From Sphingobacteriales bacterium 50-39 (GTDB taxonomy: Bacteria; Bacteroidota; Bacteroidia; Chitinophagales; Chitinophagaceae): DNA of 64,000 nucleotides. The notes below the pieces were generated by a model. The model did no database searches, had not been told where the DNA came from, and saw only the letters and a list, made by a program, of their open reading frames with translations. Position 1 is the stretch's first letter. The number at the start of each line of letters is the position of its first letter. The position numbers and the translations under genes were made by a program. Shown here one piece after another: positions 1 to 64,000 of this stretch. The stretch lies in NCBI GenBank assembly GCA_001898505.1, contig MKTZ01000008.1, positions 1 through 64,000 on the forward strand, read 5' to 3'.

Positions 1-909
1 GTTCCTGTGAGTTGGACGCTGTTGGTCGGCAGGGTGATGGTAACATTGGAGCCTGCGCTGACCGTGAATACAGGAGCCAGGTTGACCTGTAGCGTCATTT
101 GGGCAGAGGCTGTTTTGCCGGATGCGCTGGTAATGGTCACTTGAAATACGTAGGTGCCTCCGATGGCATTGCCAATGGTGGCGGTGCTGGTGCTGCCGTT
201 GGTGATAGTAGCCAGGCTGGGGCCGCTGACCTGTTTCCATGCCCAGGAGGCGATGGTCTCGTTCTGGAGGGTGGCGGTACCGGTGATCTGCGCGCTGTTA
301 GTGGGCAGGGTGATGACGACATTGGGGCCTGCACTGACGGTGAATACGGAAGTCACTGGTGCAGGATTGACCGTCACCGTCATCTGGCTCGAGGTGGAAG
401 TACCTGTAGAGCTGGTGATGGTGACCTTGAAGACATAGCTGCCTGCTATCACGCCGCTGATGGTAGGGGTGATGGTGCCGCCGTTGGTGATGGTGGCCGT
501 ATTGGGACCGCTGACCTGTGTCCAGGCAGTGGAAGCGAGGGTCGTATTTTGTACGGTAGCGGTTCCTGTGAGTTGGACGCTGTTGGTCGGCAGGGTGATG
601 GTAACATTGGAGCCTGCGCTAACGGTGAATGTGATGACCGGGGCGGGATTGACCGTCACCGTAACCTGGGCGCTGGTGGCCTGTCCTACATTGTCCGTAG
701 CGGTGAGTTTGAATACATAAGTTCCCTGCGCCAGTCCGCTGACAGAGCTCGAGGCGGCTTTGGCATTGCCGAAAGTGGCTGTATTGGGGCCGCTGACCTG
801 TGTCCACTGGTAGCTGGCGATGCTGCCCGTGGTAGAGGCCGAACCGGTGAGTGTTGTGCTGCTGGTCGGCAGGGTGATAGTGACATTGCTGCCTGCGCTG
901 ACCGTGGGG
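1..909 (-). repeat. Tandem PKD-module repeats, about 280 bp period
   Basis: The start of each module (coding for VSAGSNVTITLPTNS-like sequence) recurs near 909, 632, 352 and 70, giving a period of about 280 bp or 93 residues. The copies at 1-68 and 562-629 are almost identical at DNA level (one or two differences across about 65 bp), which implies recent duplication or gene conversion within the gene. Confidence 0.8.
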
Positions 910-1805
910 GGCGCCTGGGTGGTAGTACTGCCGTTGTCGATGACGACATTATCACCGCTGCGTTTGTATTGCAACAACCATTGGTAAATATTTTGTCCCG
1001 CGCTGTTGGTGATACCGGGTATACCCGGGGCTCCATAGGTCGGTCCCCAGCCTCCATGCCCCGAGGCGTTGAAGATGGTTTCCAGGGCTTGCGGGTTGGC
1101 GCCTCCGCTGTTGATCTGGTTGACCCAGGCGACGGTGGCCGACTCGGGGACCGTGGGGTCGTTCAGGTTGTGTGTAGCCCATACCGGCACGTGGTACTTG
1201 ATAATTTGAGCTACGGCACCCGGACTGGGAGAGGCGGCTCCGGCTACTACTACTACGCCGGCAATCCGGTTGTTGCTGGTAGAGCCTGCATAATCCCAGG
1301 TGATACCGCCGCCCATGCTCAAGCCCGTCATGTATATCTTGGAAGCGTCTACGCGGTAGTTATTTATACAGTAATTGATCAAGTCGTTGAGGGCTGTGAC
1401 CTGGTCAGCCCAACTGGGCCATTGGTTGAACTGGGGAGAAACGACGATGAATTCGAAGGATTTGCCGTTGACGGTGACCGGGTCGGGGAAATTAGCGTTT
1501 ATCCCATAGTTCACCTGATTGTTGATCTGCATGGGAGGACCGTTCCTCAGCACGGCGGGCAGGGCGGCGGCGCTGCCGTTGCCTATCTCGCCTATCCCAT
1601 GGATGAAGATGAGAAGCGGGTAGCTTTGGCTGCCGCTGTTGTAGCTGGCGGGCAGAGAGGTATAGAAACCTCCAATAAAGTTGTCGATCGTAGTGGATGC
1701 ATGGGCCGTCAGCGTACGCTTTTGGGCGTGAAGGAGGCTTGGTACCAGGAGGGTAACTGCCAGGCACAGCGCTGCCGCGCGAAACAGTTTGTACAGTTGT
1801 TTCAT
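1..1805 (-). CDS. Secreted alpha/beta-hydrolase esterase with C-terminal PKD-like repeats (partial)
   Basis: The gene starts at the ATG at 1805-1803 and runs off the left edge without a stop, so the C-terminus is missing. The N-terminus is a signal peptide (MKQLYKLFRAA, then a hydrophobic stretch ending LLHAQ). A catalytic alpha/beta-hydrolase domain follows, with the oxyanion motif HGIGEIG near residue 65 and the nucleophile elbow GLSMGGG near residue 160. This matches the poly(3-hydroxybutyrate) depolymerase/phospholipase-carboxylesterase type of secreted esterase. From about residue 300 there are tandem PKD/Ig-like modules, each opening VSAGxNVxITLP and containing W(T/K)QVSGP; three are complete and a fourth starts at the window edge. 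Such modules usually help secreted enzymes bind polymers or reach the type IX secretion system. The substrate is unknown. The large open frame on the opposite strand (99-1820) is a shadow of this gene. Confidence 0.85.
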   Translation of the reverse strand, partial: MKQLYKLFRAAALCLAVTLLVPSLLHAQKRTLTAHASTTIDNFIGGFYTSLPASYNSGSQSYPLLIFIHGIGEIGNGSAAALPAVLRNGPPMQINNQVNYGINANFPDPVTVNGKSFEFIVVSPQFNQWPSWADQVTALNDLINYCINNYRVDASKIYMTGLSMGGGITWDYAGSTSNNRIAGVVVVAGAASPSPGAVAQIIKYHVPVWATHNLNDPTVPESATVAWVNQINSGGANPQALETIFNASGHGGWGPTYGAPGIPGITNSAGQNIYQWLLQYKRSGDNVVIDNGSTTTQAPPTVSAGSNVTITLPTSSTTLTGSASTTGSIASYQWTQVSGPNTATFGNAKAASSSVSGLAQGTYVFKLTATDNVGQATSAQVTVTVNPAPVITFTVSAGSNVTITLPTNSVQLTGTATVQNTTLASTAWTQVSGPNTATITNGGTITPTISGVIAGSYVFKVTITSSTGTSTSSQMTVTVNPAPVTSVFTVSAGPNVVITLPTNSAQITGTATLQNETIASWAWKQVSGPSLATITNGSTSTATIGNAIGGTYVFQVTITSASGKTASAQMTLQVNLAPVFTVSAGSNVTITLPTNSVQLTG

Positions 1806-1917
1806 GTAATGACTTTTTGATAGGTTTGGATAGGCAAAGAGGTATAGCCAGCCTTTACAGCTTTTTCTATGGCAAGGGGTAGAGGGCGAAAAATTTCATT
1901 GGAAAAGGTGACTGTAG

Positions 1918-1948
1918 AAAAAACGGCCTGCTACAGTGCGTTGTAGGC
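1918..1948 (-). terminator. Probable intrinsic terminator of icd
   Basis: On the minus strand, GCCTACA pairs with TGTAG-(CA bulge)-GGC around a six-base loop and is followed by CG and then six T. It lies about 85 bp beyond the icd stop and before the esterase start, the right place to end the icd transcript. Confidence 0.5.
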
Positions 1949-2031
1949 TGCCAAATTCATGCCAAATACACTAAGAAAAACACCTAATATTTTCATATTT
2001 ATTTTCTTAATCTGACGGCTGGGAGCAGGTT

Positions 2032-3483
2032 CTACTGGCCCTGAGCAAGGGAATAGGCTTTCTTGTCTCCCCACATATTGAGGAGCTCCGAGGAGCATAT
2101 TTTAAAATCACCGCTGAGGCTGACATAGAGACCCAGGACGTCCTGCTGGTTGAGGGGTGATCCGTCGATGCTTTCAAACCGGACATTGTATTGGTTTACC
2201 AGGTTTGTATAGACCGAGCCGGTGGGCCATACCTGTGTGCCCCTGTTGCTGATATTGATGAGGTTGAACTTTACCCCTGCATGACGCTGGCAGCGTTTGG
2301 CGATGTTTTCGGGCTGTTCGGAGCTTTCGATAAAGAGGTCCACCCCGACGATGAACTCCTTCTGCATTTCTTCCGACACCATCATCTCATTGCGGGTGAG
2401 TTTGAAGGCCGTCTCTGTGACCGGCATATTGGGCAGCAGCGGCTTGGCCATGTGTTCCGGCGTTTTGCCGAAATTTCGGATGATGGCGGCGGCAAAGTCG
2501 GTGGTATTGAGAGAGGGGGTGCTTTTATCCCCAAAATCACCTGTGTGTATGCCTTGTTCCAGCGTGTACAGCAAGGCGTTCTCGATGATCGCTGCGTTTT
2601 CCATCAGGCCCAGGTGGCGCAACATGGATATACCGCTGAGCAGCAAGGCCGTAGGATTGGCTATGTTCTTTCCCGCAATGTCCGGGGCCGTGCCGTGTAC
2701 GGCTTCAAAGATGGCGATATGATCGCCGATATTGGCTGATGGTGCGAACCCAAGTCCGCCGACCAGTCCCGCGCAGAGGTCGGAGATAATATCGCCTTGC
2801 AGGTTGGTAAGCACTACTACGTCGAAGTCCTGGGGGCGGACCACCAGCTTCATGGCCAGGTCGTCCACGATGATATCGTCGGACTTTAATTCCGGGTATT
2901 CTTTGGCTACTTCCTGGAAGCATTCCAGGAAAAGTCCATCCGTCAGCTTCATGATATTCGCCTTGTGGCCGCAGGTGATGCGACGGGCTCCCTTTTTCTT
3001 GGCCATTTCGAAGGCATACTTGATCACCTGGAGACTGCCCGGACGGGTGATAAAACGGCGGCTAAGGGCCACGTCCTGGGTCAGCATATGCTCGATGCCG
3101 CCATAGGTATCTTCGATGTTTTCGCGTACGATGGTGATGTCGATGGGGATACCCGCCTTGGAAAATACCGTGTCGACCCCGTGCAGGGTCTGGAAGACCC
3201 TTTTATTGGCATAGGTATTCCAGGTCTTGCGGGCTGTTACGTTGACGCTCTTTACTCCTTTGCCTTTGGGTGTTTCCATGGGACCTTTGAACAGCATTCC
3301 CAATTCTTCGATGGTATGCTTGGCCTCCGGTGTCATTCCATTGGAAAAGCCCTTGTCAAACACCCACTTACCCATGTCGACAAAAATATATTCGAGCTGT
3401 ACTTTCCCGGCGTTGAAAATATTCAATACTGCATCCATTATTTCCGGTCCGATGCCATCTCCCTTTGCGACTGCGATCTTCAT
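2032..3483 (-). CDS. icd: NADP-dependent isocitrate dehydrogenase (Thermus-like long form)
   Basis: It oxidatively decarboxylates isocitrate to 2-oxoglutarate in the TCA cycle, in the cytoplasm. The 483-residue protein starts with the family's MKIAVAKGDGIGPEIM nucleotide/substrate loop. It has the substrate segment around TIVRENIEDTYGGIEH, the metal-binding region with DLAMKLVV and TNLQGDIISDL, and the cofactor loop EAVHGTAPDIAGKNIANPTA. The extra C-terminal domain of about 140 residues (from about residue 345) is typical of the roughly 480-500 residue type found in Thermus and Bacteroidota rather than the 415-residue E. coli enzyme. The gene is monocistronic and divergent from apaG. A TAATTTTG match to the -7 consensus lies upstream (minus strand, 3514-3507), but I see no good -33 partner. 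NADP rather than NAD preference is inferred from the family. Confidence 0.93.
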   Translation of the reverse strand: MKIAVAKGDGIGPEIMDAVLNIFNAGKVQLEYIFVDMGKWVFDKGFSNGMTPEAKHTIEELGMLFKGPMETPKGKGVKSVNVTARKTWNTYANKRVFQTLHGVDTVFSKAGIPIDITIVRENIEDTYGGIEHMLTQDVALSRRFITRPGSLQVIKYAFEMAKKKGARRITCGHKANIMKLTDGLFLECFQEVAKEYPELKSDDIIVDDLAMKLVVRPQDFDVVVLTNLQGDIISDLCAGLVGGLGFAPSANIGDHIAIFEAVHGTAPDIAGKNIANPTALLLSGISMLRHLGLMENAAIIENALLYTLEQGIHTGDFGDKSTPSLNTTDFAAAIIRNFGKTPEHMAKPLLPNMPVTETAFKLTRNEMMVSEEMQKEFIVGVDLFIESSEQPENIAKRCQRHAGVKFNLINISNRGTQVWPTGSVYTNLVNQYNVRFESIDGSPLNQQDVLGLYVSLSGDFKICSSELLNMWGDKKAYSLAQGQ

Positions 3484-3549
3484 ATGATGAATTTTATGTC
3501 CGGCCGCAAAATTAGGCTGAATTTGATTATTTTTAATGAAAATTGGCAG

Positions 3550-3936
3550 ATGGCAAACAAGATCTCAGAAGGCGTGGAAGTAAGCGTGGAGACGTTTTAC
3601 CAGCCGGATTACTCCAACCCTCTTTCGGGAGAGTATATGTTTGCCTATCGCATCACGATCGAGAATCATAACAATTTTTCTGTCAAGCTGCACCGCCGCC
3701 ACTGGCATATTTTCGACAGCAATGGCAGCTACCGGGAGGTCGAAGGCGAGGGAGTGGTTGGCGTTCAGCCCATCCTGAACCCGGGGGAGCGGTATCAGTA
3801 TGTCAGCGGCTGTAATCTCCGGACAGAAATGGGCAAGATGTTCGGCTGTTATACCATGGAGAACCTCAACAACAAAAAAACCTTCGAGGTCAATATTCCC
3901 ATTTTCGAGATGATCGTGCCTTTCAAGATGAATTAA
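3550..3936 (+). CDS. apaG: ApaG family protein (Co2+/Mg2+ efflux protein ApaG)
   Basis: This is a 128-residue single-domain protein of the ApaG/DUF525 family, an immunoglobulin-like beta sandwich. Characteristic segments are YRITIENHNNFSVKL, RRHWHIFDSNG, VEGEGVVGVQPILNPGE and YVSGCNL. I chose the ATG at 3550 because the family starts just before this point; the longer upstream frame runs antisense through icd. ApaG is linked genetically to Co2+ resistance and Ap4A levels in enterobacteria, but its molecular role is unsettled. It stands alone between icd (divergent) and a small lipoprotein gene. Confidence 0.92.
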   Translation: MANKISEGVEVSVETFYQPDYSNPLSGEYMFAYRITIENHNNFSVKLHRRHWHIFDSNGSYREVEGEGVVGVQPILNPGERYQYVSGCNLRTEMGKMFGCYTMENLNNKKTFEVNIPIFEMIVPFKMN

Positions 3937-3983
3937 CATTTTTTAGTGCAACGCTGTGGTTTCGGGGTTTGTCAAAGGTATAG

Positions 3984-4000
3984 ACGAACCTGAGGTTCGT
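3984..4000. repeat. Short palindromic hairpin, ACCTGAGGT core
   Basis: ACGAACC and GGTTCGT form a perfect 7-bp stem around TGA. It lies between apaG and the lipoprotein gene and is followed by TTGAT, a poor terminator tail. Hairpins with the same core but different arms occur at 29745-29761 and (opposite orientation) 13433-13449. Confidence 0.55.
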
Positions 4001-4021
4001 TTGATATAACCCCAGCAATCT

Positions 4022-4354
4022 ATGAGAAAGAGCATATTATTCCTTTTTGCGGCAGTGCTGGCCCTGACCGCCTGCCAAAAGAACTCCATTCAACCAAGCA
4101 ATGCGGAGGTGACAGGCCGGGTCCTGTATGGTGGTGATCCGGCTGCGGATGGCATGGGCTATTACATCATGACGGACAACGATCATGAAGCTCTGAGCCC
4201 GCAAAATCTTCCCGCTGAATTCAGGCATGCCACCGTGAATGCGCATGTGGCCATCCGGTATTTCGATACAGGCACGACCTTGAGGTTGGGGATGGCCCCC
4301 CCGGGTGCAACGGGTCCCCGCATCATCGTCCTTCGGAGCATCCGGACCTTATAG
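4022..4354 (+). CDS. Small lipoprotein, function unknown
   Basis: The 110-residue protein has a lipoprotein signal: MRKSILFLFAAVLALTAC, with a lipobox ending LTAC and Cys18 as the lipidation site. The mature part has no domain I recognise; it contains a VTGRVLYGGDPAADG stretch that could be a small beta-sheet domain. It is convergent with the OPT transporter gene, only 22 bp away. It is a plausible outer-membrane or periplasmic lipoprotein of unknown role. Confidence 0.7.
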   Translation: MRKSILFLFAAVLALTACQKNSIQPSNAEVTGRVLYGGDPAADGMGYYIMTDNDHEALSPQNLPAEFRHATVNAHVAIRYFDTGTTLRLGMAPPGATGPRIIVLRSIRTL

Positions 4355-4376
4355 GGAGGCTCCCGGGAGGCGTCTT

Positions 4377-6431
4377 TTATAAGGATGAAGATTTTTCCTG
4401 GGAGGTCGCCACCCTGTATAGGACATATCCCATCACCACAAAGAATACTATCCCCAGCGCATAATAACCATTCTGGCTAAGCGCTTTCGACAAGGACTCT
4501 TCCAGGCTGAGCTTTTTAAGGAAATCGACCACTTTATCCGGTATGTTGAGGAAGGCGAAGATGACCCCCATCAGGGCTCCTCCGGCTACGAGTCCTGTGG
4601 CGAAGAGATTGCCTTTTTCCAGGTCTTCCTCCCCTTCTTTGCCAATGATACCTTTTCTCTTTTTGACTTTATCGGCAAAGCCGCGGATGACGCCTCCGAT
4701 GTAGATGGGCAGGGTTGTAGAGATGGGCAGGTAGACACCGATGGCGAAGCTGAGGGCACGTACGCCGCAGAGTTCCATTACCAGGGCGAGGAAGGCGCCG
4801 GCCAGCACGAAATTCCAGTCAAGCTTGCCGCCTTGTATGCCTTTGATCAGAGTGGCCATCAGCGTAGCCTGGGGGGCGCTGAATGTGGCGCCGATGGCGT
4901 GTTGGACGCCCTGGGCCTTTAGGGCTGTATTTGGGATGTCCAGAATTTTTATCGTAAAGCCGACCGCCAGCGCCGAGACGATGACGCCGATGAAAAGCGC
5001 CAGCTGCTGATATCTGGGTGTCGCACCCACGAGGAATCCTGTCTTCAGATCCTGGGAGGTGCCTCCCGCGTTGGAGGCGGCGATACATACCATTCCGCCC
5101 ACTACCAGGGCCATGGCTTCGTATCCTTTACCACCCCAGCCTACGGCCAAAAATATCAGGCAGGTGCCCATGATCGTGGCGATGGTCATACCCGAGACGG
5201 GGCTGTTGGAAGATCCGATGAGCCCAACGATGCGGGACGCCACGGTGACGAAGAAGGCGCCGAAAACGAGGATCAGCACGCCGATGAGCAGGCGGCTGAA
5301 AAAATTATGTCCGGGAATGATGCTAAGACAGGCGATGAGAAGTACCAGGCCAAGACTGCCGAACAATACCACTTTAAGCGAAAGGTCCTTTTCGGTGCGC
5401 AGGCGGCTGTCCGTCCCTTTTTCTTTTACGGATCCAATGCTTTCTTTAAAGGAGGATACGATGGTCGGGATGGTCTTTATCAGGGTGATGAGGCCGCCCA
5501 TGGCTACGGCTCCGGCGCCTATCTGCCGGATATAAGCGCGGTAAATGGCAGAGGCGGGGTCTGTGAAGGTTTGCGTGATGGGGTCCCAACCGCCGGGACC
5601 GCCGGCCGTATGAATGTCTTTCAGGAATCCCAGTTTTACTTCCTGAAGGGCGATGGTCAGGGGGCTGACCAATGATGCCAGCAGGGGCTGCAGGACGAGC
5701 CAGCTGAGTACGCTGCCGGCTACCAGCGTACCGGCGATGCGGGGACCGACGATGTAACCCAGACCCATGTATTCGGGGGTGATGTCGGCCGATACCTGGG
5801 CGGAGGGGAAGATCTTGTTCAGGGACCTGGATTTTACCGTATCGTAGATGGGTGTCTCGGCAATGACCTTGAACATTTTTTGGAACAGGGCATATACAAA
5901 GGCGAACCCGAGTCCCTGGAAGGCTGTACGGGCAAAGCTTCCACCCTTCTCGCCCGCGATGAGCACAGAAGCGCAGGCTGTTCCTTCCGGATAGGGAAGG
6001 GTCTCGTGTTCTTTTACGATGAGGCTTCGGCGCAAGGGTATCATCAGAAGGGTGCCCATGATGCCGCCGAAGATCGAGAGGATAAAGATGACGGCATAGT
6101 TGAAATAGTCGGCTGATTCCGCGTTGGACAGGAAGAGGAATCCTGGCAGGGTAAATACCACACCTGCTGCGATGCTTTCGCTGGCGCTGCCCGTGGTCTG
6201 GATGATGTTGTTCTCCAATATGGTGGTCTTGAAAAGCCTCCGGCCCAGGGTGATGGCGAGTACGGCAATCGGTATGGAGGCCGATACGGTGAGACCCGCC
6301 TTGAGGGCCAGGTATACGGTGGAGGCGCCGAAGAGGATGCCAAAGAGGCTGCCCATCAGCACCGCCTTGAAAGTAAATTCCTTCATCTGTGTATCTGCAC
6401 TGACGAAAGGTTGGAACTTTTTTTCAGCCAT
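4377..6431 (-). CDS. OPT family oligopeptide transporter
   Basis: This 684-residue, very hydrophobic inner-membrane protein belongs to the OPT family of proton-coupled transporters for small peptides or metal chelates. Visible family features are the early GSLFGILFGASTVYLALKAG segment, ETLPYPEGTACASVLIAGE (a hallmark of the bacterial OPT group), YMGLGYIVGPRIAGT, and about 14-16 predicted membrane segments. It lies 18 bp downstream of the POT transporter gene on the same strand, so the two are probably one transcript for peptide uptake. Whether the substrate is peptide or metal-siderophore cannot be told from sequence. Confidence 0.9.
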   Translation of the reverse strand: MAEKKFQPFVSADTQMKEFTFKAVLMGSLFGILFGASTVYLALKAGLTVSASIPIAVLAITLGRRLFKTTILENNIIQTTGSASESIAAGVVFTLPGFLFLSNAESADYFNYAVIFILSIFGGIMGTLLMIPLRRSLIVKEHETLPYPEGTACASVLIAGEKGGSFARTAFQGLGFAFVYALFQKMFKVIAETPIYDTVKSRSLNKIFPSAQVSADITPEYMGLGYIVGPRIAGTLVAGSVLSWLVLQPLLASLVSPLTIALQEVKLGFLKDIHTAGGPGGWDPITQTFTDPASAIYRAYIRQIGAGAVAMGGLITLIKTIPTIVSSFKESIGSVKEKGTDSRLRTEKDLSLKVVLFGSLGLVLLIACLSIIPGHNFFSRLLIGVLILVFGAFFVTVASRIVGLIGSSNSPVSGMTIATIMGTCLIFLAVGWGGKGYEAMALVVGGMVCIAASNAGGTSQDLKTGFLVGATPRYQQLALFIGVIVSALAVGFTIKILDIPNTALKAQGVQHAIGATFSAPQATLMATLIKGIQGGKLDWNFVLAGAFLALVMELCGVRALSFAIGVYLPISTTLPIYIGGVIRGFADKVKKRKGIIGKEGEEDLEKGNLFATGLVAGGALMGVIFAFLNIPDKVVDFLKKLSLEESLSKALSQNGYYALGIVFFVVMGYVLYRVATSQEKSSSL

Positions 6432-6449
6432 ATATATCTTTTATGGGGG

Positions 6450-8132
6450 TTAGGCCTCGCCTGTTTTTTCACGGACGATGCGATTCAAGGATTTGATGCG
6501 GCTAAAGATCAGGACGCTGCCGATGGTGCCGGCGACGAACCAGATGATAAAAAACACCCTTTTGTCGGTGAACTTGTCCCAGGAACTGGTCATCAGTCCG
6601 GCGAATTTTCCGCCCAGGGACATGGTAAGGAACCAGCCGCCCATCAGCAGCGAGGTCAGCCGGGGTGGCGCCAGCTTGGATACCAGCGAAAGGCCCATGG
6701 GGCTTAGGAATACCTCGGCTACGGTGACCAGGAAATAGGTGCCCCAGAGCCAGGCCGGCGATACCTTATAATGATAGATGGAAGAGACAGACATGACGGC
6801 GAATATCATCCACAGGGAGGACAGGCCGGAGATAAAAAGGGCGATGCCGAATTTTTCGGGAGTGGTGGGTTCCAGCCTTCTTTTTCTCAGCCATCCAAAG
6901 AGGAGGACCAGCAGGGGAGTAAGGGTCACGATAAAGAATGGGCCGATGGACTGGAACAACTCGGCATTGGCCAGCTTTTGCGGCTGATCCTGCGGTGGCC
7001 ATTGTTCCCTTGGTACATTATTATAATAGGGGTCTGGTCCCAACGTTTTTATCTCGTGGCCACTGGCGTCCGTGACGGGCATCAGGTGCTCGTCCAGGCT
7101 ATCTGTTGTTCGCGGAGTAGTCGTTACCGTCTCCATGAGGCCCATGAAATTGGCTCCTTTGCTTATTATCGATGAATGCAGGGTCCTGTCCGTATGGCGT
7201 TGGGCCCAGAGAGAATAGGCGGTAAAATTCTGGTAGAACAGGGACCAGAAGATGACGCTGGCCGCAAAGATGAAGAGCAGCGCCCCGATGCCTTTCTTAT
7301 CCTCTCCTTTGGCCTTGACCCAAAGCGAGATAAAATAGCCGATGACGGGTATGCAGGCAAAGATAAAGGCGTCATTGGAAGGTTTGCCCATCAAGGTCGT
7401 GTGAAAAAGTGCGGACGGTACTCTATAGCCGATGTAAGCCGCGATGATGGCCGGAAGGAATACATAGAGACTGATCCTGGACAGTGGCATATCTTCGGGT
7501 TGGGCCGGCTTGAGCACATTCCCTTCGCGGATTTTTGAGAGGTTGAGGCCGAAGGTGATCAGGGCGATGATCATACCGACCCCTGCCGCGCCGAAGGCAT
7601 AGCCCCAACCGTATTTGTTGCGGAGGTAGGCGGCTGCGAAATTGCAGAGGAGGGCACCGATGTTGATGCCCATATAAAATATGTTATAGGCATTATCCTT
7701 CAGGGGTTTCAGGTCTTCCCTATTATATATATTACCCAGGAGGGTGCTGATATTGGGTTTGAAAAAGCCATTGCCGACAATGACCAGCCCCAGGGAGACA
7801 TACATCGTCGTATCGCCCGGGAGGGTCAGGCCCAGGTAGCCGGCGGCGAGGAGGGAGCCTCCGATGAAAATGGACTTGATATAGCCCAGGTAGCGGTCGG
7901 CAATGAGCCCGCCTATAAAGGGGGGCAGCCAGATCAGGGCAATAAAGGTCCCCGTGATGTCGGCGGCGGTGCTGGCGTCCATGCCTTTACCGCCTTTCAG
8001 CCGGCTGTCCATGAGATAGATGAGTAGGATCCCGGCGATGAGATAATAAGCAAAACGCTCCCACATTTCGGTCAAAAAAAGAACATATAACGCTTTGGAA
8101 TGCTTGCCAGTCCGGGTGGAGGGTTGACTCAT
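6450..8132 (-). CDS. POT/PTR family proton-dependent peptide transporter
   Basis: This 560-residue MFS protein of the peptide:H+ symporter (POT) family imports di- and tripeptides across the inner membrane. It has the signature E-x-x-E-R-F near the start (LTEMWERFAYYLIAGILL) and the PTR motif region GNGFFKPNISTLLGNIY. The usual 12 segments are present, plus a long polar insertion between the halves (about residues 310-375). The C-terminal GTYFLVTVAEVFLSPMGLS is also typical. It is the first gene of a probable operon with the downstream OPT transporter. Confidence 0.93.
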   Translation of the reverse strand: MSQPSTRTGKHSKALYVLFLTEMWERFAYYLIAGILLIYLMDSRLKGGKGMDASTAADITGTFIALIWLPPFIGGLIADRYLGYIKSIFIGGSLLAAGYLGLTLPGDTTMYVSLGLVIVGNGFFKPNISTLLGNIYNREDLKPLKDNAYNIFYMGINIGALLCNFAAAYLRNKYGWGYAFGAAGVGMIIALITFGLNLSKIREGNVLKPAQPEDMPLSRISLYVFLPAIIAAYIGYRVPSALFHTTLMGKPSNDAFIFACIPVIGYFISLWVKAKGEDKKGIGALLFIFAASVIFWSLFYQNFTAYSLWAQRHTDRTLHSSIISKGANFMGLMETVTTTPRTTDSLDEHLMPVTDASGHEIKTLGPDPYYNNVPREQWPPQDQPQKLANAELFQSIGPFFIVTLTPLLVLLFGWLRKRRLEPTTPEKFGIALFISGLSSLWMIFAVMSVSSIYHYKVSPAWLWGTYFLVTVAEVFLSPMGLSLVSKLAPPRLTSLLMGGWFLTMSLGGKFAGLMTSSWDKFTDKRVFFIIWFVAGTIGSVLIFSRIKSLNRIVREKTGEA

Positions 8133-8248
8133 GCTTTAAAAGTATTGGCACCTAAAATACAGATAAATCCTATACGGGGAGCCGGTAGAGCTGTTTATAT
8201 GGACAAAACCCCCAAACGACGTGTCGGGTCGGTGATAACGGGGGGAGG

Positions 8249-8281
8249 TTGGCCGGTGGTAAAATTCTTTTTCGAAATTTG
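8249..8281 (+). promoter_or_regulatory. Candidate promoter for purD
   Basis: TTGG at 8249-8252, a 21-bp spacer and GAAATTTG at 8274-8281 (one mismatch to TAnnTTTG) resemble the Bacteroidota primary-sigma promoter. The purD ATG follows 25 bp downstream. Confidence 0.4.
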
Positions 8282-8306
8282 CTTATGAATCTCGAATTTC
8301 GGGCCC

Positions 8307-9587
8307 ATGAATATTTTACTGTTAGGCTCCGGAGGCCGGGAGCATGCGCTGGCGTGGAAGCTCGTCAGCAGCCCCCTCTGTACTTCCCTGTTCATTGCAC
8401 CTGGCAACCCCGGGACGGCCCAGTGCGGCACCAATGTCGACCTTTCACCCGTGGATTTTGAAGGCGTCAAAAAGTTCTGCTCCAAACAGCAGATAGGTTT
8501 GGTCATAGTCGGACCTGAGGAGCCCCTGGTAAAAGGGATCGTCGACTATTTCGCGGCCGATGCGGCGTTGAAGGAGATACCTGTTGTCGGTCCGTCGGCA
8601 AAGGGCGCCCTGCTGGAAGGCAGCAAAGCTTTTTCAAAGAAATTCATGCAACGTCATGGGATCCCTACTGCCGCCTACCGGGAATTCAACCTGGACAATT
8701 ATTCGGAAGGGATCTCCTACTTGCAGCAGCATTCGCTACCCATTGTACTAAAGGCCGATGGATTGGCTGCAGGCAAGGGGGTGGTCATCTGTCAAAGTCA
8801 TATCGAGGCTGTGGCCGAGTTCGAGCTGATGCTGCAGGGTAATAAGTTTGGAGAGGCAGGCAGCAAGGTGGTCGTGGAGGAGTTCCTGTATGGCATTGAA
8901 ATGTCTGTTTTTGTGCTGACGGATGGGAAAAACTTTGTGATCCTGCCGGAAGCAAAGGATTACAAGCGGGTGGGAGAGGGTGATAAAGGTCCTAATACGG
9001 GGGGTATGGGTGCTGTCAGCCCCGTACCTTTTGCAGACGACGCTTTTATGGCCAAGATAACCCAGCGGATCATCAAGCCCACCGTGGAGGGTATGACCAA
9101 AGAGAACATCGACTATAAGGGCTTTATCTTTATCGGCATCATTAAGGTAAAGGATGAGCCCATGGTCATCGAATACAATTGCCGGATGGGCGACCCCGAG
9201 ACGGAGGTGGTGATGCCCCGTCTGAAGAACGACCTGGTAGAGCTTTTCCAGGCCGTAGCGGAACAGCGGCTGGACAAGGTCCGGATCGAGATGGACCCGC
9301 GCATTGCCTGTACCATTGTGGCCGTCAGCGGCGGCTACCCGGGAAGCTATGAAAAAGGCTATCCGATCAGCGGGCTGGAAGAGCCATTGCCCTCCGACAG
9401 CCTGATATTTCATGCCGGCACCAAAGAGGATAATGGGCAGGTGGTCACCAGCGGGGGGCGTGTGCTTTGTGTCACTTCTTTTGCCGAGACGGTTTATGAG
9501 GCCGTCGACAAATCGAGGGATGTGCTGGAAAAGCTATATTTCGAAGGGATATACTATCGGCGGGACATTGGCTACGAATTCCTCTAA
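8307..9587 (+). CDS. purD: Phosphoribosylamine-glycine ligase (GAR synthetase)
   Basis: It catalyses ATP-dependent joining of phosphoribosylamine and glycine in step 2 of de novo purine synthesis. The 426-residue length fits PurD. Visible elements are the N-terminal MNILLLGSGGREHALAWKL, the P-loop-like LVIVGPEEPLVKGI, and the ATP-grasp core with LKADGLAAGKGVVI and VVEEFLYGIEMSVFVLTDG. The glycine-rich PNTGGMGAVSPVP and the metal-binding EYNCRMGDPETEVVMPRL are also present. It is followed 42 bp later by the tryptophan dioxygenase gene on the same strand, which may be co-transcribed. Confidence 0.96.
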   Translation: MNILLLGSGGREHALAWKLVSSPLCTSLFIAPGNPGTAQCGTNVDLSPVDFEGVKKFCSKQQIGLVIVGPEEPLVKGIVDYFAADAALKEIPVVGPSAKGALLEGSKAFSKKFMQRHGIPTAAYREFNLDNYSEGISYLQQHSLPIVLKADGLAAGKGVVICQSHIEAVAEFELMLQGNKFGEAGSKVVVEEFLYGIEMSVFVLTDGKNFVILPEAKDYKRVGEGDKGPNTGGMGAVSPVPFADDAFMAKITQRIIKPTVEGMTKENIDYKGFIFIGIIKVKDEPMVIEYNCRMGDPETEVVMPRLKNDLVELFQAVAEQRLDKVRIEMDPRIACTIVAVSGGYPGSYEKGYPISGLEEPLPSDSLIFHAGTKEDNGQVVTSGGRVLCVTSFAETVYEAVDKSRDVLEKLYFEGIYYRRDIGYEFL

Positions 9588-9629
9588 GCGGACCTGCGAC
9601 GATCAAATAAAACCTACTCCATTAATTAT

Positions 9630-10688
9630 ATGTCTAACGAAGTCCACTACGGCGATTACCTGCAACTGGACAAGATCCTGGGCGCGCAGGATCCTGAAAG
9701 TCTCCGGAAGGGCGGGCTGGCCCACGATGAGATGCTGTTTATCGTCATTCATCAGGCGTATGAGCTTTGGTTCAAGCAACTGCTGTTCGAGACGGATTCC
9801 GTTATCGACATCATGAGAGAGCCCCTGAATGACAATTCCCCGGAACTACAGATCGTTGTTCACCGGCTGGCCCGTTGCGGGACCATTCTGAAGGTGCTGG
9901 TGCACCAGATCGATGTCATGGAGACCATGACCCCTATGGATTTTCTGGATTTCCGCGATATGCTCCGGCCCGCCAGTGGCTTTCAAAGCTGGCAGTTCAA
10001 GCTGCTGGAAGCCCGTCTGGGACTCAAATATGAGCATCGCTATGCTCAGCAGTATTATGTATCTCAACTGCGGCAACCTGAAATAGACATCATCAAGCAG
10101 GCTGAAAAGGACAGCTCCCTGCTTGAACTGGTGAATAAATGGCTGGAGCGGATGCCATTTTTCCGATTGCCTGCCGATGGACCTGTCCCCGGCGCCTCCT
10201 CCACCCCTCCGCAAGATCATGGGATCGCTTTTTGGGCGGGCTATAGACAACGTTACCTGGAGTCTTTGGCCGACAATGAAAAAAACAACCTTCCCCTTTT
10301 CGACAGGATATTCTTCGGGGGGCCCTCACCGGATGGCCCATTCGCTGAAAACCGTCAGCTTTCCCCTTCCGCCTGTCGGGCTGCGTTATTTATTATGCTT
10401 TATAGAGGATACCCTATTCTACAGCTGCCTTTCCAGGTATTGAATCAACTTTTGGAGATCGATGAGCAGCTCAGCACCTGGCGCTATCGTCACATGAGTA
10501 TGGTCCAAAGAATGATCGGAACCCGTGTCGGGACTGGCGGGAGCACTGGTAAGGACTATCTCAGCGCCGCCCTGCTCAAGCACCATGTGTTCAAAGAGGT
10601 GGCGTCGCTTACCAGCTTTCTCATCGAAAGAAAGAGACTACCCCAGCTGGACGTGGAGATGGAGAAAAGGTTGGGTTTTGCGCGGTAA
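9630..10688 (+). CDS. kynA: Tryptophan 2,3-dioxygenase
   Basis: This haem enzyme opens the indole ring of L-tryptophan to N-formylkynurenine, the first step of kynurenine degradation or NAD synthesis. Family motifs are YGDYLQLDKILGAQ, HDEMLFIVIHQAYELWFKQL (substrate pocket), LDFRDMLRPASGFQSWQF, and WRYRHMSMVQRMIGTRVGTG, whose His is the proximal haem ligand, with the GTGGSTG loop closing the substrate. At 352 residues it is longer than proteobacterial enzymes (about 280), with an insertion around residues 185-245. No other kynurenine genes are nearby. Confidence 0.94.
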   Translation: MSNEVHYGDYLQLDKILGAQDPESLRKGGLAHDEMLFIVIHQAYELWFKQLLFETDSVIDIMREPLNDNSPELQIVVHRLARCGTILKVLVHQIDVMETMTPMDFLDFRDMLRPASGFQSWQFKLLEARLGLKYEHRYAQQYYVSQLRQPEIDIIKQAEKDSSLLELVNKWLERMPFFRLPADGPVPGASSTPPQDHGIAFWAGYRQRYLESLADNEKNNLPLFDRIFFGGPSPDGPFAENRQLSPSACRAALFIMLYRGYPILQLPFQVLNQLLEIDEQLSTWRYRHMSMVQRMIGTRVGTGGSTGKDYLSAALLKHHVFKEVASLTSFLIERKRLPQLDVEMEKRLGFAR

Positions 10689-10842
10689 TTGAAAAATTTA
10701 TGGAGAAGGAGTATATCAACATACGCAACTACAACTTTTTTCGTTTTGTACCTTGAGTTTTACCCTTTGAAGACAGTCTCCAAAAATAAATTTGGCAGTT
10801 AAGGTCCTGTGGAAAATAATCCGATGAATCAAGGGCTCCACC

Positions 10843-10873
10843 TTTGTAATTCAAATTATTTCCTTCAATTTTG
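10843..10873 (+). promoter_or_regulatory. Candidate promoter for mreBCD
   Basis: TTTG at 10843-10846, a 19-bp spacer and CAATTTTG at 10866-10873 (one mismatch to TAnnTTTG) fit the Bacteroidota promoter. The predicted transcript would have a leader of roughly 85 nt before mreB. The rest of the 10689-10965 gap shows no open frame I trust. Confidence 0.45.
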
Positions 10874-10965
10874 CTGTCCAGATGGAAGAGGGGATCGTCG
10901 GTAGCAGGCCGAGCGGCCCCGGGGCTAATATCGCCGAAATTCAAAAATCTGACCTTTATACTAAA

Positions 10966-11991
10966 ATGGGATTATTCAATTTCCTTACACAAGAAATAGC
11001 CATGGACTTGGGTACCGCCAATACCCTCATCATACATAACGATGAAATTGTGGTGAATGAACCCAGCATTGTAGCGCTGGATCGTAATAATCCAAAGACC
11101 GTGCTGGCAGTTGGCAAGCGAGCCCTGATGATGCATGAAAAGACGCATGAAAGCATCCGCACTGTAAGGCCGTTGAAGGACGGCGTTATTGCAGACTTCA
11201 ATGCTGCGGAGCTGATGATCCGGGAGATGATCAAGATGATCTATCCCAAGAAGCCTCTCTTTCCCCCCAGCTGGCGTATGATGATCTGTATCCCATCCAG
11301 CATCACCGAAGTGGAAAAAAGAGCTGTCCGGGACAGCGCCGAGCAGGCAGGGGCCAAGGAAGTATACCTGATACATGAGCCCATGGCAGCCGCCCTGGGT
11401 ATCGGCATCGATGTAGAAGAGCCCGTCGGTAATATGATCATCGATATTGGTGGCGGTACCACCGGTATCACCGTTATTGCCCTGGCTGGTATCGTTTGCG
11501 ACCAGTCCATCCGTATAGCGGGTGACGAATTTACGGCCGACATCATGGAAGCCCTCCGCCGATACCACTCGCTGCTGATCGGCGAGCGGACAGCTGAGCA
11601 GATAAAGATACAGATCGGCGCCGCCTTAAAGGACCTGGACAATCCCCCTGATGATATTCCTGTCAATGGACGGGACCTGGTTACGGGTATCCCTAAGCAG
11701 ATCATGGTCAGCTACCAGGAAATAGCCGAGGCGCTCGATAAAAGTATCTTCAAAATAGAAGAAGCTATTTTGAAAGCGCTGGAAACAACTCCGCCCGAGC
11801 TGGCCGGCGATATCTACCGCCGGGGCCTGTACCTCACCGGAGGTGGCGCTTTGCTTCGCGGACTGGACAAGCGTCTCAGCCAGAAGATCAAATTACCCGT
11901 GCATATTGCCGACGATCCGCTGAAAAGCGTGGTCCGGGGTACAGGTATCGCCCTGAAAAACTACGACCGTTATCCCTTTGTCATGCGATAA
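10966..11991 (+). CDS. mreB: Rod shape-determining protein MreB (bacterial actin)
   Basis: MreB filaments at the inner face of the cytoplasmic membrane guide the elongasome. The start at 10966 gives the canonical MGLFNFLTQEIAMDLGTANT, with the amphipathic membrane-binding helix and the phosphate-1 loop. An in-frame upstream extension from 10882 has no family support. Other actin-fold motifs are VVNEPSIVAL, the phosphate-2 region NMIIDIGGGTTGITVIALAG and the adenosine region LTGGGALLRGLDKRL. The length of 341 residues is normal. It heads mreB-mreC-mreD, followed by mrdA and rodA. Confidence 0.96.
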   Translation: MGLFNFLTQEIAMDLGTANTLIIHNDEIVVNEPSIVALDRNNPKTVLAVGKRALMMHEKTHESIRTVRPLKDGVIADFNAAELMIREMIKMIYPKKPLFPPSWRMMICIPSSITEVEKRAVRDSAEQAGAKEVYLIHEPMAAALGIGIDVEEPVGNMIIDIGGGTTGITVIALAGIVCDQSIRIAGDEFTADIMEALRRYHSLLIGERTAEQIKIQIGAALKDLDNPPDDIPVNGRDLVTGIPKQIMVSYQEIAEALDKSIFKIEEAILKALETTPPELAGDIYRRGLYLTGGGALLRGLDKRLSQKIKLPVHIADDPLKSVVRGTGIALKNYDRYPFVMR

Positions 11992-12046
11992 GGGGCGCCG
12001 GCCGGCTTAAAACCAGAACCAGAACTCCGAAATAAACTACACAGCG

Positions 12047-12904
12047 GTGCGTAACGTTTTTCTCTTCATCAGAAGGCATTTTAACTTCCTCTTCTTCCTG
12101 GTGTTGCAGATAATAGCTCTTTCCTTTCTCTATCGCTATAACAAGTTCCATGAAGCCGCTTTTATGAATGTCAGTACGGAGCTTACCGGCAGGATCAACG
12201 AGAAATACAATGGCATCGAATACTATTTCCAGCTCAAAAAGACCAATGAGGCCCTGGTAAAAGAAAATACCAATCTTCGCCAGCTGCTGAAGGATAATTA
12301 CGAAGCTCCTGATTCTCTCCGGAGACTGATCATGGATACCATTAAGGTGGACTCAGGGCGGAGTATCCTGAAATATACCTTTATGGAGGCAAAGGTAGTC
12401 AGCAGCAGCACTCAGCTGAAGCAGCCTAATTTTCTGACCATCCATCGTGGTTTTGCCCAGGGAGTTCGTCCGAATATGGGGGTAATGGGTCCCCAGGGTA
12501 TCGTAGGCTCTGTCGTCAATGTCAGCGAGAATTTCGCCACTGTCATGAGCATGCTTCATCCTCAATTCAAAGTGGTGGTCAAATTGAAAAATGGAGGAGA
12601 AAGGGGCACCATCGAGTGGGATGGGCTCAGCGTTCTTTTTGTCACCCTGAAGGATATTCCTAAAAGCGCCAAGGTCGCAAAAGGTGATACCATTCTTACC
12701 AGCCAGACCTCTTCCCTCTTCCCCGCCAACCTTATGGTAGGCACCGTCTATGACATTGTACCGGATAATACCAGTAATTTTTATACGCTGAAGGTGCGAC
12801 CGGCGACAAACTTCTTTAATATTGAATATGCGTATGTTATAACAAATACGCAATATGACGAGCAACGACGTATAGAGGATTCTACACGTAAAAAAGTACA
12901 ATGA
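12047..12904 (+). CDS. mreC: Rod shape-determining protein MreC
   Basis: This bitopic periplasmic scaffold links MreB filaments to MreD, RodA and PBP2. It starts at GTG 12047, giving a short cytoplasmic N-terminus, one membrane helix (about residues 9-27, FNFLFFLVLQIIALSFLY), and a coiled coil around residues 50-90. Two beta-barrel subdomains follow, with the conserved VMGPQGIVGSVVNVS and FPANLMVGTVYDI. The length of 285 residues is typical. Its stop overlaps the mreD start by 4 bp (ATGA), implying translational coupling. Confidence 0.92.
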   Translation: MRNVFLFIRRHFNFLFFLVLQIIALSFLYRYNKFHEAAFMNVSTELTGRINEKYNGIEYYFQLKKTNEALVKENTNLRQLLKDNYEAPDSLRRLIMDTIKVDSGRSILKYTFMEAKVVSSSTQLKQPNFLTIHRGFAQGVRPNMGVMGPQGIVGSVVNVSENFATVMSMLHPQFKVVVKLKNGGERGTIEWDGLSVLFVTLKDIPKSAKVAKGDTILTSQTSSLFPANLMVGTVYDIVPDNTSNFYTLKVRPATNFFNIEYAYVITNTQYDEQRRIEDSTRKKVQ

Positions 12905-13434
12905 GCGAGCTGCTGAAAAATACGATCCGATTTATTTTATTCATCCTGGTACAGGTATTTATTCTTTTTAAGATGCCTCCCCTGCACCGGTTTATCACTC
13001 CCTACCTTTATTATTTATATATCCTTTGGCTGCCTTTTAGCCTCTCCAGGGCGGGTCTTACCCTGGTAGGCTTTATTTTTGGCCTTTGTCTGGATTATTT
13101 TAGTAAGACCCCCGGTCTTCACGCTGCTGCCTGTACGCTGATCGCTTATGTCAGGCCCTTCGTGATCGGATTGCTTATATCACAAGAGGGCGCCGATAAG
13201 AACTATATATCTCCTTCTATTGTTAGTATGGGATGGGCTCCCTATGCCACTTATGTCCTCGTCCTGACACTTTTGCATCATACCTGGCTCGTATTGCTGG
13301 AATGGATGAGCTTTGGGTCATTCCTGTATTTTCTGGGGAAGGTGATAGCTTCGACGGCTGTCAGTTTATTGCTGGTGCTGCTGACGGAACTGTTGTTCTT
13401 CCGCAAACAGAAATTCAGGACAAATACCATTTGA
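12901..13434 (+). CDS. mreD: Rod shape-determining protein MreD
   Basis: This 177-residue inner-membrane protein has about five predicted transmembrane helices and almost no soluble part. It is assigned to MreD by position directly after mreC (4-bp overlap), size, and the family-like segment GLTLVGFIFGLCLDYFSKTPG. MreD stabilises the MreC-PBP2-RodA elongation complex. Its stop codon lies in the first hairpin of the structured mreD-mrdA intergenic region. Confidence 0.88.
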   Translation: MSELLKNTIRFILFILVQVFILFKMPPLHRFITPYLYYLYILWLPFSLSRAGLTLVGFIFGLCLDYFSKTPGLHAAACTLIAYVRPFVIGLLISQEGADKNYISPSIVSMGWAPYATYVLVLTLLHHTWLVLLEWMSFGSFLYFLGKVIASTAVSLLLVLLTELLFFRKQKFRTNTI

Positions 13435-13570
13435 CAACCACAGGTTGTCGCCGCAACCGAGCGTAGCGAAGGTTGTGAAAGTAACCGAGGTACGAAGGTT
13501 ACGAACGAGGAAGACCGTGTCGAAGCAGGTCTGACGAAGTTCTGAGTGAGAGCCCGGAGGTCCGGCGAAG
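13433..13570. repeat. Array of short hairpins with varying arms between mreD and mrdA
   Basis: Five adjacent inverted repeats occupy the first part of this gene-free interval. They are GACAACC/GGTTGTC (13433-13449), CGCAACC/GGTTGTG (13452-13477), GTAACC/GGTTAC (13481-13502), AGACC/GGTCT (13512-13532) and CCGGA/TCCGG (13554-13565). The loops share GAG..CGAAG-like sequence, and CGAAG recurs at 13467, 13493, 13521, 13535 and 13566. The arms differ but remain complementary, which points to conservation of structure rather than sequence. I cannot say whether the structure acts as RNA or DNA. Confidence 0.6.
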
Positions 13571-13583
13571 TTCCAATCATTAG

Positions 13584-13636
13584 ATATTACGTTCCCAGGA
13601 TGAAAATTTTTTACCAGAATCCTGGGAAAGTAATAT
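13584..13636. other. Long perfect-arm hairpin in the mreD-mrdA gap
   Basis: ATATTAC (13584-13590) plus TTCCCAGGAT (13592-13601) pairs with ATCCTGGGAA (13619-13628) plus GTAATAT (13630-13636). Only the G/A pair at 13591/13629 is mismatched. The 18-position stem encloses a 17-base A/T-rich loop. It lacks a following T-run, so a simple terminator is unlikely. It could be an RNA processing or protection element, or a mobile palindrome. Confidence 0.65.
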
Positions 13637-13744
13637 GAATTGTATTGCCGTCAGCGTTAATATGCCGTACTTTGTAGCGCGTTGAGCGTTCCTTGGATCT
13701 CCGCGGACCAACAGTACGCTGGCCGAAGGCCCATCATTAGACGT

Positions 13745-13788
13745 GCACCGGGGATGGGTTATTTTGGTGTGTAAGCCATACCCGGTGC
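13745..13788. other. Hairpin immediately upstream of mrdA
   Basis: CACCGGGGATGG (13746-13757) pairs with CCATACCCGGTG (13776-13787) at 11 of 12 positions around an 18-base loop, and G13745 pairs with C13788. It ends 7 bases before the mrdA ATG, so in RNA it would cover the ribosome-binding region or abut it. A translational control role is possible but unproven. Confidence 0.55.
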
Positions 13789-13795
13789 TCACTTT

Positions 13796-16021
13796 ATGCC
13801 TGTATTTAACCAATCCCGTAGCAATATCATCCGCCTGATCTTCGCGGGAATGTTCCTGATCATTGCGGCACAATTATTCCACCTGCAAATCGTCTCTAAA
13901 AAGTATCAGCAGCAGGCGCAGGAGAATGCCCTCTTCCGGAAGAGCATCTATCCTTCCCGTGGGATCATTTACGACAGGAAAGGAAGAGCTATTCTCAATA
14001 ACACCATTCTATACGACCTGATGGTCACCCCTGGCCAGGTAAAAAATATCGATACTGCCTATTTATGCCAGCTGGTGGGGATCGATACGACTGAATTCCG
14101 CCATCGGGTGCTGGATGCGAGGATCAAGAACGGACCTTTCCGGCCCACCATTTTCGAGGACCTGCTGCCGCCGGATATGTATGCGCGGCTGGAGGAGAAT
14201 ATCTGGAAATTCCCCGGCTTCAACCTGCAGGAACGTCCTATCAGGGTATATCCTTTTAACGCGGCTGCCCATATCATGGGATATGTAGGGGAGGTGGATT
14301 CTTCCATCCTGCGGAGATCGAATAATTTCTATCAGCTGGGTGACTATGTAGGAAGGTCCGGTCTCGAGCAGTATTATGAAAAAGCGCTGATGGGGCAGCG
14401 GGGTATCGAGTTCTGGATAAAGGATAATAAGAACAGACTTGTAAATCATTATCAGGACAAGAGCCTGGATACGCCTGCTATTGCCGGTAAGAACCTGCGC
14501 ACCTACCTGGATATCGACCTGCAGCAATTGGCCGAACGGCTGCTGTCTGGCAAGACAGGCGCCATCGTTGCCCTGGAGCCTTCTACGGGCGGCATTCTCG
14601 CCATGGCTTCAGGACCCAACTATGATCCAAATTCCCTGACCGGTCCTGACAAGCAAACCAACTATGCCCGCCTGGCCTTAGATGTCTCCAGTCCTATGCT
14701 CAACCGTGCCATCAAGGGGCAATATCCGGCCGGGAGTACTTATAAACCTATCGGCGCCCTCATAGGCCTGGATGAAGGCGTGATCACCCCTGCCAGCGGT
14801 ATTTCCTGTCTGGGTGCTTATTTAGCATGCACCAAGCCGGTGAAATGCGATGAGAAAGTTCCGGGTCATGCGGCCAATCTTCGGCTGGCCATTGCTCATA
14901 GCTGCAACTCCTTTTTCTGCAATACGTTCCGGCTGACGATAGACAATCCGGAATATCGCAGCACCCGCAAGGGGTTGATGAAATGGAAGGAATATGTCAA
15001 TGCCTTTGGGCTGGGTCACCGTATCGGTGTCGACCTGCCCAGTGAAGATGGCGGCAATATACCCGATACGACTGCCTATGACAAGGACTACAACAGGAAC
15101 TGGAATTCCTGTTCCATGGTGACGCTGGGTATTGGGCAGGACAAAATGAATGTAACTCCCCTGCAAATGGCCAATGCCATGTGTATCGTCGCCAACAAGG
15201 GGTATTATTATACGCCTCATTTTGTAAAGAGCATCGATGACGCTCAGGGAGCTGATTCTATCCTCAGCAAATACCACGTGAAGCACGAGCCCGTTACCCA
15301 TATATCCGATGATGTTTTTAATGTGGTGCAGAGCGGTATGCAGGATGTGATCGAGATCGGAACAGGACGTCCTGCGCGGATACCCGGCATCACGATGTGC
15401 GGTAAGACAGGTACGGCCGAGAACAAGCAGCGCATCGACGGACGTACCCTGAAATTGCATAACCACTCCTGGTTTGTATGTTTTGCTCCGCGGGAGAATC
15501 CTAAGATCGCTGTGGCTGTTATTGTGGAGAATGGTGGATATGGAGGCACCTGGGCTGCACCCATTGCCTCGATGATCGTGGAGAAATACCTGAATGATAC
15601 GCTGCGGAACGAGCGGCTTCCTGAAGTAAACAGGATTGCCGGCAGCAATATGATGCCCAAATATCTTGTGCGTGTGCAATTCAGGACGGACTCCATGCGG
15701 GCTGCGGATTATGCAAACCAGACGGGTGATAGCGCAAGGTTGTTGAAATATATAGATAAGGCCAACCGCGCCATGCTGCTGGATACAGTGGATGGTTCGA
15801 GAAGCCCTTTGTTGGCCGCCATACGGAAAATGCCGAACCTCAAACCTTTGACGCCCAGGGTGACGGCTGCGCCTACACCTGCTGCGCCTGCGCAGAAGCC
15901 AGATAGCGGCGGACATGTTCCGGCATTGGATACATCGGCAATCCATGCTGTTCGGCATAAAGCAAAGGCGGACACCGTACAAAAACCATTGGATCAGAAG
16001 GGGGATTCAACGCAACGTTAA
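13796..16021 (+). CDS. mrdA: Penicillin-binding protein 2 (elongasome transpeptidase)
   Basis: This class B PBP cross-links peptidoglycan during cell elongation. It has one N-terminal membrane anchor (about residues 12-30), a PBP dimerisation/pedestal domain (YPSRGIIYDRKGRAILNN, then YVGRSGLEQYYEKALMG) and a transpeptidase domain. The active-site motifs are S314-T-Y-K317, SCN (in AHSCNSFF) and KTG (in CGKTGTAEN). At 741 residues it exceeds the usual 600-650. A Pro/Ala-rich tail of about 60 residues (TPAAPAQKP and following) forms the C-terminus and is probably disordered in the periplasm. rodA begins 3 bp after its stop. Confidence 0.95.
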   Translation: MPVFNQSRSNIIRLIFAGMFLIIAAQLFHLQIVSKKYQQQAQENALFRKSIYPSRGIIYDRKGRAILNNTILYDLMVTPGQVKNIDTAYLCQLVGIDTTEFRHRVLDARIKNGPFRPTIFEDLLPPDMYARLEENIWKFPGFNLQERPIRVYPFNAAAHIMGYVGEVDSSILRRSNNFYQLGDYVGRSGLEQYYEKALMGQRGIEFWIKDNKNRLVNHYQDKSLDTPAIAGKNLRTYLDIDLQQLAERLLSGKTGAIVALEPSTGGILAMASGPNYDPNSLTGPDKQTNYARLALDVSSPMLNRAIKGQYPAGSTYKPIGALIGLDEGVITPASGISCLGAYLACTKPVKCDEKVPGHAANLRLAIAHSCNSFFCNTFRLTIDNPEYRSTRKGLMKWKEYVNAFGLGHRIGVDLPSEDGGNIPDTTAYDKDYNRNWNSCSMVTLGIGQDKMNVTPLQMANAMCIVANKGYYYTPHFVKSIDDAQGADSILSKYHVKHEPVTHISDDVFNVVQSGMQDVIEIGTGRPARIPGITMCGKTGTAENKQRIDGRTLKLHNHSWFVCFAPRENPKIAVAVIVENGGYGGTWAAPIASMIVEKYLNDTLRNERLPEVNRIAGSNMMPKYLVRVQFRTDSMRAADYANQTGDSARLLKYIDKANRAMLLDTVDGSRSPLLAAIRKMPNLKPLTPRVTAAPTPAAPAQKPDSGGHVPALDTSAIHAVRHKAKADTVQKPLDQKGDSTQR

Positions 16022-16023
16022 TT

Positions 16024-17370
16024 ATGAGCCAACGAAACCCTACCATATCAAAAGGTGTAGACTGGTCGCTCGTGTGGATCTGGGTGGTCCTGTGTCTCAT
16101 CGGTATCACCAGCATCTTTGCGGCTTCGTATCATGAAGGCGAGAATGTCATACAGGGGTTCATATCCCTTAAGACAGATTATAGCCGCCAGCTGCTGTTC
16201 TTTATTCTGTCCGGCGTGCTTGGCACCTTTATTCTCCTGACGGATAGTAAGTTTTTCACGGCTACGGCCAATCTGGGGTATGCCTTTGGTATTTTCCTGC
16301 TATTGCTGGTATTCCCTTTCCACTCCAGGGTAAAAGGTACTGAATCTATTATTCGGTTTGGAAGTGCCTTCCAGCTGCAGCCGGCTGATCTTTGCAAGCT
16401 ATTTGTGAATCTGGCGCTGGCGAAGTATTTGTCCCGTGTGGAGACTAATTTCTCCCGACCCCGAAGCCAGCTTATTGCTGCGACCATTGCCCTGGTGCCG
16501 GCTGCGATGAGTATCATGCAGCATGAGATGGGGCTCTCCCTTGTTTATTTTTCCTTTTTCCTGGTTATGTTCCGGGAAGGGCTGCCGCCTTCTGTACTGG
16601 TCATTGGTTTTTCATTTGCCGTGCTGGTGGTGGCGACATTGTTACTGGAGCCCAATACCCTGGCCATTATACTCACGTGTATAGCCTTGCTGGCTATCTA
16701 CATCATGCGGAGACAGGTCAAGCGCAATCGCAGCATTCTTTTCATGATCGTCGGCATCTGGTTTGTCTGTGTGGGCGTACAGCGGTTTGTCGTCCCTTTT
16801 GTCTTCGACCATGTGTTTCAGCCTTACCAGGTCAAGCGTATATATGACACCATCGGTAAGGACTATGTTCCAAAAGACCAGGCCGCCGAGGCATCTATCG
16901 AAAATGAGCAAAGGAAAAAAAGCAAGAGTGATAATAACTATAATGTCAAGCAGAGCAAGATTGCCATTGGTAGTGGAGGCCTTATCGGGAAAGGGCTGCT
17001 GAAAGGCACGCAGACCCGTTATGATTTCGTGCCTGAGCAGAAGACGGACTTTATCTTTTGCACCATCGGGGAAGGATTTGGTTTTTTGGGAAGCATTTTG
17101 TTCCTGGGTATCTATACGCTGCTGCTTATGCGGATCGTCACCATTGCCGAGCGACAGCGTAGTGTATTTAGCCGCTGCTATGCCTATGGGGTGGCCAGTG
17201 TCCTCTTCTTTCACATTGTTATCAATATTTGCATGACGGTGGGACTGGCTCCTGTCATCGGGATAACGCTGCCGTTCATCAGCTATGGGGGAACGAGTCT
17301 TCTAACCTTCAGTGTCATGCTTTTTATCCTGGTGCGTCTGGATGCCGATCGCCAGATGGTATTGAGATAG
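16024..17370 (+). CDS. rodA: Peptidoglycan glycosyltransferase RodA (SEDS family)
   Basis: RodA polymerises lipid II into glycan strands together with PBP2. It is a polytopic membrane protein with about ten helices. The conserved SEDS loop is YNVKQSKIAIGSGGLIGKG..., then QTRYDFVPEQKTDFIFCTIGEGFGF, whose Asp in the TDFIF segment is the catalytic candidate. ITLPFISYGGTSLL is the C-terminal signature. A charged insertion of about 20 residues (PKDQAAEASIENEQRKKSKSD region) precedes the loop relative to E. coli. The length is 448 residues. It is directly downstream of mrdA and surely co-transcribed with it. Confidence 0.95.
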   Translation: MSQRNPTISKGVDWSLVWIWVVLCLIGITSIFAASYHEGENVIQGFISLKTDYSRQLLFFILSGVLGTFILLTDSKFFTATANLGYAFGIFLLLLVFPFHSRVKGTESIIRFGSAFQLQPADLCKLFVNLALAKYLSRVETNFSRPRSQLIAATIALVPAAMSIMQHEMGLSLVYFSFFLVMFREGLPPSVLVIGFSFAVLVVATLLLEPNTLAIILTCIALLAIYIMRRQVKRNRSILFMIVGIWFVCVGVQRFVVPFVFDHVFQPYQVKRIYDTIGKDYVPKDQAAEASIENEQRKKSKSDNNYNVKQSKIAIGSGGLIGKGLLKGTQTRYDFVPEQKTDFIFCTIGEGFGFLGSILFLGIYTLLLMRIVTIAERQRSVFSRCYAYGVASVLFFHIVINICMTVGLAPVIGITLPFISYGGTSLLTFSVMLFILVRLDADRQMVLR

Positions 17371-17402
17371 ATCAGGACGGGCATAAGGCGTACCTTTGCA
17401 TT

Positions 17403-18143
17403 ATGAAGATCATTCCGTTGTCCGAGGGCTCCTTTACTATCGACAAGACCAAGTTATTCGTTCCATTTGATACGGAAAATGACGACCTGCAGCAGCGTCC
17501 TACCGGCTCCCTCCTCGTGGAAGTACAACCTTTCGCCCTCGTCAGTACCGAGGATGTGCTGGTGCTGGATACCGGGCTGGGGTTCGAGATCGATGGCGAG
17601 CTGCAGATCCACCGGAACCTGCGTGCGGCGGGTATTGATCCGGGAAAGGTCACGAAGGTGCTGATGAGCCATCTCCATAAGGATCATGCCGGGGGGATGA
17701 GCAGGGTTGTCGATGGACGTATAGACTCGCGTGAGCCTTCTTTTCCCAATGCCACCTATTATATACAGCGTAAGGAGTTGGAATATGCCTATGAAAAGGG
17801 GCCCAGTTCTTATATTATTGAGGAATTGGAATGGTTGAAGTACTCTCCAAAGGTTGTCTTTTTGGATGGTGATGGGGTATTGGACAGCTATATAAAATAT
17901 GAGGTCACCGGGGCGCATTGTCCGTATCACCAGGTATTTTGGATCGTGGATGGGGGGGAGAAAGTGTTTTTTGGAGGGGATGTGGCTCCTCAACTGCAGC
18001 AGATGAAAAGCAGGTTTGTCGCAAAATACGACTATGATGGAAAGAAGGCTATGGAGCTAAGGCAGCAGTGGTGGGAAATGGGGCGGAGGGAGGGATGGAA
18101 ATTCTTATTCTATCATGATGTGAAGACGCCGACCTGGCCATAA
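17403..18143 (+). CDS. Metallo-beta-lactamase-fold hydrolase
   Basis: This 246-residue cytoplasmic MBL-fold protein has the zinc-binding motif HLHKDHAGG (H-x-H-x-D-H), preceded by VLVLDTGLGFEIDGEL. A later metal ligand region is GAHCPYHQVFWIVDG with FFGGDVAP. The start at 17403 is chosen because the upstream frame overlaps the end of rodA out of frame. TACCTTTG, a perfect -7 match, lies at 17391-17398, only 4 bp before the ATG. The substrate cannot be predicted; relatives include lactonases and generic MBL hydrolases. Confidence 0.85.
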   Translation: MKIIPLSEGSFTIDKTKLFVPFDTENDDLQQRPTGSLLVEVQPFALVSTEDVLVLDTGLGFEIDGELQIHRNLRAAGIDPGKVTKVLMSHLHKDHAGGMSRVVDGRIDSREPSFPNATYYIQRKELEYAYEKGPSSYIIEELEWLKYSPKVVFLDGDGVLDSYIKYEVTGAHCPYHQVFWIVDGGEKVFFGGDVAPQLQQMKSRFVAKYDYDGKKAMELRQQWWEMGRREGWKFLFYHDVKTPTWP

Positions 18144-18171
18144 AAAAGGCCTGCTCTGGAAAGAGCCGGCC
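18142..18171 (-). terminator. Intrinsic terminator of the sigma/anti-sigma operon
   Basis: GGCC-T-GCTCT and AGAGC-C-GGCC form a stem around GGAA, with six T on the minus strand (complement of 18142-18147). It sits just beyond the end of the minus-strand trio at 18273-20194 and touches the end of the convergent MBL gene. Confidence 0.65.
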
Positions 18172-18272
18172 GTTGCTAACCTATGAAAAACACCAGATTC
18201 AAATATCGTCAATAGCGTATCTACCAATAAAAATTATCGGTCAATAGGTAAAATATAGCGGTCTATAGGAGA

Positions 18273-18686
18273 TTATTGATCGTCGTTAAACCTTCGCCCT
18301 TTCATGCCTCGTCGATCGGCTTCTTTCTGGACGAAAGCGCCAAAATCCTTTTCGGCGCGGAAGAATTCATTGATCTTTTCAGGAGATAGTGCCTTCAGGA
18401 ATTCGACGCTGTATTTCTTTCGTATGTTGAGAAGCGTTTCGTCCAGCTTTAGCTCATTCTTATCGTCTCTGTATGCAATATATGCCTGGCGTACTTCGCC
18501 AGAGTAGCGGTTGTAAATGGGCCAGAATTTCTCGGCTTCTTCGGGGGTTAGGTTCAGACGTTTGGTGATAAAGGCGATCTTCAGGGCTTGCAAGCCAGCC
18601 CCGGGCTGTCGTTCTTGTCTCGTTTGAGCCATGGACGGCAGGCAAAACCAGCCAATTAACACCAATACGGATAAAATTTGTTTCAT
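18273..18686 (-). CDS. Periplasmic Spy/CpxP-like protein of the ECF sigma operon
   Basis: This 137-residue exported protein has a signal peptide (MKQILSVLVLIGWFCLPSMAQ) and a helical mature part. AFITKRLNLTPEEAEKFWPIYN resembles the LTPEQ repeats of Spy/CpxP and zinc-resistance-associated proteins. In Bacteroidota such proteins encoded beside ECF factors are usually annotated as 'sensor of ECF-type sigma factor'. It starts 3 bp after the anti-sigma gene's stop, so the three genes form one operon. I infer a role in periplasmic sensing or chaperoning; the signal is unknown. Confidence 0.75.
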   Translation of the reverse strand: MKQILSVLVLIGWFCLPSMAQTRQERQPGAGLQALKIAFITKRLNLTPEEAEKFWPIYNRYSGEVRQAYIAYRDDKNELKLDETLLNIRKKYSVEFLKALSPEKINEFFRAEKDFGAFVQKEADRRGMKGRRFNDDQ

Positions 18687-18689
18687 TTT

Positions 18690-19565
18690 CTAATTCGTTG
18701 GATAATCTTTGAGATCTCCATGCTCTACCATATACTGCGCCAAGTCACCATCGGGAACATCTCCTAAAAGGCTTTTTACATCGTTGTCTGAAATATCCAG
18801 CGAAGCTGTGCTGTTGGCATAGTCTTCTTCCTGCTGCACCTGTTGGATCTGTGAGGTGTGGTCGTCCACATAGTTCTGGATGTCGGAGTCGCTCACTTTG
18901 GTAAGGTCCTGGGCTACGTTCACGACGGCCAGACGTGGTGTGCCTGAGTGAGTTTGCAGACGCAGCCATCCGAAGGTCAGGATAAAGCCAGCTACAACGG
19001 CCGCGGCGGCATATTTCCACCATATAATCTTATGGGTACTGCCTATAGAGATGAGCTTGCCAGGGGCCTGTTTTACCTCAGCGGGTTGTATCCTTGCTAT
19101 CACAATATCTGCGAGGGTTTCGAAGTATGCTTCCGGCACTTCATATACTGTTTTATCCTTCAATCCCATCAGCACGGCGGATGGAATAGAGGTATCGAAA
19201 TACCCTTCCGGCACCTGGTAGGGCATATTTTTACCGATGCGGCTTAATAAAGGGGAGAACTCCCCCTCTGGGGCCTCCGGGCGAACCTCGGCCTGGACTG
19301 GCTGGCCCCCCTGGGCACGGATCTTATCCATCATCCGGGAGGCAAACCCTTCAAAATAGCCTTCCGGGACGCTCATGGCGGATCCTTTTCCCCAATCAGG
19401 GGAAGGAGTCCTTTCCGGGGCGTCCTGCTCCAGCAGGGCAAGCAATTTCCCGGGAAAATCCGAAAAATACCCTTCCGGGGCCTCGTAAGGCATTTGCCGG
19501 CTGATCCCGGCTACTACCATGCTCAGCTGCTCCAATTCGTTCAATATTTCTTTACTCCGTTGCAT
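18690..19565 (-). CDS. Putative anti-sigma factor with five PEGYF repeats
   Basis: The 291-residue protein has a cytoplasmic N-terminal half, one transmembrane helix (about residues 183-203) and a periplasmic C-terminal tail. The N-terminal half carries five copies of a short motif: PEGYF at 30-34, 67-71 and 119-123, PEGEF at 99-103 and PEAYF at 144-148. Most are preceded by MPYxxP-like residues and followed by an amphipathic stretch. Position between an ECF sigma gene and a Spy-like gene makes a membrane anti-sigma role likely. No ZAS/RskA motif is recognisable, so the assignment rests on context and topology. Confidence 0.7.
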   Translation of the reverse strand: MQRSKEILNELEQLSMVVAGISRQMPYEAPEGYFSDFPGKLLALLEQDAPERTPSPDWGKGSAMSVPEGYFEGFASRMMDKIRAQGGQPVQAEVRPEAPEGEFSPLLSRIGKNMPYQVPEGYFDTSIPSAVLMGLKDKTVYEVPEAYFETLADIVIARIQPAEVKQAPGKLISIGSTHKIIWWKYAAAAVVAGFILTFGWLRLQTHSGTPRLAVVNVAQDLTKVSDSDIQNYVDDHTSQIQQVQQEEDYANSTASLDISDNDVKSLLGDVPDGDLAQYMVEHGDLKDYPTN

Positions 19566-19642
19566 GTACTTCTCAGACGTTATCCGGTGGTTAAAGTTTA
19601 ATGATCAGCCCGAAATTCCTCTTTTTTAGGGTTTGGGCGGGT

Positions 19643-20194
19643 TCACCGATTCAGGATATAATCTTCGATTTTTTTTACTGCATGGTGATAAGATGCTTTG
19701 AGGGCTCCCTCGGATGTTTCCAGCACTTTGCTCATTTCCTCATAAGGCATTTCGTCGTAATACCGTAAGTTAAATACAATTCGCTGTTTTTCAGGAAGTT
19801 GTTGGATCGCTAATTGGAGTTTCCACTCTAACTTATTGGCATCGAAGTGTTTATCCGCCACTATCTTATTGCTTAGTCCCGACTCCGACTCGTCCAGGGG
19901 AAGGGCGGATTTTCTTTTCTGCTGTTCCAAAAAACTAAGACATTCATTCGTTGCTATCCTATACAGCCAGGTATAAAGCTGGCTGTCCTCTCTGAAATTC
20001 TCCAATCCATTCCAGACACGTATGAAAACATTTTGCAATACGTCATTGGCGTCTTCATGATCGACTACCATACGGCGTATATGCCAATATAACTTTTCCT
20101 GGTATTTTTTTATAATAGCAGTAAAGGCCTTCTCCTTCGTGTCAGGGTTCCTGAATTGAATTAGCAATTCCGCATCATGGATTGTCACCCCCAT
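19643..20194 (-). CDS. ECF-type RNA polymerase sigma factor
   Basis: This 183-residue sigma-70 family protein has region 2 (AFTAIIKKYQEKLYWHIRRM, then DANDVLQNVFIRVWNGLENF and LYTWLYRIATNECLSFL) and region 4 (LPEKQRIVFNLRYYDEMPY, then SEGALKASYHHAVKKIEDYI). Regions 1 and 3 are absent, as in ECF factors. It is the first gene of the operon with the PEGYF anti-sigma and the Spy-like protein. It presumably responds to an envelope signal. Confidence 0.92.
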   Translation of the reverse strand: MGVTIHDAELLIQFRNPDTKEKAFTAIIKKYQEKLYWHIRRMVVDHEDANDVLQNVFIRVWNGLENFREDSQLYTWLYRIATNECLSFLEQQKRKSALPLDESESGLSNKIVADKHFDANKLEWKLQLAIQQLPEKQRIVFNLRYYDEMPYEEMSKVLETSEGALKASYHHAVKKIEDYILNR

Positions 20195-20227
20195 AAGGTT
20201 AGCAATTTTTGTAGAAAGGCCAAATAT

Positions 20228-21187
20228 TTATTTACTTTTTCTTGCTATAACTTTTTCTGCTGCTGCTACAATGTTAGGGGTATCCAGGCCGTATTTCTTC
20301 AGGAGTTCGGTAGGTGTGCCGCTCTCGCCAAAAGTATCGTTCGTACCTACATACTCGATGGGGATGGGGAGATTGCGGCCGGCCACCTGTGCGATGGCAT
20401 CGCCGAGGCCGCCGATGATATTGTGCTCTTCGGCTGTGACGGCGCAACGGGTCTTCTGAATGGACTTTATGATGGCGGCAGTATCCAGTGGTTTGATAGT
20501 ATGAATATTAATGACTTCCACTGAAATACCCTTTTCCTCCAATATGCGACCGGCTTCTATAGCCTTCCACACGAGATGTCCGCAGGCGAAGATGGAGACG
20601 TCGGTGCCTTCGGAGAATACCTGGGCTTTGCCAAGTTCGAAGGGCATTTTATCGGTGAAAATAGGCCATACGGGGCGGCCAAACCGGAGATAGACGGGGC
20701 CGACATAGTCAGCAATGGCCATGGTCGCCGCTTTGGTCTGGGCATAGTCGCATGGTACGACTACGGACATTCCGGGCAGCATCTTCATGAGTCCGATGTC
20801 TTCCAGTATCTGATGGGTGGCTCCGTCCTCACCCAGGGTGACACCCGCGTGGGAGGCGCAGATCTTTACGTTCTTGCCGGAATAGGCTACGGATTGACGG
20901 ATCTGGTCATATACGCGACCGGTGGAGAAGTTGGCGAAAGTGGTGGTATAAGGGATATGTCCTCCGATGGTGAGGCCTGCGGCGATGCCGATCATATTGG
21001 CTTCGGCGATACCGCATTGTACAAAACGTTCGGGGAACTCTTTCATGAACTGATTCAGCTTCATCGAGCCGGCCAGGTCAGCGGTGAGGGCTACAATTTT
21101 TGAATTCTTACGTGCTGCTTCTGCGATGCCATCTCCAAAGCCACTCCTGGTGTCCTTCTGGCCTGTTACTTGGATCTCTTTTAACAT
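20228..21187 (-). CDS. Transketolase, C-terminal (pyrimidine-binding) subunit
   Basis: The 319-residue protein corresponds to the C-terminal half of transketolase/DXS-type enzymes. It has the Pyr domain (DLAGSMKLNQFMKEFPERFVQ, CGIAEANMIGIAAGLTIGG, SHAGVTLGEDGATHQ) and the transketolase C-terminal domain (VEVINIHTIKPLD). In split transketolases this works with a separate N-terminal, TPP-diphosphate-binding subunit of about 280 residues. That partner gene is not adjacent: the neighbours are galE upstream and the ECF operon downstream. Function in the pentose phosphate pathway is inferred; a related ketol transfer is possible. Confidence 0.88.
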   Translation of the reverse strand: MLKEIQVTGQKDTRSGFGDGIAEAARKNSKIVALTADLAGSMKLNQFMKEFPERFVQCGIAEANMIGIAAGLTIGGHIPYTTTFANFSTGRVYDQIRQSVAYSGKNVKICASHAGVTLGEDGATHQILEDIGLMKMLPGMSVVVPCDYAQTKAATMAIADYVGPVYLRFGRPVWPIFTDKMPFELGKAQVFSEGTDVSIFACGHLVWKAIEAGRILEEKGISVEVINIHTIKPLDTAAIIKSIQKTRCAVTAEEHNIIGGLGDAIAQVAGRNLPIPIEYVGTNDTFGESGTPTELLKKYGLDTPNIVAAAEKVIARKSK

Positions 21188-21243
21188 GAATCAGGATTAG
21201 ATATGATAGAAACTTGTTTAGTGATGCAAATTAACGGTAAAAT

Positions 21244-22302
21244 TTAGTTCAATTCGGAAAATTTTCCGTTATAGAACTTCTCGTCCGCCTTCAATTTCTG
21301 CTCCCATTTCCAGGCTGTGGACATCATATCCTCCAATCCGAATTCCGTATGCCAGCCTAGTTTTTCCCTGGCCAGGTCATTGTTGGCATAAATGGCGATT
21401 ACGTCCCCTGGTCGCCTGGGCCCGATCTGGTAGTTCAGCTTTATGCCGCTGACCTTTTCAAAGGCTCTGATGGCTTCCAGTACGGTGACCCCGTTACCCG
21501 TACCCAGGTTGAAGACTTCCGCCATCTTGTTCATCTTGCCTGCCAGCATATATTGGATGGCCAGTGTATGTGCATGGGCGATGTCGCTGACATGGATAAA
21601 GTCCCTGATACAGGAGCCATCGCGGGTGTGGTAATCGTCTCCATATACCGTCATTTGGGGCAGCTTGCCAATGGCCGTCTGGGTAATGGCCGGGACCAGG
21701 TTTGCGGGTCTGCCGATGGGCATTTCTCCAATGAGGATGGAAGGATGGGCGCCTACCGGGTTGAAATAACGGAGCAGAATGCTTTTTGTGCGGGTAGTGG
21801 CTTTTGAGAATTCGTTGATGATCTGCTCGCCCATTTGTTTGGTATAGCCGTAGGGTGATTCAGCCGGCTTGGGGGGCGTCATCTCTGTAACCGGTATCTC
21901 ATCCGGATTGCCGTAAACCGTGCAGGAAGAAGAGAATACAAAGTTGGGGATCTCGAACTCCTGTACACATTTGAGCAGGTTGATCAGCGACAGGAGATTG
22001 TTCTCGAAGTACATCAGGGGCTGTTCCACGGACTCTCCTACCGCCTTGTAGGCCGCAAAATGTATGATGCCGGAAATATTCTCATTTTCCTGGAATATGG
22101 CAAATGTGTCGTCGTAATTACAGAGATCTACTTTGTAGTTCTTGATCTTTTTGCCGGTGATCTTTTCTACACCTTCCAATATCCGGGGGGAGGAGCGGAC
22201 ATTATTGTCTACACAAATGACATCGAACCCGTTTGCAATAAGGTCTACTATCGTATGAGAGCCAATATAACCACATCCGCCAGTAACAAGGATTTTCTCC
22301 AT
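21244..22302 (-). CDS. galE: UDP-glucose 4-epimerase
   Basis: This is an extended short-chain dehydrogenase that interconverts UDP-glucose and UDP-galactose. It begins MEKILVTGGCGYIGSHTIVDL (NAD-binding GxxGxxG). It has SSSCTVYGNP, the catalytic YGYTKQMGE (Tyr-x3-Lys) and the substrate region LLRYFNPVGAHPS. I start it at the ATG at 22302; a TTG two codons upstream is less likely. The length is 352 residues. It is on the same strand as rfbA (25 bp away), forming a nucleotide-sugar pair. Confidence 0.93.
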   Translation of the reverse strand: MEKILVTGGCGYIGSHTIVDLIANGFDVICVDNNVRSSPRILEGVEKITGKKIKNYKVDLCNYDDTFAIFQENENISGIIHFAAYKAVGESVEQPLMYFENNLLSLINLLKCVQEFEIPNFVFSSSCTVYGNPDEIPVTEMTPPKPAESPYGYTKQMGEQIINEFSKATTRTKSILLRYFNPVGAHPSILIGEMPIGRPANLVPAITQTAIGKLPQMTVYGDDYHTRDGSCIRDFIHVSDIAHAHTLAIQYMLAGKMNKMAEVFNLGTGNGVTVLEAIRAFEKVSGIKLNYQIGPRRPGDVIAIYANNDLAREKLGWHTEFGLEDMMSTAWKWEQKLKADEKFYNGKFSELN

Positions 22303-22327
22303 AAACAAGGGAAATTATAAAAAGGGT

Positions 22328-23191
22328 TTAGGAATGAATTAAATTAATAAGGTATTGACCATACCCGCTCTTTAACAAAGGTTGCGCCATCTTTTCCAGT
22401 TGCTGCCGGTCGATAAAACCTTTCCGGAAGGCGATCTCTTCTATGCAGGCGATCTTTATCCCCTGTCTTTGTTCGATGACCTGTACGAATTGAGAAGCCT
22501 GCATGAGCGAGTCGAAGGTGCCTGTATCGAGCCAGGCGGTGCCGCGGTCCAGGATGGAGACTTTCAATTTGCCCCTGTGGAGGTATTCCTTATTGACATC
22601 CGTGATCTCATATTCGCCACGGGGAGAGGGTTTGAGGTTTTTGGAGATAGCGACCACCTCATTGTCATAGAAATAGAGCCCCGGAACGGCGTAGTTGCTC
22701 TTGGGTTTGGCGGGCTTTTCTTCGATGGAAATGGCCTTATTATCCTTGTCGAACTCTACGACGCCATAGCGTTCGGGGTCGCTGACCTGGTAGGCATATA
22801 CAATGCCGCCGGTGGGATTGGTGTTTTTTTCCAATTGCTTTCCCAGGCCTGCGCCATAAAATATATTGTCTCCCAGCACCAGGGCCACCGGGTCTTTTCC
22901 AATGAAGTCGGCGCCGATGACAAAGGCCTGGGCCAGTCCATTGGGGAGGGGTTGTTCCGCGTAGGAAAATTGCAGACCCAGCTGAGATCCATCGCCAAAC
23001 AGTTTTTTGAACAGGGGGAGATCATGAGGAGTGGAAATGATCAGTATTTCATTGATCCCTGCCAACATGAGGGTGGACAGGGGATAATAGATCATGGGTT
23101 TATCATAAACGGGCATGATCTGTTTGCTGATAGCATAGGTTATTGGATGTAGACGAGTACCGGATCCGCCGGCCAGAATTATTCCCTTCAT
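22328..23191 (-). CDS. rfbA: Glucose-1-phosphate thymidylyltransferase
   Basis: It makes dTDP-glucose from glucose-1-phosphate and dTTP, the first step to dTDP-rhamnose and other deoxysugars. The ATG at 23191 places [16 protein letters not shown] at the start; upstream in-frame codons add a non-conserved leader. Other motifs are [51 protein letters not shown] and [14 protein letters not shown]. At 287 residues it is the standard RfbA size. rfbB, rfbC and rfbD are not in the window. Confidence 0.95.
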
Positions 23192-23299
23192 AGTACTTTC
23201 GGTTATGGTGCTAAAATCCCCCGAAAATAGCAAAGAAATGTTAACCGGCCATAACTTTTCGCCCGCGCGCTCAATCGTTTGCCGCAATCGATTGTGGAA

Positions 23300-24340
23300 T
23301 CAGCCTCGTATCAGGTGGATGATGAAATATACGACAGCGGCCAGCAATGCGCTGACAGGTATCGTCAGGACCCATGCCCAGAGCAGGTTGATGGTAACTC
23401 CCCATCTTACTGCGGACAACCGTTTGGTAGCGCCGACGCCAATGATCGAGCCTGTGATGGTATGCGTAGTGCTCACCGGGATCCCCAGCTTTTCGGAGAT
23501 GAATAGAGTGATTGCACCGGCTGTTTCTGCGCTAACGCCTTCCAGCGGGGTAACTTTTGTGATCCGCGTACCCATGGTCTTTACGATCTTCCAGCCGCCG
23601 CTCATCGTACCCAAGGCAATAGCGGTAAAGCTTGCCAGCGGCACCCACATATTGGCATTGATGAACTGCATGAAGGTCATATTATGCCCATGTGCCTTTT
23701 GATAAAAGATCATGGCGGCCCCGATGATACCCATTACTTTCTGGGCGTCATTACCTCCATGTCCCAGGCTGAGCAGGGCGGAGGACAGTAATTGCAATCT
23801 CCTGAACCAATTGTCGGCGCGATAAGGGTTGGCCCGGCGGCAGATATTGAGGATAATGATGGTAATTATGAAGGCGACGATCATGCCTATAAAGGGCGCA
23901 AGGAAAATAAACAGGAAGGTGGGGACGACCTTTGCATAGTTGATGACATCGTGGCCGTTCCTGGATAAAGCTCCTGCATGGGCCAGGGCTGCACCCATAA
24001 AACCTCCTAACAATGTATGGGAGGAGCTGGAGGGAATGCCGAACCACCATGTCAGCAGGTTCCAGCAGATGGCGGCGATCAGCCCGGAGAAGATGACTTC
24101 CAGGTTGATAAAGTCGGGATGGACAGAACTTGCGATGGTGTTGCCTATCTTGAACTCCCCTATGATGTACCGGGATATAAAAAAGGCGGCAAAGTTGAAA
24201 ACGGCTGCCCAGAGTACCGCTTGAAAAGGGGTAAGTACCTTTGTCGAGACGATGGTTGCTATGGAGTTGGCCGCGTCGTGAAAACCGTTGATATAATCAA
24301 ATATCAGAGCAAGGATGATAATAACTATCAGAAAGCTCAT
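23300..24340 (-). CDS. Pit-family inorganic phosphate transporter
   Basis: This low-affinity phosphate:cation symporter of the inner membrane has 346 residues and the duplicated PiT signature. The first copy is DYINGFHDAANSIATIVSTK with VLWAAVFNFAAFF; the second is LGHGGNDAQKVMGIIGAA, with SEKLGIPVSTTHTITGSIIGVGATK. It starts 7 bp after the DUF47 gene ends, the usual DUF47-pit operon. A second DUF47 gene without a pit partner lies at 38008-38655. Confidence 0.94.
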   Translation of the reverse strand: MSFLIVIIILALIFDYINGFHDAANSIATIVSTKVLTPFQAVLWAAVFNFAAFFISRYIIGEFKIGNTIASSVHPDFINLEVIFSGLIAAICWNLLTWWFGIPSSSSHTLLGGFMGAALAHAGALSRNGHDVINYAKVVPTFLFIFLAPFIGMIVAFIITIIILNICRRANPYRADNWFRRLQLLSSALLSLGHGGNDAQKVMGIIGAAMIFYQKAHGHNMTFMQFINANMWVPLASFTAIALGTMSGGWKIVKTMGTRITKVTPLEGVSAETAGAITLFISEKLGIPVSTTHTITGSIIGVGATKRLSAVRWGVTINLLWAWVLTIPVSALLAAVVYFIIHLIRG

Positions 24341-24347
24341 ACCGTAA

Positions 24348-24995
24348 TTAAGCGTATTTAATAATGATGGATTCTATAACGTTGGCCGCATCCTCACATT
24401 TATCGGTAACGATCTCCATCACCTGATAGATCTCTCTTTTTTTGATCACCTCTTTGGCATCTGCCTCGATCTCGAACAGACGTTCGATGCTGAGGTCAAA
24501 AATATCGTCTGCCTGGTTTTCGATGCTATTGACCTTTACCAAGGCATCGGTGATCTTGCGCATGTCCTGCATATTGCGCAGTTCCCTCACCGCGATACGG
24601 ATCTGGGCGGTGCCTTGTTCGATGAGCTCGGCCATTTTTTGAATACCCGTGTCGTTGGGATTTACCTTGTAAAAATTGATCTTTTTGGTAGTAGCGTAGA
24701 TATAGTCGCAGATATCATCCAGGGAGCTGGCCAGGTAGTGGATATCTTCCCGATCGAACGGGGTAATAAAATTTCTCCCTAATTCCGTGAATACCCGGTG
24801 CGTAAGGTCATCATTGACATGTTCCTGGTCTTCTACCTGTGAAATGATGGCGGCCCGCTTGTCGAAGTCCGGCTCGGCGACTACTTCCTTGATCAGTTTT
24901 CCCATTCTTCCTACGCCCTCCGCTACTTCTTCGAACAAGGAATAGAAGACACGGTCTTTAGGGGTAAAGAGTTGAACAAAAGAGTTGAAACCCAT
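24348..24995 (-). CDS. DUF47 (PhoU-like) phosphate transport regulator, pit-linked
   Basis: The 215-residue, all-helical DUF47 protein (Pit accessory protein, distantly related to PhoU) starts MGFNSFVQLFTPKDRVFYSLF at 24995; the six residues ahead of it in frame are not shared with the paralogue. It precedes the Pit gene by 7 bp and presumably modulates its activity. It is closely similar along its whole length to the DUF47 protein at 38008-38655 and identical over much of the C-terminus (for example NVIESIIIKYA). Confidence 0.9.
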   Translation of the reverse strand: MGFNSFVQLFTPKDRVFYSLFEEVAEGVGRMGKLIKEVVAEPDFDKRAAIISQVEDQEHVNDDLTHRVFTELGRNFITPFDREDIHYLASSLDDICDYIYATTKKINFYKVNPNDTGIQKMAELIEQGTAQIRIAVRELRNMQDMRKITDALVKVNSIENQADDIFDLSIERLFEIEADAKEVIKKREIYQVMEIVTDKCEDAANVIESIIIKYA

Positions 24996-25010
24996 GCATG
25001 AAATTTGGGG

Positions 25011-25043
25011 CAAATCTATGGTTATTTACCTTTACCGTCCAAA
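25011..25043 (-). promoter_or_regulatory. Promoter of the DUF47-pit operon
   Basis: Reading the minus strand, TTTG (25043-25040), a 21-bp spacer and TAGATTTG (25018-25011) match the Bacteroidota -33/-7 promoter fully. It lies in the 62-bp gap after the phosphatase gene, so DUF47-pit need not depend on read-through. Confidence 0.6.
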
Positions 25044-25057
25044 GCTTTTGTGTTAAG

Positions 25058-26203
25058 TTATCGTGCACTCATCTGCCCGGAGCCGACCATTGTTTCGGCG
25101 GAAGATTCTGTTTTCCAGTTCTTTAGGGCTATCTCGCTTATGGCTGAACGGGGGAGGACGATAGGTTTTCCGGGGGGATGTCCCGATCCTGCGGGATCTC
25201 CAAGCAAGGCCGCCATGGTGGAAGCCAGCTGTTTTTGGTATACCTGACCCCGCTCTTTCAGCTCGCCGGCGGGTGCGATATCCGGGCCCATCATGGCTAC
25301 CCAGATGTCTCCCGACCCTTTTGCCCAGAATCCATGGGTGGTCCATTTATTCGGCTTATACCCCCGGCCATGATCCGTGGTGATGAGAAAGGTGGTGCTG
25401 TCCTTATAATATGGGTCCGTTTGCACTGCATACCAAAGTTCTGCGATCATGCGATCCGCATCGGCGATATGTTGAAGGTAAAGATCATATCTGCCCTGGT
25501 GTGCGCTTTCATCCGTCTGGCCCAAACCCATAAATACGACAGACGGATGATGTTGGCGGATATATTCCCTTGCGCTAAGATAGGTGAGCTGGTCATGGCG
25601 GGTATTTGACGCCGGCATGTTGGATTGTAAACTATCGATGAGGTTCGCTTCCACATCGTCCGTTTCGTTCAATTTCTCATAACCGCTGTTGATCGGCAGG
25701 CCGTTGCGGGACTCGTTCAATATAAATGGAAAGATGCGCCAGGAAGTAAAGACCGCTATTTTCCCATGATAGGCAGCCGTGGTATTGAGGTATTCCAGCA
25801 CATTAATATTCTTATTATTGATAGCCAGGTTAGGACTGGAGAAAGCATCCGTGTGCCCCGTGAAGATCTCGTTGTAGCCCGGGTAGGAGATCTTGTAGAA
25901 GTTTTTCACATTGACCTTATTGTCGAACTCCCTGTTGCCCATCAAGCAGCCTTTGGCGGCGATGGTGGACCAGAAGAAAGGCATGAGCCGGCGTCTGCGG
26001 AGCGTTTCGGTGGAGTCCCAGTAGAGTTCCCGGGTCAGGGATATGTCCCTGACATATTCTTCGTTGGAGATCAGCGCCGGATCGGCGCCTTTGTAGATCT
26101 CTTCCCACCTTACACCATCGATAGTAATGATGAAAAGGTGTTTTTGGGCGGTGGCACCGGAAAAGAAGAGGAGTGTGGTCAGAAGAAAGGTGAATAATTT
26201 CAT
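25058..26203 (-). CDS. Exported alkaline-phosphatase-superfamily phosphodiesterase/phosphatase
   Basis: The 381-residue protein has a signal peptide (MKLFTFLLTTLLFFSGATAQ; ATG at 26203). Its fold is of the alkaline phosphatase superfamily, nucleotide pyrophosphatase/type I phosphodiesterase branch. The metal site starts at TIDGVRWEEIY, the nucleophile region is probably ISYPGYNEIFTGHTD, further metal ligands fall in FMGLGQTDESAHQG, and the distal site is in FLITTDHGRG. It is upstream of and parallel to DUF47-pit, consistent with releasing phosphate from organic esters outside the cell (inference). Substrate unknown. Confidence 0.8.
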   Translation of the reverse strand: MKLFTFLLTTLLFFSGATAQKHLFIITIDGVRWEEIYKGADPALISNEEYVRDISLTRELYWDSTETLRRRRLMPFFWSTIAAKGCLMGNREFDNKVNVKNFYKISYPGYNEIFTGHTDAFSSPNLAINNKNINVLEYLNTTAAYHGKIAVFTSWRIFPFILNESRNGLPINSGYEKLNETDDVEANLIDSLQSNMPASNTRHDQLTYLSAREYIRQHHPSVVFMGLGQTDESAHQGRYDLYLQHIADADRMIAELWYAVQTDPYYKDSTTFLITTDHGRGYKPNKWTTHGFWAKGSGDIWVAMMGPDIAPAGELKERGQVYQKQLASTMAALLGDPAGSGHPPGKPIVLPRSAISEIALKNWKTESSAETMVGSGQMSAR

Positions 26204-26235
26204 TATAATGGGTTTATCAAAGGTAGCCTCCATAT

Positions 26236-26276
26236 GTGACCGCATGTTTACCAGAAGATTAACTCTGGATTAAGCA
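26236..26276 (+). promoter_or_regulatory. Possible weak Pho-box-like array
   Basis: Units TTTACCAG (26247), ATTAACTC (26258) and ATTAAGCA (26269), with a poorer GTGACCGC (26236), keep an 11-bp period in the divergent gap between the phosphatase and PAP2 genes. The units match less well than the arrays upstream of the TonB receptor, porin and susC, and no -7 element follows at the same distance. Confidence 0.25.
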
Positions 26277-26378
26277 GTTGTTTTGGCTTTGCCGCACATT
26301 TTTAACGTAACAATAATTTACAGACAACTTCGGGGTCACATTGGCGAGCGATATTGGTGCTGTTTAATAACTATTCGT

Positions 26379-27005
26379 ATGAGTTTCTTTGAATGGCTGG
26401 ATCATATCGACAAATTCCTGTTCACGCTGATACAGCATGATACGGACAATGCCGTGCTCGATGTCGTGATGCCAGTCCTCCGCGATCCGTATACCTGGGC
26501 GCCCTTCTATGTATTTATGTTATATTACTGTCTGCGTAAGGGGCAGCAGCATGCATGGATCTTTATAGCCCTCAGCCTGGTGACATTCGCCATCACCGAC
26601 AGTCTCACTGCGCAAATAATGAAACCTTTTTTTGGAAGGCTCCGGCCCTGTCATGATCCTGATATGGCGCAAACGATAAGGATGGTAATAGATTGCGGCG
26701 GGCTGTATTCCATGCCTTCCTCTCATGCGGCTAACCATTTCGGGCTGGCGGCGTTCTGGTATTATGCAATTAGAATTATGACAGGGAAGAAATGGTGGTG
26801 GCTGTACTGGTGGGCCGGCGCCGTATGCTACGCCCAGATCTATGTGGGCAAGCACTATCCTTTCGACATTCTTGCAGGCGCCTGTACAGGACTGCTGGCC
26901 GGCTACGGCATGTCCCGTATATTCGCCTATCTGTGGGAAAAACGCAGCCATCGCAATCTGGACTTTATCAGATGGTTTAAAAAAGTACCCGGTAACACAA
27001 ATTGA
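26379..27005 (+). CDS. PAP2 superfamily membrane phosphatase
   Basis: This 208-residue inner-membrane phosphatase has the three PAP2 motifs: KPFFGRLRP (K-x6-RP), PSSHAANH (a PSGH variant) and YVGKHYPFDIL (R/x-H-x3-D). I start it at the ATG at 26379; the longer frame has a non-hydrophobic leader. It probably acts on undecaprenyl pyrophosphate or lipid A phosphates on the periplasmic side. Its stop overlaps the start of the GT39 gene (TGATG), so the two are coupled. Confidence 0.87.
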   Translation: MSFFEWLDHIDKFLFTLIQHDTDNAVLDVVMPVLRDPYTWAPFYVFMLYYCLRKGQQHAWIFIALSLVTFAITDSLTAQIMKPFFGRLRPCHDPDMAQTIRMVIDCGGLYSMPSSHAANHFGLAAFWYYAIRIMTGKKWWWLYWWAGAVCYAQIYVGKHYPFDILAGACTGLLAGYGMSRIFAYLWEKRSHRNLDFIRWFKKVPGNTN

Positions 27006-28717
27006 TGCTCGATACGAATAGCCGTCCTTTGGAAGCGTTTCTTGACAAATGGTTTGTCCGTCTGCTGATACCTGCTATCATCATCAATGCCAGCGGTCTG
27101 TTCATCCACATCATCGAGCCGGATGGCGCTCTTTATGCTACTATCTCCCGCACGATGGCCGAGACCGGCGATTTCATTCGTCTGCGAGTGGAGGGAAAGG
27201 ACTGGCTCGACAAACCTCATTTCCCTTTCTGGATGGCGGCTCTCAGCATGCGGGTCTTTGGTATCAACAGTTTTGCCTACAAATTGCCTGCGTTGCTTTT
27301 TTGGGCAGCCGGTGGATGGTATGTATACCGGCTGGGCATGGAGTTGTATGGTCGATCGGCGGCGCGATTGAGTGTGCTCGTGTATGTGTCCGCGGCGCAT
27401 TTAGTCATTTCCAATAATGATGTGCGCGCCGAGCCGTATCTCACGGGGCTTGTCATCGGAGCTGTGTATCATTTTTACCGGAGTTCCCGTGAGGGTGTGA
27501 ATTGGCATCTTGTGGCCGGGTCGTTGCTGGCCGCCTGCGCTATGATGACCAAGGGGCCATTTGTGCTGGTGACTGTTGGGGGCGGGTTCCTGCTGGATTG
27601 GGTTGTTGGGAAAGAGTGGGAGCAGTTTCGGATTAGGGGTGAGAGAGCGGGTATGGTACGCTGGTTGATAGCGCTATTGCTCATCGGCATCTTTATTATC
27701 CCGGAGATCTATTGTCTCTATGTCCAGTTCGATCTTCATCCGGAGAAAAAAATATTTGGCCGCACGGGTGTGTCGGGCATCCGGTGGTTCTTTTGGGACA
27801 GTCAGTTTGGGCGGTTTTTTAATTCGGGTCCTATCAAGGGTAGTGGTGATCCTTTCTTTTATTTCCATACGTTGCTTTGGGCGTTTTTGCCGTGGTCGCT
27901 GTTGCTGTATGGGGCCGTGTTCCGGAAGATCAGGGGACTGGGACGGAGAACGATACCCGGGGATCAGATCTGTCTGGGGGCGGCTGTACTTAGTTTTGCG
28001 ATGTTCTCGCTATCCAGGTTCCAATTACCGTATTACCTGAATATCCTTTTCCCCTTTTTTTCCATATTGACGGCAGTTTATCTGCTGGACATCCGGCGCG
28101 GGGTGACGATCCGGGTCGTTGCTATCGTACAGGGGGTCATTAGCGTGCTGTTACCAGTGCTAGTACTATTGCTCTGCTGGTTGTTCCATTTTCCAGGCTG
28201 GATATATTGGGCGGGGGGCGTGCTGATATTATCGATCCTGTCTTTTTATTTTTTTCGGGGGAGTACCGTGCAGGCGGCGGTGGGGCGAAGCTGCTGGGCG
28301 GCGTTAATTGTATACCTGTTCGTCAATTGCTCTCTTTATCCATCGATGCTGCGTTATCAGGCTGGGATGGAGGCGGCGGAGTATATCCGGCAGGAGATGG
28401 GGCCGGCTGGCGCCCGGGGACCGAGGCCGGCTGTGGTATATCTTCCCGCGGAAGGGCCGGTGAGTTATTCTCTCGAATTTTATGCGCCCTGTTCTGTTCA
28501 GCGAATAGAGCGGGACAGCCTGGCGGCAGTGTTGAGGACAGGACCGGCGCTGGTCTTTGTGTCATCCAGGGACACCGTATTGCGGAAGCTATACCAGGTA
28601 CAGACCGTTGGATCGTTCCAGAATTTTCATGTAAGCCAGCTCACAGGGGAATTTGTGAATTACCGGACCCGTGAGCAGAGTTTGGAATGGTTCGAGCTCG
28701 TGTGGGCCAGATTTTGA
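27005..28717 (+). CDS. GT39/ArnT-like integral membrane glycosyltransferase
   Basis: This 570-residue GT-C fold protein has about 11-12 membrane helices. The catalytic Asp lies in the first periplasmic loop (EPDGALYATISRTMAETGD). It is followed by the family-typical GKDWLDKPHFPFWMAALSMRVFG and MTKGPFVLVTVGGGFLLDW. Relatives transfer sugars from polyprenyl phosphate to lipid A (ArnT) or proteins (PMT). The coupled PAP2 gene upstream supports a role in lipid A or envelope glycolipid modification (inference). Acceptor and donor are unknown. Confidence 0.85.
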   Translation: MLDTNSRPLEAFLDKWFVRLLIPAIIINASGLFIHIIEPDGALYATISRTMAETGDFIRLRVEGKDWLDKPHFPFWMAALSMRVFGINSFAYKLPALLFWAAGGWYVYRLGMELYGRSAARLSVLVYVSAAHLVISNNDVRAEPYLTGLVIGAVYHFYRSSREGVNWHLVAGSLLAACAMMTKGPFVLVTVGGGFLLDWVVGKEWEQFRIRGERAGMVRWLIALLLIGIFIIPEIYCLYVQFDLHPEKKIFGRTGVSGIRWFFWDSQFGRFFNSGPIKGSGDPFFYFHTLLWAFLPWSLLLYGAVFRKIRGLGRRTIPGDQICLGAAVLSFAMFSLSRFQLPYYLNILFPFFSILTAVYLLDIRRGVTIRVVAIVQGVISVLLPVLVLLLCWLFHFPGWIYWAGGVLILSILSFYFFRGSTVQAAVGRSCWAALIVYLFVNCSLYPSMLRYQAGMEAAEYIRQEMGPAGARGPRPAVVYLPAEGPVSYSLEFYAPCSVQRIERDSLAAVLRTGPALVFVSSRDTVLRKLYQVQTVGSFQNFHVSQLTGEFVNYRTREQSLEWFELVWARF

Positions 28718-28736
28718 TTATCTTCGGGTGCTTAGT

Positions 28737-29228
28737 ATGGATGAGATTGTAATAATCCCTTTTGATAAAGTTTATCTTCAGGACCTTGCCCGCATGGTCC
28801 TCAACATCCAGCAAAATGAGTTTGGCATACCAATCACGCTGGAGGAGCAACCCGATCTTACAGATATCCCTGGTTTCTTCCTGGCGGGGAAGGGGAATTT
28901 TTGGCTGGCGCTCAGGAATGGCGCGGTAGTGGGTTGTATTGCCCTGAAGGACATCGGAAATGGACGGGGAGCGTTGAGAAAAATGTTTGTGGATGCCCGT
29001 TACAGGGGTAAACAATATGGCGTTGGCCAGGGTCTGCTCGATATATTGCTGGCCTGGGCGCGTGAAAAAGGTTTTTTGGAAATACTGTTGGGCACCACGG
29101 ACAAATTCCTGGCGGCACACCGCTTTTATGAAAAGAATGGATTTGTCACCACTCCCAAAAGCAGCCTCCCCCAGGAATTCCCTGTTGCGTCCGTGGACAG
29201 TATCTTCTACAGTCTATTGATTACATAA
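28737..29228 (+). CDS. GNAT family N-acetyltransferase
   Basis: This 163-residue cytoplasmic acyl-CoA-dependent N-acetyltransferase has the strand-4 core VGCIALKDIG, motif A in ALRKMFVDARYRGKQYGVG (the R/Q-x-x-G-x-G pyrophosphate loop is YRGKQYGVGQ) and motif B with AHRFYEKNGF. The ATG at 28737 is chosen; the frame upstream overlaps the GT39 gene. Its 3' end overlaps the convergent DinB gene by 8 bp. Substrate unknown. Confidence 0.85.
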   Translation: MDEIVIIPFDKVYLQDLARMVLNIQQNEFGIPITLEEQPDLTDIPGFFLAGKGNFWLALRNGAVVGCIALKDIGNGRGALRKMFVDARYRGKQYGVGQGLLDILLAWAREKGFLEILLGTTDKFLAAHRFYEKNGFVTTPKSSLPQEFPVASVDSIFYSLLIT

Positions 29229-29721
29229 AGTCCCCTTCATCGGCGCTGGGGCCATAGCTGCCGGGGATAGGCACATCCAGCAGCCGGAGAAATACTCCCA
29301 GCTGAGCCCTGTGATGCACGATCTGGCAATAGGCCATGCGAACGATCTCCCCTTTTGTTGCCACCTGGTATACCTGGTCCCCGTTGCGCAGGGTCCAATC
29401 TTCAGACAGTGTCTCTTCGGCTGTCTTTGACAAGCTCTCCCGTCCTTTGACGAGGTTACGATCAAAATATTCCAGCAGCTCGGATGTGTTGGAAACCGTC
29501 TCCGGAGCATATCCGTTATTGGCGAAATCCAGTTCGTCCGTGGTTACCGCCATATCGACCCAACTGGGCAGCTCGGCCACATGAGTAGCCAGGCGCTGGA
29601 GCGTCATGCTCTTTTGATGGGGTTGCCAGTCAAATTTTTCGGAAGGTACGCGTTCCAGCATTTTACGGGTAGTGAGCGCTTCCTGGTCCATTTCTTTTAG
29701 TAACAGTTCGATGGTTGACAT
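29221..29721 (-). CDS. DinB family protein
   Basis: This 166-residue four-helix-bundle protein of the DinB/YfiT-like family is a putative metal-dependent enzyme. It begins MSTIELLLKEMDQEALTTRKML at the ATG at 29721. Potential metal ligands are His in LQRLATHVAELPSW and in AYCQIVHHRAQLGVFLRL, the usual DinB arrangement. Family members include bacillithiol- or mycothiol-dependent transferases; the role here is unknown. Confidence 0.85.
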   Translation of the reverse strand: MSTIELLLKEMDQEALTTRKMLERVPSEKFDWQPHQKSMTLQRLATHVAELPSWVDMAVTTDELDFANNGYAPETVSNTSELLEYFDRNLVKGRESLSKTAEETLSEDWTLRNGDQVYQVATKGEIVRMAYCQIVHHRAQLGVFLRLLDVPIPGSYGPSADEGDFM

Positions 29722-29744
29722 AAAATTGGTTTTTTGGTTGATGG

Positions 29745-29761
29745 ACGGACCTGTGGTCCGT
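29745..29761. repeat. Short palindromic hairpin, ACCTGTGGT core
   Basis: ACGGACC and GGTCCGT form a perfect 7-bp stem around TGT, followed by TTTG. It lies just upstream of the DinB gene. It is the counterpart of the hairpins at 3984-4000 and 13433-13449. Confidence 0.55.
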
Positions 29762-29882
29762 TTTGTAAAGTAACCACCGGCGAGTGACAGCAGTATGTCA
29801 GCAGGATTGACAATTTTTTGGAGAATGGCAGGAGACCTGCTGTGCACGAGCTAACATGCAGTTAACAATTGCTTAATTTTTG

Positions 29883-30365
29883 AACAGCTTGTTGTACAAT
29901 ACTTTTGTGAACACCGGGGACAGCGCCCGTATACAGGCTTATTTTGCCAAGAATCCAAATAATGCCTCCCAATCCGACATTCGTATCGGGCGCCAATAAG
30001 GGCCTTATCAAGGCCCGGCTTATCACCTATGCCGAGCAGGAGTTTATCCTGGCCGAGGCGGCCGTAAAGGGCTTTATTGGGGGGACTGCCCAGACCTATT
30101 ATAACAACGGTGTCACCGGCGCCTTTGCCGAGATCGGGATCACGGACGCCACCGGTCCGAACTACCTGGGGCATAATGGAGTAACGTTTGACAATTCCAC
30201 TACCGCGGCGTCTTTGCAGCAGATAATCACGCAGAAATGGCTATCCCTACGCGGTTCCTATACCCTACGGATGAGGTCACCATCAATGCTTAGCATTACA
30301 AGACCGAGGTGGCCAATATGGGTGGGACCGAGATAACGACCTATAAAGCCTGGTGGGAGAAATAG
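29883..30365 (+). pseudogene. Decayed susD/ragB-like gene fragment
   Basis: Only the C-terminal part of a SusD-like nutrient-binding lipoprotein remains, spread over three frames. Frame one (from about 29883) reads LLYNTFVNTG and on to SDIRIG. Ignoring the C at 29991 moves to frame two, which reads ANKGLIKARLITYAEQEFIL, then AEAAVKGFIGG and LQQIITQKWLS. From about 30243 a third frame gives IPTRFLYPTDEVTINA, a TAG stop (30291-30293), and HYKTEVANMGG to KAWWEK before the final TAG. LxxxAEAxxxG, the QKW stretch, LYPxxE and the terminal WW are SusD hallmarks. The segment between QKW and the LYP motif is deleted, and no start or susC partner survives. Confidence 0.75.
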
Positions 30366-30413
30366 GGCGGGCGAGCCCGCTTGGAAATAAGGGTTTCCCG
30401 GTGAAAACTTAAC

Positions 30414-30443
30414 ATTGCGAATGTTACTTTAGTATTAATTTTG
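30414..30443 (+). promoter_or_regulatory. Promoter of the lysine-rich small protein gene
   Basis: ATTG (30414-30417), an 18-bp spacer and TAATTTTG (30436-30443, perfect TAnnTTTG) match a Bacteroidota promoter. The ATG follows 33 bp later. Confidence 0.55.
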
Positions 30444-30476
30444 TGTTACCTAATTATTAACACAAACATTATTCTT

Positions 30477-30752
30477 ATGAGTCAACAGGAGACGGTGACG
30501 GAAACTACCCCTAATAAGAAGCAGGTTCGTAAGGAGCTTGCGGAGAAGCTGACAGGGGCTTTGGCAGAATATAAACAGGAGCTTGGCGAAAAGAAGTTGG
30601 CTAACCGCGTTAAGGAGGTCAGTAAGCTTATCAGCCGCGACCTGCTGAAGATCAGCAAGAAAAAGCAGCATAACAAAAACAATGCAGCCAAAAAGACCCG
30701 CACAAAAGCAAAGGCTGAAAAAGGTGCGAAGGCAAAGGTTGAAAAAAAATAG
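30477..30752 (+). CDS. Small lysine-rich basic protein
   Basis: The 91-residue protein has a predicted helical N-terminal half (KKQVRKELAEKLTGALAEYK) and a strongly basic Lys/Ala-rich tail (AAKKTRTKAKAEKGAKAKVE). The tail resembles histone-H1-like C-termini found in some bacterial nucleic-acid-binding proteins. I infer DNA or RNA binding from charge only. It has its own promoter upstream and a clear intrinsic terminator 24 bp after the stop, so it is a compact stand-alone gene, probably well expressed. Confidence 0.7.
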   Translation: MSQQETVTETTPNKKQVRKELAEKLTGALAEYKQELGEKKLANRVKEVSKLISRDLLKISKKKQHNKNNAAKKTRTKAKAEKGAKAKVEKK

Positions 30753-30775
30753 GTTTATCTTAAAGATTACTTCAT

Positions 30776-30806
30776 CGTCCCGGTAAACCACCGGGACGTT
30801 TTGTTT
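30776..30806 (+). terminator. Intrinsic terminator
   Basis: CGTCCCGGT and ACCGGGACG form a perfect 9-bp stem around AAACC, followed by TTTTGTTT. It ends the transcript of the lysine-rich protein gene. Confidence 0.85.
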
Positions 30807-30837
30807 GTTACCCCTTCGTTATAGAAAAGTAACTTTG
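30804..30837 (+). promoter_or_regulatory. Candidate promoter with a leader hairpin
   Basis: TTTG (30804-30807), a 22-bp spacer and TAACTTTG (30830-30837) match the promoter consensus for the acidic protein gene at 30921. The roughly 75-nt leader contains AACGGAGC/GCTCCGTT followed by TTAG, a hairpin that could attenuate or stabilise the transcript. Confidence 0.45.
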
Positions 30838-30920
30838 GGGTACCAAACATTTAATGTTGGGAACGGAGCGGGGCTCCGTTTTAGTTGTAGTTTAGTTTTA
30901 GAAATCTAAAATGAACCACT

Positions 30921-31208
30921 ATGTCCACCTTCGGAGATTTAAAACCAGACACTTATTACCTGATCCAGGTCGATGATGAGAGTGATATCGAGCTTGTATC
31001 CGTCCTGATGTCCACCAAGGAGACAGTGTTGCTGCGTAGCTATCTGCCTCAGGCCGAAGACTTCTTCCAATATAAGGATGAGATGGTCTACAAGCTGGTG
31101 GAGGAGTTCGATCAGGAAACTGCTGAACAGTTCCAGTCCCTTTACCAGGAGGATGTGCAGGAAGAGCAGCAGGAGTACTTCGAATTCGAAGAGGACGAGG
31201 AGGAATAA
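30921..31208 (+). CDS. Small acidic protein, function unknown
   Basis: The 95-residue protein starts MSTFGDLKPDTYYLIQVDDE. It has a folded-looking N-terminal part of about 60 residues and an extremely acidic tail (EEQQEYFEFEEDEEE). There is no signal peptide, so it is presumably cytoplasmic. I do not recognise the family. It follows the lysine-rich protein gene but has its own promoter. Confidence 0.65.
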   Translation: MSTFGDLKPDTYYLIQVDDESDIELVSVLMSTKETVLLRSYLPQAEDFFQYKDEMVYKLVEEFDQETAEQFQSLYQEDVQEEQQEYFEFEEDEEE

Positions 31209-31246
31209 CGGGACCTTAACGTATTTTTTTCTATCTTAGCACCGCT

Positions 31247-31618
31247 ATGCGAGCGGGAAGGTATAGTATTATAGTTGGGATACTGGTTCTGATTGCCGGC
31301 CTGGTAAAGGGCTCGCATCCTCATGTACATCCCGCGCCCGGGGGTAGTCATTCGGAAATGGCTGTGCGACGTGCTGTGCAGCACGCTTCACTTGTACTAC
31401 ACCATGTAGCAGCATCCGGCGAGACTTCAGATCGTACCAAACATAAAGAGAAGCGACATGGCAAGTCACTGGTGAGCCAGGCCATCGTTGCCGACTGCCC
31501 TATCACGATCCTTCCGGATTTTACCTATTGTCATCGTCATTACTCTCTTTTTCTTCCCGGCGGGTGTACCCGTCAATTCATCGGTAATTTTTCTCTTCGC
31601 GGCCCTCCTGTGTGCTGA
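31247..31618 (+). CDS. Small exported His/Cys-containing protein upstream of an RND operon
   Basis: The 123-residue protein has an N-terminal hydrophobic segment (YSIIVGILVLIAGLVKG) and a His-rich start to the mature part (SHPHVHPAPGGSH). Cysteines occur at DCPI, TYCHRHY, GGCT and the very C-terminus. It precedes the tolC-RND-adaptor genes on the same strand with a 52-bp gap. Short exported proteins with His and Cys are often found in front of heavy-metal RND efflux operons in Bacteroidota; I cannot confirm that family here. Confidence 0.5.
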   Translation: MRAGRYSIIVGILVLIAGLVKGSHPHVHPAPGGSHSEMAVRRAVQHASLVLHHVAASGETSDRTKHKEKRHGKSLVSQAIVADCPITILPDFTYCHRHYSLFLPGGCTRQFIGNFSLRGPPVC

Positions 31619-31670
31619 TCGAATCAGTCTTTATAGAAATTTCGATTAGTACACTTCACTTATTTAATTT

Positions 31671-33059
31671 ATGTATGAACGTATCTTGAAAAGGATGTCC
31701 TTCCTTTTCGTTCTGGTCCTGCACGGTGTGGTGCAGGGGCAGCGTCTTCCATTGAACAAAGCGATCTCCCTTACCCTTGCGAACTATCCGTCCATTCGCG
31801 CCCGTGAAGCGCAGGTGCGTTCGGGCATGGCTTCTGTGGTCGAGACCAGGGACAGGCGGCTGCCTTCTCTGAATCTTTTCGAGCAGGTGGATGCGGGTAC
31901 CAGCAATAACCTGGGAGCTGCCTATTTTTCGGGGGGCATTGTGCCTTCTGTCTCTGGTGTGAGCGCCCGTCCTGAGAGCATCGGTACTGTTTCCACGGGT
32001 AATATAGGCGTGGCCTATCTCCAATGGCAGGCCACCAATTTCGGCGGATATAAGGCCGGCATACGGGAGGCTTATTCCAGGCTAAAGGTCGATAGTATGG
32101 ATCTGGGGAGAGAGCGATTCTATCTTTCCGGCATCGTTCTGCAATCTTACCTGGATCTCATCAGGAACTATGAGTTGAGTCTTATTCAGCTGGAGAATCT
32201 CCGGCGGGCCGATACCATTCGTCTGGCCATCAGAAATTATGTGGTCAGCGGGATGCGTCCGGGTGTCGACAGCAGTCTGGCGGAAGCGGAGTATTCGAAG
32301 GCCCAGCTTACTTACCTCGATATATACAATAGCTATAAGCAATCCAAAGTGCAATTGTCGTTGCTCACCAGCCTGGACACTACGGCCATTGGTCCCGAGC
32401 TAAGCAATGACAGTCTGCTGCTTGGGGCCTTGAGTTCCCGGAGCTACCAGGACAGCGTCCGAAGCCATCATCCTTTCCTGGATTATTTCCATTCCATCTA
32501 TGAGAACAGCCAGGCCAGGGAGCAGCTGATCCGCAAGTCGTATATGCCAAAGCTATATGTATTGGCGGCAGGATGGGTGAAGGGGTCTAGCATCAACCCG
32601 AATGGTACGCTGGATAAAGACCTTGGCACCGGGCTGGGCTATTCGCGATCCAACTATCTCTTTGGATTGGGGATTACCTATGACCTGTTCGACCTAAGGA
32701 GAGAAAAGGACAGGCTGAATGTTCAGCAATATCAGACCGAGGCTGCGCTCCATAATTATGAGGAGCAGGAGCAGAGCCTTAAAAATGCCGACCTGCAGGC
32801 TGCGGTGAATCTTCGTACGGCTGTCGATAAGTTTAATGAGATCCCTATCCAGCTGTCTGCCGCCAGCGATGCTTACCGGCAGCGTCTTACGCAGTACAAT
32901 GCCGGCCTTTCGAACATCATCGATCTTACCAATGCATTGTATGTGTTGAACCGTGCCCAGACGGACCTGATCAATACGAAGGATGGGGTTTGGAGAGCGA
33001 TCGTGCAGAAGGCCTATGCCGACAATGGCATCAATCAACTTTTATCTATTCTAAATTAA
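31671..33059 (+). CDS. TolC-family outer-membrane efflux protein
   Basis: This 462-residue outer-membrane channel of a tripartite pump has a signal peptide (FLFVLVLHGVVQGQ). It is followed by the two OEP repeats, for example LPLNKAISLTLANYPSIRAR at the start and YRQRLTQYNAGLSNIIDLTNA near the end. Long helices alternate with beta-strand segments such as YSRSNYLFGLGITYDLFDL. It is the first pump gene, 7 bp ahead of the RND permease. Confidence 0.9.
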   Translation: MYERILKRMSFLFVLVLHGVVQGQRLPLNKAISLTLANYPSIRAREAQVRSGMASVVETRDRRLPSLNLFEQVDAGTSNNLGAAYFSGGIVPSVSGVSARPESIGTVSTGNIGVAYLQWQATNFGGYKAGIREAYSRLKVDSMDLGRERFYLSGIVLQSYLDLIRNYELSLIQLENLRRADTIRLAIRNYVVSGMRPGVDSSLAEAEYSKAQLTYLDIYNSYKQSKVQLSLLTSLDTTAIGPELSNDSLLLGALSSRSYQDSVRSHHPFLDYFHSIYENSQAREQLIRKSYMPKLYVLAAGWVKGSSINPNGTLDKDLGTGLGYSRSNYLFGLGITYDLFDLRREKDRLNVQQYQTEAALHNYEEQEQSLKNADLQAAVNLRTAVDKFNEIPIQLSAASDAYRQRLTQYNAGLSNIIDLTNALYVLNRAQTDLINTKDGVWRAIVQKAYADNGINQLLSILN

Positions 33060-33066
33060 TTATAGC

Positions 33067-36000
33067 ATGTCATTAGTGTCTTCGGGATTAAAGAAGCCGA
33101 TTGCCGTGATCGTGATCACCCTTGGGGTGCTGCTGTTCTCGGTGATGGCCATTTTTACCATCCCTATCGATATATTTCCGAAGCTGAACCTGCCGACCAT
33201 TTATGTGATCGAGCCTTACGGCGGTATGTCGGCGCAGCAGATGGAAGGGTTCTTTGCCACCCGCATGCAGGATCAGTTCCTTTATGTCAATGGTATCAAG
33301 AACATCGAGAGTAAGAATATACAGGGTATCAGTATTATCAAGCTTACATTTTATGAGACTACCGATATGGCCGAGGCATCCGCGCAGGTGGCTCTGCAGG
33401 TGAATCGTGCGTCCGCCTTTTTCCCGCCCGGCGCCCTGCCGCCTCAGGTAGTGCGTTTCGATGCGTCCAGTCTGCCCGTGGGCGAGTTGGTATTCAGCAG
33501 TCCGACACGTAGTCTGAAGGATATTTATGATCTGGCGCTCACCCGGGTGAGGCCCATGTTCGCCACGGTACCCGGACTTTCGGCGCCGCCTCCTTTCGGG
33601 AGCAATGCGCGAAGTGTGATCATCAATATAGACCCCGATAAGGTGAGGGGATATAATCTTTCGCCTGACCAGGTAGTAGCGGCCATTGCAAAGAACAATT
33701 CGATGAGTCCCTCCGGGAATATCAGGATCAACAACACCATGTATGTGACCTCTTTGAATTCCCTGGAGCAGAAAGTGGATGCTTTCGATAATATTCCCGT
33801 TGTGGCGAGTGGGAACAATACCATTTTTGTCCGGGATATAGGGCATGTGTCCGATGCGGCCGACGTCACGGTCGACTATGCGCTTGTGAACGGTCGCCGT
33901 TCCGTGTATATCCCCGTTGTAAAGACCGCCGACGCTTCTACATGGGCCGTGGTGAATGGCTTGAAATCCAAGCTGCCCGAGATACAGACCTTGTTACCCG
34001 AGGATATACATGTGTCCTATGAATTCGATCAATCCGTCTTTGTCATCAATGCCGTGAAGAGCCTGATGACCGAGGGGGCGCTGGGAGCGATACTGACCGG
34101 CCTGATGGTTTTGTTGTTTCTGCAGGACTGGCGAAGCAGCCTGGTGGTGATCATTACCATACCCGTATCCGTGTTGAGCGCCGTGCTGTTGCTGAAGCTG
34201 GCCGGGCAGACGGTAAATATCATGACCCTCAGCGGTCTGGCGCTGGCGATCGGCATCCTGGTAGACCAGGCCACCGTCACCATCGAGAATATCCACCAGC
34301 ATTTGGAGATGGGTAAGCCCAAGCGACAGGCCATCTATGAAGCCTGTGAAGAGATATCTTTCCCGCTGCTGTTGATATTATTATGTATCCTGGCTGTATT
34401 TGCACCTGCCCTTATCATGACAGGCGTACCCAAGGCCATGTTCCTGCCTTTGTCGCTTGCCATCGGCTTTGCCATGATAGCTTCGTATTTTCTTGCACAG
34501 ACCCTTGTACCTATCCTGTCCAACTGGATGTTGAAGGCCGAGAGGTTTATGTACCGTCATGGTCATAAGCATGCTCATGCCGGTCTGGCGCTGGATACAG
34601 CGGAGGTGGATGAAGTAGAGCTGCATAGCAGCAATGAAAGGACCGTTCCGGAAAAGAATGACGGATTCCAGCGATTCAAGATGTGGTATACGCGGAGGGT
34701 GGAAGGTTTGATGCGTCGGCGCGGGATCACCGTGGCGCTTTATTTCATAGTCGTATTTGGCCTGGTCGGGTGGGCCTTTGTTTCCATTGGGAAAGACCTG
34801 ATGCCAAGGGTCAATACGGGTCAGTTCCAATTGCGCATCAAAGAACCCGACGGCACGCGCCTGGAAGTGACGGAGCGTAAGCTGCACGATGTGCTGGATG
34901 TTATCGACAAGCTCGTGGACGGGCATATAGCTATTACCAGCGCCTTTGTGGGGCCCGTGCCTACCAACTTCGGGTCCAGCAACCTGTATGTGTTCAACAG
35001 CGGTACGCATGAGGGCATTTTGCAGGTGAACCTGGAAGAAAGCTATAAAGTGAATATCGAGGATCTGAAAGATGCTATTCGTCAGAAGATAGCCGAACGG
35101 ATGCCCGAGATGAAAATATCCTTTGAGCCCATCGATCTTACAGAGAAGATCATGAGCCAGGGCGCGTCCACGCCTATCGAAGTGCGGGTAGCCGGACGGG
35201 ATATGAAGCAGATAGGAGGATATGCGGAGCGGCTGGCAGACAAGTTGCAAAAAGTATCTTTCCTTAGGGATGTACAGATAGCCCAGCCGTTGAAATTCCC
35301 GGTGATCAATATCAGTGTGGATCGTTTCAAGGCCGCCCAGATGGGACTCAATCTATCCGATGTGGCCCGGTCTGTGACCGCTGCTACCAGCTCCAGCCGA
35401 TATACCCAAAAGAATCTCTGGCTGGATGAGAGGACGAGCTATACTTACCAGGTACAGGTGCAGGTACCGGAATATATCATGCATGAGGTTGGCGATCTGA
35501 AGGAGATACCATTGGTGGAGGGGCAGCCGCGTCCCGTGCTGGAGGATGTGGCCACCTTTTCTGTGGACAGTCTTCCCGGGGAATATGATCGGGCAGGGCC
35601 CCGCCGGTATGTCACCGTCAGCGCCAATATATATAAGAAGGACCTGGCCTCGGCTACTGCTGCCGTGACGTCGGCGATAAAGGATATGGGCGCTCCGCCC
35701 CGTGGCCTGGTGGCGAATATCAAGGGGACATCCAGCTTGCTGGTAGAGACATTGGATGGATTGCAGAATGGACTGGCCATCGCCATCGTTGTGATCTTCT
35801 TGTTACTGGCTGCGAATTATCAATCCTTCAAGCTATCGCTGGCCGTGCTGACGACCGTGCCTGCCGTGATACTGGGTTCTCTTATAGCCCTGTTGCTTAC
35901 CAGCAGCACGCTGAACCTTCAAAGCTATATGGGGATGATCATGTCCACCGGTGTGTCCGTGGCCAATGCCATTCTTATCGTCACCAATGCGGAGAAGCTT

Positions 36001-36285
36001 AGGCTTGAGTACAGGGATGCTACGCGGGCCGCTGTCACCAGCGCTTCTATCCGTCTGCGACCCATCCTGATGACGAGCCTGGCCATGATCGCGGGTATGA
36101 TCCCCATGGCCTCGGGTATGGGTGAGGCCGGGGACCAGACGGCTCCTTTGGGACGTGCGGTTATCGGGGGGCTGGTCTTTTCCACATTGGCCGCCTTGCT
36201 GATCCTGCCGCAGGTATATGCGATGATCCAGAAACGAACAGATTTTTCAAATCCTTCTCTCTTGCCTGAGGAGGTTAAAATATAA
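33067..36285 (+). CDS. RND-family efflux permease
   Basis: This 1072-residue inner-membrane pump subunit has the AcrB-like duplicated plan of TM1, a large periplasmic domain, TM2-6, a cytoplasmic loop and a second copy. N-terminal family motifs include MAIFTIPIDIFPKLNLP. In TM4 the usual D-D pair reads D400-Q401 (in GLALAIGILVDQATVTIEN). TM10 reads GVSVANAILIV (residues 962-972) without the Lys of AcrB. The loop between the halves carries a His-rich stretch (RHGHKHAHA, about residue 497). The substrate is unknown; the His-rich loop and upstream gene make metals conceivable. Confidence 0.92.
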   Translation: MSLVSSGLKKPIAVIVITLGVLLFSVMAIFTIPIDIFPKLNLPTIYVIEPYGGMSAQQMEGFFATRMQDQFLYVNGIKNIESKNIQGISIIKLTFYETTDMAEASAQVALQVNRASAFFPPGALPPQVVRFDASSLPVGELVFSSPTRSLKDIYDLALTRVRPMFATVPGLSAPPPFGSNARSVIINIDPDKVRGYNLSPDQVVAAIAKNNSMSPSGNIRINNTMYVTSLNSLEQKVDAFDNIPVVASGNNTIFVRDIGHVSDAADVTVDYALVNGRRSVYIPVVKTADASTWAVVNGLKSKLPEIQTLLPEDIHVSYEFDQSVFVINAVKSLMTEGALGAILTGLMVLLFLQDWRSSLVVIITIPVSVLSAVLLLKLAGQTVNIMTLSGLALAIGILVDQATVTIENIHQHLEMGKPKRQAIYEACEEISFPLLLILLCILAVFAPALIMTGVPKAMFLPLSLAIGFAMIASYFLAQTLVPILSNWMLKAERFMYRHGHKHAHAGLALDTAEVDEVELHSSNERTVPEKNDGFQRFKMWYTRRVEGLMRRRGITVALYFIVVFGLVGWAFVSIGKDLMPRVNTGQFQLRIKEPDGTRLEVTERKLHDVLDVIDKLVDGHIAITSAFVGPVPTNFGSSNLYVFNSGTHEGILQVNLEESYKVNIEDLKDAIRQKIAERMPEMKISFEPIDLTEKIMSQGASTPIEVRVAGRDMKQIGGYAERLADKLQKVSFLRDVQIAQPLKFPVINISVDRFKAAQMGLNLSDVARSVTAATSSSRYTQKNLWLDERTSYTYQVQVQVPEYIMHEVGDLKEIPLVEGQPRPVLEDVATFSVDSLPGEYDRAGPRRYVTVSANIYKKDLASATAAVTSAIKDMGAPPRGLVANIKGTSSLLVETLDGLQNGLAIAIVVIFLLLAANYQSFKLSLAVLTTVPAVILGSLIALLLTSSTLNLQSYMGMIMSTGVSVANAILIVTNAEKLRLEYRDATRAAVTSASIRLRPILMTSLAMIAGMIPMASGMGEAGDQTAPLGRAVIGGLVFSTLAALLILPQVYAMIQKRTDFSNPSLLPEEVKI

Positions 36286-36289
36286 ATGT

Positions 36290-37396
36290 ATGCGTAAACT
36301 ACTGTATCTATTTTTTAGCTTATTTCTTCTATTCCTCTGGGCTTGCAACCAGGGCGAGAGTCATCCCGTGGTTGACAGCGTCAATGCGGACAAAAAGGCT
36401 TCCACCACGCATAGTCCTTATGTTTTTGGGGAGGTTACCGAGGCTGAGCTCGGCTCTACCGTTCATTTGCCGGCGGTGCTCCGGCCCTATGAAATGGTGG
36501 ATATCTATCCCAAGGTCAATGGTTTTATCAAGGAGATACCCGTGGACCGCGGGACGAGGGTCAGGACGGGTCAGCTGCTGTTGAGGCTGGAGGCGCCCGA
36601 GATCGAGCAGCAATATATGGCTGCGAAGGCAAAGTATCTGCAGGCTTATTCGTTGTCGCTGGCCAGCAAGGATGACTATGACCGGCTGATGGTGGCGAAT
36701 AAAATGCCGGGGACCGTCTCTGCGCATGACCTGGAGCTGGCAAAGGCCAAAATGACCGCGGACAGTGCGACTACCCAGGCGGAGATCGCCAACTACAAGG
36801 CACTGGAGGCGACCCGCGACTATCTCACCGTTACGGCTCCTTTCGATGGGGTCATCACCGAGAGGAATGTTCATCCGGGCGCACTGGTAGGCCCCAATCT
36901 CAAGGCGGATGACAAACCCATGCTGGTCCTGCAGCAGGAAAGCAGGTTGAGGCTGGTGATCGATGTGCCGGAAGTATACAGCAACCAGCTGACGGAACAT
37001 ACGCTTATCAGTTTCCGCGTCAGCACGCTGCCCGGACGAACATTCCGCGGGACCATCAGCCGTGCCGCCGGGTCATTGAATATGAAGTACAGGAGCGAAG
37101 CCATCGAAATGGACGTGAAGAACGAGAATGGTCTGCTGAAACCGGGCATGTATGCCGAGGTGGATCTGCCTGTGCAGCGTAATACGCATTCGCTGGTAGT
37201 CCCGGCCGCCGCGGTAGTGGTTTCACAGGAGAAGAAATATATCATTACCGTGGATGGGGGCAAGGCGCATTGGGTGGATGTGGTTACGGGCAATTCCCGG
37301 AATGATAGTACAGAGGTATTTGGGGAACTGACGGCACATGCGCGCATTATTGTGAACGCCAATGATGAGATCAGGGATGGATCGCCTGTTCAATAA
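36290..37396 (+). CDS. RND periplasmic adaptor (membrane fusion) lipoprotein
   Basis: The 368-residue HlyD/AcrA-type adaptor bridges permease and TolC. It is a lipoprotein (FLLFLWAC, Cys at about residue 19). The first lipoyl half is YPKVNGFIKEIPVDRGTRVRTGQLLLRLE, in pieces around residues 70-95. A helical hairpin follows, and the second lipoyl half contains TVTAPFDGVITERNVHPGAL. The beta-barrel and membrane-proximal domain come last. The order tolC-permease-adaptor, with gaps of only 7 and 4 bp, shows one operon. Confidence 0.92.
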   Translation: MRKLLYLFFSLFLLFLWACNQGESHPVVDSVNADKKASTTHSPYVFGEVTEAELGSTVHLPAVLRPYEMVDIYPKVNGFIKEIPVDRGTRVRTGQLLLRLEAPEIEQQYMAAKAKYLQAYSLSLASKDDYDRLMVANKMPGTVSAHDLELAKAKMTADSATTQAEIANYKALEATRDYLTVTAPFDGVITERNVHPGALVGPNLKADDKPMLVLQQESRLRLVIDVPEVYSNQLTEHTLISFRVSTLPGRTFRGTISRAAGSLNMKYRSEAIEMDVKNENGLLKPGMYAEVDLPVQRNTHSLVVPAAAVVVSQEKKYIITVDGGKAHWVDVVTGNSRNDSTEVFGELTAHARIIVNANDEIRDGSPVQ

Positions 37397-37521
37397 ATTT
37401 CTAATCTGACCAACACCAAACCATGGATCGCTCCAAAACTGCCCAGCTAGGTCTTTACGTCCTACTTGTCAACGGATGTGCCTGTGCATTATCTTGACAG
37501 CAAAAAGAAACCCCGGACCGT

Positions 37522-37989
37522 GTGTGTCAGCAGTCATTTTCAGCAGAGCATCCTGAAAAGATCCGGGAGTATCTGCTGGAGGCCTATGAATTCTGCCAAA
37601 ATTTCCGCACCTGTCTCAGGCTGACCGTAGGCGATCATTTCATGCCGGGCGATTTTTTCGGGTGTGTTGTGGGCAGTGGAAAAATTGTCAGGTACAAGGA
37701 GCCGGTCTTGACCGTCCGGCTCCTTCCTTATATAGAGCTGGCCAACTCCATTTATATAAGCAGTCTGAATGCGGACAGCCATAAGTTGCGGTTTATTCAG
37801 CTGCTCCATTGCCTGGAATCCTGTCTGAACACTTCCGTTCCGGACCCGGCCGCCCATATTACGGCGCGTCATGTGGCTGCGCTGGTGGCTGCGGATAAGG
37901 GCGCCTTTCGGGTGTGCTACCTGGGGATGGTGGAATTATATAAAATAAGGAACGAGCTGATCTATGCAGATCGAAAAAAGAGCAGCTGA
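37522..37989 (+). CDS. Hypothetical protein, possibly a broken lipoprotein gene
   Basis: The 155-residue frame starts at GTG 37522 and has no domain I know. It contains several Cys (FCQNFRTCLRL, LLHCLESCLN) and ends with a basic stretch. In the same frame upstream, an ATG at 37423 opens MDRSKTAQLGLYVLLVNGCAC, which looks like a lipoprotein signal, but a TGA at 37495-37497 interrupts it. The intact ancestor may have been one lipoprotein from 37423 to 37989. It lies between the RND operon and the convergent DUF47 gene. Whether the remnant is expressed is uncertain. Confidence 0.4.
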   Translation: MCQQSFSAEHPEKIREYLLEAYEFCQNFRTCLRLTVGDHFMPGDFFGCVVGSGKIVRYKEPVLTVRLLPYIELANSIYISSLNADSHKLRFIQLLHCLESCLNTSVPDPAAHITARHVAALVAADKGAFRVCYLGMVELYKIRNELIYADRKKSS

Positions 37990-38007
37990 TGGAGGAGCTG
38001 GAGCTGA

Positions 38008-38655
38008 CTATGCGTACTTAATAATAATGGACTCGATCACGTTGGTCGCATCCTCGCATTTATCCGTGGCGATCTCCATTGCCTGGTAGATCTCTCTTTT
38101 TTTGATCACCTCTTTGGCGTCGGGTTCGCCATCGAACAGCTTGTCGATGCTCATATCGAAAATGTCATCTGCCTGATTTTCGATGCTATTGACCTTTACC
38201 AGGGCATCCGTGATCTTGCGCATATTCCTCATATCCCGCAGTTCCCGGACGGCGTTCCGGATCTGTTCCGACCCCTGTTCGATGAGATCTGCCATCTTTT
38301 GGATACCCGTATCATTGGGATTGACCTTATAGAAGTTTATCTTTTTGGCAGAGGAGTATATATAGTCACAGATATCATCCAGGGCGGTGGCTAAGTAATG
38401 GATATCCTCCCGATCGAACGGAGTAATAAAATTCCTTCCCAGCTCCGTATATATCCGATGCGTCAGCTCATCATTGATATGCTCCTGGTTCTCCAACGTG
38501 TTGATCAGCTCTTCCCTCCGGTCGAAATCAACTTCCGAAACTACTGCCTTCAACGTTTTGCCCATGGTGTGTACATTATCCGCCACTTCTTCAAAGAGAG
38601 AATAGAAGACCTGGTCCTTTGGCATGAATAATTTCATGATTGAATTGAAACTCAT
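38008..38655 (-). CDS. DUF47 (PhoU-like) protein, second copy
   Basis: The 215-residue paralogue of the pit-linked DUF47 protein (24348-24995) starts MSFNSIMKLFMPKDQVFYSLF at the ATG at 38655. Differences concentrate in the N-terminal 70 residues (NVHTMGKTLKAVVSEVDFDRR against GVGRMGKLIKEVVAEPDFDKR). There is no pit gene beside it. It faces divergently a TonB receptor gene and sits at the edge of the phosphate gene block, so it may regulate another phosphate transporter or act with the distant Pit. A 7-of-8 match to the -7 motif lies just upstream. Confidence 0.88.
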   Translation of the reverse strand: MSFNSIMKLFMPKDQVFYSLFEEVADNVHTMGKTLKAVVSEVDFDRREELINTLENQEHINDELTHRIYTELGRNFITPFDREDIHYLATALDDICDYIYSSAKKINFYKVNPNDTGIQKMADLIEQGSEQIRNAVRELRDMRNMRKITDALVKVNSIENQADDIFDMSIDKLFDGEPDAKEVIKKREIYQAMEIATDKCEDATNVIESIIIKYA

Positions 38656-38715
38656 TTGCACAAAATTTGAATAAAATTACACGGCATCGATCCCGCGATG
38701 TTCAGGAATGGATTT

Positions 38716-38745
38716 GGTAATGATTTCTTAATGTCGCGGTAATGT
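38716..38745 (+). promoter_or_regulatory. Pho-box-like triplet in the DUF47/TonB-receptor gap
   Basis: GGTAATGA (38716), CTTAATGT (38727) and GGTAATGT (38738) are three 8-bp units with exact 11-bp spacing, similar to the larger array at 38878. They lie nearer the divergent DUF47 gene, about 60 bp upstream of its ATG, but are oriented toward the TonB receptor. The rest of the 313-bp gap is A/T-rich and holds no gene. Confidence 0.4.
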
Positions 38746-38877
38746 TACCTACCCCTGCCTGATGAATAACTACTTATTTGCTGAGTGAGCAATGTAACGG
38801 TGTTTTTGCGCAAAATTATTTGCAATGAATTGATATTTAAATTGTTAGAAATTAAATTCCTACATATATGAACACTA

Positions 38878-38945
38878 TGTTACGCTCGCTTCACAATTTC
38901 TTAACGTTGGCGTAACCTGCCGGTAACACGCGAAGGGTTCCTTTG
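38878..38945 (+). promoter_or_regulatory. Pho-box-like array and promoter of the TonB receptor gene
   Basis: Five 8-bp units with 3-bp spacers: TGTTACGC (38878), CTTCACAA (38889), CTTAACGT (38900), CGTAACCT (38911) and GGTAACAC (38922). The last unit ends 8 bp before TTCCTTTG (38938-38945), a one-mismatch -7 element, and the ATG is 23 bp further on. Direct repeats at 11-bp period just upstream of the -10/-7 region are how PhoB/PhoP-type regulators bind elsewhere. The match to known Pho boxes is by analogy. Confidence 0.5.
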
Positions 38946-38968
38946 CAGCAAATTTTAACTATTCGTTT

Positions 38969-41900
38969 ATGTCGCGTTTCAGACTATTGCTTACGCTTTG
39001 CATGATCGGCCTCCTGGCCACTGGCACTGTCCGTGCACAGGAGACAACCGCCACGCTTAACGGCACTGTTTATGATTCAAAAGGGGCTGCAATCCCTGGT
39101 GCATCTGTTGTTGTAAAACACGAGCCCACCGGGTATTCCACGGGGACCCAAACAAATAATAAGGGCATCTTTGTTATTCCCAATCTGAAGGTGGGTGGTC
39201 CTTATACCCTAAAGATCTCCTTCACCGGGTATAAGGAAGAGACGATCTCCGACCTCAACCTGGTATTGGGTGAGAACCCCGAGGTAAACGTAGGGCTCAA
39301 GCTGAACGAGACCGCTCTTACTGAAGTGGTAGTTGTCGGTGGCAAAAAGAATCAACCTTCCGGCCTCACCGTAGGCAAGGCTCAGCTGACTACGCTGCCT
39401 ACCCTGGGCAGAAGTCTTTCCGACTTCACCCGTCTGACTCCTCAGTCGAATAACAACTCTTTTGCGGGAACCAATTTCCGTTATAATAATATTACGTTGG
39501 ATGGCGCCATGAACAATGACGCCATTGGTTTTAGCAACTCGTTTGGCGGTGTCAGCGGCGGCGGTCAGTCCGGTACGGCCGGCTCCGGCACACGTACCAA
39601 TCCGTATAGCCTGGATGTTATCCAGGAAGTACAGGTGCAGCTGGCTCCCTACGACGTAAAGCTGGGTAATTTCACCGGCGGTACCGTCAATGCAGTTACC
39701 AAGAGCGGCACCAACGACTTCCACGGTTCCGTATATGGCTATGGCAGGAACCAGGCCCTTGTAGGAAAGAGCCCGGATGCTGCGAAGAGTTCCATCGGCT
39801 CCGACTTTTATGATTATCAGTATGGCGCTACGCTCAGCGGGCCCATCGTAAAGAACAAGCTGTTCTTTATCGCCAATGTGGAGATCACCCGTCGTCAGGA
39901 ACCTACTTTTTATAATGTAGGGGACATCGGCGCCGCCATGACGCAGGCGCAGGCTGACCAGATCACTACCGCCTTCAAGGCTGCCGGTTTCGACCCCGGC
40001 TCTTATGCTCCCGGCAAGATCTTTACCAATAGCGACAAGTATTTTGGCCGTTTGGATTACAATATCAGCCCCAAGACCACCCTTACTGTGAGAGGTATCT
40101 ATACAAAGGGCTGGGGTAATAACCTGGAACGTACGCCTGCCGTCTACCAGTTCAGCTCTACGGACTTTACCCAATACAGCAAGAACGTAAACCTCGCTGC
40201 CGAGCTGAAGACCAAGTTCAGCAATACGGTGAGCAACCAGCTGATCCTGGGTTATATCAATGTACATGACTACCGTACTTTCCCAGGCGCCTTTAATAAT
40301 GTAACGCCTTATGTGGATATCACAAACGGCGCCGCCAACATCTGGCTTGGCACCTGGCGTGAAGCTGCTATCTATGACCAGAAGCAAAAGACTTTCGAGT
40401 TCACGGACAATGTGACCTGGACCAAGGGTGTGAATAAGTTTACATTCGGGACGCACAACGAGTTCTACAGCTTCGACTATGGTTTTGTCAACAGCTGGAA
40501 TGGCCGCTGGCAATATGGCAACGTCACCAACTTTGTGAACAATATGCCCAGCCGTATCCGTGCCGCCTATCAGCCTGGCTCCGGCAAGAACAACTATGAT
40601 GACCTGCGTACCAATACGCCCGGCAGCAATTTCAATGTAGGTCTGGTAAGTCTGTATGCGCAGGATGAGATCGCCGTTACCAGGCGTTTCAAGCTGACTC
40701 CCGGTGTACGGTTCGACTACTCTTATGTAGGCAGTCAGCCTCTGACCGACCCGGCGTTGAATACCACCACTGATTATGTCAATCCTACCAACCCCACTTA
40801 TTCCCATACGCCTTTTGGCTCGTTCAACAACAAGTGGTTTGGCAATGTGATCATTTCTCCCCGTCTGGGCTTTAATTGGGATGTAAATGGTGACAAGTCT
40901 GTCGTTGTGAGAGGTGGAACTGGTATCTTCACCGGCAGGATCCCCTTTGCCTGGTTAGGATATGCCTATACGCTCAGCGGTCCCAATTTCAACAACATCG
41001 ACTACAAGCCTGCTACCGGAACTGTCGTTCCCCTGGTTGGACCTGATAACCTGGTATCCACCATCGGAGCTGTCAGTCCGAACTCTATCAAGACCCGCGA
41101 GCTCGACATCGTGGATAATAATTTCAAGCTTCCCACCGTATGGCGCAGCAGTGTGGCCGTCGACTATAAATTTGGGAATGGCTATAAGGCGACATTCGAA
41201 GGGCTGTATACCAAGACCATTTATGACGTAATGTTCCAGCAGATCAACAAGAAGGATCAGACGCAGTTCTTCCCCACGGGTCCCACGCAAACGCCTGTAT
41301 ACGTGGGCGGCAACCTCAACAGCCAGTTTGCCAACGTATTCCTGCTGACCAATACGAAGAAAGGTTACCGGTATAACCTAACCGCACAGCTCTCCAAGAC
41401 ATCTGTACCGATGCGCATGGGTGGCAGTGGGGCGAAATGGGCCTATAACTGGTCTGCAGCCTATACCTATGGTATTTCCAAGGACGTAGCCAATGGTATC
41501 CGTAACTCCATGCAGAGCAACTGGGATTACAACCCGGCCATCTCATCCAACAACCCTCAGCTGGGCTATAGTAACTTCGATCTGCGTCATCACATCGTAG
41601 CGACCCTGGGCGGCGCCTTTACCTGGAACGATGTCAATACTACTTCGTTGAACTTCTTCTACAGCGGTCAGTCCGGAAGTCCCTTCACCGTGATCTATGC
41701 CGGCGTGCCGGGTAATATCCTGAACCCCAACTCCGCATTACCTTATATCCCCACTGTAGCCGAGTCTCAGACCATGATCCTGGACGCCAACAATCGCGCT
41801 GCTTTCAACGCCTTTGTCGATGCCGATTCCTATCTGAAGACCAGAAGGGGCCAATATGCAGAGCGTAACGGCATGCGTACTCCCTGGAACCATGAGCTGG

Positions 41901-42238
41901 ACCTGAAGTTGATGCACGAGTTCCATCTGAGCAGCAATAACAGGCAGCATGTACTGGCTATCAGCCTGGACATCTTCAACGTCCTGAACCTGATCAACAA
42001 CAACTGGGGTCATATCACATTCGTCAGCAACCTGAACAACTATACCGTCAACTTCCTGAAGTTCGTCAATGACGCCGGAGGGAATGCGCCGGGCAACCCG
42101 TACAAGGCTGATGGAACGACAGTGAACTATACGCCGACCTTCCAGTTCCAGGCTCCGACAGTGGGCAACCACTATTACTACAATGACCCGATCAATTCCC
42201 GCTGGCAAGGTCAGCTGGGTCTGAAGTATACATTCTAA
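38969..42238 (+). CDS. TonB-dependent receptor (Oar-like, carboxypeptidase-regulatory-like N-domain)
   Basis: This 1089-residue outer-membrane protein has a signal peptide (MSRFRLLLTLCMIGLLATG, then VRAQ) and an N-terminal CarboxypepD_reg-like beta domain (TLNGTVYDSKGAAIPGASVVV). The plug domain includes SLDVIQEVQVQLAPYDVKLG and NFTGGTVNAVTKSGTNDFHG. A large beta barrel follows, ending SRWQGQLGLKYTF with a terminal Phe. It resembles Oar-type receptors rather than SusC: no SusD partner follows, and an intrinsic terminator ends the gene. Its position beside phosphate genes and its Pho-box-like promoter suggest import of a phosphorus source (inference). Confidence 0.88.
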   Translation: MSRFRLLLTLCMIGLLATGTVRAQETTATLNGTVYDSKGAAIPGASVVVKHEPTGYSTGTQTNNKGIFVIPNLKVGGPYTLKISFTGYKEETISDLNLVLGENPEVNVGLKLNETALTEVVVVGGKKNQPSGLTVGKAQLTTLPTLGRSLSDFTRLTPQSNNNSFAGTNFRYNNITLDGAMNNDAIGFSNSFGGVSGGGQSGTAGSGTRTNPYSLDVIQEVQVQLAPYDVKLGNFTGGTVNAVTKSGTNDFHGSVYGYGRNQALVGKSPDAAKSSIGSDFYDYQYGATLSGPIVKNKLFFIANVEITRRQEPTFYNVGDIGAAMTQAQADQITTAFKAAGFDPGSYAPGKIFTNSDKYFGRLDYNISPKTTLTVRGIYTKGWGNNLERTPAVYQFSSTDFTQYSKNVNLAAELKTKFSNTVSNQLILGYINVHDYRTFPGAFNNVTPYVDITNGAANIWLGTWREAAIYDQKQKTFEFTDNVTWTKGVNKFTFGTHNEFYSFDYGFVNSWNGRWQYGNVTNFVNNMPSRIRAAYQPGSGKNNYDDLRTNTPGSNFNVGLVSLYAQDEIAVTRRFKLTPGVRFDYSYVGSQPLTDPALNTTTDYVNPTNPTYSHTPFGSFNNKWFGNVIISPRLGFNWDVNGDKSVVVRGGTGIFTGRIPFAWLGYAYTLSGPNFNNIDYKPATGTVVPLVGPDNLVSTIGAVSPNSIKTRELDIVDNNFKLPTVWRSSVAVDYKFGNGYKATFEGLYTKTIYDVMFQQINKKDQTQFFPTGPTQTPVYVGGNLNSQFANVFLLTNTKKGYRYNLTAQLSKTSVPMRMGGSGAKWAYNWSAAYTYGISKDVANGIRNSMQSNWDYNPAISSNNPQLGYSNFDLRHHIVATLGGAFTWNDVNTTSLNFFYSGQSGSPFTVIYAGVPGNILNPNSALPYIPTVAESQTMILDANNRAAFNAFVDADSYLKTRRGQYAERNGMRTPWNHELDLKLMHEFHLSSNNRQHVLAISLDIFNVLNLINNNWGHITFVSNLNNYTVNFLKFVNDAGGNAPGNPYKADGTTVNYTPTFQFQAPTVGNHYYYNDPINSRWQGQLGLKYTF

Positions 42239-42262
42239 AAAAATGGATCTTATCTAAGACTG

Positions 42263-42289
42263 AGGGCGCCTAAGGGCGCCCTTTTTTTA
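42263..42289 (+). terminator. Intrinsic terminator of the TonB receptor gene
   Basis: AGGGCGCC and GGCGCCCT form a perfect 8-bp stem around TAAG, followed by seven T. Confidence 0.9.
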
Positions 42290-42305
42290 TTGGGAATCAA
42301 TTGTT

Positions 42306-42346
42306 TGTGGCAAATTGGTAACAATTTGATAACAATAAATTAATAT
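42306..42346 (+). promoter_or_regulatory. Pho-box-like array upstream of the phosphate-selective porin gene
   Basis: TGTGGCAA (42306), GGTAACAA (42317), GATAACAA (42328) and ATTAATAT (42339) keep 11-bp spacing. A degenerate -7 element TATCTTGC lies at 42362-42369, 15 bp further (against 8 bp in the arrays at 38878 and 52888). The two central units differ at a single position. Confidence 0.45.
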
Positions 42347-42398
42347 TGGCAGTTGTTGGCCTATCTTGCGGGGCCTGGAAAGGGAAACAATCTGCTTT

Positions 42399-43691
42399 AT
42401 GATCGAGGACCTGGTGTACAGAATAAATAGGAGATGGAAATTCTTGATCGTTGTTCTATTTTGGCCTGGTGGCGCTCTTGAAGCGCAATATTTGTGGCTC
42501 TCGGATTCCGCTTTTCGTGCGGGTGCGCCAAATTCCGGTAGACTTTGGGGATATGCTTTCGGTGATTATTTCCATAAATCACATAGTGATTCAATGAATC
42601 GGGGCGGGAATAACCAATATACGAACGTCAAGCAGGGCCAAGACGAGTTCCAGTTCCGGCGGATCTACCTGGGCTATGACTACAATATTAACAAGCAGTT
42701 CTCTACTGAATTTCTTTTTGCTGCAGAGGACGATCTTCCCGGCGGCGATGTGTTGGCCAATAACAAGCTGACCGCTTATATCAAATTGGCCGATGTCCGC
42801 TGGCATGATTTTCTATTTCGGGGGAATGATCTTGTCGTTGGGTTGCAACCTACGCCTGCCTATCCCTATATGACGGAATCCTTATTTACTTACTCCCGTC
42901 CTGTGGAAAGAACCATCACCGATGTACGAAGGACACCTTCCTATGATCTGGGTGCAGGGTTGCAGGGGCGGTTCAATTCCCAGGATAAGTCCATGATATA
43001 TGGTTATAATTTCCTGGTAGCGAATGGAACGGGTGCAAGGCCACAGGTATTGAATGTCGATGTTTATAAATGGTTTTATGGAGATGTTTTTGTCGGCCTG
43101 CTGGATCACCGGCTGATCGTGGATATTTATGCAGACTATCAGCGACAGCATTGGATGCCCGGAGCGCATGGGCATGCGTACCGGCAAATGAGCAAACTGT
43201 CCCTGATCTGGGTTGATCAGAGATTCACCGTTGGGGCTGAAGGATTTTTCAACAGGTTGAAACAATGTGAAGCGGCAAGCTATTCCAGGGGGACTGATAC
43301 GCTGGATGGGAGCGCCACCGGCTTGAGCCTATATGCACATGCGAACATCAACGGCGCTAAACTGAGGGCCTTTGCCCGATACGATCTCTATGATCCCAAT
43401 AGCAAGTATGACAATTCTTATTACATTAAATATGCCGCCCTGTATGGGGTGAGTACTTCTTATGAGCCCAACAATAAGGAAACCTTCTTATCCGCGGGGC
43501 TTGATTATTCGCCAGTTCCCCAAGTTCATTTTATGCCGAATATATGGTATAATAGATATGAAGGTAAACAAGCCGGCCTAAGTGGGGCAGCCGCACATGA
43601 CCATGATCTGGTCTACCGGCTGACGTTCTTTTTTACTTTCGGGAAGATGTATCAGAATCCTGCTTATTCCTATTATCCTTATATGCATTGA
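42399..43691 (+). CDS. Phosphate-selective porin O/P-like outer-membrane protein
   Basis: The 430-residue exported beta-barrel protein resembles phosphate-selective porins (OprO/OprP type). The signal segment is WKFLIVVLFWPGGALEAQ. Barrel strands include GRLWGYAFGDYFHKSHSD, EFQFRRIYLGYDYNINKQFS, DLVVGLQPTPAYPYMTESLF and a C-terminal LVYRLTFFFTFGKMYQNPAY. The start at ATG 42399 is preferred over TTG 42366, which overlaps the putative -7 element. It lies just ahead of pstSCAB-phoU but is separated from it by a terminator, so it is probably co-regulated rather than co-transcribed. Confidence 0.8.
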   Translation: MIEDLVYRINRRWKFLIVVLFWPGGALEAQYLWLSDSAFRAGAPNSGRLWGYAFGDYFHKSHSDSMNRGGNNQYTNVKQGQDEFQFRRIYLGYDYNINKQFSTEFLFAAEDDLPGGDVLANNKLTAYIKLADVRWHDFLFRGNDLVVGLQPTPAYPYMTESLFTYSRPVERTITDVRRTPSYDLGAGLQGRFNSQDKSMIYGYNFLVANGTGARPQVLNVDVYKWFYGDVFVGLLDHRLIVDIYADYQRQHWMPGAHGHAYRQMSKLSLIWVDQRFTVGAEGFFNRLKQCEAASYSRGTDTLDGSATGLSLYAHANINGAKLRAFARYDLYDPNSKYDNSYYIKYAALYGVSTSYEPNNKETFLSAGLDYSPVPQVHFMPNIWYNRYEGKQAGLSGAAAHDHDLVYRLTFFFTFGKMYQNPAYSYYPYMH

Positions 43692-43744
43692 TGCAGATAT
43701 TGACCCTGCTGGTTCTAAAAGAGAATAAAACTTAACACAAATAA

Positions 43745-43772
43745 AATGGGCCCTGATCGGGCCCATTTTTTA
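43745..43772 (+). terminator. Intrinsic terminator between porin and pstS
   Basis: AATGGGCCC and GGGCCCATT form a 9-bp stem around TGATC with a T-run, only 20 bp before the pstS start. Any read-through from the porin promoter would be curtailed here; it could act as an attenuator for pst. A single CTTAACAC unit precedes it at 43731-43738. Confidence 0.85.
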
Positions 43773-43791
43773 TTAGGGGTAATTTTAATGG

Positions 43792-44850
43792 ATGGTAACC
43801 GTCAAAGGCGCCTGGTTAATGGTCTCGGTAGGGATACTAAGCCTGCTATCCTGTGGGGACAAGAGCCGGTATATCATTGGCGCCGGCAGCTCGTTCGACA
43901 ACCCTCTCTTTTCGAAGATGTTCTATTCCTACTTCCGGGCCAGGGGAGTGAAGGTAAATTATCAGTCCATTGGATCCGGGGGAGGTATTTCGCAGCTGAT
44001 CAACAGGACCATCGACTTTGGGGCTTCCGATGTTCCCATGAATGAGGAGCAGGACTCTCTGTCCCCTGGCGATGTATTACATGTGCCTATTACTGTTAGC
44101 GCTGTTGTGCTCAGCTATAACCTTCCTGAGTTGAAGGACACGCTGCGGCTCTCGCCGCAGGTATTGGCATCGCTGTTCCTGGGGAGGATCACCCGTTGGA
44201 ACGACACCGCCATTGCCGCGCTTAATCCCGGCGTTCCTCTCCCTGATCTTCCAGTTGTCATTGCCCACCGGAGCGATGGCAGCGGCACTACCAATATTTT
44301 TACGGGCTATCTGTCCCGGGTGAGCAAGGAGTGGGATGGGAGGGTCGGCAGGGGGTCATCCGTCAATTGGCCCGCCGGCCTGGGTGGTAAGGGCAACGAG
44401 GGTGTTGCCGGCCTGATCCGCCAGACACATGGCGCCATCGGATATATCGAGCTGGCATTTGCCATGCAGAATAAGATGTCATTTGGGAAGATACGCAACA
44501 GGGCCGGCCGTTTTATCACTCCCTCCATTGCCAGTATCGGCGCGGCTGCCGATATCGCTATGCCGGCCGATGGCAAAGCTTCATTGGCCGATACCGGTGC
44601 TCCCGATGGATATCCTATTTCTTCCTTTTCGTGGGTATTGATCTACAAGGAGCAAGGCTACCGTCGGCATCCACGAGAGAATGCCGCCCAACTGCTGCAA
44701 TTACTGGACTGGATGATCCACGATGGACAACAATACAGCAGCGCTCTTTATTATGCGCCGTTGTCCCCCGCCGCCGTCAGTGCCGGCGATGCCCTTCTGC
44801 AGTCCGTCACCTATGAGGGGGGCAGTATCCTTACACAAAAGAATTTATGA
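43792..44850 (+). CDS. pstS: Phosphate ABC transporter substrate-binding lipoprotein PstS
   Basis: This periplasmic phosphate-binding protein has 352 residues and a lipoprotein signal (VGILSLLSC, Cys21). Binding-site motifs are GAGSSFDNPLFSKMF, YQSIGSGGGISQLINRTIDFGASDVPM and IAHRSDGSGTTNIFTGYLS, all classic for PstS. Its stop overlaps the pstC start by 4 bp. It is the first gene of pstSCAB-phoU, the high-affinity phosphate uptake operon, normally induced by phosphate starvation. Confidence 0.95.
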   Translation: MVTVKGAWLMVSVGILSLLSCGDKSRYIIGAGSSFDNPLFSKMFYSYFRARGVKVNYQSIGSGGGISQLINRTIDFGASDVPMNEEQDSLSPGDVLHVPITVSAVVLSYNLPELKDTLRLSPQVLASLFLGRITRWNDTAIAALNPGVPLPDLPVVIAHRSDGSGTTNIFTGYLSRVSKEWDGRVGRGSSVNWPAGLGGKGNEGVAGLIRQTHGAIGYIELAFAMQNKMSFGKIRNRAGRFITPSIASIGAAADIAMPADGKASLADTGAPDGYPISSFSWVLIYKEQGYRRHPRENAAQLLQLLDWMIHDGQQYSSALYYAPLSPAAVSAGDALLQSVTYEGGSILTQKNL

Positions 44851-45815
44851 ATATGGAAACATCAATACCGGCTTCGGTGATCCCATCGCCTGTTGTCAGA
44901 GATGGGGCAGGCTTGCGTAAGCGGGTGCGGCGGACATTTCGCCAAATCCGTGGGGAGGGGGCGTTCCGAAGCCTTTTGCTTATTGCCGGAGGGTTGCTGG
45001 TAGTGCTCGTGCTGGGGATACTGCTCACGCTTATCACGCAGTCTCTTCCTTCCATACGGCTGCTGGGGCTGAAGTTCATTTGGGGCAGCACATGGAATCC
45101 GGTGAGGAATGTGTATGGCGCGTGGCCTTTTTTATTAGGCACGCTTCTTACGTCCTTTCTGGCCCTGTTGATATCCATCCCTTTTTCTGTGGCCATTGCC
45201 ATCTTTTTGGGTGAATATTATCCTAGTAGCTGGTTTGCGGGTGCTTTGAAGAATGCCGTGGAGCTGATAGCCGCGGTCCCTTCCGTTATCTATGGGTTCT
45301 GGGGGCTTGCCGTCCTTGTCCCGATGGTTCGTCAGCTGGAAGCGAGGTTTGGGATGGAACAGCCGCTGGGTGTAGGTATCTTCAGCGCTTCGCTGATACT
45401 TTCCATCATGATCATTCCGTATGCCGCCAGCCTGGGCCGGTCCATGATACAGATGGTGCCCGGGCATTTGAAAGAAGCCGCCTATGGATTGGGTGCTACG
45501 CATTGGGAAGTCATCCGGCATGTGGTGATTCCATATACCCGGAGTGGACTTTTTGCCGGGATATTGCTTTCTCTTGGCCGTGCGCTGGGAGAGACCATGG
45601 CTGTTACCATGGTCATCGGCAATACGAGTATTCTCCCAAAAAGTATCTTTTCACCCGGCAATACCATGGCCAGCGTCATTGCCAACGAATTCACCGAGGC
45701 AGATAAGACAGTATATCTTTCCGCGCTTATCGAACTGGGTCTTGCTCTTTTTCTTGTCACCGTGATCATCAATATCGCGGGAAAAAAGATCATCGATCGT
45801 GTCACCAACGAATGA
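44847..45815 (+). CDS. pstC: Phosphate ABC transporter permease PstC
   Basis: This 322-residue inner-membrane permease has about six helices after an N-terminal cytoplasmic extension of roughly 50 residues. Family segments include FLLGTLLTSFLALLISIPFS, AVPSVIYGFWGLAVLVP and the EAA loop LKEAAYGLGATHWEVIRHVV, which docks to PstB. LSLGRALGETMAVTMVIGN is the PstC signature. It overlaps pstS by 4 bp. Confidence 0.95.
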   Translation: MNMETSIPASVIPSPVVRDGAGLRKRVRRTFRQIRGEGAFRSLLLIAGGLLVVLVLGILLTLITQSLPSIRLLGLKFIWGSTWNPVRNVYGAWPFLLGTLLTSFLALLISIPFSVAIAIFLGEYYPSSWFAGALKNAVELIAAVPSVIYGFWGLAVLVPMVRQLEARFGMEQPLGVGIFSASLILSIMIIPYAASLGRSMIQMVPGHLKEAAYGLGATHWEVIRHVVIPYTRSGLFAGILLSLGRALGETMAVTMVIGNTSILPKSIFSPGNTMASVIANEFTEADKTVYLSALIELGLALFLVTVIINIAGKKIIDRVTNE

Positions 45816-45819
45816 GCTT

Positions 45820-46668
45820 ATGCGTACCGACCATATAAAATACAGGATAGGGAAAAGCAAAGGCTTTAGAATTCTTGTCTTTGTCCTGGCGTTTGCCTGT
45901 ATGATCCCCCTGGCCGCAATTCTTTTCTATATCATCAAGGCGGGTATTGCTCATATCAACTGGGATTTCCTTGTCAATATCCCCCGCCCTGTTGGGGAAA
46001 AGGGAGGTGGTATCGTGAATGCCCTGCTCGGCAGCATTCTTATCATTGCCCTGGCATCTTTGATCGCCATTCCCATCGGGATACTGGCCGGCGTCTATCT
46101 CAGCGAGAACAGCAAGAGCCGGCTGGCTTACTGGTGCAGGCTGTCCGTGGACATATTGCAGGGGATACCTTCCATCGTCATCGGCATCATTGCTTATTTC
46201 TGGCTGGTGAAGCCCCTGGGTGGTTTTTCGGCTCTGTCCGGCAGCGCGGCGCTCGCTATCATGATGTTGCCTATCATTGTCCGCAGCACGGAAGAGACGC
46301 TGAAGATGCTGCCTCCTTCCCTGAAGGAGGCGGCGTTCGCGCTGGGCATGCCCTTTCACCGGGTGATATTCAAAGTGATCATTCCCGTAGGTATCAGCGG
46401 CATCCTTTCCGGCGTCATGTTATCCATTGCCCGGATCACGGGCGAGACGGCGCCCCTGCTGTTCACCGCCTTTGGCAACCCGTATCTGTCGGGGGATGTT
46501 ACCGCGCCCGTGCAGAGCCTTCCTCTTTTGATATTCAATTATGCCACCAGTCCATACAACGACTGGCATGATCTGGCGTGGGGGGCTTCTCTCATATTGC
46601 TGGTATGGGTACTGTTCTTAAATATTTTCACTAAGCTGATATCTGCAAAATGGAAAGTACAATTATAA
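45820..46668 (+). CDS. pstA: Phosphate ABC transporter permease PstA
   Basis: This 282-residue inner-membrane permease partners PstC. Motifs are GGIVNALLGSILIIALASL, the conserved IPIGILAGVYLSE, GIPSIVIGIIAYFWLV, the EAA loop LKEAAFALGMPFHRVIFKVI and SIARITGETAPLLFTAFGN. I start it at the ATG at 45820, five bases after the pstC stop; a GTG at 45799 inside pstC is an alternative. Its 3' end overlaps pstB by 19 bp. Confidence 0.94.
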   Translation: MRTDHIKYRIGKSKGFRILVFVLAFACMIPLAAILFYIIKAGIAHINWDFLVNIPRPVGEKGGGIVNALLGSILIIALASLIAIPIGILAGVYLSENSKSRLAYWCRLSVDILQGIPSIVIGIIAYFWLVKPLGGFSALSGSAALAIMMLPIIVRSTEETLKMLPPSLKEAAFALGMPFHRVIFKVIIPVGISGILSGVMLSIARITGETAPLLFTAFGNPYLSGDVTAPVQSLPLLIFNYATSPYNDWHDLAWGASLILLVWVLFLNIFTKLISAKWKVQL

Positions 46669-47408
46669 AAAGCAGGAATTTTAATGCATCTTTTGGCAGC
46701 AATCACGTAGTGAAAAATGTCAATATCGATATTCCCAGGAACCATGTGGTGGCCGTAATGGGACCATCCGGCTGCGGCAAGACCACTTATCTGCGTTGTA
46801 TCAATCGAATGCATGAATTGATCCCCGGGGCTACCTGCCGGGGGATGATGACCATCAATGAGGAGGATATATACACTATGCATCCCATCTTTGTCCGGCT
46901 GAAGATCGGGATGGTGTTCCAGCGACCCAATCCTTTTCCGAACCTGAGCATTTATGACAATGTCATCGCCGGCTACAAGCTCAATGGGATTAAGCTGGCC
47001 AGGGCGGAAAAGGACAGGATCGTAGAGCATTCTCTGACCAGGGTGGCCCTGTGGAATGAAGTAAAGGATTCGCTCATGAAGAAGGGGGCCTTTCTCTCCG
47101 GCGGGCAGCAACAGCGTCTTTGTATCGCCAGGGCCGTCGCCATGGAGCCCGAAGTGCTGCTCTTCGATGAACCTACTTCTGCCCTCGATCCTATCTCCAC
47201 CTCCACCGTAGAAGATCTTTTTCATGAATTGAAGGCCAACTATACACTCATCATCGTGACCCATAATATGCAGCAGGCTGCGAGGGTCAGTGATAAAACC
47301 GCCTTCTTTTATATGGGGGAACTGGTGGAGTACGAGCTGACAAAGGATATTTTTACCAATCCCAGGGACAGCCGTACGCAGAATTATATTACGGGGAGGT
47401 TTAGTTAA
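46650..47408 (+). CDS. pstB: Phosphate ABC transporter ATP-binding protein PstB
   Basis: This 252-residue ATPase energises the PstSCA importer. Motifs are Walker A GPSGCGKTT, the Q-loop MVFQRPNPFPNLSIYDNVI, the signature LSGGQQQRLCIARA, Walker B VLLFDEPTSALDP and the switch VTHNM. C-terminal residues EYELTKDIFTNPRDSRTQNY are typical of PstB. Confidence 0.97.
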   Translation: MESTIIKSRNFNASFGSNHVVKNVNIDIPRNHVVAVMGPSGCGKTTYLRCINRMHELIPGATCRGMMTINEEDIYTMHPIFVRLKIGMVFQRPNPFPNLSIYDNVIAGYKLNGIKLARAEKDRIVEHSLTRVALWNEVKDSLMKKGAFLSGGQQQRLCIARAVAMEPEVLLFDEPTSALDPISTSTVEDLFHELKANYTLIIVTHNMQQAARVSDKTAFFYMGELVEYELTKDIFTNPRDSRTQNYITGRFS

Positions 47409-47417
47409 ATTAATATT

Positions 47418-48083
47418 ATGGCACAGTTAGAGACAGAGTTGCAGTTGTTAAAAACGGAGGCCGTCAATATGTGGACGCTGGTGAATATCCAGCTGAGCAA
47501 GGCTCGTCTGGCTTTCCTGAACTTCGACAAGGACCTGGCGCGCGAGGTCGTATTGAAGGAAAAAAGAGTCAATGCGAGTGAGCTGAAGATCGACCGGGAC
47601 TGTGAGAATATTTTCGCCCTGTTCTGTCCCGTGGCCATCGATCTCCGATTCGTGCTGGCCGTGTTAAAGATCAATTCATCTTTGGAAAGGATAGGAGATA
47701 TAGCCGAAGCCATTGCACGCTATGTCATCGACGCGGAGGCGCCTTTTGCGCCTGTGTTGCTGGATTCCACCCGTATACTGCCCATGTATAAAGAGGCCAT
47801 CCGGATGCTGGAAGATACGCAGGCCGCCTTTGAGAATGAGGATACCGTCCTGGCGCGCAGCGTATTCAAACGGGATGATCTGCTGGATGAGGTCAATAAG
47901 CATGTCAATAAGATATTGGAGCACCATCTGAAGGCGCATCCGGAGGACACCGCACAGGCCCTATGGATATTATCAATCATACGCAGGCTGGAAAGGGTGG
48001 GCGATCAGTCGAAGAATATTGCGGAAGAGATTATTTTCTACCTGGAGGCAAAGGTCCTCAAACATAAGAATAAGCATAACTGA
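47418..48083 (+). CDS. phoU: Phosphate signalling/transport regulator PhoU
   Basis: The 221-residue protein has two three-helix bundles. Each carries the PhoU metal-binding type motif, for example FVLAVLKINSSLERIGDIAEAIA in the first and WILSIIRRLERVGDQSKNIAEEI in the second. PhoU represses Pho signalling and Pst activity when phosphate is sufficient. It starts 9 bp after pstB as the last gene of the pst operon; an intrinsic terminator follows. Confidence 0.94.
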   Translation: MAQLETELQLLKTEAVNMWTLVNIQLSKARLAFLNFDKDLAREVVLKEKRVNASELKIDRDCENIFALFCPVAIDLRFVLAVLKINSSLERIGDIAEAIARYVIDAEAPFAPVLLDSTRILPMYKEAIRMLEDTQAAFENEDTVLARSVFKRDDLLDEVNKHVNKILEHHLKAHPEDTAQALWILSIIRRLERVGDQSKNIAEEIIFYLEAKVLKHKNKHN

Positions 48084-48213
48084 ACATAATATAAGCATAA
48101 CTATTAAGTAAAATACTCATAATGTCCGGCGCTTACTTTTATATCCGAATTAATTGGTTAGTCACCCGTTAATCGATGGTTTATATATGTAGAGTTGAAT
48201 TTTCTCATGCAGA

Positions 48214-48248
48214 AGCCACCTCATTTCCATGAGATGGCTTTATTTTTT
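48214..48248 (+). terminator. Intrinsic terminator of pstSCAB-phoU
   Basis: AGCCACCTCAT and ATGAGATGGCT pair at all but one position around TTCC, followed by a T-rich tail. It sits 130 bp after phoU, before the convergent glycosyltransferase gene. The gap 48084-48213 is A/T-rich without a recognisable gene. Confidence 0.8.
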
Positions 48249-48281
48249 AGGATGCCCCTCCGGGGCCGGGTAAAACTGGGA

Positions 48282-49319
48282 TTAGAATATGCAAAGCTCC
48301 GGATACAGCTGATCCAGCTGATGTTTTGATCTGTCCGTGCAGTGGTGCATGAGATAGCTGACGATGGACCCCGTAGAATAATCCAGCCGGAGAGCGTGTC
48401 TTTTCTTTTGCTGCATCATCCGCTCAAATACGGTGGTAAACTCTCCATCCAATCCTTTCAGGACAGGAACGCCCATCTTTTCCAGGGCTGCGGCATTGCA
48501 GAACTGCTCATATTGTCCACGGATGGGAATAGCCAGCAATTTCTTCCCGAGGTACATGGCTTCGGCCGGTGTTTCAAAACCTGCGCCTGTGATGATGGCC
48601 TTGCAGGTGATGAGGCTTTTATTAAAGGCGTTTTTGCTCACCGGGATGAAGAGGATGTTGCCTTGTTGTACCGGCTGTTTTACTTCTTTGGAGAACACCT
48701 GGAAAGAATAGTCTTTGAGGGGGCTCAGGTACTGACTTACCTTGGCATCGCTAAAGGAAGAGAGGTATACCGTAACATGCCCTTTATCCACCGGCTCCGC
48801 CTGGAGGATCTCCTTTTTGATCACCGGAGGGAGGATAAAATCGTCGTATTGTTTAAAATGGAGGCCTATATATTGTGTTGCTCTGGCGTAGTTGCGCAGG
48901 ATCCATTCTCCCATCAGCTCTTTGTGACGGGGGCGGGGAACTTTGGGAGAGATAAAGCTTGCCTGGTGTCCGAAATTGACCGAAGGCACTTTTTTATAGG
49001 CGCAGGCCAGGGAGGTGATGCATTCGAAGTCGTTTATGACCAGGTCATATTTCTCCACCGGCAGGTCTTTTACTTCTCTCAGCAGGCGCAGGGGAGCGAA
49101 CTCGCGGGCGATCTTCGAATAGTTAAGGCTGCCGCCGCTGGTATAAAAAAGGCTCAGACCCTTGCTGCGATATTTTACGGAAGCATCCAGGTCCAGGCTA
49201 TTGTTGGCGCCGCTGAGAAAGATATCTACATGGCCATACCGTTCCAGGTAAGGAAGTATCTCCATTGCCCTGCTGATATGGCCGTTGCCTGTTGCCTGTA
49301 CTGCGTAAAATATTTTCAT
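48282..49319 (-). CDS. Glycosyltransferase, candidate glycolipid synthase (Agt-like role)
   Basis: This 345-residue GT-B fold glycosyltransferase of the MurG/GT28-like group begins MKIFYAVQATGNGHISRAM with the G-N-G-H donor/acceptor loop. Its C-terminal half contains ITGAGFETPAEAMYLGKKLL and IPIRGQYEQFCNAAALEKMG, the nucleotide-sugar binding signature. It overlaps the metallophosphoesterase gene by 4 bp and is translated after it. In phosphate-starved bacteria a PlcP lipase makes diacylglycerol and an adjacent glycosyltransferase (Agt) converts it to glycolipid; the pairing here next to pst fits that model. The lipid acceptor is inferred. Confidence 0.7.
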   Translation of the reverse strand: MKIFYAVQATGNGHISRAMEILPYLERYGHVDIFLSGANNSLDLDASVKYRSKGLSLFYTSGGSLNYSKIAREFAPLRLLREVKDLPVEKYDLVINDFECITSLACAYKKVPSVNFGHQASFISPKVPRPRHKELMGEWILRNYARATQYIGLHFKQYDDFILPPVIKKEILQAEPVDKGHVTVYLSSFSDAKVSQYLSPLKDYSFQVFSKEVKQPVQQGNILFIPVSKNAFNKSLITCKAIITGAGFETPAEAMYLGKKLLAIPIRGQYEQFCNAAALEKMGVPVLKGLDGEFTTVFERMMQQKKRHALRLDYSTGSIVSYLMHHCTDRSKHQLDQLYPELCIF

Positions 49320-50155
49320 ATTGCTGCTAAAGAATTGATGTAAAAATTGATCTCATCCGTAATGACGTTCAGGGAAGGTTTCATCTCGATGGTGGGTGTT
49401 ACGGGGAATTTCTTTTCGTCGTACTCGAAGATCGTCCACTCGTTCTGGTGATATTCCAGAGCCGTAAGATGCTCCACCCAGTCCCCTGAGTTCAGGTAGG
49501 TGACTTTTCCTTCCTTGTTCTCCACTACCTTTTTGGAAGGCTGGTGGATATGTCCGCAAATGACGTAGTCATATTTTTTCTTGATGGCCAGCTCTGCTGC
49601 GATGAGCTCGAAATCATTGATCTTGCTTACCGCCTTGTTGACACCCGCCATGACTTTTTTGGAGATGGATACCCGCTCGCGGCCAAATGATTTTAATATG
49701 AAATTTATGAGGCGATTGAAGAGGATCAGCCCTTCGTAGCCGCTGCTGCCCAGTTTGGCGAGGATCTTGGCACCACCTTTGGTGGTATTGTCGAAAACAT
49801 CTCCGTGGAAGATCCAGGTCATTTTGTTATCAATCTCCAGCACCAGCTTGTCGGTGAGCGTGAAATTGCCGATCTGGATGTCGGTGTAGCGGCGCATCAT
49901 CTCGTCATGATTGCCGGTGATATAGAATACCCGGGTGCCATTGGTAATGAATTGAAGGATCTCTTTCAATACCATCATGTGGGCTACAGGAAAATATCTT
50001 TTGGTGAATTGCCAGCCGTCAATGATATCACCGTTGAGGATGAGGATGTTAGGAGTGATGCTCTTGAGATAGTTGACCAGTTCCTTGGCACGGCAGCCGT
50101 AAGTTCCGAGATGAACATCTGAGAGAACAACAACATCTACGGGTCGCTTTTCCAT
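49316..50155 (-). CDS. Metallophosphoesterase, UDP-2,3-diacylglucosamine hydrolase/PlcP-like
   Basis: This 279-residue calcineurin-like phosphoesterase has D13-x-H15 in LSDVHLGTYG, then NGDIIDGW, GNHDE, the His of FHGDVFD and the C-terminal GHIHQP, giving a complete dinuclear metal site. Automated annotation would call it UDP-2,3-diacylglucosamine diphosphatase (LpxH-like). It is longer than LpxH (about 240) and coupled to a glycosyltransferase between pst-phoU and an alkaline phosphatase. Proteins of this class (PlcP) remove phosphate headgroups from membrane phospholipids under phosphate limitation. I favour PlcP on context; sequence alone cannot settle it. Confidence 0.75.
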   Translation of the reverse strand: MEKRPVDVVVLSDVHLGTYGCRAKELVNYLKSITPNILILNGDIIDGWQFTKRYFPVAHMMVLKEILQFITNGTRVFYITGNHDEMMRRYTDIQIGNFTLTDKLVLEIDNKMTWIFHGDVFDNTTKGGAKILAKLGSSGYEGLILFNRLINFILKSFGRERVSISKKVMAGVNKAVSKINDFELIAAELAIKKKYDYVICGHIHQPSKKVVENKEGKVTYLNSGDWVEHLTALEYHQNEWTIFEYDEKKFPVTPTIEMKPSLNVITDEINFYINSLAAI

Positions 50156-50282
50156 TATTGTGGTTTTTCAAAGGTCCATACTTTGTATTACTTCTCTGGT
50201 ATTTCCCAGTTAAGTAATTATGAGTTTAATGTGAACGGAATATTAACAGCCGGGCGTAAGAATTTTGCTTTATTATTGTTGG

Positions 50283-51077
50283 ATGAAAATTGGATATCTC
50301 ACTGTCCTGCTGGGATTGGTCGTTCTTAGCTTGCAGGCGCAGCCCGGCACCTATACTGTCAGCAATGCCCACTCTCACAACGATTATGAGCAGAAAGTGC
50401 CTTTCTGGCTCGCTTATAACGAAGGTTTTGGTTCCATCGAAGCCGATATTTTCCTACGGCAGGACAGCCTGGTGGTAGCTCATTCTGAGAAGGAGCTGGC
50501 TCTTCACCGTACGCTGGAGGCATGGTATCTCGACCCCTTGCTGGGTTGTGTTCGTAAGAATGGCGGGCGGCCATACCTCAACGGAGGTGGGCCGTTGCAG
50601 GTACTCATCGATCTGAAGACGGATTCCATCCATACATTGGACAGGCTGATAAAGGTCCTGGAGAAATATCCCGAGCTGACGGGGTGCCCGGGTATCCGGT
50701 TTGTCATCACCGGCAATCGACCCGCGTCTTCGCTGTGGTCTTCGTATCCTTCCTGGATATGGTTTGACGGGGTATTGTCCGATGAGTACGACAAGGCGGC
50801 TATGGACAGGGTTGCTATGCTCAGCGATGATTTCAAATCCTTTTCAAAGTGGAATGGCAAGGGCAATATTCCCGCCCCTGAGCTGGCCCGACTGGAGGCC
50901 GCCGCCAGGAAAGCTCATCAATTGAAGAAGTCCGTACGGTTCTGGGATGCCCCCCGACATTATCAATGCCTGGTATCAGTTCATGCATCTGCAAGTAGAT
51001 TTTATAAATACCGATCATATTGCAGCCCTTTCGGAGTTCCTGCATCATCTGCCGAAGACGTCCTATACCGGGGGTGA
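50283..51077 (+). CDS. PI-PLC-like/GDPD domain, N-terminal part of a frameshifted phosphatase gene
   Basis: The frame encodes a signal peptide (MKIGYLTVLLGLVVLSLQAQ) and a TIM-barrel of the glycerophosphodiester/phosphatidylinositol phosphodiesterase type. It contains SNAHSHNDYEQKVPFWLAYN and GSIEADIFLRQDSLVVAHSE, with His/Glu/Asp residues as in GDPD active sites. Up to RFWDAP (about residue 224) it reads normally. It then passes a run of six C (50950-50955) and continues as non-conserved sequence to a stop at 51077. Removing one C restores DAPDIINAWYQFM and joins it to the alkaline phosphatase below. The original gene was surely one 50283-52080 fusion protein. Confidence 0.75.
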   Translation: MKIGYLTVLLGLVVLSLQAQPGTYTVSNAHSHNDYEQKVPFWLAYNEGFGSIEADIFLRQDSLVVAHSEKELALHRTLEAWYLDPLLGCVRKNGGRPYLNGGGPLQVLIDLKTDSIHTLDRLIKVLEKYPELTGCPGIRFVITGNRPASSLWSSYPSWIWFDGVLSDEYDKAAMDRVAMLSDDFKSFSKWNGKGNIPAPELARLEAAARKAHQLKKSVRFWDAPRHYQCLVSVHASASRFYKYRSYCSPFGVPASSAEDVLYRG

Positions 51078-52080
51078 CGCATACCAGCCTTATCGGCCTA
51101 CCTATAAGACCGATGGTATCGACAGGCCTGTGAAGAATGTGATCCTGCTCATTGGTGACGGGACGGGTTTAGCCCAGCTATACACCGGCTATACCGCCAA
51201 CAGGGGCGGCCTGAATATTTTCGGGATGCGTACTATCGGGTTGTCGAAGACCAGCAGCTTTGACAGCTATGTCACCGACTCCGCCCCCGGTTCTACCGCA
51301 TTTTCATCTGGTGAAAAGACCAACAACCGCAGTGTGGGTGTCGATCATACAGGAAAGGCTTTGCCTTTGCTGCCGGTGATCCTGGACAAGAAAAGGATCA
51401 GGACCGGGCTGGTCACCTGCGGCGATATTGCCGATGCCACGCCGGCTGATTTTTATGCCCACCGGTCCGAGCGGGATAATGCCAGCGCCATTTTGCGGGA
51501 CCTTAAGGGCGCTCCAATACAGGTGCTGATGGGGAGCGGGGGTGACAGCCTGGATAATCTGCCGGAGTATACCGTTGTGACTTCTGTAGACAGCGTCGGC
51601 ATGGATATAAATAAGAAATGGATCGTAGTGGAAAAGCAGGCCGGAAGGTCCATGCTGAATGGAAGAGGGGACTGGCTGCAGCGTGCTTTTCACAAGACCC
51701 TCGATCTTTTGTCCCGTAATAAGCCGGGTTTCTTTATTATGACCGAAGGCGCCCAGGTAGACTATGGTGGTCATGCCAATGATCTTCCCTATGTCGTTAC
51801 GGAGGTGCTGGATTTCGACAGAACGGTGGGAGAGGCCCTGCGTTTTGCCGACCAGGATGGAGAGACCCTTGTCATTGTTACAGCCGACCATGAGACAGGC
51901 GGTCTTACGTTATTGGATGGCAGCTATTCAAAGGGACATATTGCCGGACAATTCTCTACGAATGATCATACTGCCATTCCTGTACCAGTGTTTGCCTATG
52001 GACCCCGTTCGGGGCTTTTTAGAGGAGTGTATGAAAATACGGCGGTCTTCTCAAGGATCTTGCAGGCTTACGGCCTGTGA
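50947..52080 (+). CDS. Alkaline phosphatase domain, C-terminal part of a frameshifted gene
   Basis: From about residue 60 this frame encodes a complete PhoA-type alkaline phosphatase domain. NVILLIGDGTGLAQLYTGY is the first metal site, and DSAPGSTAFSSGEKTNN contains the Ser nucleophile in the D-S-A context. QVDYGGHANDL and TADHETGGLTLL are further metal ligands, with a distal His in FSTNDHTAIPVPV. The first 60 residues (VDFINTDHIAALSEFL) belong to the PLC-like domain. Translated alone it would lack a signal peptide and stay in the cytoplasm, so the enzyme is probably functional only if the C-run frameshift is corrected or is a sequencing error. Confidence 0.8.
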   Translation: MPPDIINAWYQFMHLQVDFINTDHIAALSEFLHHLPKTSYTGGDAYQPYRPTYKTDGIDRPVKNVILLIGDGTGLAQLYTGYTANRGGLNIFGMRTIGLSKTSSFDSYVTDSAPGSTAFSSGEKTNNRSVGVDHTGKALPLLPVILDKKRIRTGLVTCGDIADATPADFYAHRSERDNASAILRDLKGAPIQVLMGSGGDSLDNLPEYTVVTSVDSVGMDINKKWIVVEKQAGRSMLNGRGDWLQRAFHKTLDLLSRNKPGFFIMTEGAQVDYGGHANDLPYVVTEVLDFDRTVGEALRFADQDGETLVIVTADHETGGLTLLDGSYSKGHIAGQFSTNDHTAIPVPVFAYGPRSGLFRGVYENTAVFSRILQAYGL

Positions 52081-52180
52081 GGAGCTTTAAAATCCTATTA
52101 AAAATGACTGCTCACCGAATACAGCAACTGATATAGGAGCATTTTGATTATCTTGTCGGCCTCCAATAAAGATGTGATGT

Positions 52181-52750
52181 ATGAATGAAGAACTCATTTT
52201 ACTTCTCGGTGACAAGATCAAGACGAAGAGGACACAGAAGAATATTACATTAGAGCAGCTGGCCGGCAAGGCTGGCGTCAGCAAGGGGCTTATCTCCCAG
52301 ATAGAGAATAATCGTACTGTTCCTTCCCTGCCGGTGCTATTCAATATTATACATTCTCTCGACGAGGACCTGAAGACCTTTTTCGAGGATATGCATGACT
52401 CAGCTTCCAATGGGCATGTTCTTATTATCCGGAAGGGTCAGGAAAAACTTTTTGAAAAGGAAAAGGTGAAAGGGTTTATCTACAAGCGGATACTTACACG
52501 GAGCCTTTCCTGCCAGGCTACTGATGTTGTACTACTGGAATTGAAAAAAGGGGCTGTTCGCAAGCAGATGATCACGACGGATGCCTGGGAGTGCAAGTAT
52601 GTATTGAAAGGAAAGATCGAATACCAGATAGAAAAACAGGTCTTCATACTGGATGAGGGAGATACGCTCTTCTTCGACGGGCGTTCCAGACACAGGCTCA
52701 AGAACATCGGAACTGCCGAGGCGATCATCCTTATAACGTATCTTTTCTAA
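52181..52750 (+). CDS. XRE-family transcriptional regulator with C-terminal cupin
   Basis: This 189-residue cytoplasmic protein has an N-terminal helix-turn-helix (residues 8-65: DKIKTKRTQKNITLEQLAGK, then SKGLISQIENNRTVPSLPVL) and a C-terminal cupin_2 beta-barrel (about 110-185: KYVLKGKIEYQIEKQVFILD, then EGDTLFFDGRSRHRLKN). Such XRE-cupin regulators usually control a neighbouring catabolic or transport operon and sense a small ligand. It is on the same strand, 245 bp ahead of susC, and I infer that it regulates the phosphonate SusCD locus or itself. Confidence 0.88.
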   Translation: MNEELILLLGDKIKTKRTQKNITLEQLAGKAGVSKGLISQIENNRTVPSLPVLFNIIHSLDEDLKTFFEDMHDSASNGHVLIIRKGQEKLFEKEKVKGFIYKRILTRSLSCQATDVVLLELKKGAVRKQMITTDAWECKYVLKGKIEYQIEKQVFILDEGDTLFFDGRSRHRLKNIGTAEAIILITYLF

Positions 52751-52887
52751 AATTACCCAAATAATTTTTTATGGAGCCTGCAAGGATTGTGGGCATTGTA
52801 TTTTAATAAGATAATAATATTTTATTGCCGTGAAAGGCATTCGGAAGGTTTTATAAATACTTAACTGTAGTTTAGTATTTGTAAACT

Positions 52888-52944
52888 CTTAACATTTTCT
52901 TAAATTGGGTGTAACGTTCGCTTTACATTGTGCAAATACTTTCG
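52888..52944 (+). promoter_or_regulatory. Pho-box-like array and promoter of the SusCD-phosphonate operon
   Basis: CTTAACAT (52888), CTTAAATT (52899), TGTAACGT (52910) and CTTTACAT (52921) form four 8-bp units with 3-bp spacers. The last ends 8 bp before TACTTTCG (52937-52944), a one-mismatch -7 element, exactly as in the TonB receptor promoter. TTAAC (52861) and TTAGT (52872) upstream continue the 11-bp rhythm with a phase break. The ATG of susC lies 51 bp beyond the -7 element. Control by a PhoB-type regulator is inferred from architecture. Confidence 0.55.
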
Positions 52945-52995
52945 CCGCACAATCTTTTAGATTTTGGATTTTGATCAATTAAAAACAACTGTATT

Positions 52996-55900
52996 ATGAG
53001 AAAGAGTTTCCCCCTTCTTATAGGGCTATGGCTAGTCCTATTTTTTTCCCCGCTCCTTACTCATGCACAACGGGTCATCACCGGCCGCATCGTCTCTGAA
53101 GCAGACGGGAGCCCTGTTGCCGGCGCGTCCATTGTTATCAAGGGTTCCCGTGCGGGCACTTCCACCGATGTGGAAGGCCGCTTTTCTATCAAGGCCAACA
53201 ACGGGGATGTGCTGGTGATCACGGGTATAGGGGTCACTACAAAGGAGTCGACTGTGGGTAGTGAGAGCACGCTCGTCGTTTCAGTCAAGACAGACAGCAA
53301 GAACCTTAGCGAAGTGGTAGTGACTGCGTTGGGTATTAAAAAGGAGGTCAAGCGCATAGGTTACTCCGTTCAGGAGGTCAAGGGTGATGACTTGCTCAAG
53401 GCTCGCGAGCCAAATCCCGTCAATGGCCTCACCGGGAAGGTGGCCGGTCTGAACGTAGGTATCAGCCAGGAAATGCTGGCCTCTCCTACGGTGCTGCTGC
53501 GTGGCTCACCGCTGAACTTTTATGTAGTAGATGGTATTCCTATCAACTCCGACACCTGGAATATCAGCCCCGATGATATCGAGACTTATACGGTGCTGAA
53601 AGGCCCCACCGCTGCCGCGCTTTATGGCAGCCGTGGTATCAACGGAGCCATTCTTATTACGACCAAGAGAGGAAAAAAGAACGGCAAGGGCTGGTCGGTG
53701 GAAGTCAACTCCAGCACGCAGATCAATAAAGGGTTTACGTCCATCCCCAAGGTGCAGAACCAATATGGCGGTGGTGATAACCAGCAATATGCTTTTGGCG
53801 ACTACCTCGCCAATGGTACAGGGTCCGGACTCAACGACAAGGACTATGACGTGTGGGGTCCTCTTTTGGATGGCCGTCTGCTGCCGCAGTATGATGGCGT
53901 ATACGATCCCAACACAACCTATACGACCAGCTTTGGCCCCAACCTTAAACCTTTTGTGGGCAATATCAAGCCAACGCCCTGGGTGGCCCGCGGCAAGGAC
54001 AACCTGCAGAATTTTGTCCAGACAGGTTTGCTGACGACCAACAATATCAATTTCTCCTCGATCACCGACAAATCCACCATACGTATGTCGGTATCCAATG
54101 GCTACCAGAAGGGCATTGTCCCCAACACCAGCCTCAATACGCTGAACATGAACGTGCTGGGCAGCTATAATGTCAGCGACAAGTTCAAGGTGGAAGCCAA
54201 TATCAACTACAACCGCCAGTTCACGCCCAATACTCCGGACGTGGCTTACGGACCTAACAGCATCATTTATAACATCGATATCTGGACAGGCGCCGATTGG
54301 AATGTACGGGATCCCAATATTATCAACTACTGGAAGCCGGGCAAGGCGGGTGTTCAATCCAATTTTGTAGAGTACAAGAGATACCATAACCCATGGTTCC
54401 AAAGCTATGAATGGCTGAGAGGGCATTATAAGAACGACCTGTATGGATGGGCGGCCTTCACTTATAAGTTCAACAAGGATCTGGATCTGATGCTGCGGAG
54501 CAATGTGACGACATACAACCTGCTGCGTACGGAAAAGGAACCTTTTTCCGCCCACCCTTATGGGGATGAGCACAACCATGGTAATTACAGGGAGGACAGG
54601 CGTGACCTTTGGGAGAACAATACCGAGCTGCTGCTTCGCTTCAATAAGGAGAATATCAACAACAGCGGCATTTCTGTCAGCGCTTTTGGCGGCGGTTCTG
54701 CCCGTAATATGAAATTCGAGTCCAGCTATACGAGCACGGATCAGCTGGTGGTTCCCAATGTATATACGTTCGCCAACAGTTTGAAGGCGTTGAGGTCTTA
54801 TTCCTACGGCTCCAACCTGCTGTTGTTGAGCGGGTACTACTCTGTGGACCTCACCTATAAGAAGTACTTTACGATATCTACGACAGGTCGCGTAGACAAG
54901 ACCAGCGCGCTGCCGGTGGGTAAGAATACTTATTTCTATCCTTCTGTGGCAGTGAGCACACCCCTCTCCGACTATGTCACGCTACCTTCTTTTATCACCT
55001 TCGTTAAGCTGCGTGGAAGCTATGCCAATGTAAAGGATGGCGGCACCACCCCTTATGCGGGTACAGCTTTCCAAAGTTTGGGAATTTCCAGTCCGGTGGG
55101 TTATGGTACGGGCTACTATACTCCGTATGATGGACCTACCTATGCGCTGTCTACTCCGCCGTATACGACCTATCCGGTGTATAACAATATCACCGGGGCC
55201 AGCGCTCCGAACTATACGATCAATCCTGGTATCAAGCCCAGCTCCCGCAGCAACTACGAGTTTGGTCTGGATGCCCGGTTTATCCACAACAGACTGGGCT
55301 TTAGCGGTACATGGTTCCAGTATAAGGACGGTCCGAAGATATCCTACCAGTATCCATCGGAGGCCAGCGGTATCGGCTATATTGTCACCAACGGTCTTAC
55401 TACCAAACGTACGGGTGTAGAGCTTTCTTTGACGGGTACGCCTATTCAGCAGAAGGATTTCCGCTGGGATGTACTGGTCAACTGGTCGACCTATAAGGAA
55501 GTGTTCGCGGCCTTTGCCGGCGGCGTGCCCGAGCTTGGTAACGGTACTGGCTATCCCTATCATATAGGTGACCGTGTAGACAAGCTCTTCGGAAGCTATG
55601 AGGCGATGACCCCGGATGGAAAGGTGATCCACGACGAGTCGGGTTTCCCCATCTATCTACCTAAAGCACAGTACCTGGGGCATGCCGATCCGGACTGGGC
55701 ATGGGGTATCAACAACAAGTTCTCCTATAAATCATTCAGTTTTTCCTTCCAGTTCGACGGTATGGTTGGCGGAAAGCTGCAAGACCGCGTGTTGCGTAAG
55801 CTGACCGAAGGTGGTCGTGGGCTGAATACCGCCACCGGCGTGATTGGCCAGGCTCGTCTGTATGAATCCCAGCATCTGGCAGATCCCGGTTATTTCGGAG

Positions 55901-56391
55901 CTGATCCCAATAACCCGACACATAATGCCGAGGCAAGACGTGCCGACGGACGTCCGATCCTGGGTGGTGACGGGGTACAGGTAAAGGGTGGATCCGGCAA
56001 CCTGGCGTATGACCCTGCCACGGGCGTCATCAGCAATGCGAAGAGCCTTACGTTCGTGCCAAACGATTCGTCCACCATTTGGGTCCAGGACTATGTCAGC
56101 AGCTTTTACAACGACCCGCAGCATACCATGGTCAGCAAGACATATGCGAAGCTGAGAGAGGTGGTGATCACCTATTCGCTGCCTTCGAAGTTCCTGCAGA
56201 AGTCATTTATCCAACGGGTAGATGTGAGCATTGTGGGAAGGAACCTGCTTTATTTCTTCCCCAGCGCCTTCAAGGACATGGACGTCGATCAATATCCCGG
56301 TCGTGACCAGTTCAACAATATAACGCGTGAATATAACCTGCAGTCACCCACGACCCGCAGCTATGGTATCAATATAAATGTAGTCTTCTAA
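52996..56391 (+). CDS. SusC/RagA-family TonB-linked outer-membrane transporter
   Basis: This 1131-residue TonB-dependent barrel has a signal peptide (FPLLIGLWLVLFFSPLLTHAQ) and a CarboxypepD_reg-like N-domain (VITGRIVSEADGSPVAGASI). The segment SEVVVTALGIKKEVKRIGYS leads into the plug. The SusC signature is FYVVDGIPIN... followed by DDIETYTVLKGPTAAALYGS and GINGAILITTKRG. The barrel ends YGININVVF. It is followed 11 bp later by its SusD partner, making a two-component importer. Because phosphonate-cleaving genes follow directly, I infer a phosphonate or phosphonate-bearing glycan/lipid as cargo rather than a plain polysaccharide; no glycoside hydrolase is nearby. Confidence 0.95.
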   Translation: MRKSFPLLIGLWLVLFFSPLLTHAQRVITGRIVSEADGSPVAGASIVIKGSRAGTSTDVEGRFSIKANNGDVLVITGIGVTTKESTVGSESTLVVSVKTDSKNLSEVVVTALGIKKEVKRIGYSVQEVKGDDLLKAREPNPVNGLTGKVAGLNVGISQEMLASPTVLLRGSPLNFYVVDGIPINSDTWNISPDDIETYTVLKGPTAAALYGSRGINGAILITTKRGKKNGKGWSVEVNSSTQINKGFTSIPKVQNQYGGGDNQQYAFGDYLANGTGSGLNDKDYDVWGPLLDGRLLPQYDGVYDPNTTYTTSFGPNLKPFVGNIKPTPWVARGKDNLQNFVQTGLLTTNNINFSSITDKSTIRMSVSNGYQKGIVPNTSLNTLNMNVLGSYNVSDKFKVEANINYNRQFTPNTPDVAYGPNSIIYNIDIWTGADWNVRDPNIINYWKPGKAGVQSNFVEYKRYHNPWFQSYEWLRGHYKNDLYGWAAFTYKFNKDLDLMLRSNVTTYNLLRTEKEPFSAHPYGDEHNHGNYREDRRDLWENNTELLLRFNKENINNSGISVSAFGGGSARNMKFESSYTSTDQLVVPNVYTFANSLKALRSYSYGSNLLLLSGYYSVDLTYKKYFTISTTGRVDKTSALPVGKNTYFYPSVAVSTPLSDYVTLPSFITFVKLRGSYANVKDGGTTPYAGTAFQSLGISSPVGYGTGYYTPYDGPTYALSTPPYTTYPVYNNITGASAPNYTINPGIKPSSRSNYEFGLDARFIHNRLGFSGTWFQYKDGPKISYQYPSEASGIGYIVTNGLTTKRTGVELSLTGTPIQQKDFRWDVLVNWSTYKEVFAAFAGGVPELGNGTGYPYHIGDRVDKLFGSYEAMTPDGKVIHDESGFPIYLPKAQYLGHADPDWAWGINNKFSYKSFSFSFQFDGMVGGKLQDRVLRKLTEGGRGLNTATGVIGQARLYESQHLADPGYFGADPNNPTHNAEARRADGRPILGGDGVQVKGGSGNLAYDPATGVISNAKSLTFVPNDSSTIWVQDYVSSFYNDPQHTMVSKTYAKLREVVITYSLPSKFLQKSFIQRVDVSIVGRNLLYFFPSAFKDMDVDQYPGRDQFNNITREYNLQSPTTRSYGININVVF

Positions 56392-56402
56392 AACCAGTCA
56401 CC

Positions 56403-57992
56403 ATGCAACGCAATATCATACGATCCCTATTCATTCTGGCCATTCCGGCGCTGCTGGCAGTCACCGGATGTTCCAAGAAGTTCGAACAATATTCGCAGAA
56501 CCAGAATCTGCCTACCGTCGTGCCTCCGGGTCTTGTGCTCCGCAGCAACCTCAACGGTCTGGTAGTTACCCCCGGCGGGTTTGAGGACAAGGCCGACCAG
56601 TTCATTGCCTCCAACTATAACTATTATGGAGATAACAAATACTGGACTGGCAGTGCAACGCTCAATTACGGTACGCTTAACAGCGTGCTCTCCATGGAGA
56701 AAGAAGCAAAAAGGGCTGCCGGCACCGACCGCAATCCCTACCGCGCCCTGGGTTTTTTCTTCCGCGCTTTTTTCTTTGTCAACATGTCCGAGAAGGTGGG
56801 CGATCTGCCGATGACCGATGCGTTGAAAGGAACTACCAATACCGCTCCGAAATACGATGCGCAAAAGGATATCTTTAAGCAATCGCTGAACTGGCTGGAC
56901 AGTGCCAATACATTGCTGGCTGATCTTATCACCAATGGATTTGTGGAATTCTCCGGCGACTGGTATTACCAGGAGACCAGCCTTTATTCCGACGCCACCG
57001 GTCTCAAGGCGTTGATGGAATGGCAGAAAGTTGTCAACAGCTATAAGCTGCGTGTGCTGACGGAATTGAGCAAGCGGGCCGCTGACGCCAGCGATCTCCA
57101 GATACCTCAGCAGTTCGCCGCCATTGTAGGCAACCCTACCAAGTACCCCATTTTTACCAGCAATGACGACAACCTGCAATATGTCTATAACAGTACCTAT
57201 AACTACTATCCGGATAATCCGGGTAATTATGGGAATAATGCCGGTAGACTGAACCTGGGTTCCACCTTGCTGACTACTTTGGGTCAGCTGCATGATCTTC
57301 GTGCGATGGTATTAGCCGAACCGGCCCGCGGACTGGGGCATCCCGATACCGCTTATGAGTCCTTTGCAGGAGCGCCGCTGGGGGATGACGTGAGCACGCT
57401 CTCTACCTTGTCGAATGCCGGTCAGATATGTCTGTACAATTACAACCATTTCTATGCAACTTATACCGCCGAGCCCACGCTCATTCTCAGCTATGCGGAG
57501 GTATGTTTTAGCATTGCGGAAGGCATCAACCGCGGATGGGCTACCGGCAGCGCCTCTACCTGGTATCAGAATGGCATCAAGGCCATGTTTGGCTTCTATG
57601 GGATCAAGGATGGAGATAACACCGTGATATTCCGCAATACCGGTGGTACGGGCAATCTTAGCTATACCGTGCATTTTAGTTTTGCCGATTATCTGGCGCA
57701 GGCGTCTGTTCAATACAAAGGTGACAACGCCGACGGGCTGGCGCAGATACTAACGCAGAAATACCTGGCCTATTCCCGTAATTCCGGATTGCAGGCATAT
57801 TATCAATGGCGCAGAACGGGTATTCCTGCCTTCAATACGGGCGCGGGCACCGGCAATGGCGGTAAGATACCCTTGCGGTTCCAGTATCCCACCAACGAGG
57901 CTACCGCCAATGGTACAAATTACCAGGCAGCGCTTCAGAGCCAGTATGGCGGAGCTGACGATATCAACGCTCAGATGTGGCTGATCAAATAA
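56403..57992 (+). CDS. SusD/RagB-family nutrient-binding lipoprotein
   Basis: This 529-residue outer-membrane lipoprotein is the lid of the SusCD importer. It has a lipobox (PALLAVTGC, Cys about 23), TPR-like helical repeats (RALGFFFRAFFFVNMSEKVG) and the SusD_like C-terminal region. That region carries LILSYAEVCFSIAEGINRGW, ILTQKYLAYSRNSGLQAYYQ, WRRTGIP and FQYPTNEATANG. It belongs to the SusD_like_2 type and shares the AE..xxG and QK(W/Y)L motifs with the pseudogene at 29883-30365. Confidence 0.93.
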   Translation: MQRNIIRSLFILAIPALLAVTGCSKKFEQYSQNQNLPTVVPPGLVLRSNLNGLVVTPGGFEDKADQFIASNYNYYGDNKYWTGSATLNYGTLNSVLSMEKEAKRAAGTDRNPYRALGFFFRAFFFVNMSEKVGDLPMTDALKGTTNTAPKYDAQKDIFKQSLNWLDSANTLLADLITNGFVEFSGDWYYQETSLYSDATGLKALMEWQKVVNSYKLRVLTELSKRAADASDLQIPQQFAAIVGNPTKYPIFTSNDDNLQYVYNSTYNYYPDNPGNYGNNAGRLNLGSTLLTTLGQLHDLRAMVLAEPARGLGHPDTAYESFAGAPLGDDVSTLSTLSNAGQICLYNYNHFYATYTAEPTLILSYAEVCFSIAEGINRGWATGSASTWYQNGIKAMFGFYGIKDGDNTVIFRNTGGTGNLSYTVHFSFADYLAQASVQYKGDNADGLAQILTQKYLAYSRNSGLQAYYQWRRTGIPAFNTGAGTGNGGKIPLRFQYPTNEATANGTNYQAALQSQYGGADDINAQMWLIK

Positions 57993-58018
57993 TGGGTATC
58001 TTGTGAAAAATAAAAGTT

Positions 58019-58600
58019 ATGGACAACCAACAGGCGGAAGGCATTGTAGCGGAGATATTTGAGATGTATGAGAGTTATGGGGGTGAAGAATATGCAGGTG
58101 AGAAGGTCACGCAATTGGAGCATATGGTGCAGGCCGCTGAGCTGGCGGAAGAGCAGGGGTATGATGAAGACGTGATATTGGCGGCTTTTTTACATGATAT
58201 AGGCCATATTACGGAGTCTGCGACGCCTGAAGACGGCAGGATGGGCGGGTTCGGTATCAAGGATCATGAGGCCATTGGGGCGGAGTATCTACGGGAAAAG
58301 GGTTTTTCGAAAAAGGTATGCCGACTGGTGGAGTCGCATGTGGAGGCAAAGAGATATCTGACCGTGCGGGACCCTGCCTATTATGCACGGCTCTCTGACG
58401 CCAGCAAACGTACCCTTGAATACCAGGGTGGTCCTATGACGGAAGATGAGGCCAGCGCCTTTGAACAATATCCCCTTTTTGAGCTCATCATAAAAATGCG
58501 GACCTGGGATGAAGAGGCGAAGATCGAGCATAAGCCGCTGCCCGACCTGGAACACTATCGACAAATGATGCTTCGGCACCTGACCCGTGGGGGAGAATAA
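58019..58600 (+). CDS. phnZ: PhnZ-type HD-domain mixed-valent di-iron oxygenase
   Basis: The 193-residue HD-domain protein is of the phosphonate-degradation group. PhnZ oxidatively cleaves the C-P bond of 2-amino-1-hydroxyethylphosphonate to glycine and phosphate using a di-iron site. All residues I recall as essential in PhnZ align here with a small offset: Y25 and E28 (in EEYAGE), H35 (QLEHMVQ), H59-D60 (AAFLHDIGH), H83 (IKDHEAIG), H107 (VESHVEA) and D164 (RTWDEEA). It starts 26 bp after susD and precedes the PhnX-like gene by 17 bp. The usual partner hydroxylase PhnY is not visible in the window. Confidence 0.88.
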   Translation: MDNQQAEGIVAEIFEMYESYGGEEYAGEKVTQLEHMVQAAELAEEQGYDEDVILAAFLHDIGHITESATPEDGRMGGFGIKDHEAIGAEYLREKGFSKKVCRLVESHVEAKRYLTVRDPAYYARLSDASKRTLEYQGGPMTEDEASAFEQYPLFELIIKMRTWDEEAKIEHKPLPDLEHYRQMMLRHLTRGGE

Positions 58601-58617
58601 GTTACAATATTTACGCT

Positions 58618-59319
58618 ATGAACAATATTCAACTGGTAGTTTTTGACATCGCTGGTACAACGGTTTATGACAATGGGCAGGTGGCCGATGCTTTTATCAC
58701 CGCCTGCCGGGCTGCGGACATAGAGATACCTGCGAATGAGGTAAAAAAAGTGATGGGTTTCCGGAAGATAGATGCGATCCGTCTGCTCCTGGACAAATTT
58801 TCTCCTGCCGTACCGGTGGGTACACAACGGGAATCGCTTATTTCGGGGATACACGATCGCTTCATCCAGAATATGATCTCTTTCTATCAGCAGGACCCAG
58901 AGCTCCGTCCCATGCCTCATGCGGAAGAGCTTTTTTCTTCCTTGCATAGGAAAGGGATCAAAGTGGCACTGAACACGGGTTTTACCCGGGCCATCACCGA
59001 TGCCATCCTGCATCGTCTTCACTGGGACAATGGAGCCGGGTATGTGGACAGCGTGATCTGTAGTGACGAGGTCCCAGAGGGCCGTCCCTCGCCGGATATG
59101 ATCAACCGCCTGATCCAGCGGCTGGATATAGCGTCTGCCAATAATGTATTGAAGGTCGGAGATACCGAGGTGGATGTGGAAGAAGGGCGCAATGCAGGCT
59201 GCGCCATCGTGGTAAGTGTGACCACCGGCGCCTATACCCGTCAGCAGCTGCAGGAATATCGTCCTGATCATATTATAGACAGCCTGGAAGAGCTAATCCC
59301 CATCATTGAAAAAGCCTGA
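58618..59319 (+). CDS. Phosphonatase-like HAD hydrolase (PhnX-related)
   Basis: This 233-residue HAD-superfamily protein has the phosphonatase-type motif I FDIAGTTV (D-x-A-G-T-T instead of DxDxT). Motif II is LNTGFTR, an Arg lies in VPEGRPSPDM where normal HADs have Lys, and VGDTEVDVEEGRNAG is the acidic C-terminal motif. A cap-domain Lys50 (VMGFRKIDAI) lines up with the Schiff-base Lys of PhnX (MGLLKID). It could therefore cleave phosphonoacetaldehyde to acetaldehyde and phosphate, fed by the FAD enzyme downstream. Its stop overlaps the next gene's start (TGATG). Confidence 0.85.
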   Translation: MNNIQLVVFDIAGTTVYDNGQVADAFITACRAADIEIPANEVKKVMGFRKIDAIRLLLDKFSPAVPVGTQRESLISGIHDRFIQNMISFYQQDPELRPMPHAEELFSSLHRKGIKVALNTGFTRAITDAILHRLHWDNGAGYVDSVICSDEVPEGRPSPDMINRLIQRLDIASANNVLKVGDTEVDVEEGRNAGCAIVVSVTTGAYTRQQLQEYRPDHIIDSLEELIPIIEKA

Positions 59320-60632
59320 TGATCTCTCCCACTCCCATGTTAACCGAGCAGCCGGCGAGCCGGCCCACGACGCTAAGGACAAGGCTGTCGAATAGTCCGG
59401 CATGGGTATTTGTGTTGTATGTGTCTCTGGCTTCTTTTATTGTTTATTCCTGTATGTATGGTTTTCGAAAACCTTTTACGGCGGCGTCTTTTGACGGGGT
59501 GAAATTTTTTGGCATTTCCTATAAGGTGGTGCTTGTCATCTCACAGGTGCTGGGTTATATGTGCAGCAAGTTCTATGGCATCCGCTTTATTGCCACCATG
59601 CAGCCATCCCGCCGGGCGGGTTATATCATACGGCTGGTAGGCATATCATGGGTCGCGCTGCTGCTCTTTGGTATTGTGCCCATGCCGTATAATTTCATTT
59701 TTATGTTTATCAATGGCCTTCCCCTGGGAATGGTCTGGGGGTTGGTATTCGGGTTCCTGGAGGGCAGGCGTGTCACCGAGCTGATGGGGGCCGTCCTGGC
59801 GACCAGCTTTATGTTTGGATCCGGTCTGGCCAAGACAGTAGGGAAAGGATTGATCCTGTATGCGGGGGTAAATGAGCATTGGATGCCGTTCTTTGCCGGG
59901 GCTTTTTTTATCATCCCTCTTTTGTTGAGCACCTGGCTGCTGAATCAAACGCCACCGCCGTCTGCGGAGGATGTGGCTCAGCGTACGATCCGACTGCCGA
60001 TGGCAAAAGAGCAGCGGAAGGATTTTCTACGGAAGTTTGGCTTCGCCCTTATCCCTGTCGTCATTGCGTATGTGATGCTTACCATCCTCCGTGATTTCTG
60101 CGAGGACTTTGCCAACGAATTATGGACGGAAACAGGGTTTCTGCATAGCGCCGATGTATTTGCCCGCACCGGCACCATCCTATCCCTCATCGTGCTGGCC
60201 GTAGTCGGCGGTTTTTTCCTGATCAGGAATAACTATAAGGCCTTTCAGCTGAATAATGTGATCATCATCGGCGGTTTCATCCTGGCTGCCGCCGCTACTG
60301 CCGGCTATCATTGGCATATGATCTCTCCCGTGACCTGGATCATCACCGCCTCGGCCGGACTTTATCTGGGTTATGTGCCGTATAATTGTTTTTATTTCGA
60401 GCGGATGCTGGCTGCTTATAAGGTGCCCGGCAATGTAGGCTTTCTCATCTATATTGCGGATGCCTTCGGGTACCTGGGGACGGTAGTTGTCCTGCTGATA
60501 AAGGAGTTTGTAAAGATCCATTATACCTGGGTTGATTTTTTTACAGGCATATTTTATGCCGCTGCGGCCGGTGGGATCGTGTTGGTGATGTGGGGGTCCG
60601 TGCTGTTTGCTAGAATATACAAAAAGAATTGA
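59319..60632 (+). CDS. DUF5690/MFS-type inner-membrane transporter of the phosphonate operon
   Basis: This 437-residue polytopic protein has about 12 predicted helices and fits the DUF5690 group of the major facilitator superfamily. FIVYSCMYGFRKPFTAASF and YKVVLVISQVLGYMCSKFYG at the start resemble organophosphate:phosphate antiporters (GlpT/UhpC) and related MFS proteins. FINGLPLGMVWGLVFGFLEG is a mid-protein hallmark. Translational coupling to the HAD and FAD genes suggests it carries the phosphonate, or a product, across the inner membrane. Substrate unproven. Confidence 0.82.
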   Translation: MISPTPMLTEQPASRPTTLRTRLSNSPAWVFVLYVSLASFIVYSCMYGFRKPFTAASFDGVKFFGISYKVVLVISQVLGYMCSKFYGIRFIATMQPSRRAGYIIRLVGISWVALLLFGIVPMPYNFIFMFINGLPLGMVWGLVFGFLEGRRVTELMGAVLATSFMFGSGLAKTVGKGLILYAGVNEHWMPFFAGAFFIIPLLLSTWLLNQTPPPSAEDVAQRTIRLPMAKEQRKDFLRKFGFALIPVVIAYVMLTILRDFCEDFANELWTETGFLHSADVFARTGTILSLIVLAVVGGFFLIRNNYKAFQLNNVIIIGGFILAAAATAGYHWHMISPVTWIITASAGLYLGYVPYNCFYFERMLAAYKVPGNVGFLIYIADAFGYLGTVVVLLIKEFVKIHYTWVDFFTGIFYAAAAGGIVLVMWGSVLFARIYKKN

Positions 60633-60634
60633 TT

Positions 60635-61768
60635 ATGACGTCATCGAAATCGGCTATTGTTATTGGGGCAGGCATTGTCGGACTGGCTACTGCCAGGGCC
60701 CTTGCTCTGCGAGGATTTTCGGTAAAGGTATTCGAGCGTGGTGAAAGGGCTGTAGGCGCCTCGATCCGCAACTTTGGGATGATATGGCCTGTTGGCCAGC
60801 CGGCAGGTAAGCTGTACCACCGGGCTATACGCAGCCGGGAGATATGGTCAGCGCTTTCTCCCGGGGCTGGATTCTGGTCCGAACCGGCAGGAAGTCTGCA
60901 TCTGGCTTATCATGCCGATGAATGGCAGGTCCTGCAGGAGCTGGCGGAGATCTTTCACAAGGAAGGAAGACCCGTGCAGCTTTTGGGAAAGGATGCCGTG
61001 GGGGATATTTCTGCCGCAGCAGTGCCCGATGGGCTGCTCGGAGGGCTGTATAGCAGGGATGAATTGATCGTGGACCCCCGCGAGGCCATTGCCGCCCTTC
61101 CCGGCTGGCTCACTGAACAGCATAAGATCGAATTTTATTGGGGGAAATGTGTTTCCTATATTTCCGATCAGGTGGTATATATTGGTAATGAGGAGGAGCA
61201 TGAGGCCGACCTCGTCTTTATCTGTGGCGGCGCCGATTTCGAGACCCTGTACCCTGAACATTTTGCGCAGCAGCCTGTCACCAAATGCAAGCTCCAGATG
61301 ATGCGTCTGGCGCCGCAGCCCATGGACTGGCGTATAGGGCCGGCGCTTTGCGGGGGGCTTAGTCTGATCCACTACAAAAGTTTCAAAGCGGCTGCGTCTT
61401 TGGCTGGGTTGAAAGAGAGATATGAGCAGGAGATGGCTGAATACCTGGAATGGGGAATTCACGTGATGGTGTCGCAGAATGGCAAAGGGGAGCTTACCGT
61501 AGGGGACTCGCACGAATATGGTCTTACGCATGATCCTTTTGATAAGGAGTTTATCAATCGGATGGTACTGGATTATCTTCGAAAATTTGTCCGGGTCAAG
61601 GACTGGTCTGTCACGCAGACCTGGAATGGTGTCTATACCAAGCTCACCGATGGGGAGGCTGATCTATTCTTTTCCCCCGAGCCTTATGTATATGTGATCA
61701 ATGGAGTTGGAGGGGCCGGCATGACCCTCTCTTTTGGTCTGGCCGAAGAATTAGTGGACGGTTTGTAG
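60635..61768 (+). CDS. Phosphonate-associated FAD-dependent oxidoreductase (DAO family, TIGR03364-like)
   Basis: This 377-residue D-amino-acid-oxidase-type flavoprotein has the N-terminal dinucleotide fold AIVIGAGIVGLATARALALR. RNFGMIWPVGQ is characteristic of the phosphonate-operon subgroup, and the FAD-binding end is VINGVGGAGMTLSFGLAEEL. Members of this subgroup recur beside phnX/phnZ genes and have been linked to oxidation of 2-aminoethylphosphonate or its N-methyl form to phosphonoacetaldehyde, which the PhnX-like enzyme could cleave. The ATG at 60635 is chosen over a TTG two codons earlier; it abuts the end of the MFS gene. Confidence 0.83.
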   Translation: MTSSKSAIVIGAGIVGLATARALALRGFSVKVFERGERAVGASIRNFGMIWPVGQPAGKLYHRAIRSREIWSALSPGAGFWSEPAGSLHLAYHADEWQVLQELAEIFHKEGRPVQLLGKDAVGDISAAAVPDGLLGGLYSRDELIVDPREAIAALPGWLTEQHKIEFYWGKCVSYISDQVVYIGNEEEHEADLVFICGGADFETLYPEHFAQQPVTKCKLQMMRLAPQPMDWRIGPALCGGLSLIHYKSFKAAASLAGLKERYEQEMAEYLEWGIHVMVSQNGKGELTVGDSHEYGLTHDPFDKEFINRMVLDYLRKFVRVKDWSVTQTWNGVYTKLTDGEADLFFSPEPYVYVINGVGGAGMTLSFGLAEELVDGL

Positions 61769-61780
61769 TAGTTTTACGGG

Positions 61781-62413
61781 ATGAACAAATTGAGATCAAT
61801 CATTGCGGACAACCGCAATTTTCTTCTCTGTTATGGTTTTTTCTTCTTAGCGGGGCTTATCTTCCTTCTGACGGAAGGGAAGGCAGCGACCTTCCGGTAT
61901 CTTAATCCCTATCATTATACGTTGTTAGATGAATTCTTTATACGATTTACCTGGTTGGGGGATGGTTTGTTCGCTGTGGGGGTTATCGCACTCCTGCTGA
62001 TATTACGTCGATGGGGGCAGGCCTGTCAGGTACTGTCGGCATTTTTGCTGTCGGCCCTTTTGGCGCAAATACTCAAAAACGTCTTTTCCATGCCCCGTCC
62101 CCGTGAATTCTTTCTGCCGGGCGAGTATCTTTATTTTATACCCGGCATTACCCTCAACGGGCATGCCAGCTTCCCTTCCGGGCATAGTACGTCGATATTT
62201 GCCCTGGCCACTATGCTGGCCATATTCGAGCCGAACAAGCGATTGAATATCTTCTATGTGCTGGTAGCCGTTGCCGTGGGGTATTCGAGGATATATTTAG
62301 GGCAGCATTTTCTCACGGATGTGCTCATGGGTTCCTTTTTGGGGGTAATGACGGCTATTGGCATACGCTGGCTTTTTCTGGAAAAGTTCAATAAATACGA
62401 GATACTGCGCTAA
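61781..62413 (+). CDS. PAP2 superfamily membrane phosphatase
   Basis: This 210-residue protein has about six helices and the full PAP2 motif set: KNVFSMPRP (K-x6-RP), FPSGHSTS (PSGH) and SRIYLGQHFLTDVLMG (SR-x5-H-x3-D). It follows the FAD gene by 12 bp, so it may be the last gene of the phosphonate transcript, or belong with the GT2/GT39 genes downstream. Likely substrates are polyprenyl pyrophosphate, lipid A phosphate or phosphatidic acid. Confidence 0.9.
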   Translation: MNKLRSIIADNRNFLLCYGFFFLAGLIFLLTEGKAATFRYLNPYHYTLLDEFFIRFTWLGDGLFAVGVIALLLILRRWGQACQVLSAFLLSALLAQILKNVFSMPRPREFFLPGEYLYFIPGITLNGHASFPSGHSTSIFALATMLAIFEPNKRLNIFYVLVAVAVGYSRIYLGQHFLTDVLMGSFLGVMTAIGIRWLFLEKFNKYEILR

Positions 62414-62501
62414 TACTTCTGTGTTTCCACCTAAAATTTTCTGTATTGATATGATATCCGTAGGTTTGCCGTCTATTTTTGGATGAAAAAGCGGACCACG
62501 C

Positions 62502-63251
62502 ATGATTGAAGGTAAAAAACTGGTGATCGTCCTGCCGGCCTATAATGCCGCACTTACACTCCGTAAGACCTACGCCGAGATCCCATTCGAGATCGTGGAC
62601 GAGGTGGTTTTGGTGGATGACAACAGCAGCGACAAGACGGTGGAGGTAGCCAGGGAGCTAGGGATTTCCCATGTCATCAAGCATGACAAGAACCGCGGAT
62701 ATGGAGGCAATCAAAAAACCTGTTATAATAAAGCCCTGGAGCTGGGCGCGGACATCGTCATCATGCTCCATCCGGATTATCAGTATACTCCGAAGCTGAT
62801 CCCCTCCATGGCATGGCTTATCGCCAATAATGTCTATCATGTCGTGCTGGGGGCGAGGACGTTGGGTAAAGGCGCGTTGCAAGGGGGGATGCCTTTGTAC
62901 AAATACATTTTCAACCGGATGCTCACCTTTTTCGAGAACGTGATGCTTCGTCAGAAGGTGGCCGAATACCATACGGGTTACCGGGCCTTTAGCCGGGAGG
63001 TCCTGGAGCGGATCAACTATGAGGTGAATTCGGAAGATTTTGTCTTTGACAACCAAATGCTCTCCCAGATCATTTATTTAGGTTATGAGATTGCGGAGAT
63101 CACCTGTCCTACCCGCTATTTCGAAGAGGCTTCCAGCATCAACTTCCGTCGCAGCGTGACATATGGTCTGGGCGTTCTCCAGGTGTCCGTGGTACACCGC
63201 CTTTGCAAATGGGGGGTCCTGAAAAGGGATATGTATAAGCCGCGGAAATGA
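62502..63251 (+). CDS. Family 2 glycosyltransferase (dolichyl/undecaprenyl-phosphate sugar synthase-like)
   Basis: This 249-residue cytoplasmic GT2 enzyme is without transmembrane helices. It has VIVLPAYNAALTLRKTY, the nucleotide-binding VLVDDNSSDKTVEVA, NRGYGGNQKTCYNKALELGA, the metal-binding HPDYQYTP in place of a plain DxD, and the acceptor region AEYHTGYRAFSREVLE. It resembles DPM1-type enzymes that load a sugar on a polyprenyl phosphate. The GT39 protein encoded next would then use that lipid-linked sugar. TATTTTTG (62474-62481) may be its -7 element. Confidence 0.88.
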   Translation: MIEGKKLVIVLPAYNAALTLRKTYAEIPFEIVDEVVLVDDNSSDKTVEVARELGISHVIKHDKNRGYGGNQKTCYNKALELGADIVIMLHPDYQYTPKLIPSMAWLIANNVYHVVLGARTLGKGALQGGMPLYKYIFNRMLTFFENVMLRQKVAEYHTGYRAFSREVLERINYEVNSEDFVFDNQMLSQIIYLGYEIAEITCPTRYFEEASSINFRRSVTYGLGVLQVSVVHRLCKWGVLKRDMYKPRK

Positions 63252-63276
63252 TATCTTTGCGGCCAAATGTCCGGCC

Positions 63277-64000
63277 ATGCGTTTGAATAAGACCACTACC
63301 ATTATTACTATTGCTCTTTTGGGTGTCCTTTTTTTTATCCCTTTTCTTGGCCGTGTGCATTTGTTCGATTGGGACGAGATCAATTTCGCGGAGTGTTCCC
63401 GGGAGATGATCAAGCTGGATGACTATACCCGTGTATATGTCGACTACAAGCCATTCTGGGAAAAGCCGCCCATGTACTTCTGGATGCAAAGCACCGCCAT
63501 GAAGCTATTTGGGGTCAACGAATTTGCGGCAAGGTTCCCCAATGCCGTCTGCGGCATTTTCACTTTGATCGTCGTCTTTTGTATTGGCAGACGTATCTAT
63601 GACACCCGCTTTGGGATCTTATGGGCATTGGCTTATGGCGGGTCCCTCTTTCCAAACATGTATTTCAAGTCGGGGATCATCGATCCATGGTTCAATCTCT
63701 TTACTTTTCTTTCCCTGTATTATTTTATCCTGTACCATTGGAAGAGGAATGGATTCGACAAGGAGGGTATTAAACGATCGCAGCTCTTTTATGTGTTCTG
63801 GTCCGGTGTGTTCATGGGGTTGGCCGTGCTCACCAAGGGGCAGGTGGCCCTTATGGTCTTTTTGCTTGTGCTGGGCGTATATTTCATCTACAACCGATGG
63901 AAGTTCTATTTTAACTGGGGGCATGCCCTGTTATTTTTGGTTGTCTCGACTCTTGTCCTGGGGACATGGTATGGATACGAGACATGGAAGCGAGGTCCCT
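63277..64000 (+). CDS. GT39/ArnT-like membrane glycosyltransferase (partial, runs off window)
   Basis: The ATG at 63277 opens a frame with no stop before the window end (241 codons visible). It shows the first helix (TIITIALLGVLFFIPFLG) and the GT39 periplasmic loop with catalytic Asp in LFDWDEINFAECSREMIKL. KPFWEKPPMYFWMQSTAMKL and several further helices follow, with MGLAVLTKGQVALM. It is the same class as 27005-28717. A perfect -7 motif TATCTTTG lies at 63252-63259, giving it a possible own promoter. Confidence 0.85.
   Translation, partial: MRLNKTTTIITIALLGVLFFIPFLGRVHLFDWDEINFAECSREMIKLDDYTRVYVDYKPFWEKPPMYFWMQSTAMKLFGVNEFAARFPNAVCGIFTLIVVFCIGRRIYDTRFGILWALAYGGSLFPNMYFKSGIIDPWFNLFTFLSLYYFILYHWKRNGFDKEGIKRSQLFYVFWSGVFMGLAVLTKGQVALMVFLLVLGVYFIYNRWKFYFNWGHALLFLVVSTLVLGTWYGYETWKRGP

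Follow-up and report, generated by a model that had tools for sequence, protein, structure and literature searches.

The stretch of DNA analysed here (64,000 nucleotides, hereafter the window; G000:C8:1-64000 of a genome of 7.9 Mb in 27 contigs) carries an array of four direct repeats in front of a gene for a SusC-type receptor. Judged by its sequence, this array is very probably a Pho box, an activator operator that PhoB would bind and that would place a susCD-phn operon under phosphate-starvation control. The sequence-only reading had proposed such a Bacteroidota Pho box, and the proposal is supported by the matrix score, the gene context and the conservation in relatives. The principle is a known one; our sequence analysis supports an undescribed version of it in this phylum, with the four units tied to the -7 element of the promoter. 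We infer that PhoB binds the array, that low phosphate induces the operon, and, from the neighbouring genes, that the cargo of the SusCD pair is phosphonate.

The four 8-bp units follow one another on the forward strand with an exact 11-bp period and 3-bp spacers, in the order CTTAACAT (52888), ttt, CTTAAATT (52899), ggg, TGTAACGT (52910), tcg and CTTTACAT (52921). Eight base pairs (tgtgcaaa) lie between the last unit and the -7-like element TACTTTCG, which is in turn separated by 52 nt from the susC ATG (52996). This layout over 52888-52944 is as first described from the letters. The second unit, CTTAAATT, deviates from the consensus; this counts against the Pho-box reading. When the two strands of the window were scanned with the plain consensus, the sites at 52888 and 38889 took the top two ranks.

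For scoring we used weight matrices derived solely from the pst promoters of 17 relatives, with nothing taken from the genome under study. The unit and the -7 element had a matrix each, and the spacing between them was kept constant. Over 58 nt the 17 promoters can be aligned gap-free, their consensus being GTTAACAT TAA GGTAAYAT Tnn SGTAACAT TGG GGTCATnn, 8 bp, TTCTTTTGC. The matrix was run on the window, on 400 kb of control stretches and on seven chosen stretches of the genome. The susC site obtains 20.8 bits from the array and 7.3 bits from the -7 element (total and other sites in Table 1). No total of 10 bits or more was found at any of 797,720 control positions (400 kb, same genome), and exact matrix statistics predict 3e-6 sites of the 52888 grade per window at 51% GC and 2e-4 at 33% GC.

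Pattern searches of the genome gave a more limited picture. The pattern KTAAC-N6-KTAAC-N6-KTAAC, with zero mismatches, occurs only once in the 7.9 Mb, in the 38889 array. With two mismatches, the own-genome pattern shows no excess (64 matches versus 111, and 38 versus 51, in the reversed control), so that only the top of its ranking is informative. A loosened composite pattern has three zero-mismatch matches in the genome, all inside the window; since it was loosened with the window boxes known, this three out of three is not an independent result. A profile-HMM of the pst promoters, which placed 52888 only ninth in the window, was dropped as noisy because its local matches reward single AT-rich units, and the per-unit weight matrix with fixed spacing took its place.

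Pfam and NCBIfam profile searches reveal a phosphorus island in the window (Table 1). The SusCD pair adjoins enzymes of organic phosphorus (PhnHD, the PhnX-like hydrolase and the FAD oxidoreductase), the arrangement by which a PUS locus is recognised. The DUF5690 protein of the same operon is possibly an inner-membrane transporter. At 50265-52080 (+) a GDPD-like ORF and an alkaline-phosphatase ORF overlap in different frames, and homologues of these pieces in two relatives (L033, L036) lie in one frame; this is apparently a frameshift in a fusion gene, or else an assembly error. In F. johnsoniae, phosphate depletion induces a pf00245/pf13653 protein (PMC8115612).

Table 1. Genes, predicted boxes and promoter elements of the phosphorus island (window coordinates; last row, contig coordinates)
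Feature	Position	Strand	Evidence or remark
Secreted phosphodiesterase/phosphatase	25058-26203	-	PF01676
Pho box and -7 element TACCTTTG of phosphodiesterase/phosphatase	26218-26274	-	24.2 bits (site 26274); zero-mismatch composite match
PhoU_div (DUF47) gene	38008-38661	-	Pfam/NCBIfam
Pho box of pst-cluster outer-membrane gene (units 38889, 38900, 38911, 38922)	38889-38929	+	39.1 bits
-7 element TTCCTTTG, 8 bp past last unit	38938-38945	+	Sequence; relatives' pst alignment
TonB-type outer-membrane protein, head of pst cluster	38969-42238	+	PF25183, PF13620
Three-unit array before porin gene, apparently decayed	42317-42346	+	No -7 element in register
Pst-linked porin-like protein	42366-43691	+	No Pfam match; canonical box at relatives' homologues (tblastn, L034-L061)
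pstSCAB-phoU	43792-48083	+	PF12849, PF00528 (twice), PF00005, PF01895
Pho box right after phoU (units 48085, 48096, 48107, 48118)	48085-48125	+	25.1 bits; equivalents in 8 relatives
-7 element TACTTTTA of post-phoU box	48134-48141	+	Sequence
Candidate Pho-controlled small RNA, conserved UUUUCUCAUGCAG then terminator hairpin	48143-48247	+	Conserved in relatives
Glycosyltransferase paired with PlcP (lipid remodelling)	48282-49319	-	PF13528
PlcP-like metallophosphoesterase	49316-50155	-	PF00149
Pho box (up to six units) and -7 element GACCTTTG of plcP	50169-50247	-	23.3 bits from array alone (site 50247); kept in 8 relatives
Alkaline phosphatase	50947		Pfam/NCBIfam
HTH-cupin regulator, PuuR-like	52181-52750		Directly upstream of susC
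Pho box of susC, four units	52888-52928	+	Sequence; 28.1 bits with relatives' pst matrix; kept in 8 relatives
-7 element TACTTTCG of susC promoter	52937-52944	+	Sequence; relatives' TAATTTCG/TAGTTTCG/TAACTTTG at equal distance
SusC/RagA TonB-dependent receptor, first gene of boxed operon	52996-56391	+	TIGR04056, 422 bits (cut-off 368)
SusD-like lipoprotein	56403-57992	+	PF12771, E = 9e-51
Phosphonate-degradation HD-domain oxygenase (PhnZ/TmpB type; PhnHD)	58019-58600	+	TIGR03276, 222 bits (cut-off 214.6)
PhnX-like HAD hydrolase	58618-59319	+	TIGR03351, E = 3e-57, 194 bits (under cut-off 218.9)
DUF5690 protein	59319-60632	+	PF18943, E = 2e-151
FAD oxidoreductase	60629-61768	+	TIGR03364, 428 bits (cut-off 285)
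PhoB-like regulator	G000:C8:66991-67671	-	3 kb past window; HisKA (PhoR-like) kinase beside it

The geometry of four units, 8 bp and a -7 element is found again at the pst outer-membrane gene, plcP-agt, the phosphodiesterase gene and the stretch following phoU. Enrichment at phosphorus genes had been named beforehand as the test that could overturn the Pho-box proposal, and its outcome favours the proposal; boxes stand at pst, plcP, the phosphodiesterase and susCD-phn, and likewise in the relatives. Three arrays (38878, 42306 and 52888) had been put forward from the letters, and that at 52888 stands unchanged. The one quoted at 38878, where the unit (TGTTACGC) is weak, is best read as the array of 38889/38900/38911/38922, ending 8 bp before TTCCTTTG. 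The one at 42306 fails: it retains three TAAC-like units (42317, 42328, 42339), but the nearest -7 element, TATCTTGC, is 15 bp away where 8 would be needed. It looks like a decayed copy, since the -7 element is out of register and, in the relatives, the functional-looking box occupies this very place in front of the porin gene.

Several further arrays were seen. In the divergent intergenic region 26218-26400, the phosphodiesterase gene (-) has a good box and a PAP2 phosphatase gene on the other side (+) a weak one (26301). Between 29850 and 30855, TTAAC-like arrays cluster on the two strands around the gene of a small lysine-rich protein (30478-30752); the array at 30461 (-) reaches 35 bits, yet lacks a -7 element in register. 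The arrays at 29850 and 30404-30461 have high array scores but were left uncounted, their -7 elements being out of register and no phosphorus gene being present. Outside the island, a strong box with its -7 element in register (23.7 bits; G000:C3:57819-57876, +; L283:7819) precedes the gene of a 140-aa secreted protein with no assigned function.

The comparison with relatives was made on their 20-kb pst loci, scanned with the relatives' pst matrix. The nearest relative among the named genomes is a Chitinophagaceae bacterium MAG (L033), with a PstS 84% identical. Every locus having a susC homologue after plcP (eight of eight) has a box before it. Boxes also precede plcP in eight relatives' loci and follow phoU, in forward sense in eight loci and in reverse sense in L033. 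The strongest and most constant sites of the relatives are the pst and plcP promoters. Among the eight relatives with a boxed susC, five (L033, L034, L036, L038, L042) encode a PhnHD homologue (70-82% identical) after susCD, on one contig and at the expected distance; that of the L035 genome lies on another contig (contig break). The genomes of the remaining two, L039 and L061, have no PhnHD homologue, and boxed SusCD need therefore not always serve phosphonates.

We also carried out a search blind to genes in 119 family genomes, with three strict units, a free gap of 2-30 nt and TANNTTYG. It yielded five matches, in each of which the gap after KTAAC is 10 or 21 nt. The corresponding search with two units and a free gap peaks at 10 (12 matches) and 21 (17 matches) after removal of a different conserved class. 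These two peaks of the distance to the -7 element lie one unit apart (10 versus 21 nt). The strict composite pattern detects about 130 sites in 104 of 296 family genomes, versus about 11 in the reversed control; about a tenth of the family matches are attributable to chance. The start codon usually lies 14-30 nt past the -7 element. These family boxes precede TonB receptors, PlcP, Pst porins and PstS: the 98 proteins after them include 42 with CarboxypepD_reg (TonB receptors), 19 PlcP-type metallophosphoesterases and 10 with OMP_b-brl_4. The phylum scan (296 genomes) gave 20 matches versus 1 in the control, and of the 16 proteins following these boxes, 10 are plug-domain receptors, 2 PstS-like and 2 Porin_O_P. 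The features expected of a Pho box, namely tandem 11-nt repeats, a fixed 8 bp to the promoter element, enrichment at phosphate genes and a PhoB-type regulator in the genome, are all present.

Promoters of the form TTAACCTTTYRTTAACC-N10-TACATTTG are conserved in dozens of genera and probably belong to another regulator. Because its gap is 11 instead of 10 and its word differs, this class was rejected as Pho and treated as another regulon. Here it occurs at G000:C11:378972-379006 (-), before the gene of an outer-membrane beta-barrel-like protein.

The stretch after phoU looks, from its sequence, like a small-RNA gene. It spans about 100 nt, with a conserved core TTTTCTCATGCAG, an intrinsic terminator and no convincing ORF, and it combines what is expected of a small RNA: its own predicted promoter, an intrinsic terminator and conserved non-coding sequence. 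It has no entry in Rfam. Of 197 family genomes, 7 contain it at E <1e-9 according to a covariance model, which gives weaker matches in others; it is kept in at least a dozen family genomes. The many weak matches of the model (below about 40 bits) lack the core, are probably ordinary terminators and were discarded. In G010, G182 and G111 the RNA starts one nt past a Pho-box match of the independent composite scan, and boxes lie at a nearly fixed distance (mostly -9) before at least ten RNA matches. With respect to phoU, L033 has the box and the RNA turned round as one block, which indicates a unit of its own. A target test with the seed complement GCATGAGAAAA returned 13 sites versus 6 in the control, 3 of them at the starts of exported proteins, too weak a result for a claim.

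The genome encodes 20 OmpR-type regulators (Trans_reg_C). The one 3 kb past the window is the best of the 20 against a pst-linked Paraburkholderia PhoB (41% identity, 165 bits; the next has 137), and E. coli PhoB ranks first in the PDB for its DNA-binding domain. Among the 20 it alone has RTIDVHIRKIR (RTxDVHIR), the recognition helix of E. coli PhoB being RTVDVHIRRLR. Between this phoB and a divergent 779-aa ORF with no Pfam match there is a three-unit box, GTTTACAA/GTTAATAC/AATAACAT, 8 bp, TAGCCTTG (L278:5735-5785, +; G000:C8 at about 67.7 kb).

Upon starvation, this regulator in its phosphorylated form would bind the four 11-bp repeats head to tail. With 8 bp between its last unit and the Bacteroidota -7 element, the array occupies the -33 region; there PhoB would bring in RNA polymerase, in the way that the E. 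coli protein does at -35. It would thereby switch on the operon from susC and susD through PhnHD, the PhnX-like hydrolase and DUF5690 to the FAD oxidoreductase, that is, outer-membrane uptake with phosphonate breakdown. The pst and plcP-agt genes, the phosphodiesterase and the small RNA would be co-activated.

Another regulator of the OmpR/PhoB family, concerned with the cell envelope or with oxidative stress and similar in its TTAAC specificity, might bind the array instead, the phosphate genes being only part of its targets. Twenty regulators of this type are encoded in the genome, Riemerella PhoP binds TTTAACA (PMC9603813), and many of the genes downstream of boxes encode TonB receptors with unassigned cargo. 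Next to other OmpR-type regulators, too, there are comparable 11-bp arrays built on different cores (YCTAATCC-like; CTTAACCCC; L280:6112, -; L281:6135, +), which suggests, as far as sequence goes, that each such regulator has its own repeat word. We nevertheless regard this explanation as unlikely, given that the relatives' strongest and most constant sites are the pst and plcP promoters, and that the regulator closest to known PhoB sits in the neighbourhood of the island.

Still less probable is that susC is mainly governed by the PuuR-like HTH-cupin protein, acting as a substrate sensor, with the array incidental or secondary. Its gene is the direct upstream neighbour and is kept beside susC in L033, L036 and L039, but L034, L035, L038, L042 and L061 have retained the box too, and in their loci no homologue of the HTH-cupin gene turned up. 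To our knowledge, 11-bp direct-repeat arrays are not the usual operator of the HTH-cupin family, which also counts against this explanation. Dual control of susC by PhoB and the HTH-cupin protein is possible. A chance repeat, for which the AT-rich region and the roughly three arrays without -7 element expected per genome at 33% GC might speak, deserves almost no credence in view of the -7 element in register, the control scan and the conservation in eight relatives, which refutes it.

With PhoB control of the susC array as the preferred reading, a code of phylum-wide extent appears probable from the sequences compared. Four KTAACAT units, 8 bp upstream of the -7 element, would control SusCD/TonB/porin import, PlcP-Agt and phosphonate breakdown, and a conserved, so far undescribed small RNA (core UUUUCUCAUG and terminator, beside phoU here and in the closest relatives) would act as a post-transcriptional arm. 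Organic phosphorus in soil, water and gut is recycled to a large extent by Bacteroidota; what is known of their phosphate response comes from proteomics and a small number of phoB mutants. Since the box stands at constant promoter spacing at phosphorus genes of many relatives, the phosphorus control code of the phylum now becomes readable. With an operator of such strict geometry, the Pho regulon of thousands of genomes becomes predictable from their sequences, orphan TonB/SusCD transporters can be placed in phosphorus acquisition, and a Pho-controlled small RNA emerges as a candidate that experiments can test.

We found no operator sequence of a Bacteroidota Pho box in the open literature. 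In B. fragilis, induction of pstC at low phosphate needs PhoB of the PhoRB system, in the report of which a Pho box is mentioned without its sequence (PMC3547664). Phosphate depletion of F. johnsoniae induces SusCD homologues (PusCD), TonB receptors, PlcP and a fusion of alkaline phosphatase with phosphodiesterase; the authors also noted PusCD loci that contain phosphonate enzymes (PMC8115612). SusCD, TonB receptors and PlcP are among the gene types here as well; the main text of that report names no DNA site, whereas here a site is tied to a phosphonate SusCD operon. The DAP-seq motif TTTAACA of Riemerella anatipestifer PhoP has a similar core word in the same phylum. The motif was likened to ArcA, and the authors linked the regulator to virulence and oxidative stress (PMC9603813); a four-unit array tied to a -7 element does not appear in the text consulted.

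The 11-bp PhoB repeats and the 8-bp units with 3-bp linkers of cyanobacterial Pho boxes, both cited in the sequence-only reading, match the published descriptions (PMC1906773, PMC4415409). The E. coli Pho box is a tandem of 8-bp repeats, separated by 3-bp linkers and placed 10 bp upstream of the -10 element (PMC1906773, PMC4415409). It shares with the susC array the 11-nt direct repeats upstream of the promoter's downstream element, and a PhoB homologue is present here too. It differs in having two units as the norm instead of four, the core CTGTCAT instead of KTAACAT, a sigma-70 -10 box instead of the Bacteroidota -7 element (TWnnTTYG), and other target genes. The cyanobacterial SphR box, with at least three tandem 8-bp CTTAACCT units and 3-bp linkers (PMC1906773), has nearly the same word as CTTAACAT. 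Unlike it, the Bacteroidota box belongs to another phylum and another promoter type, keeps a fixed 8 bp between the last unit and the -7 element, and has SusCD and PlcP among its predicted targets.
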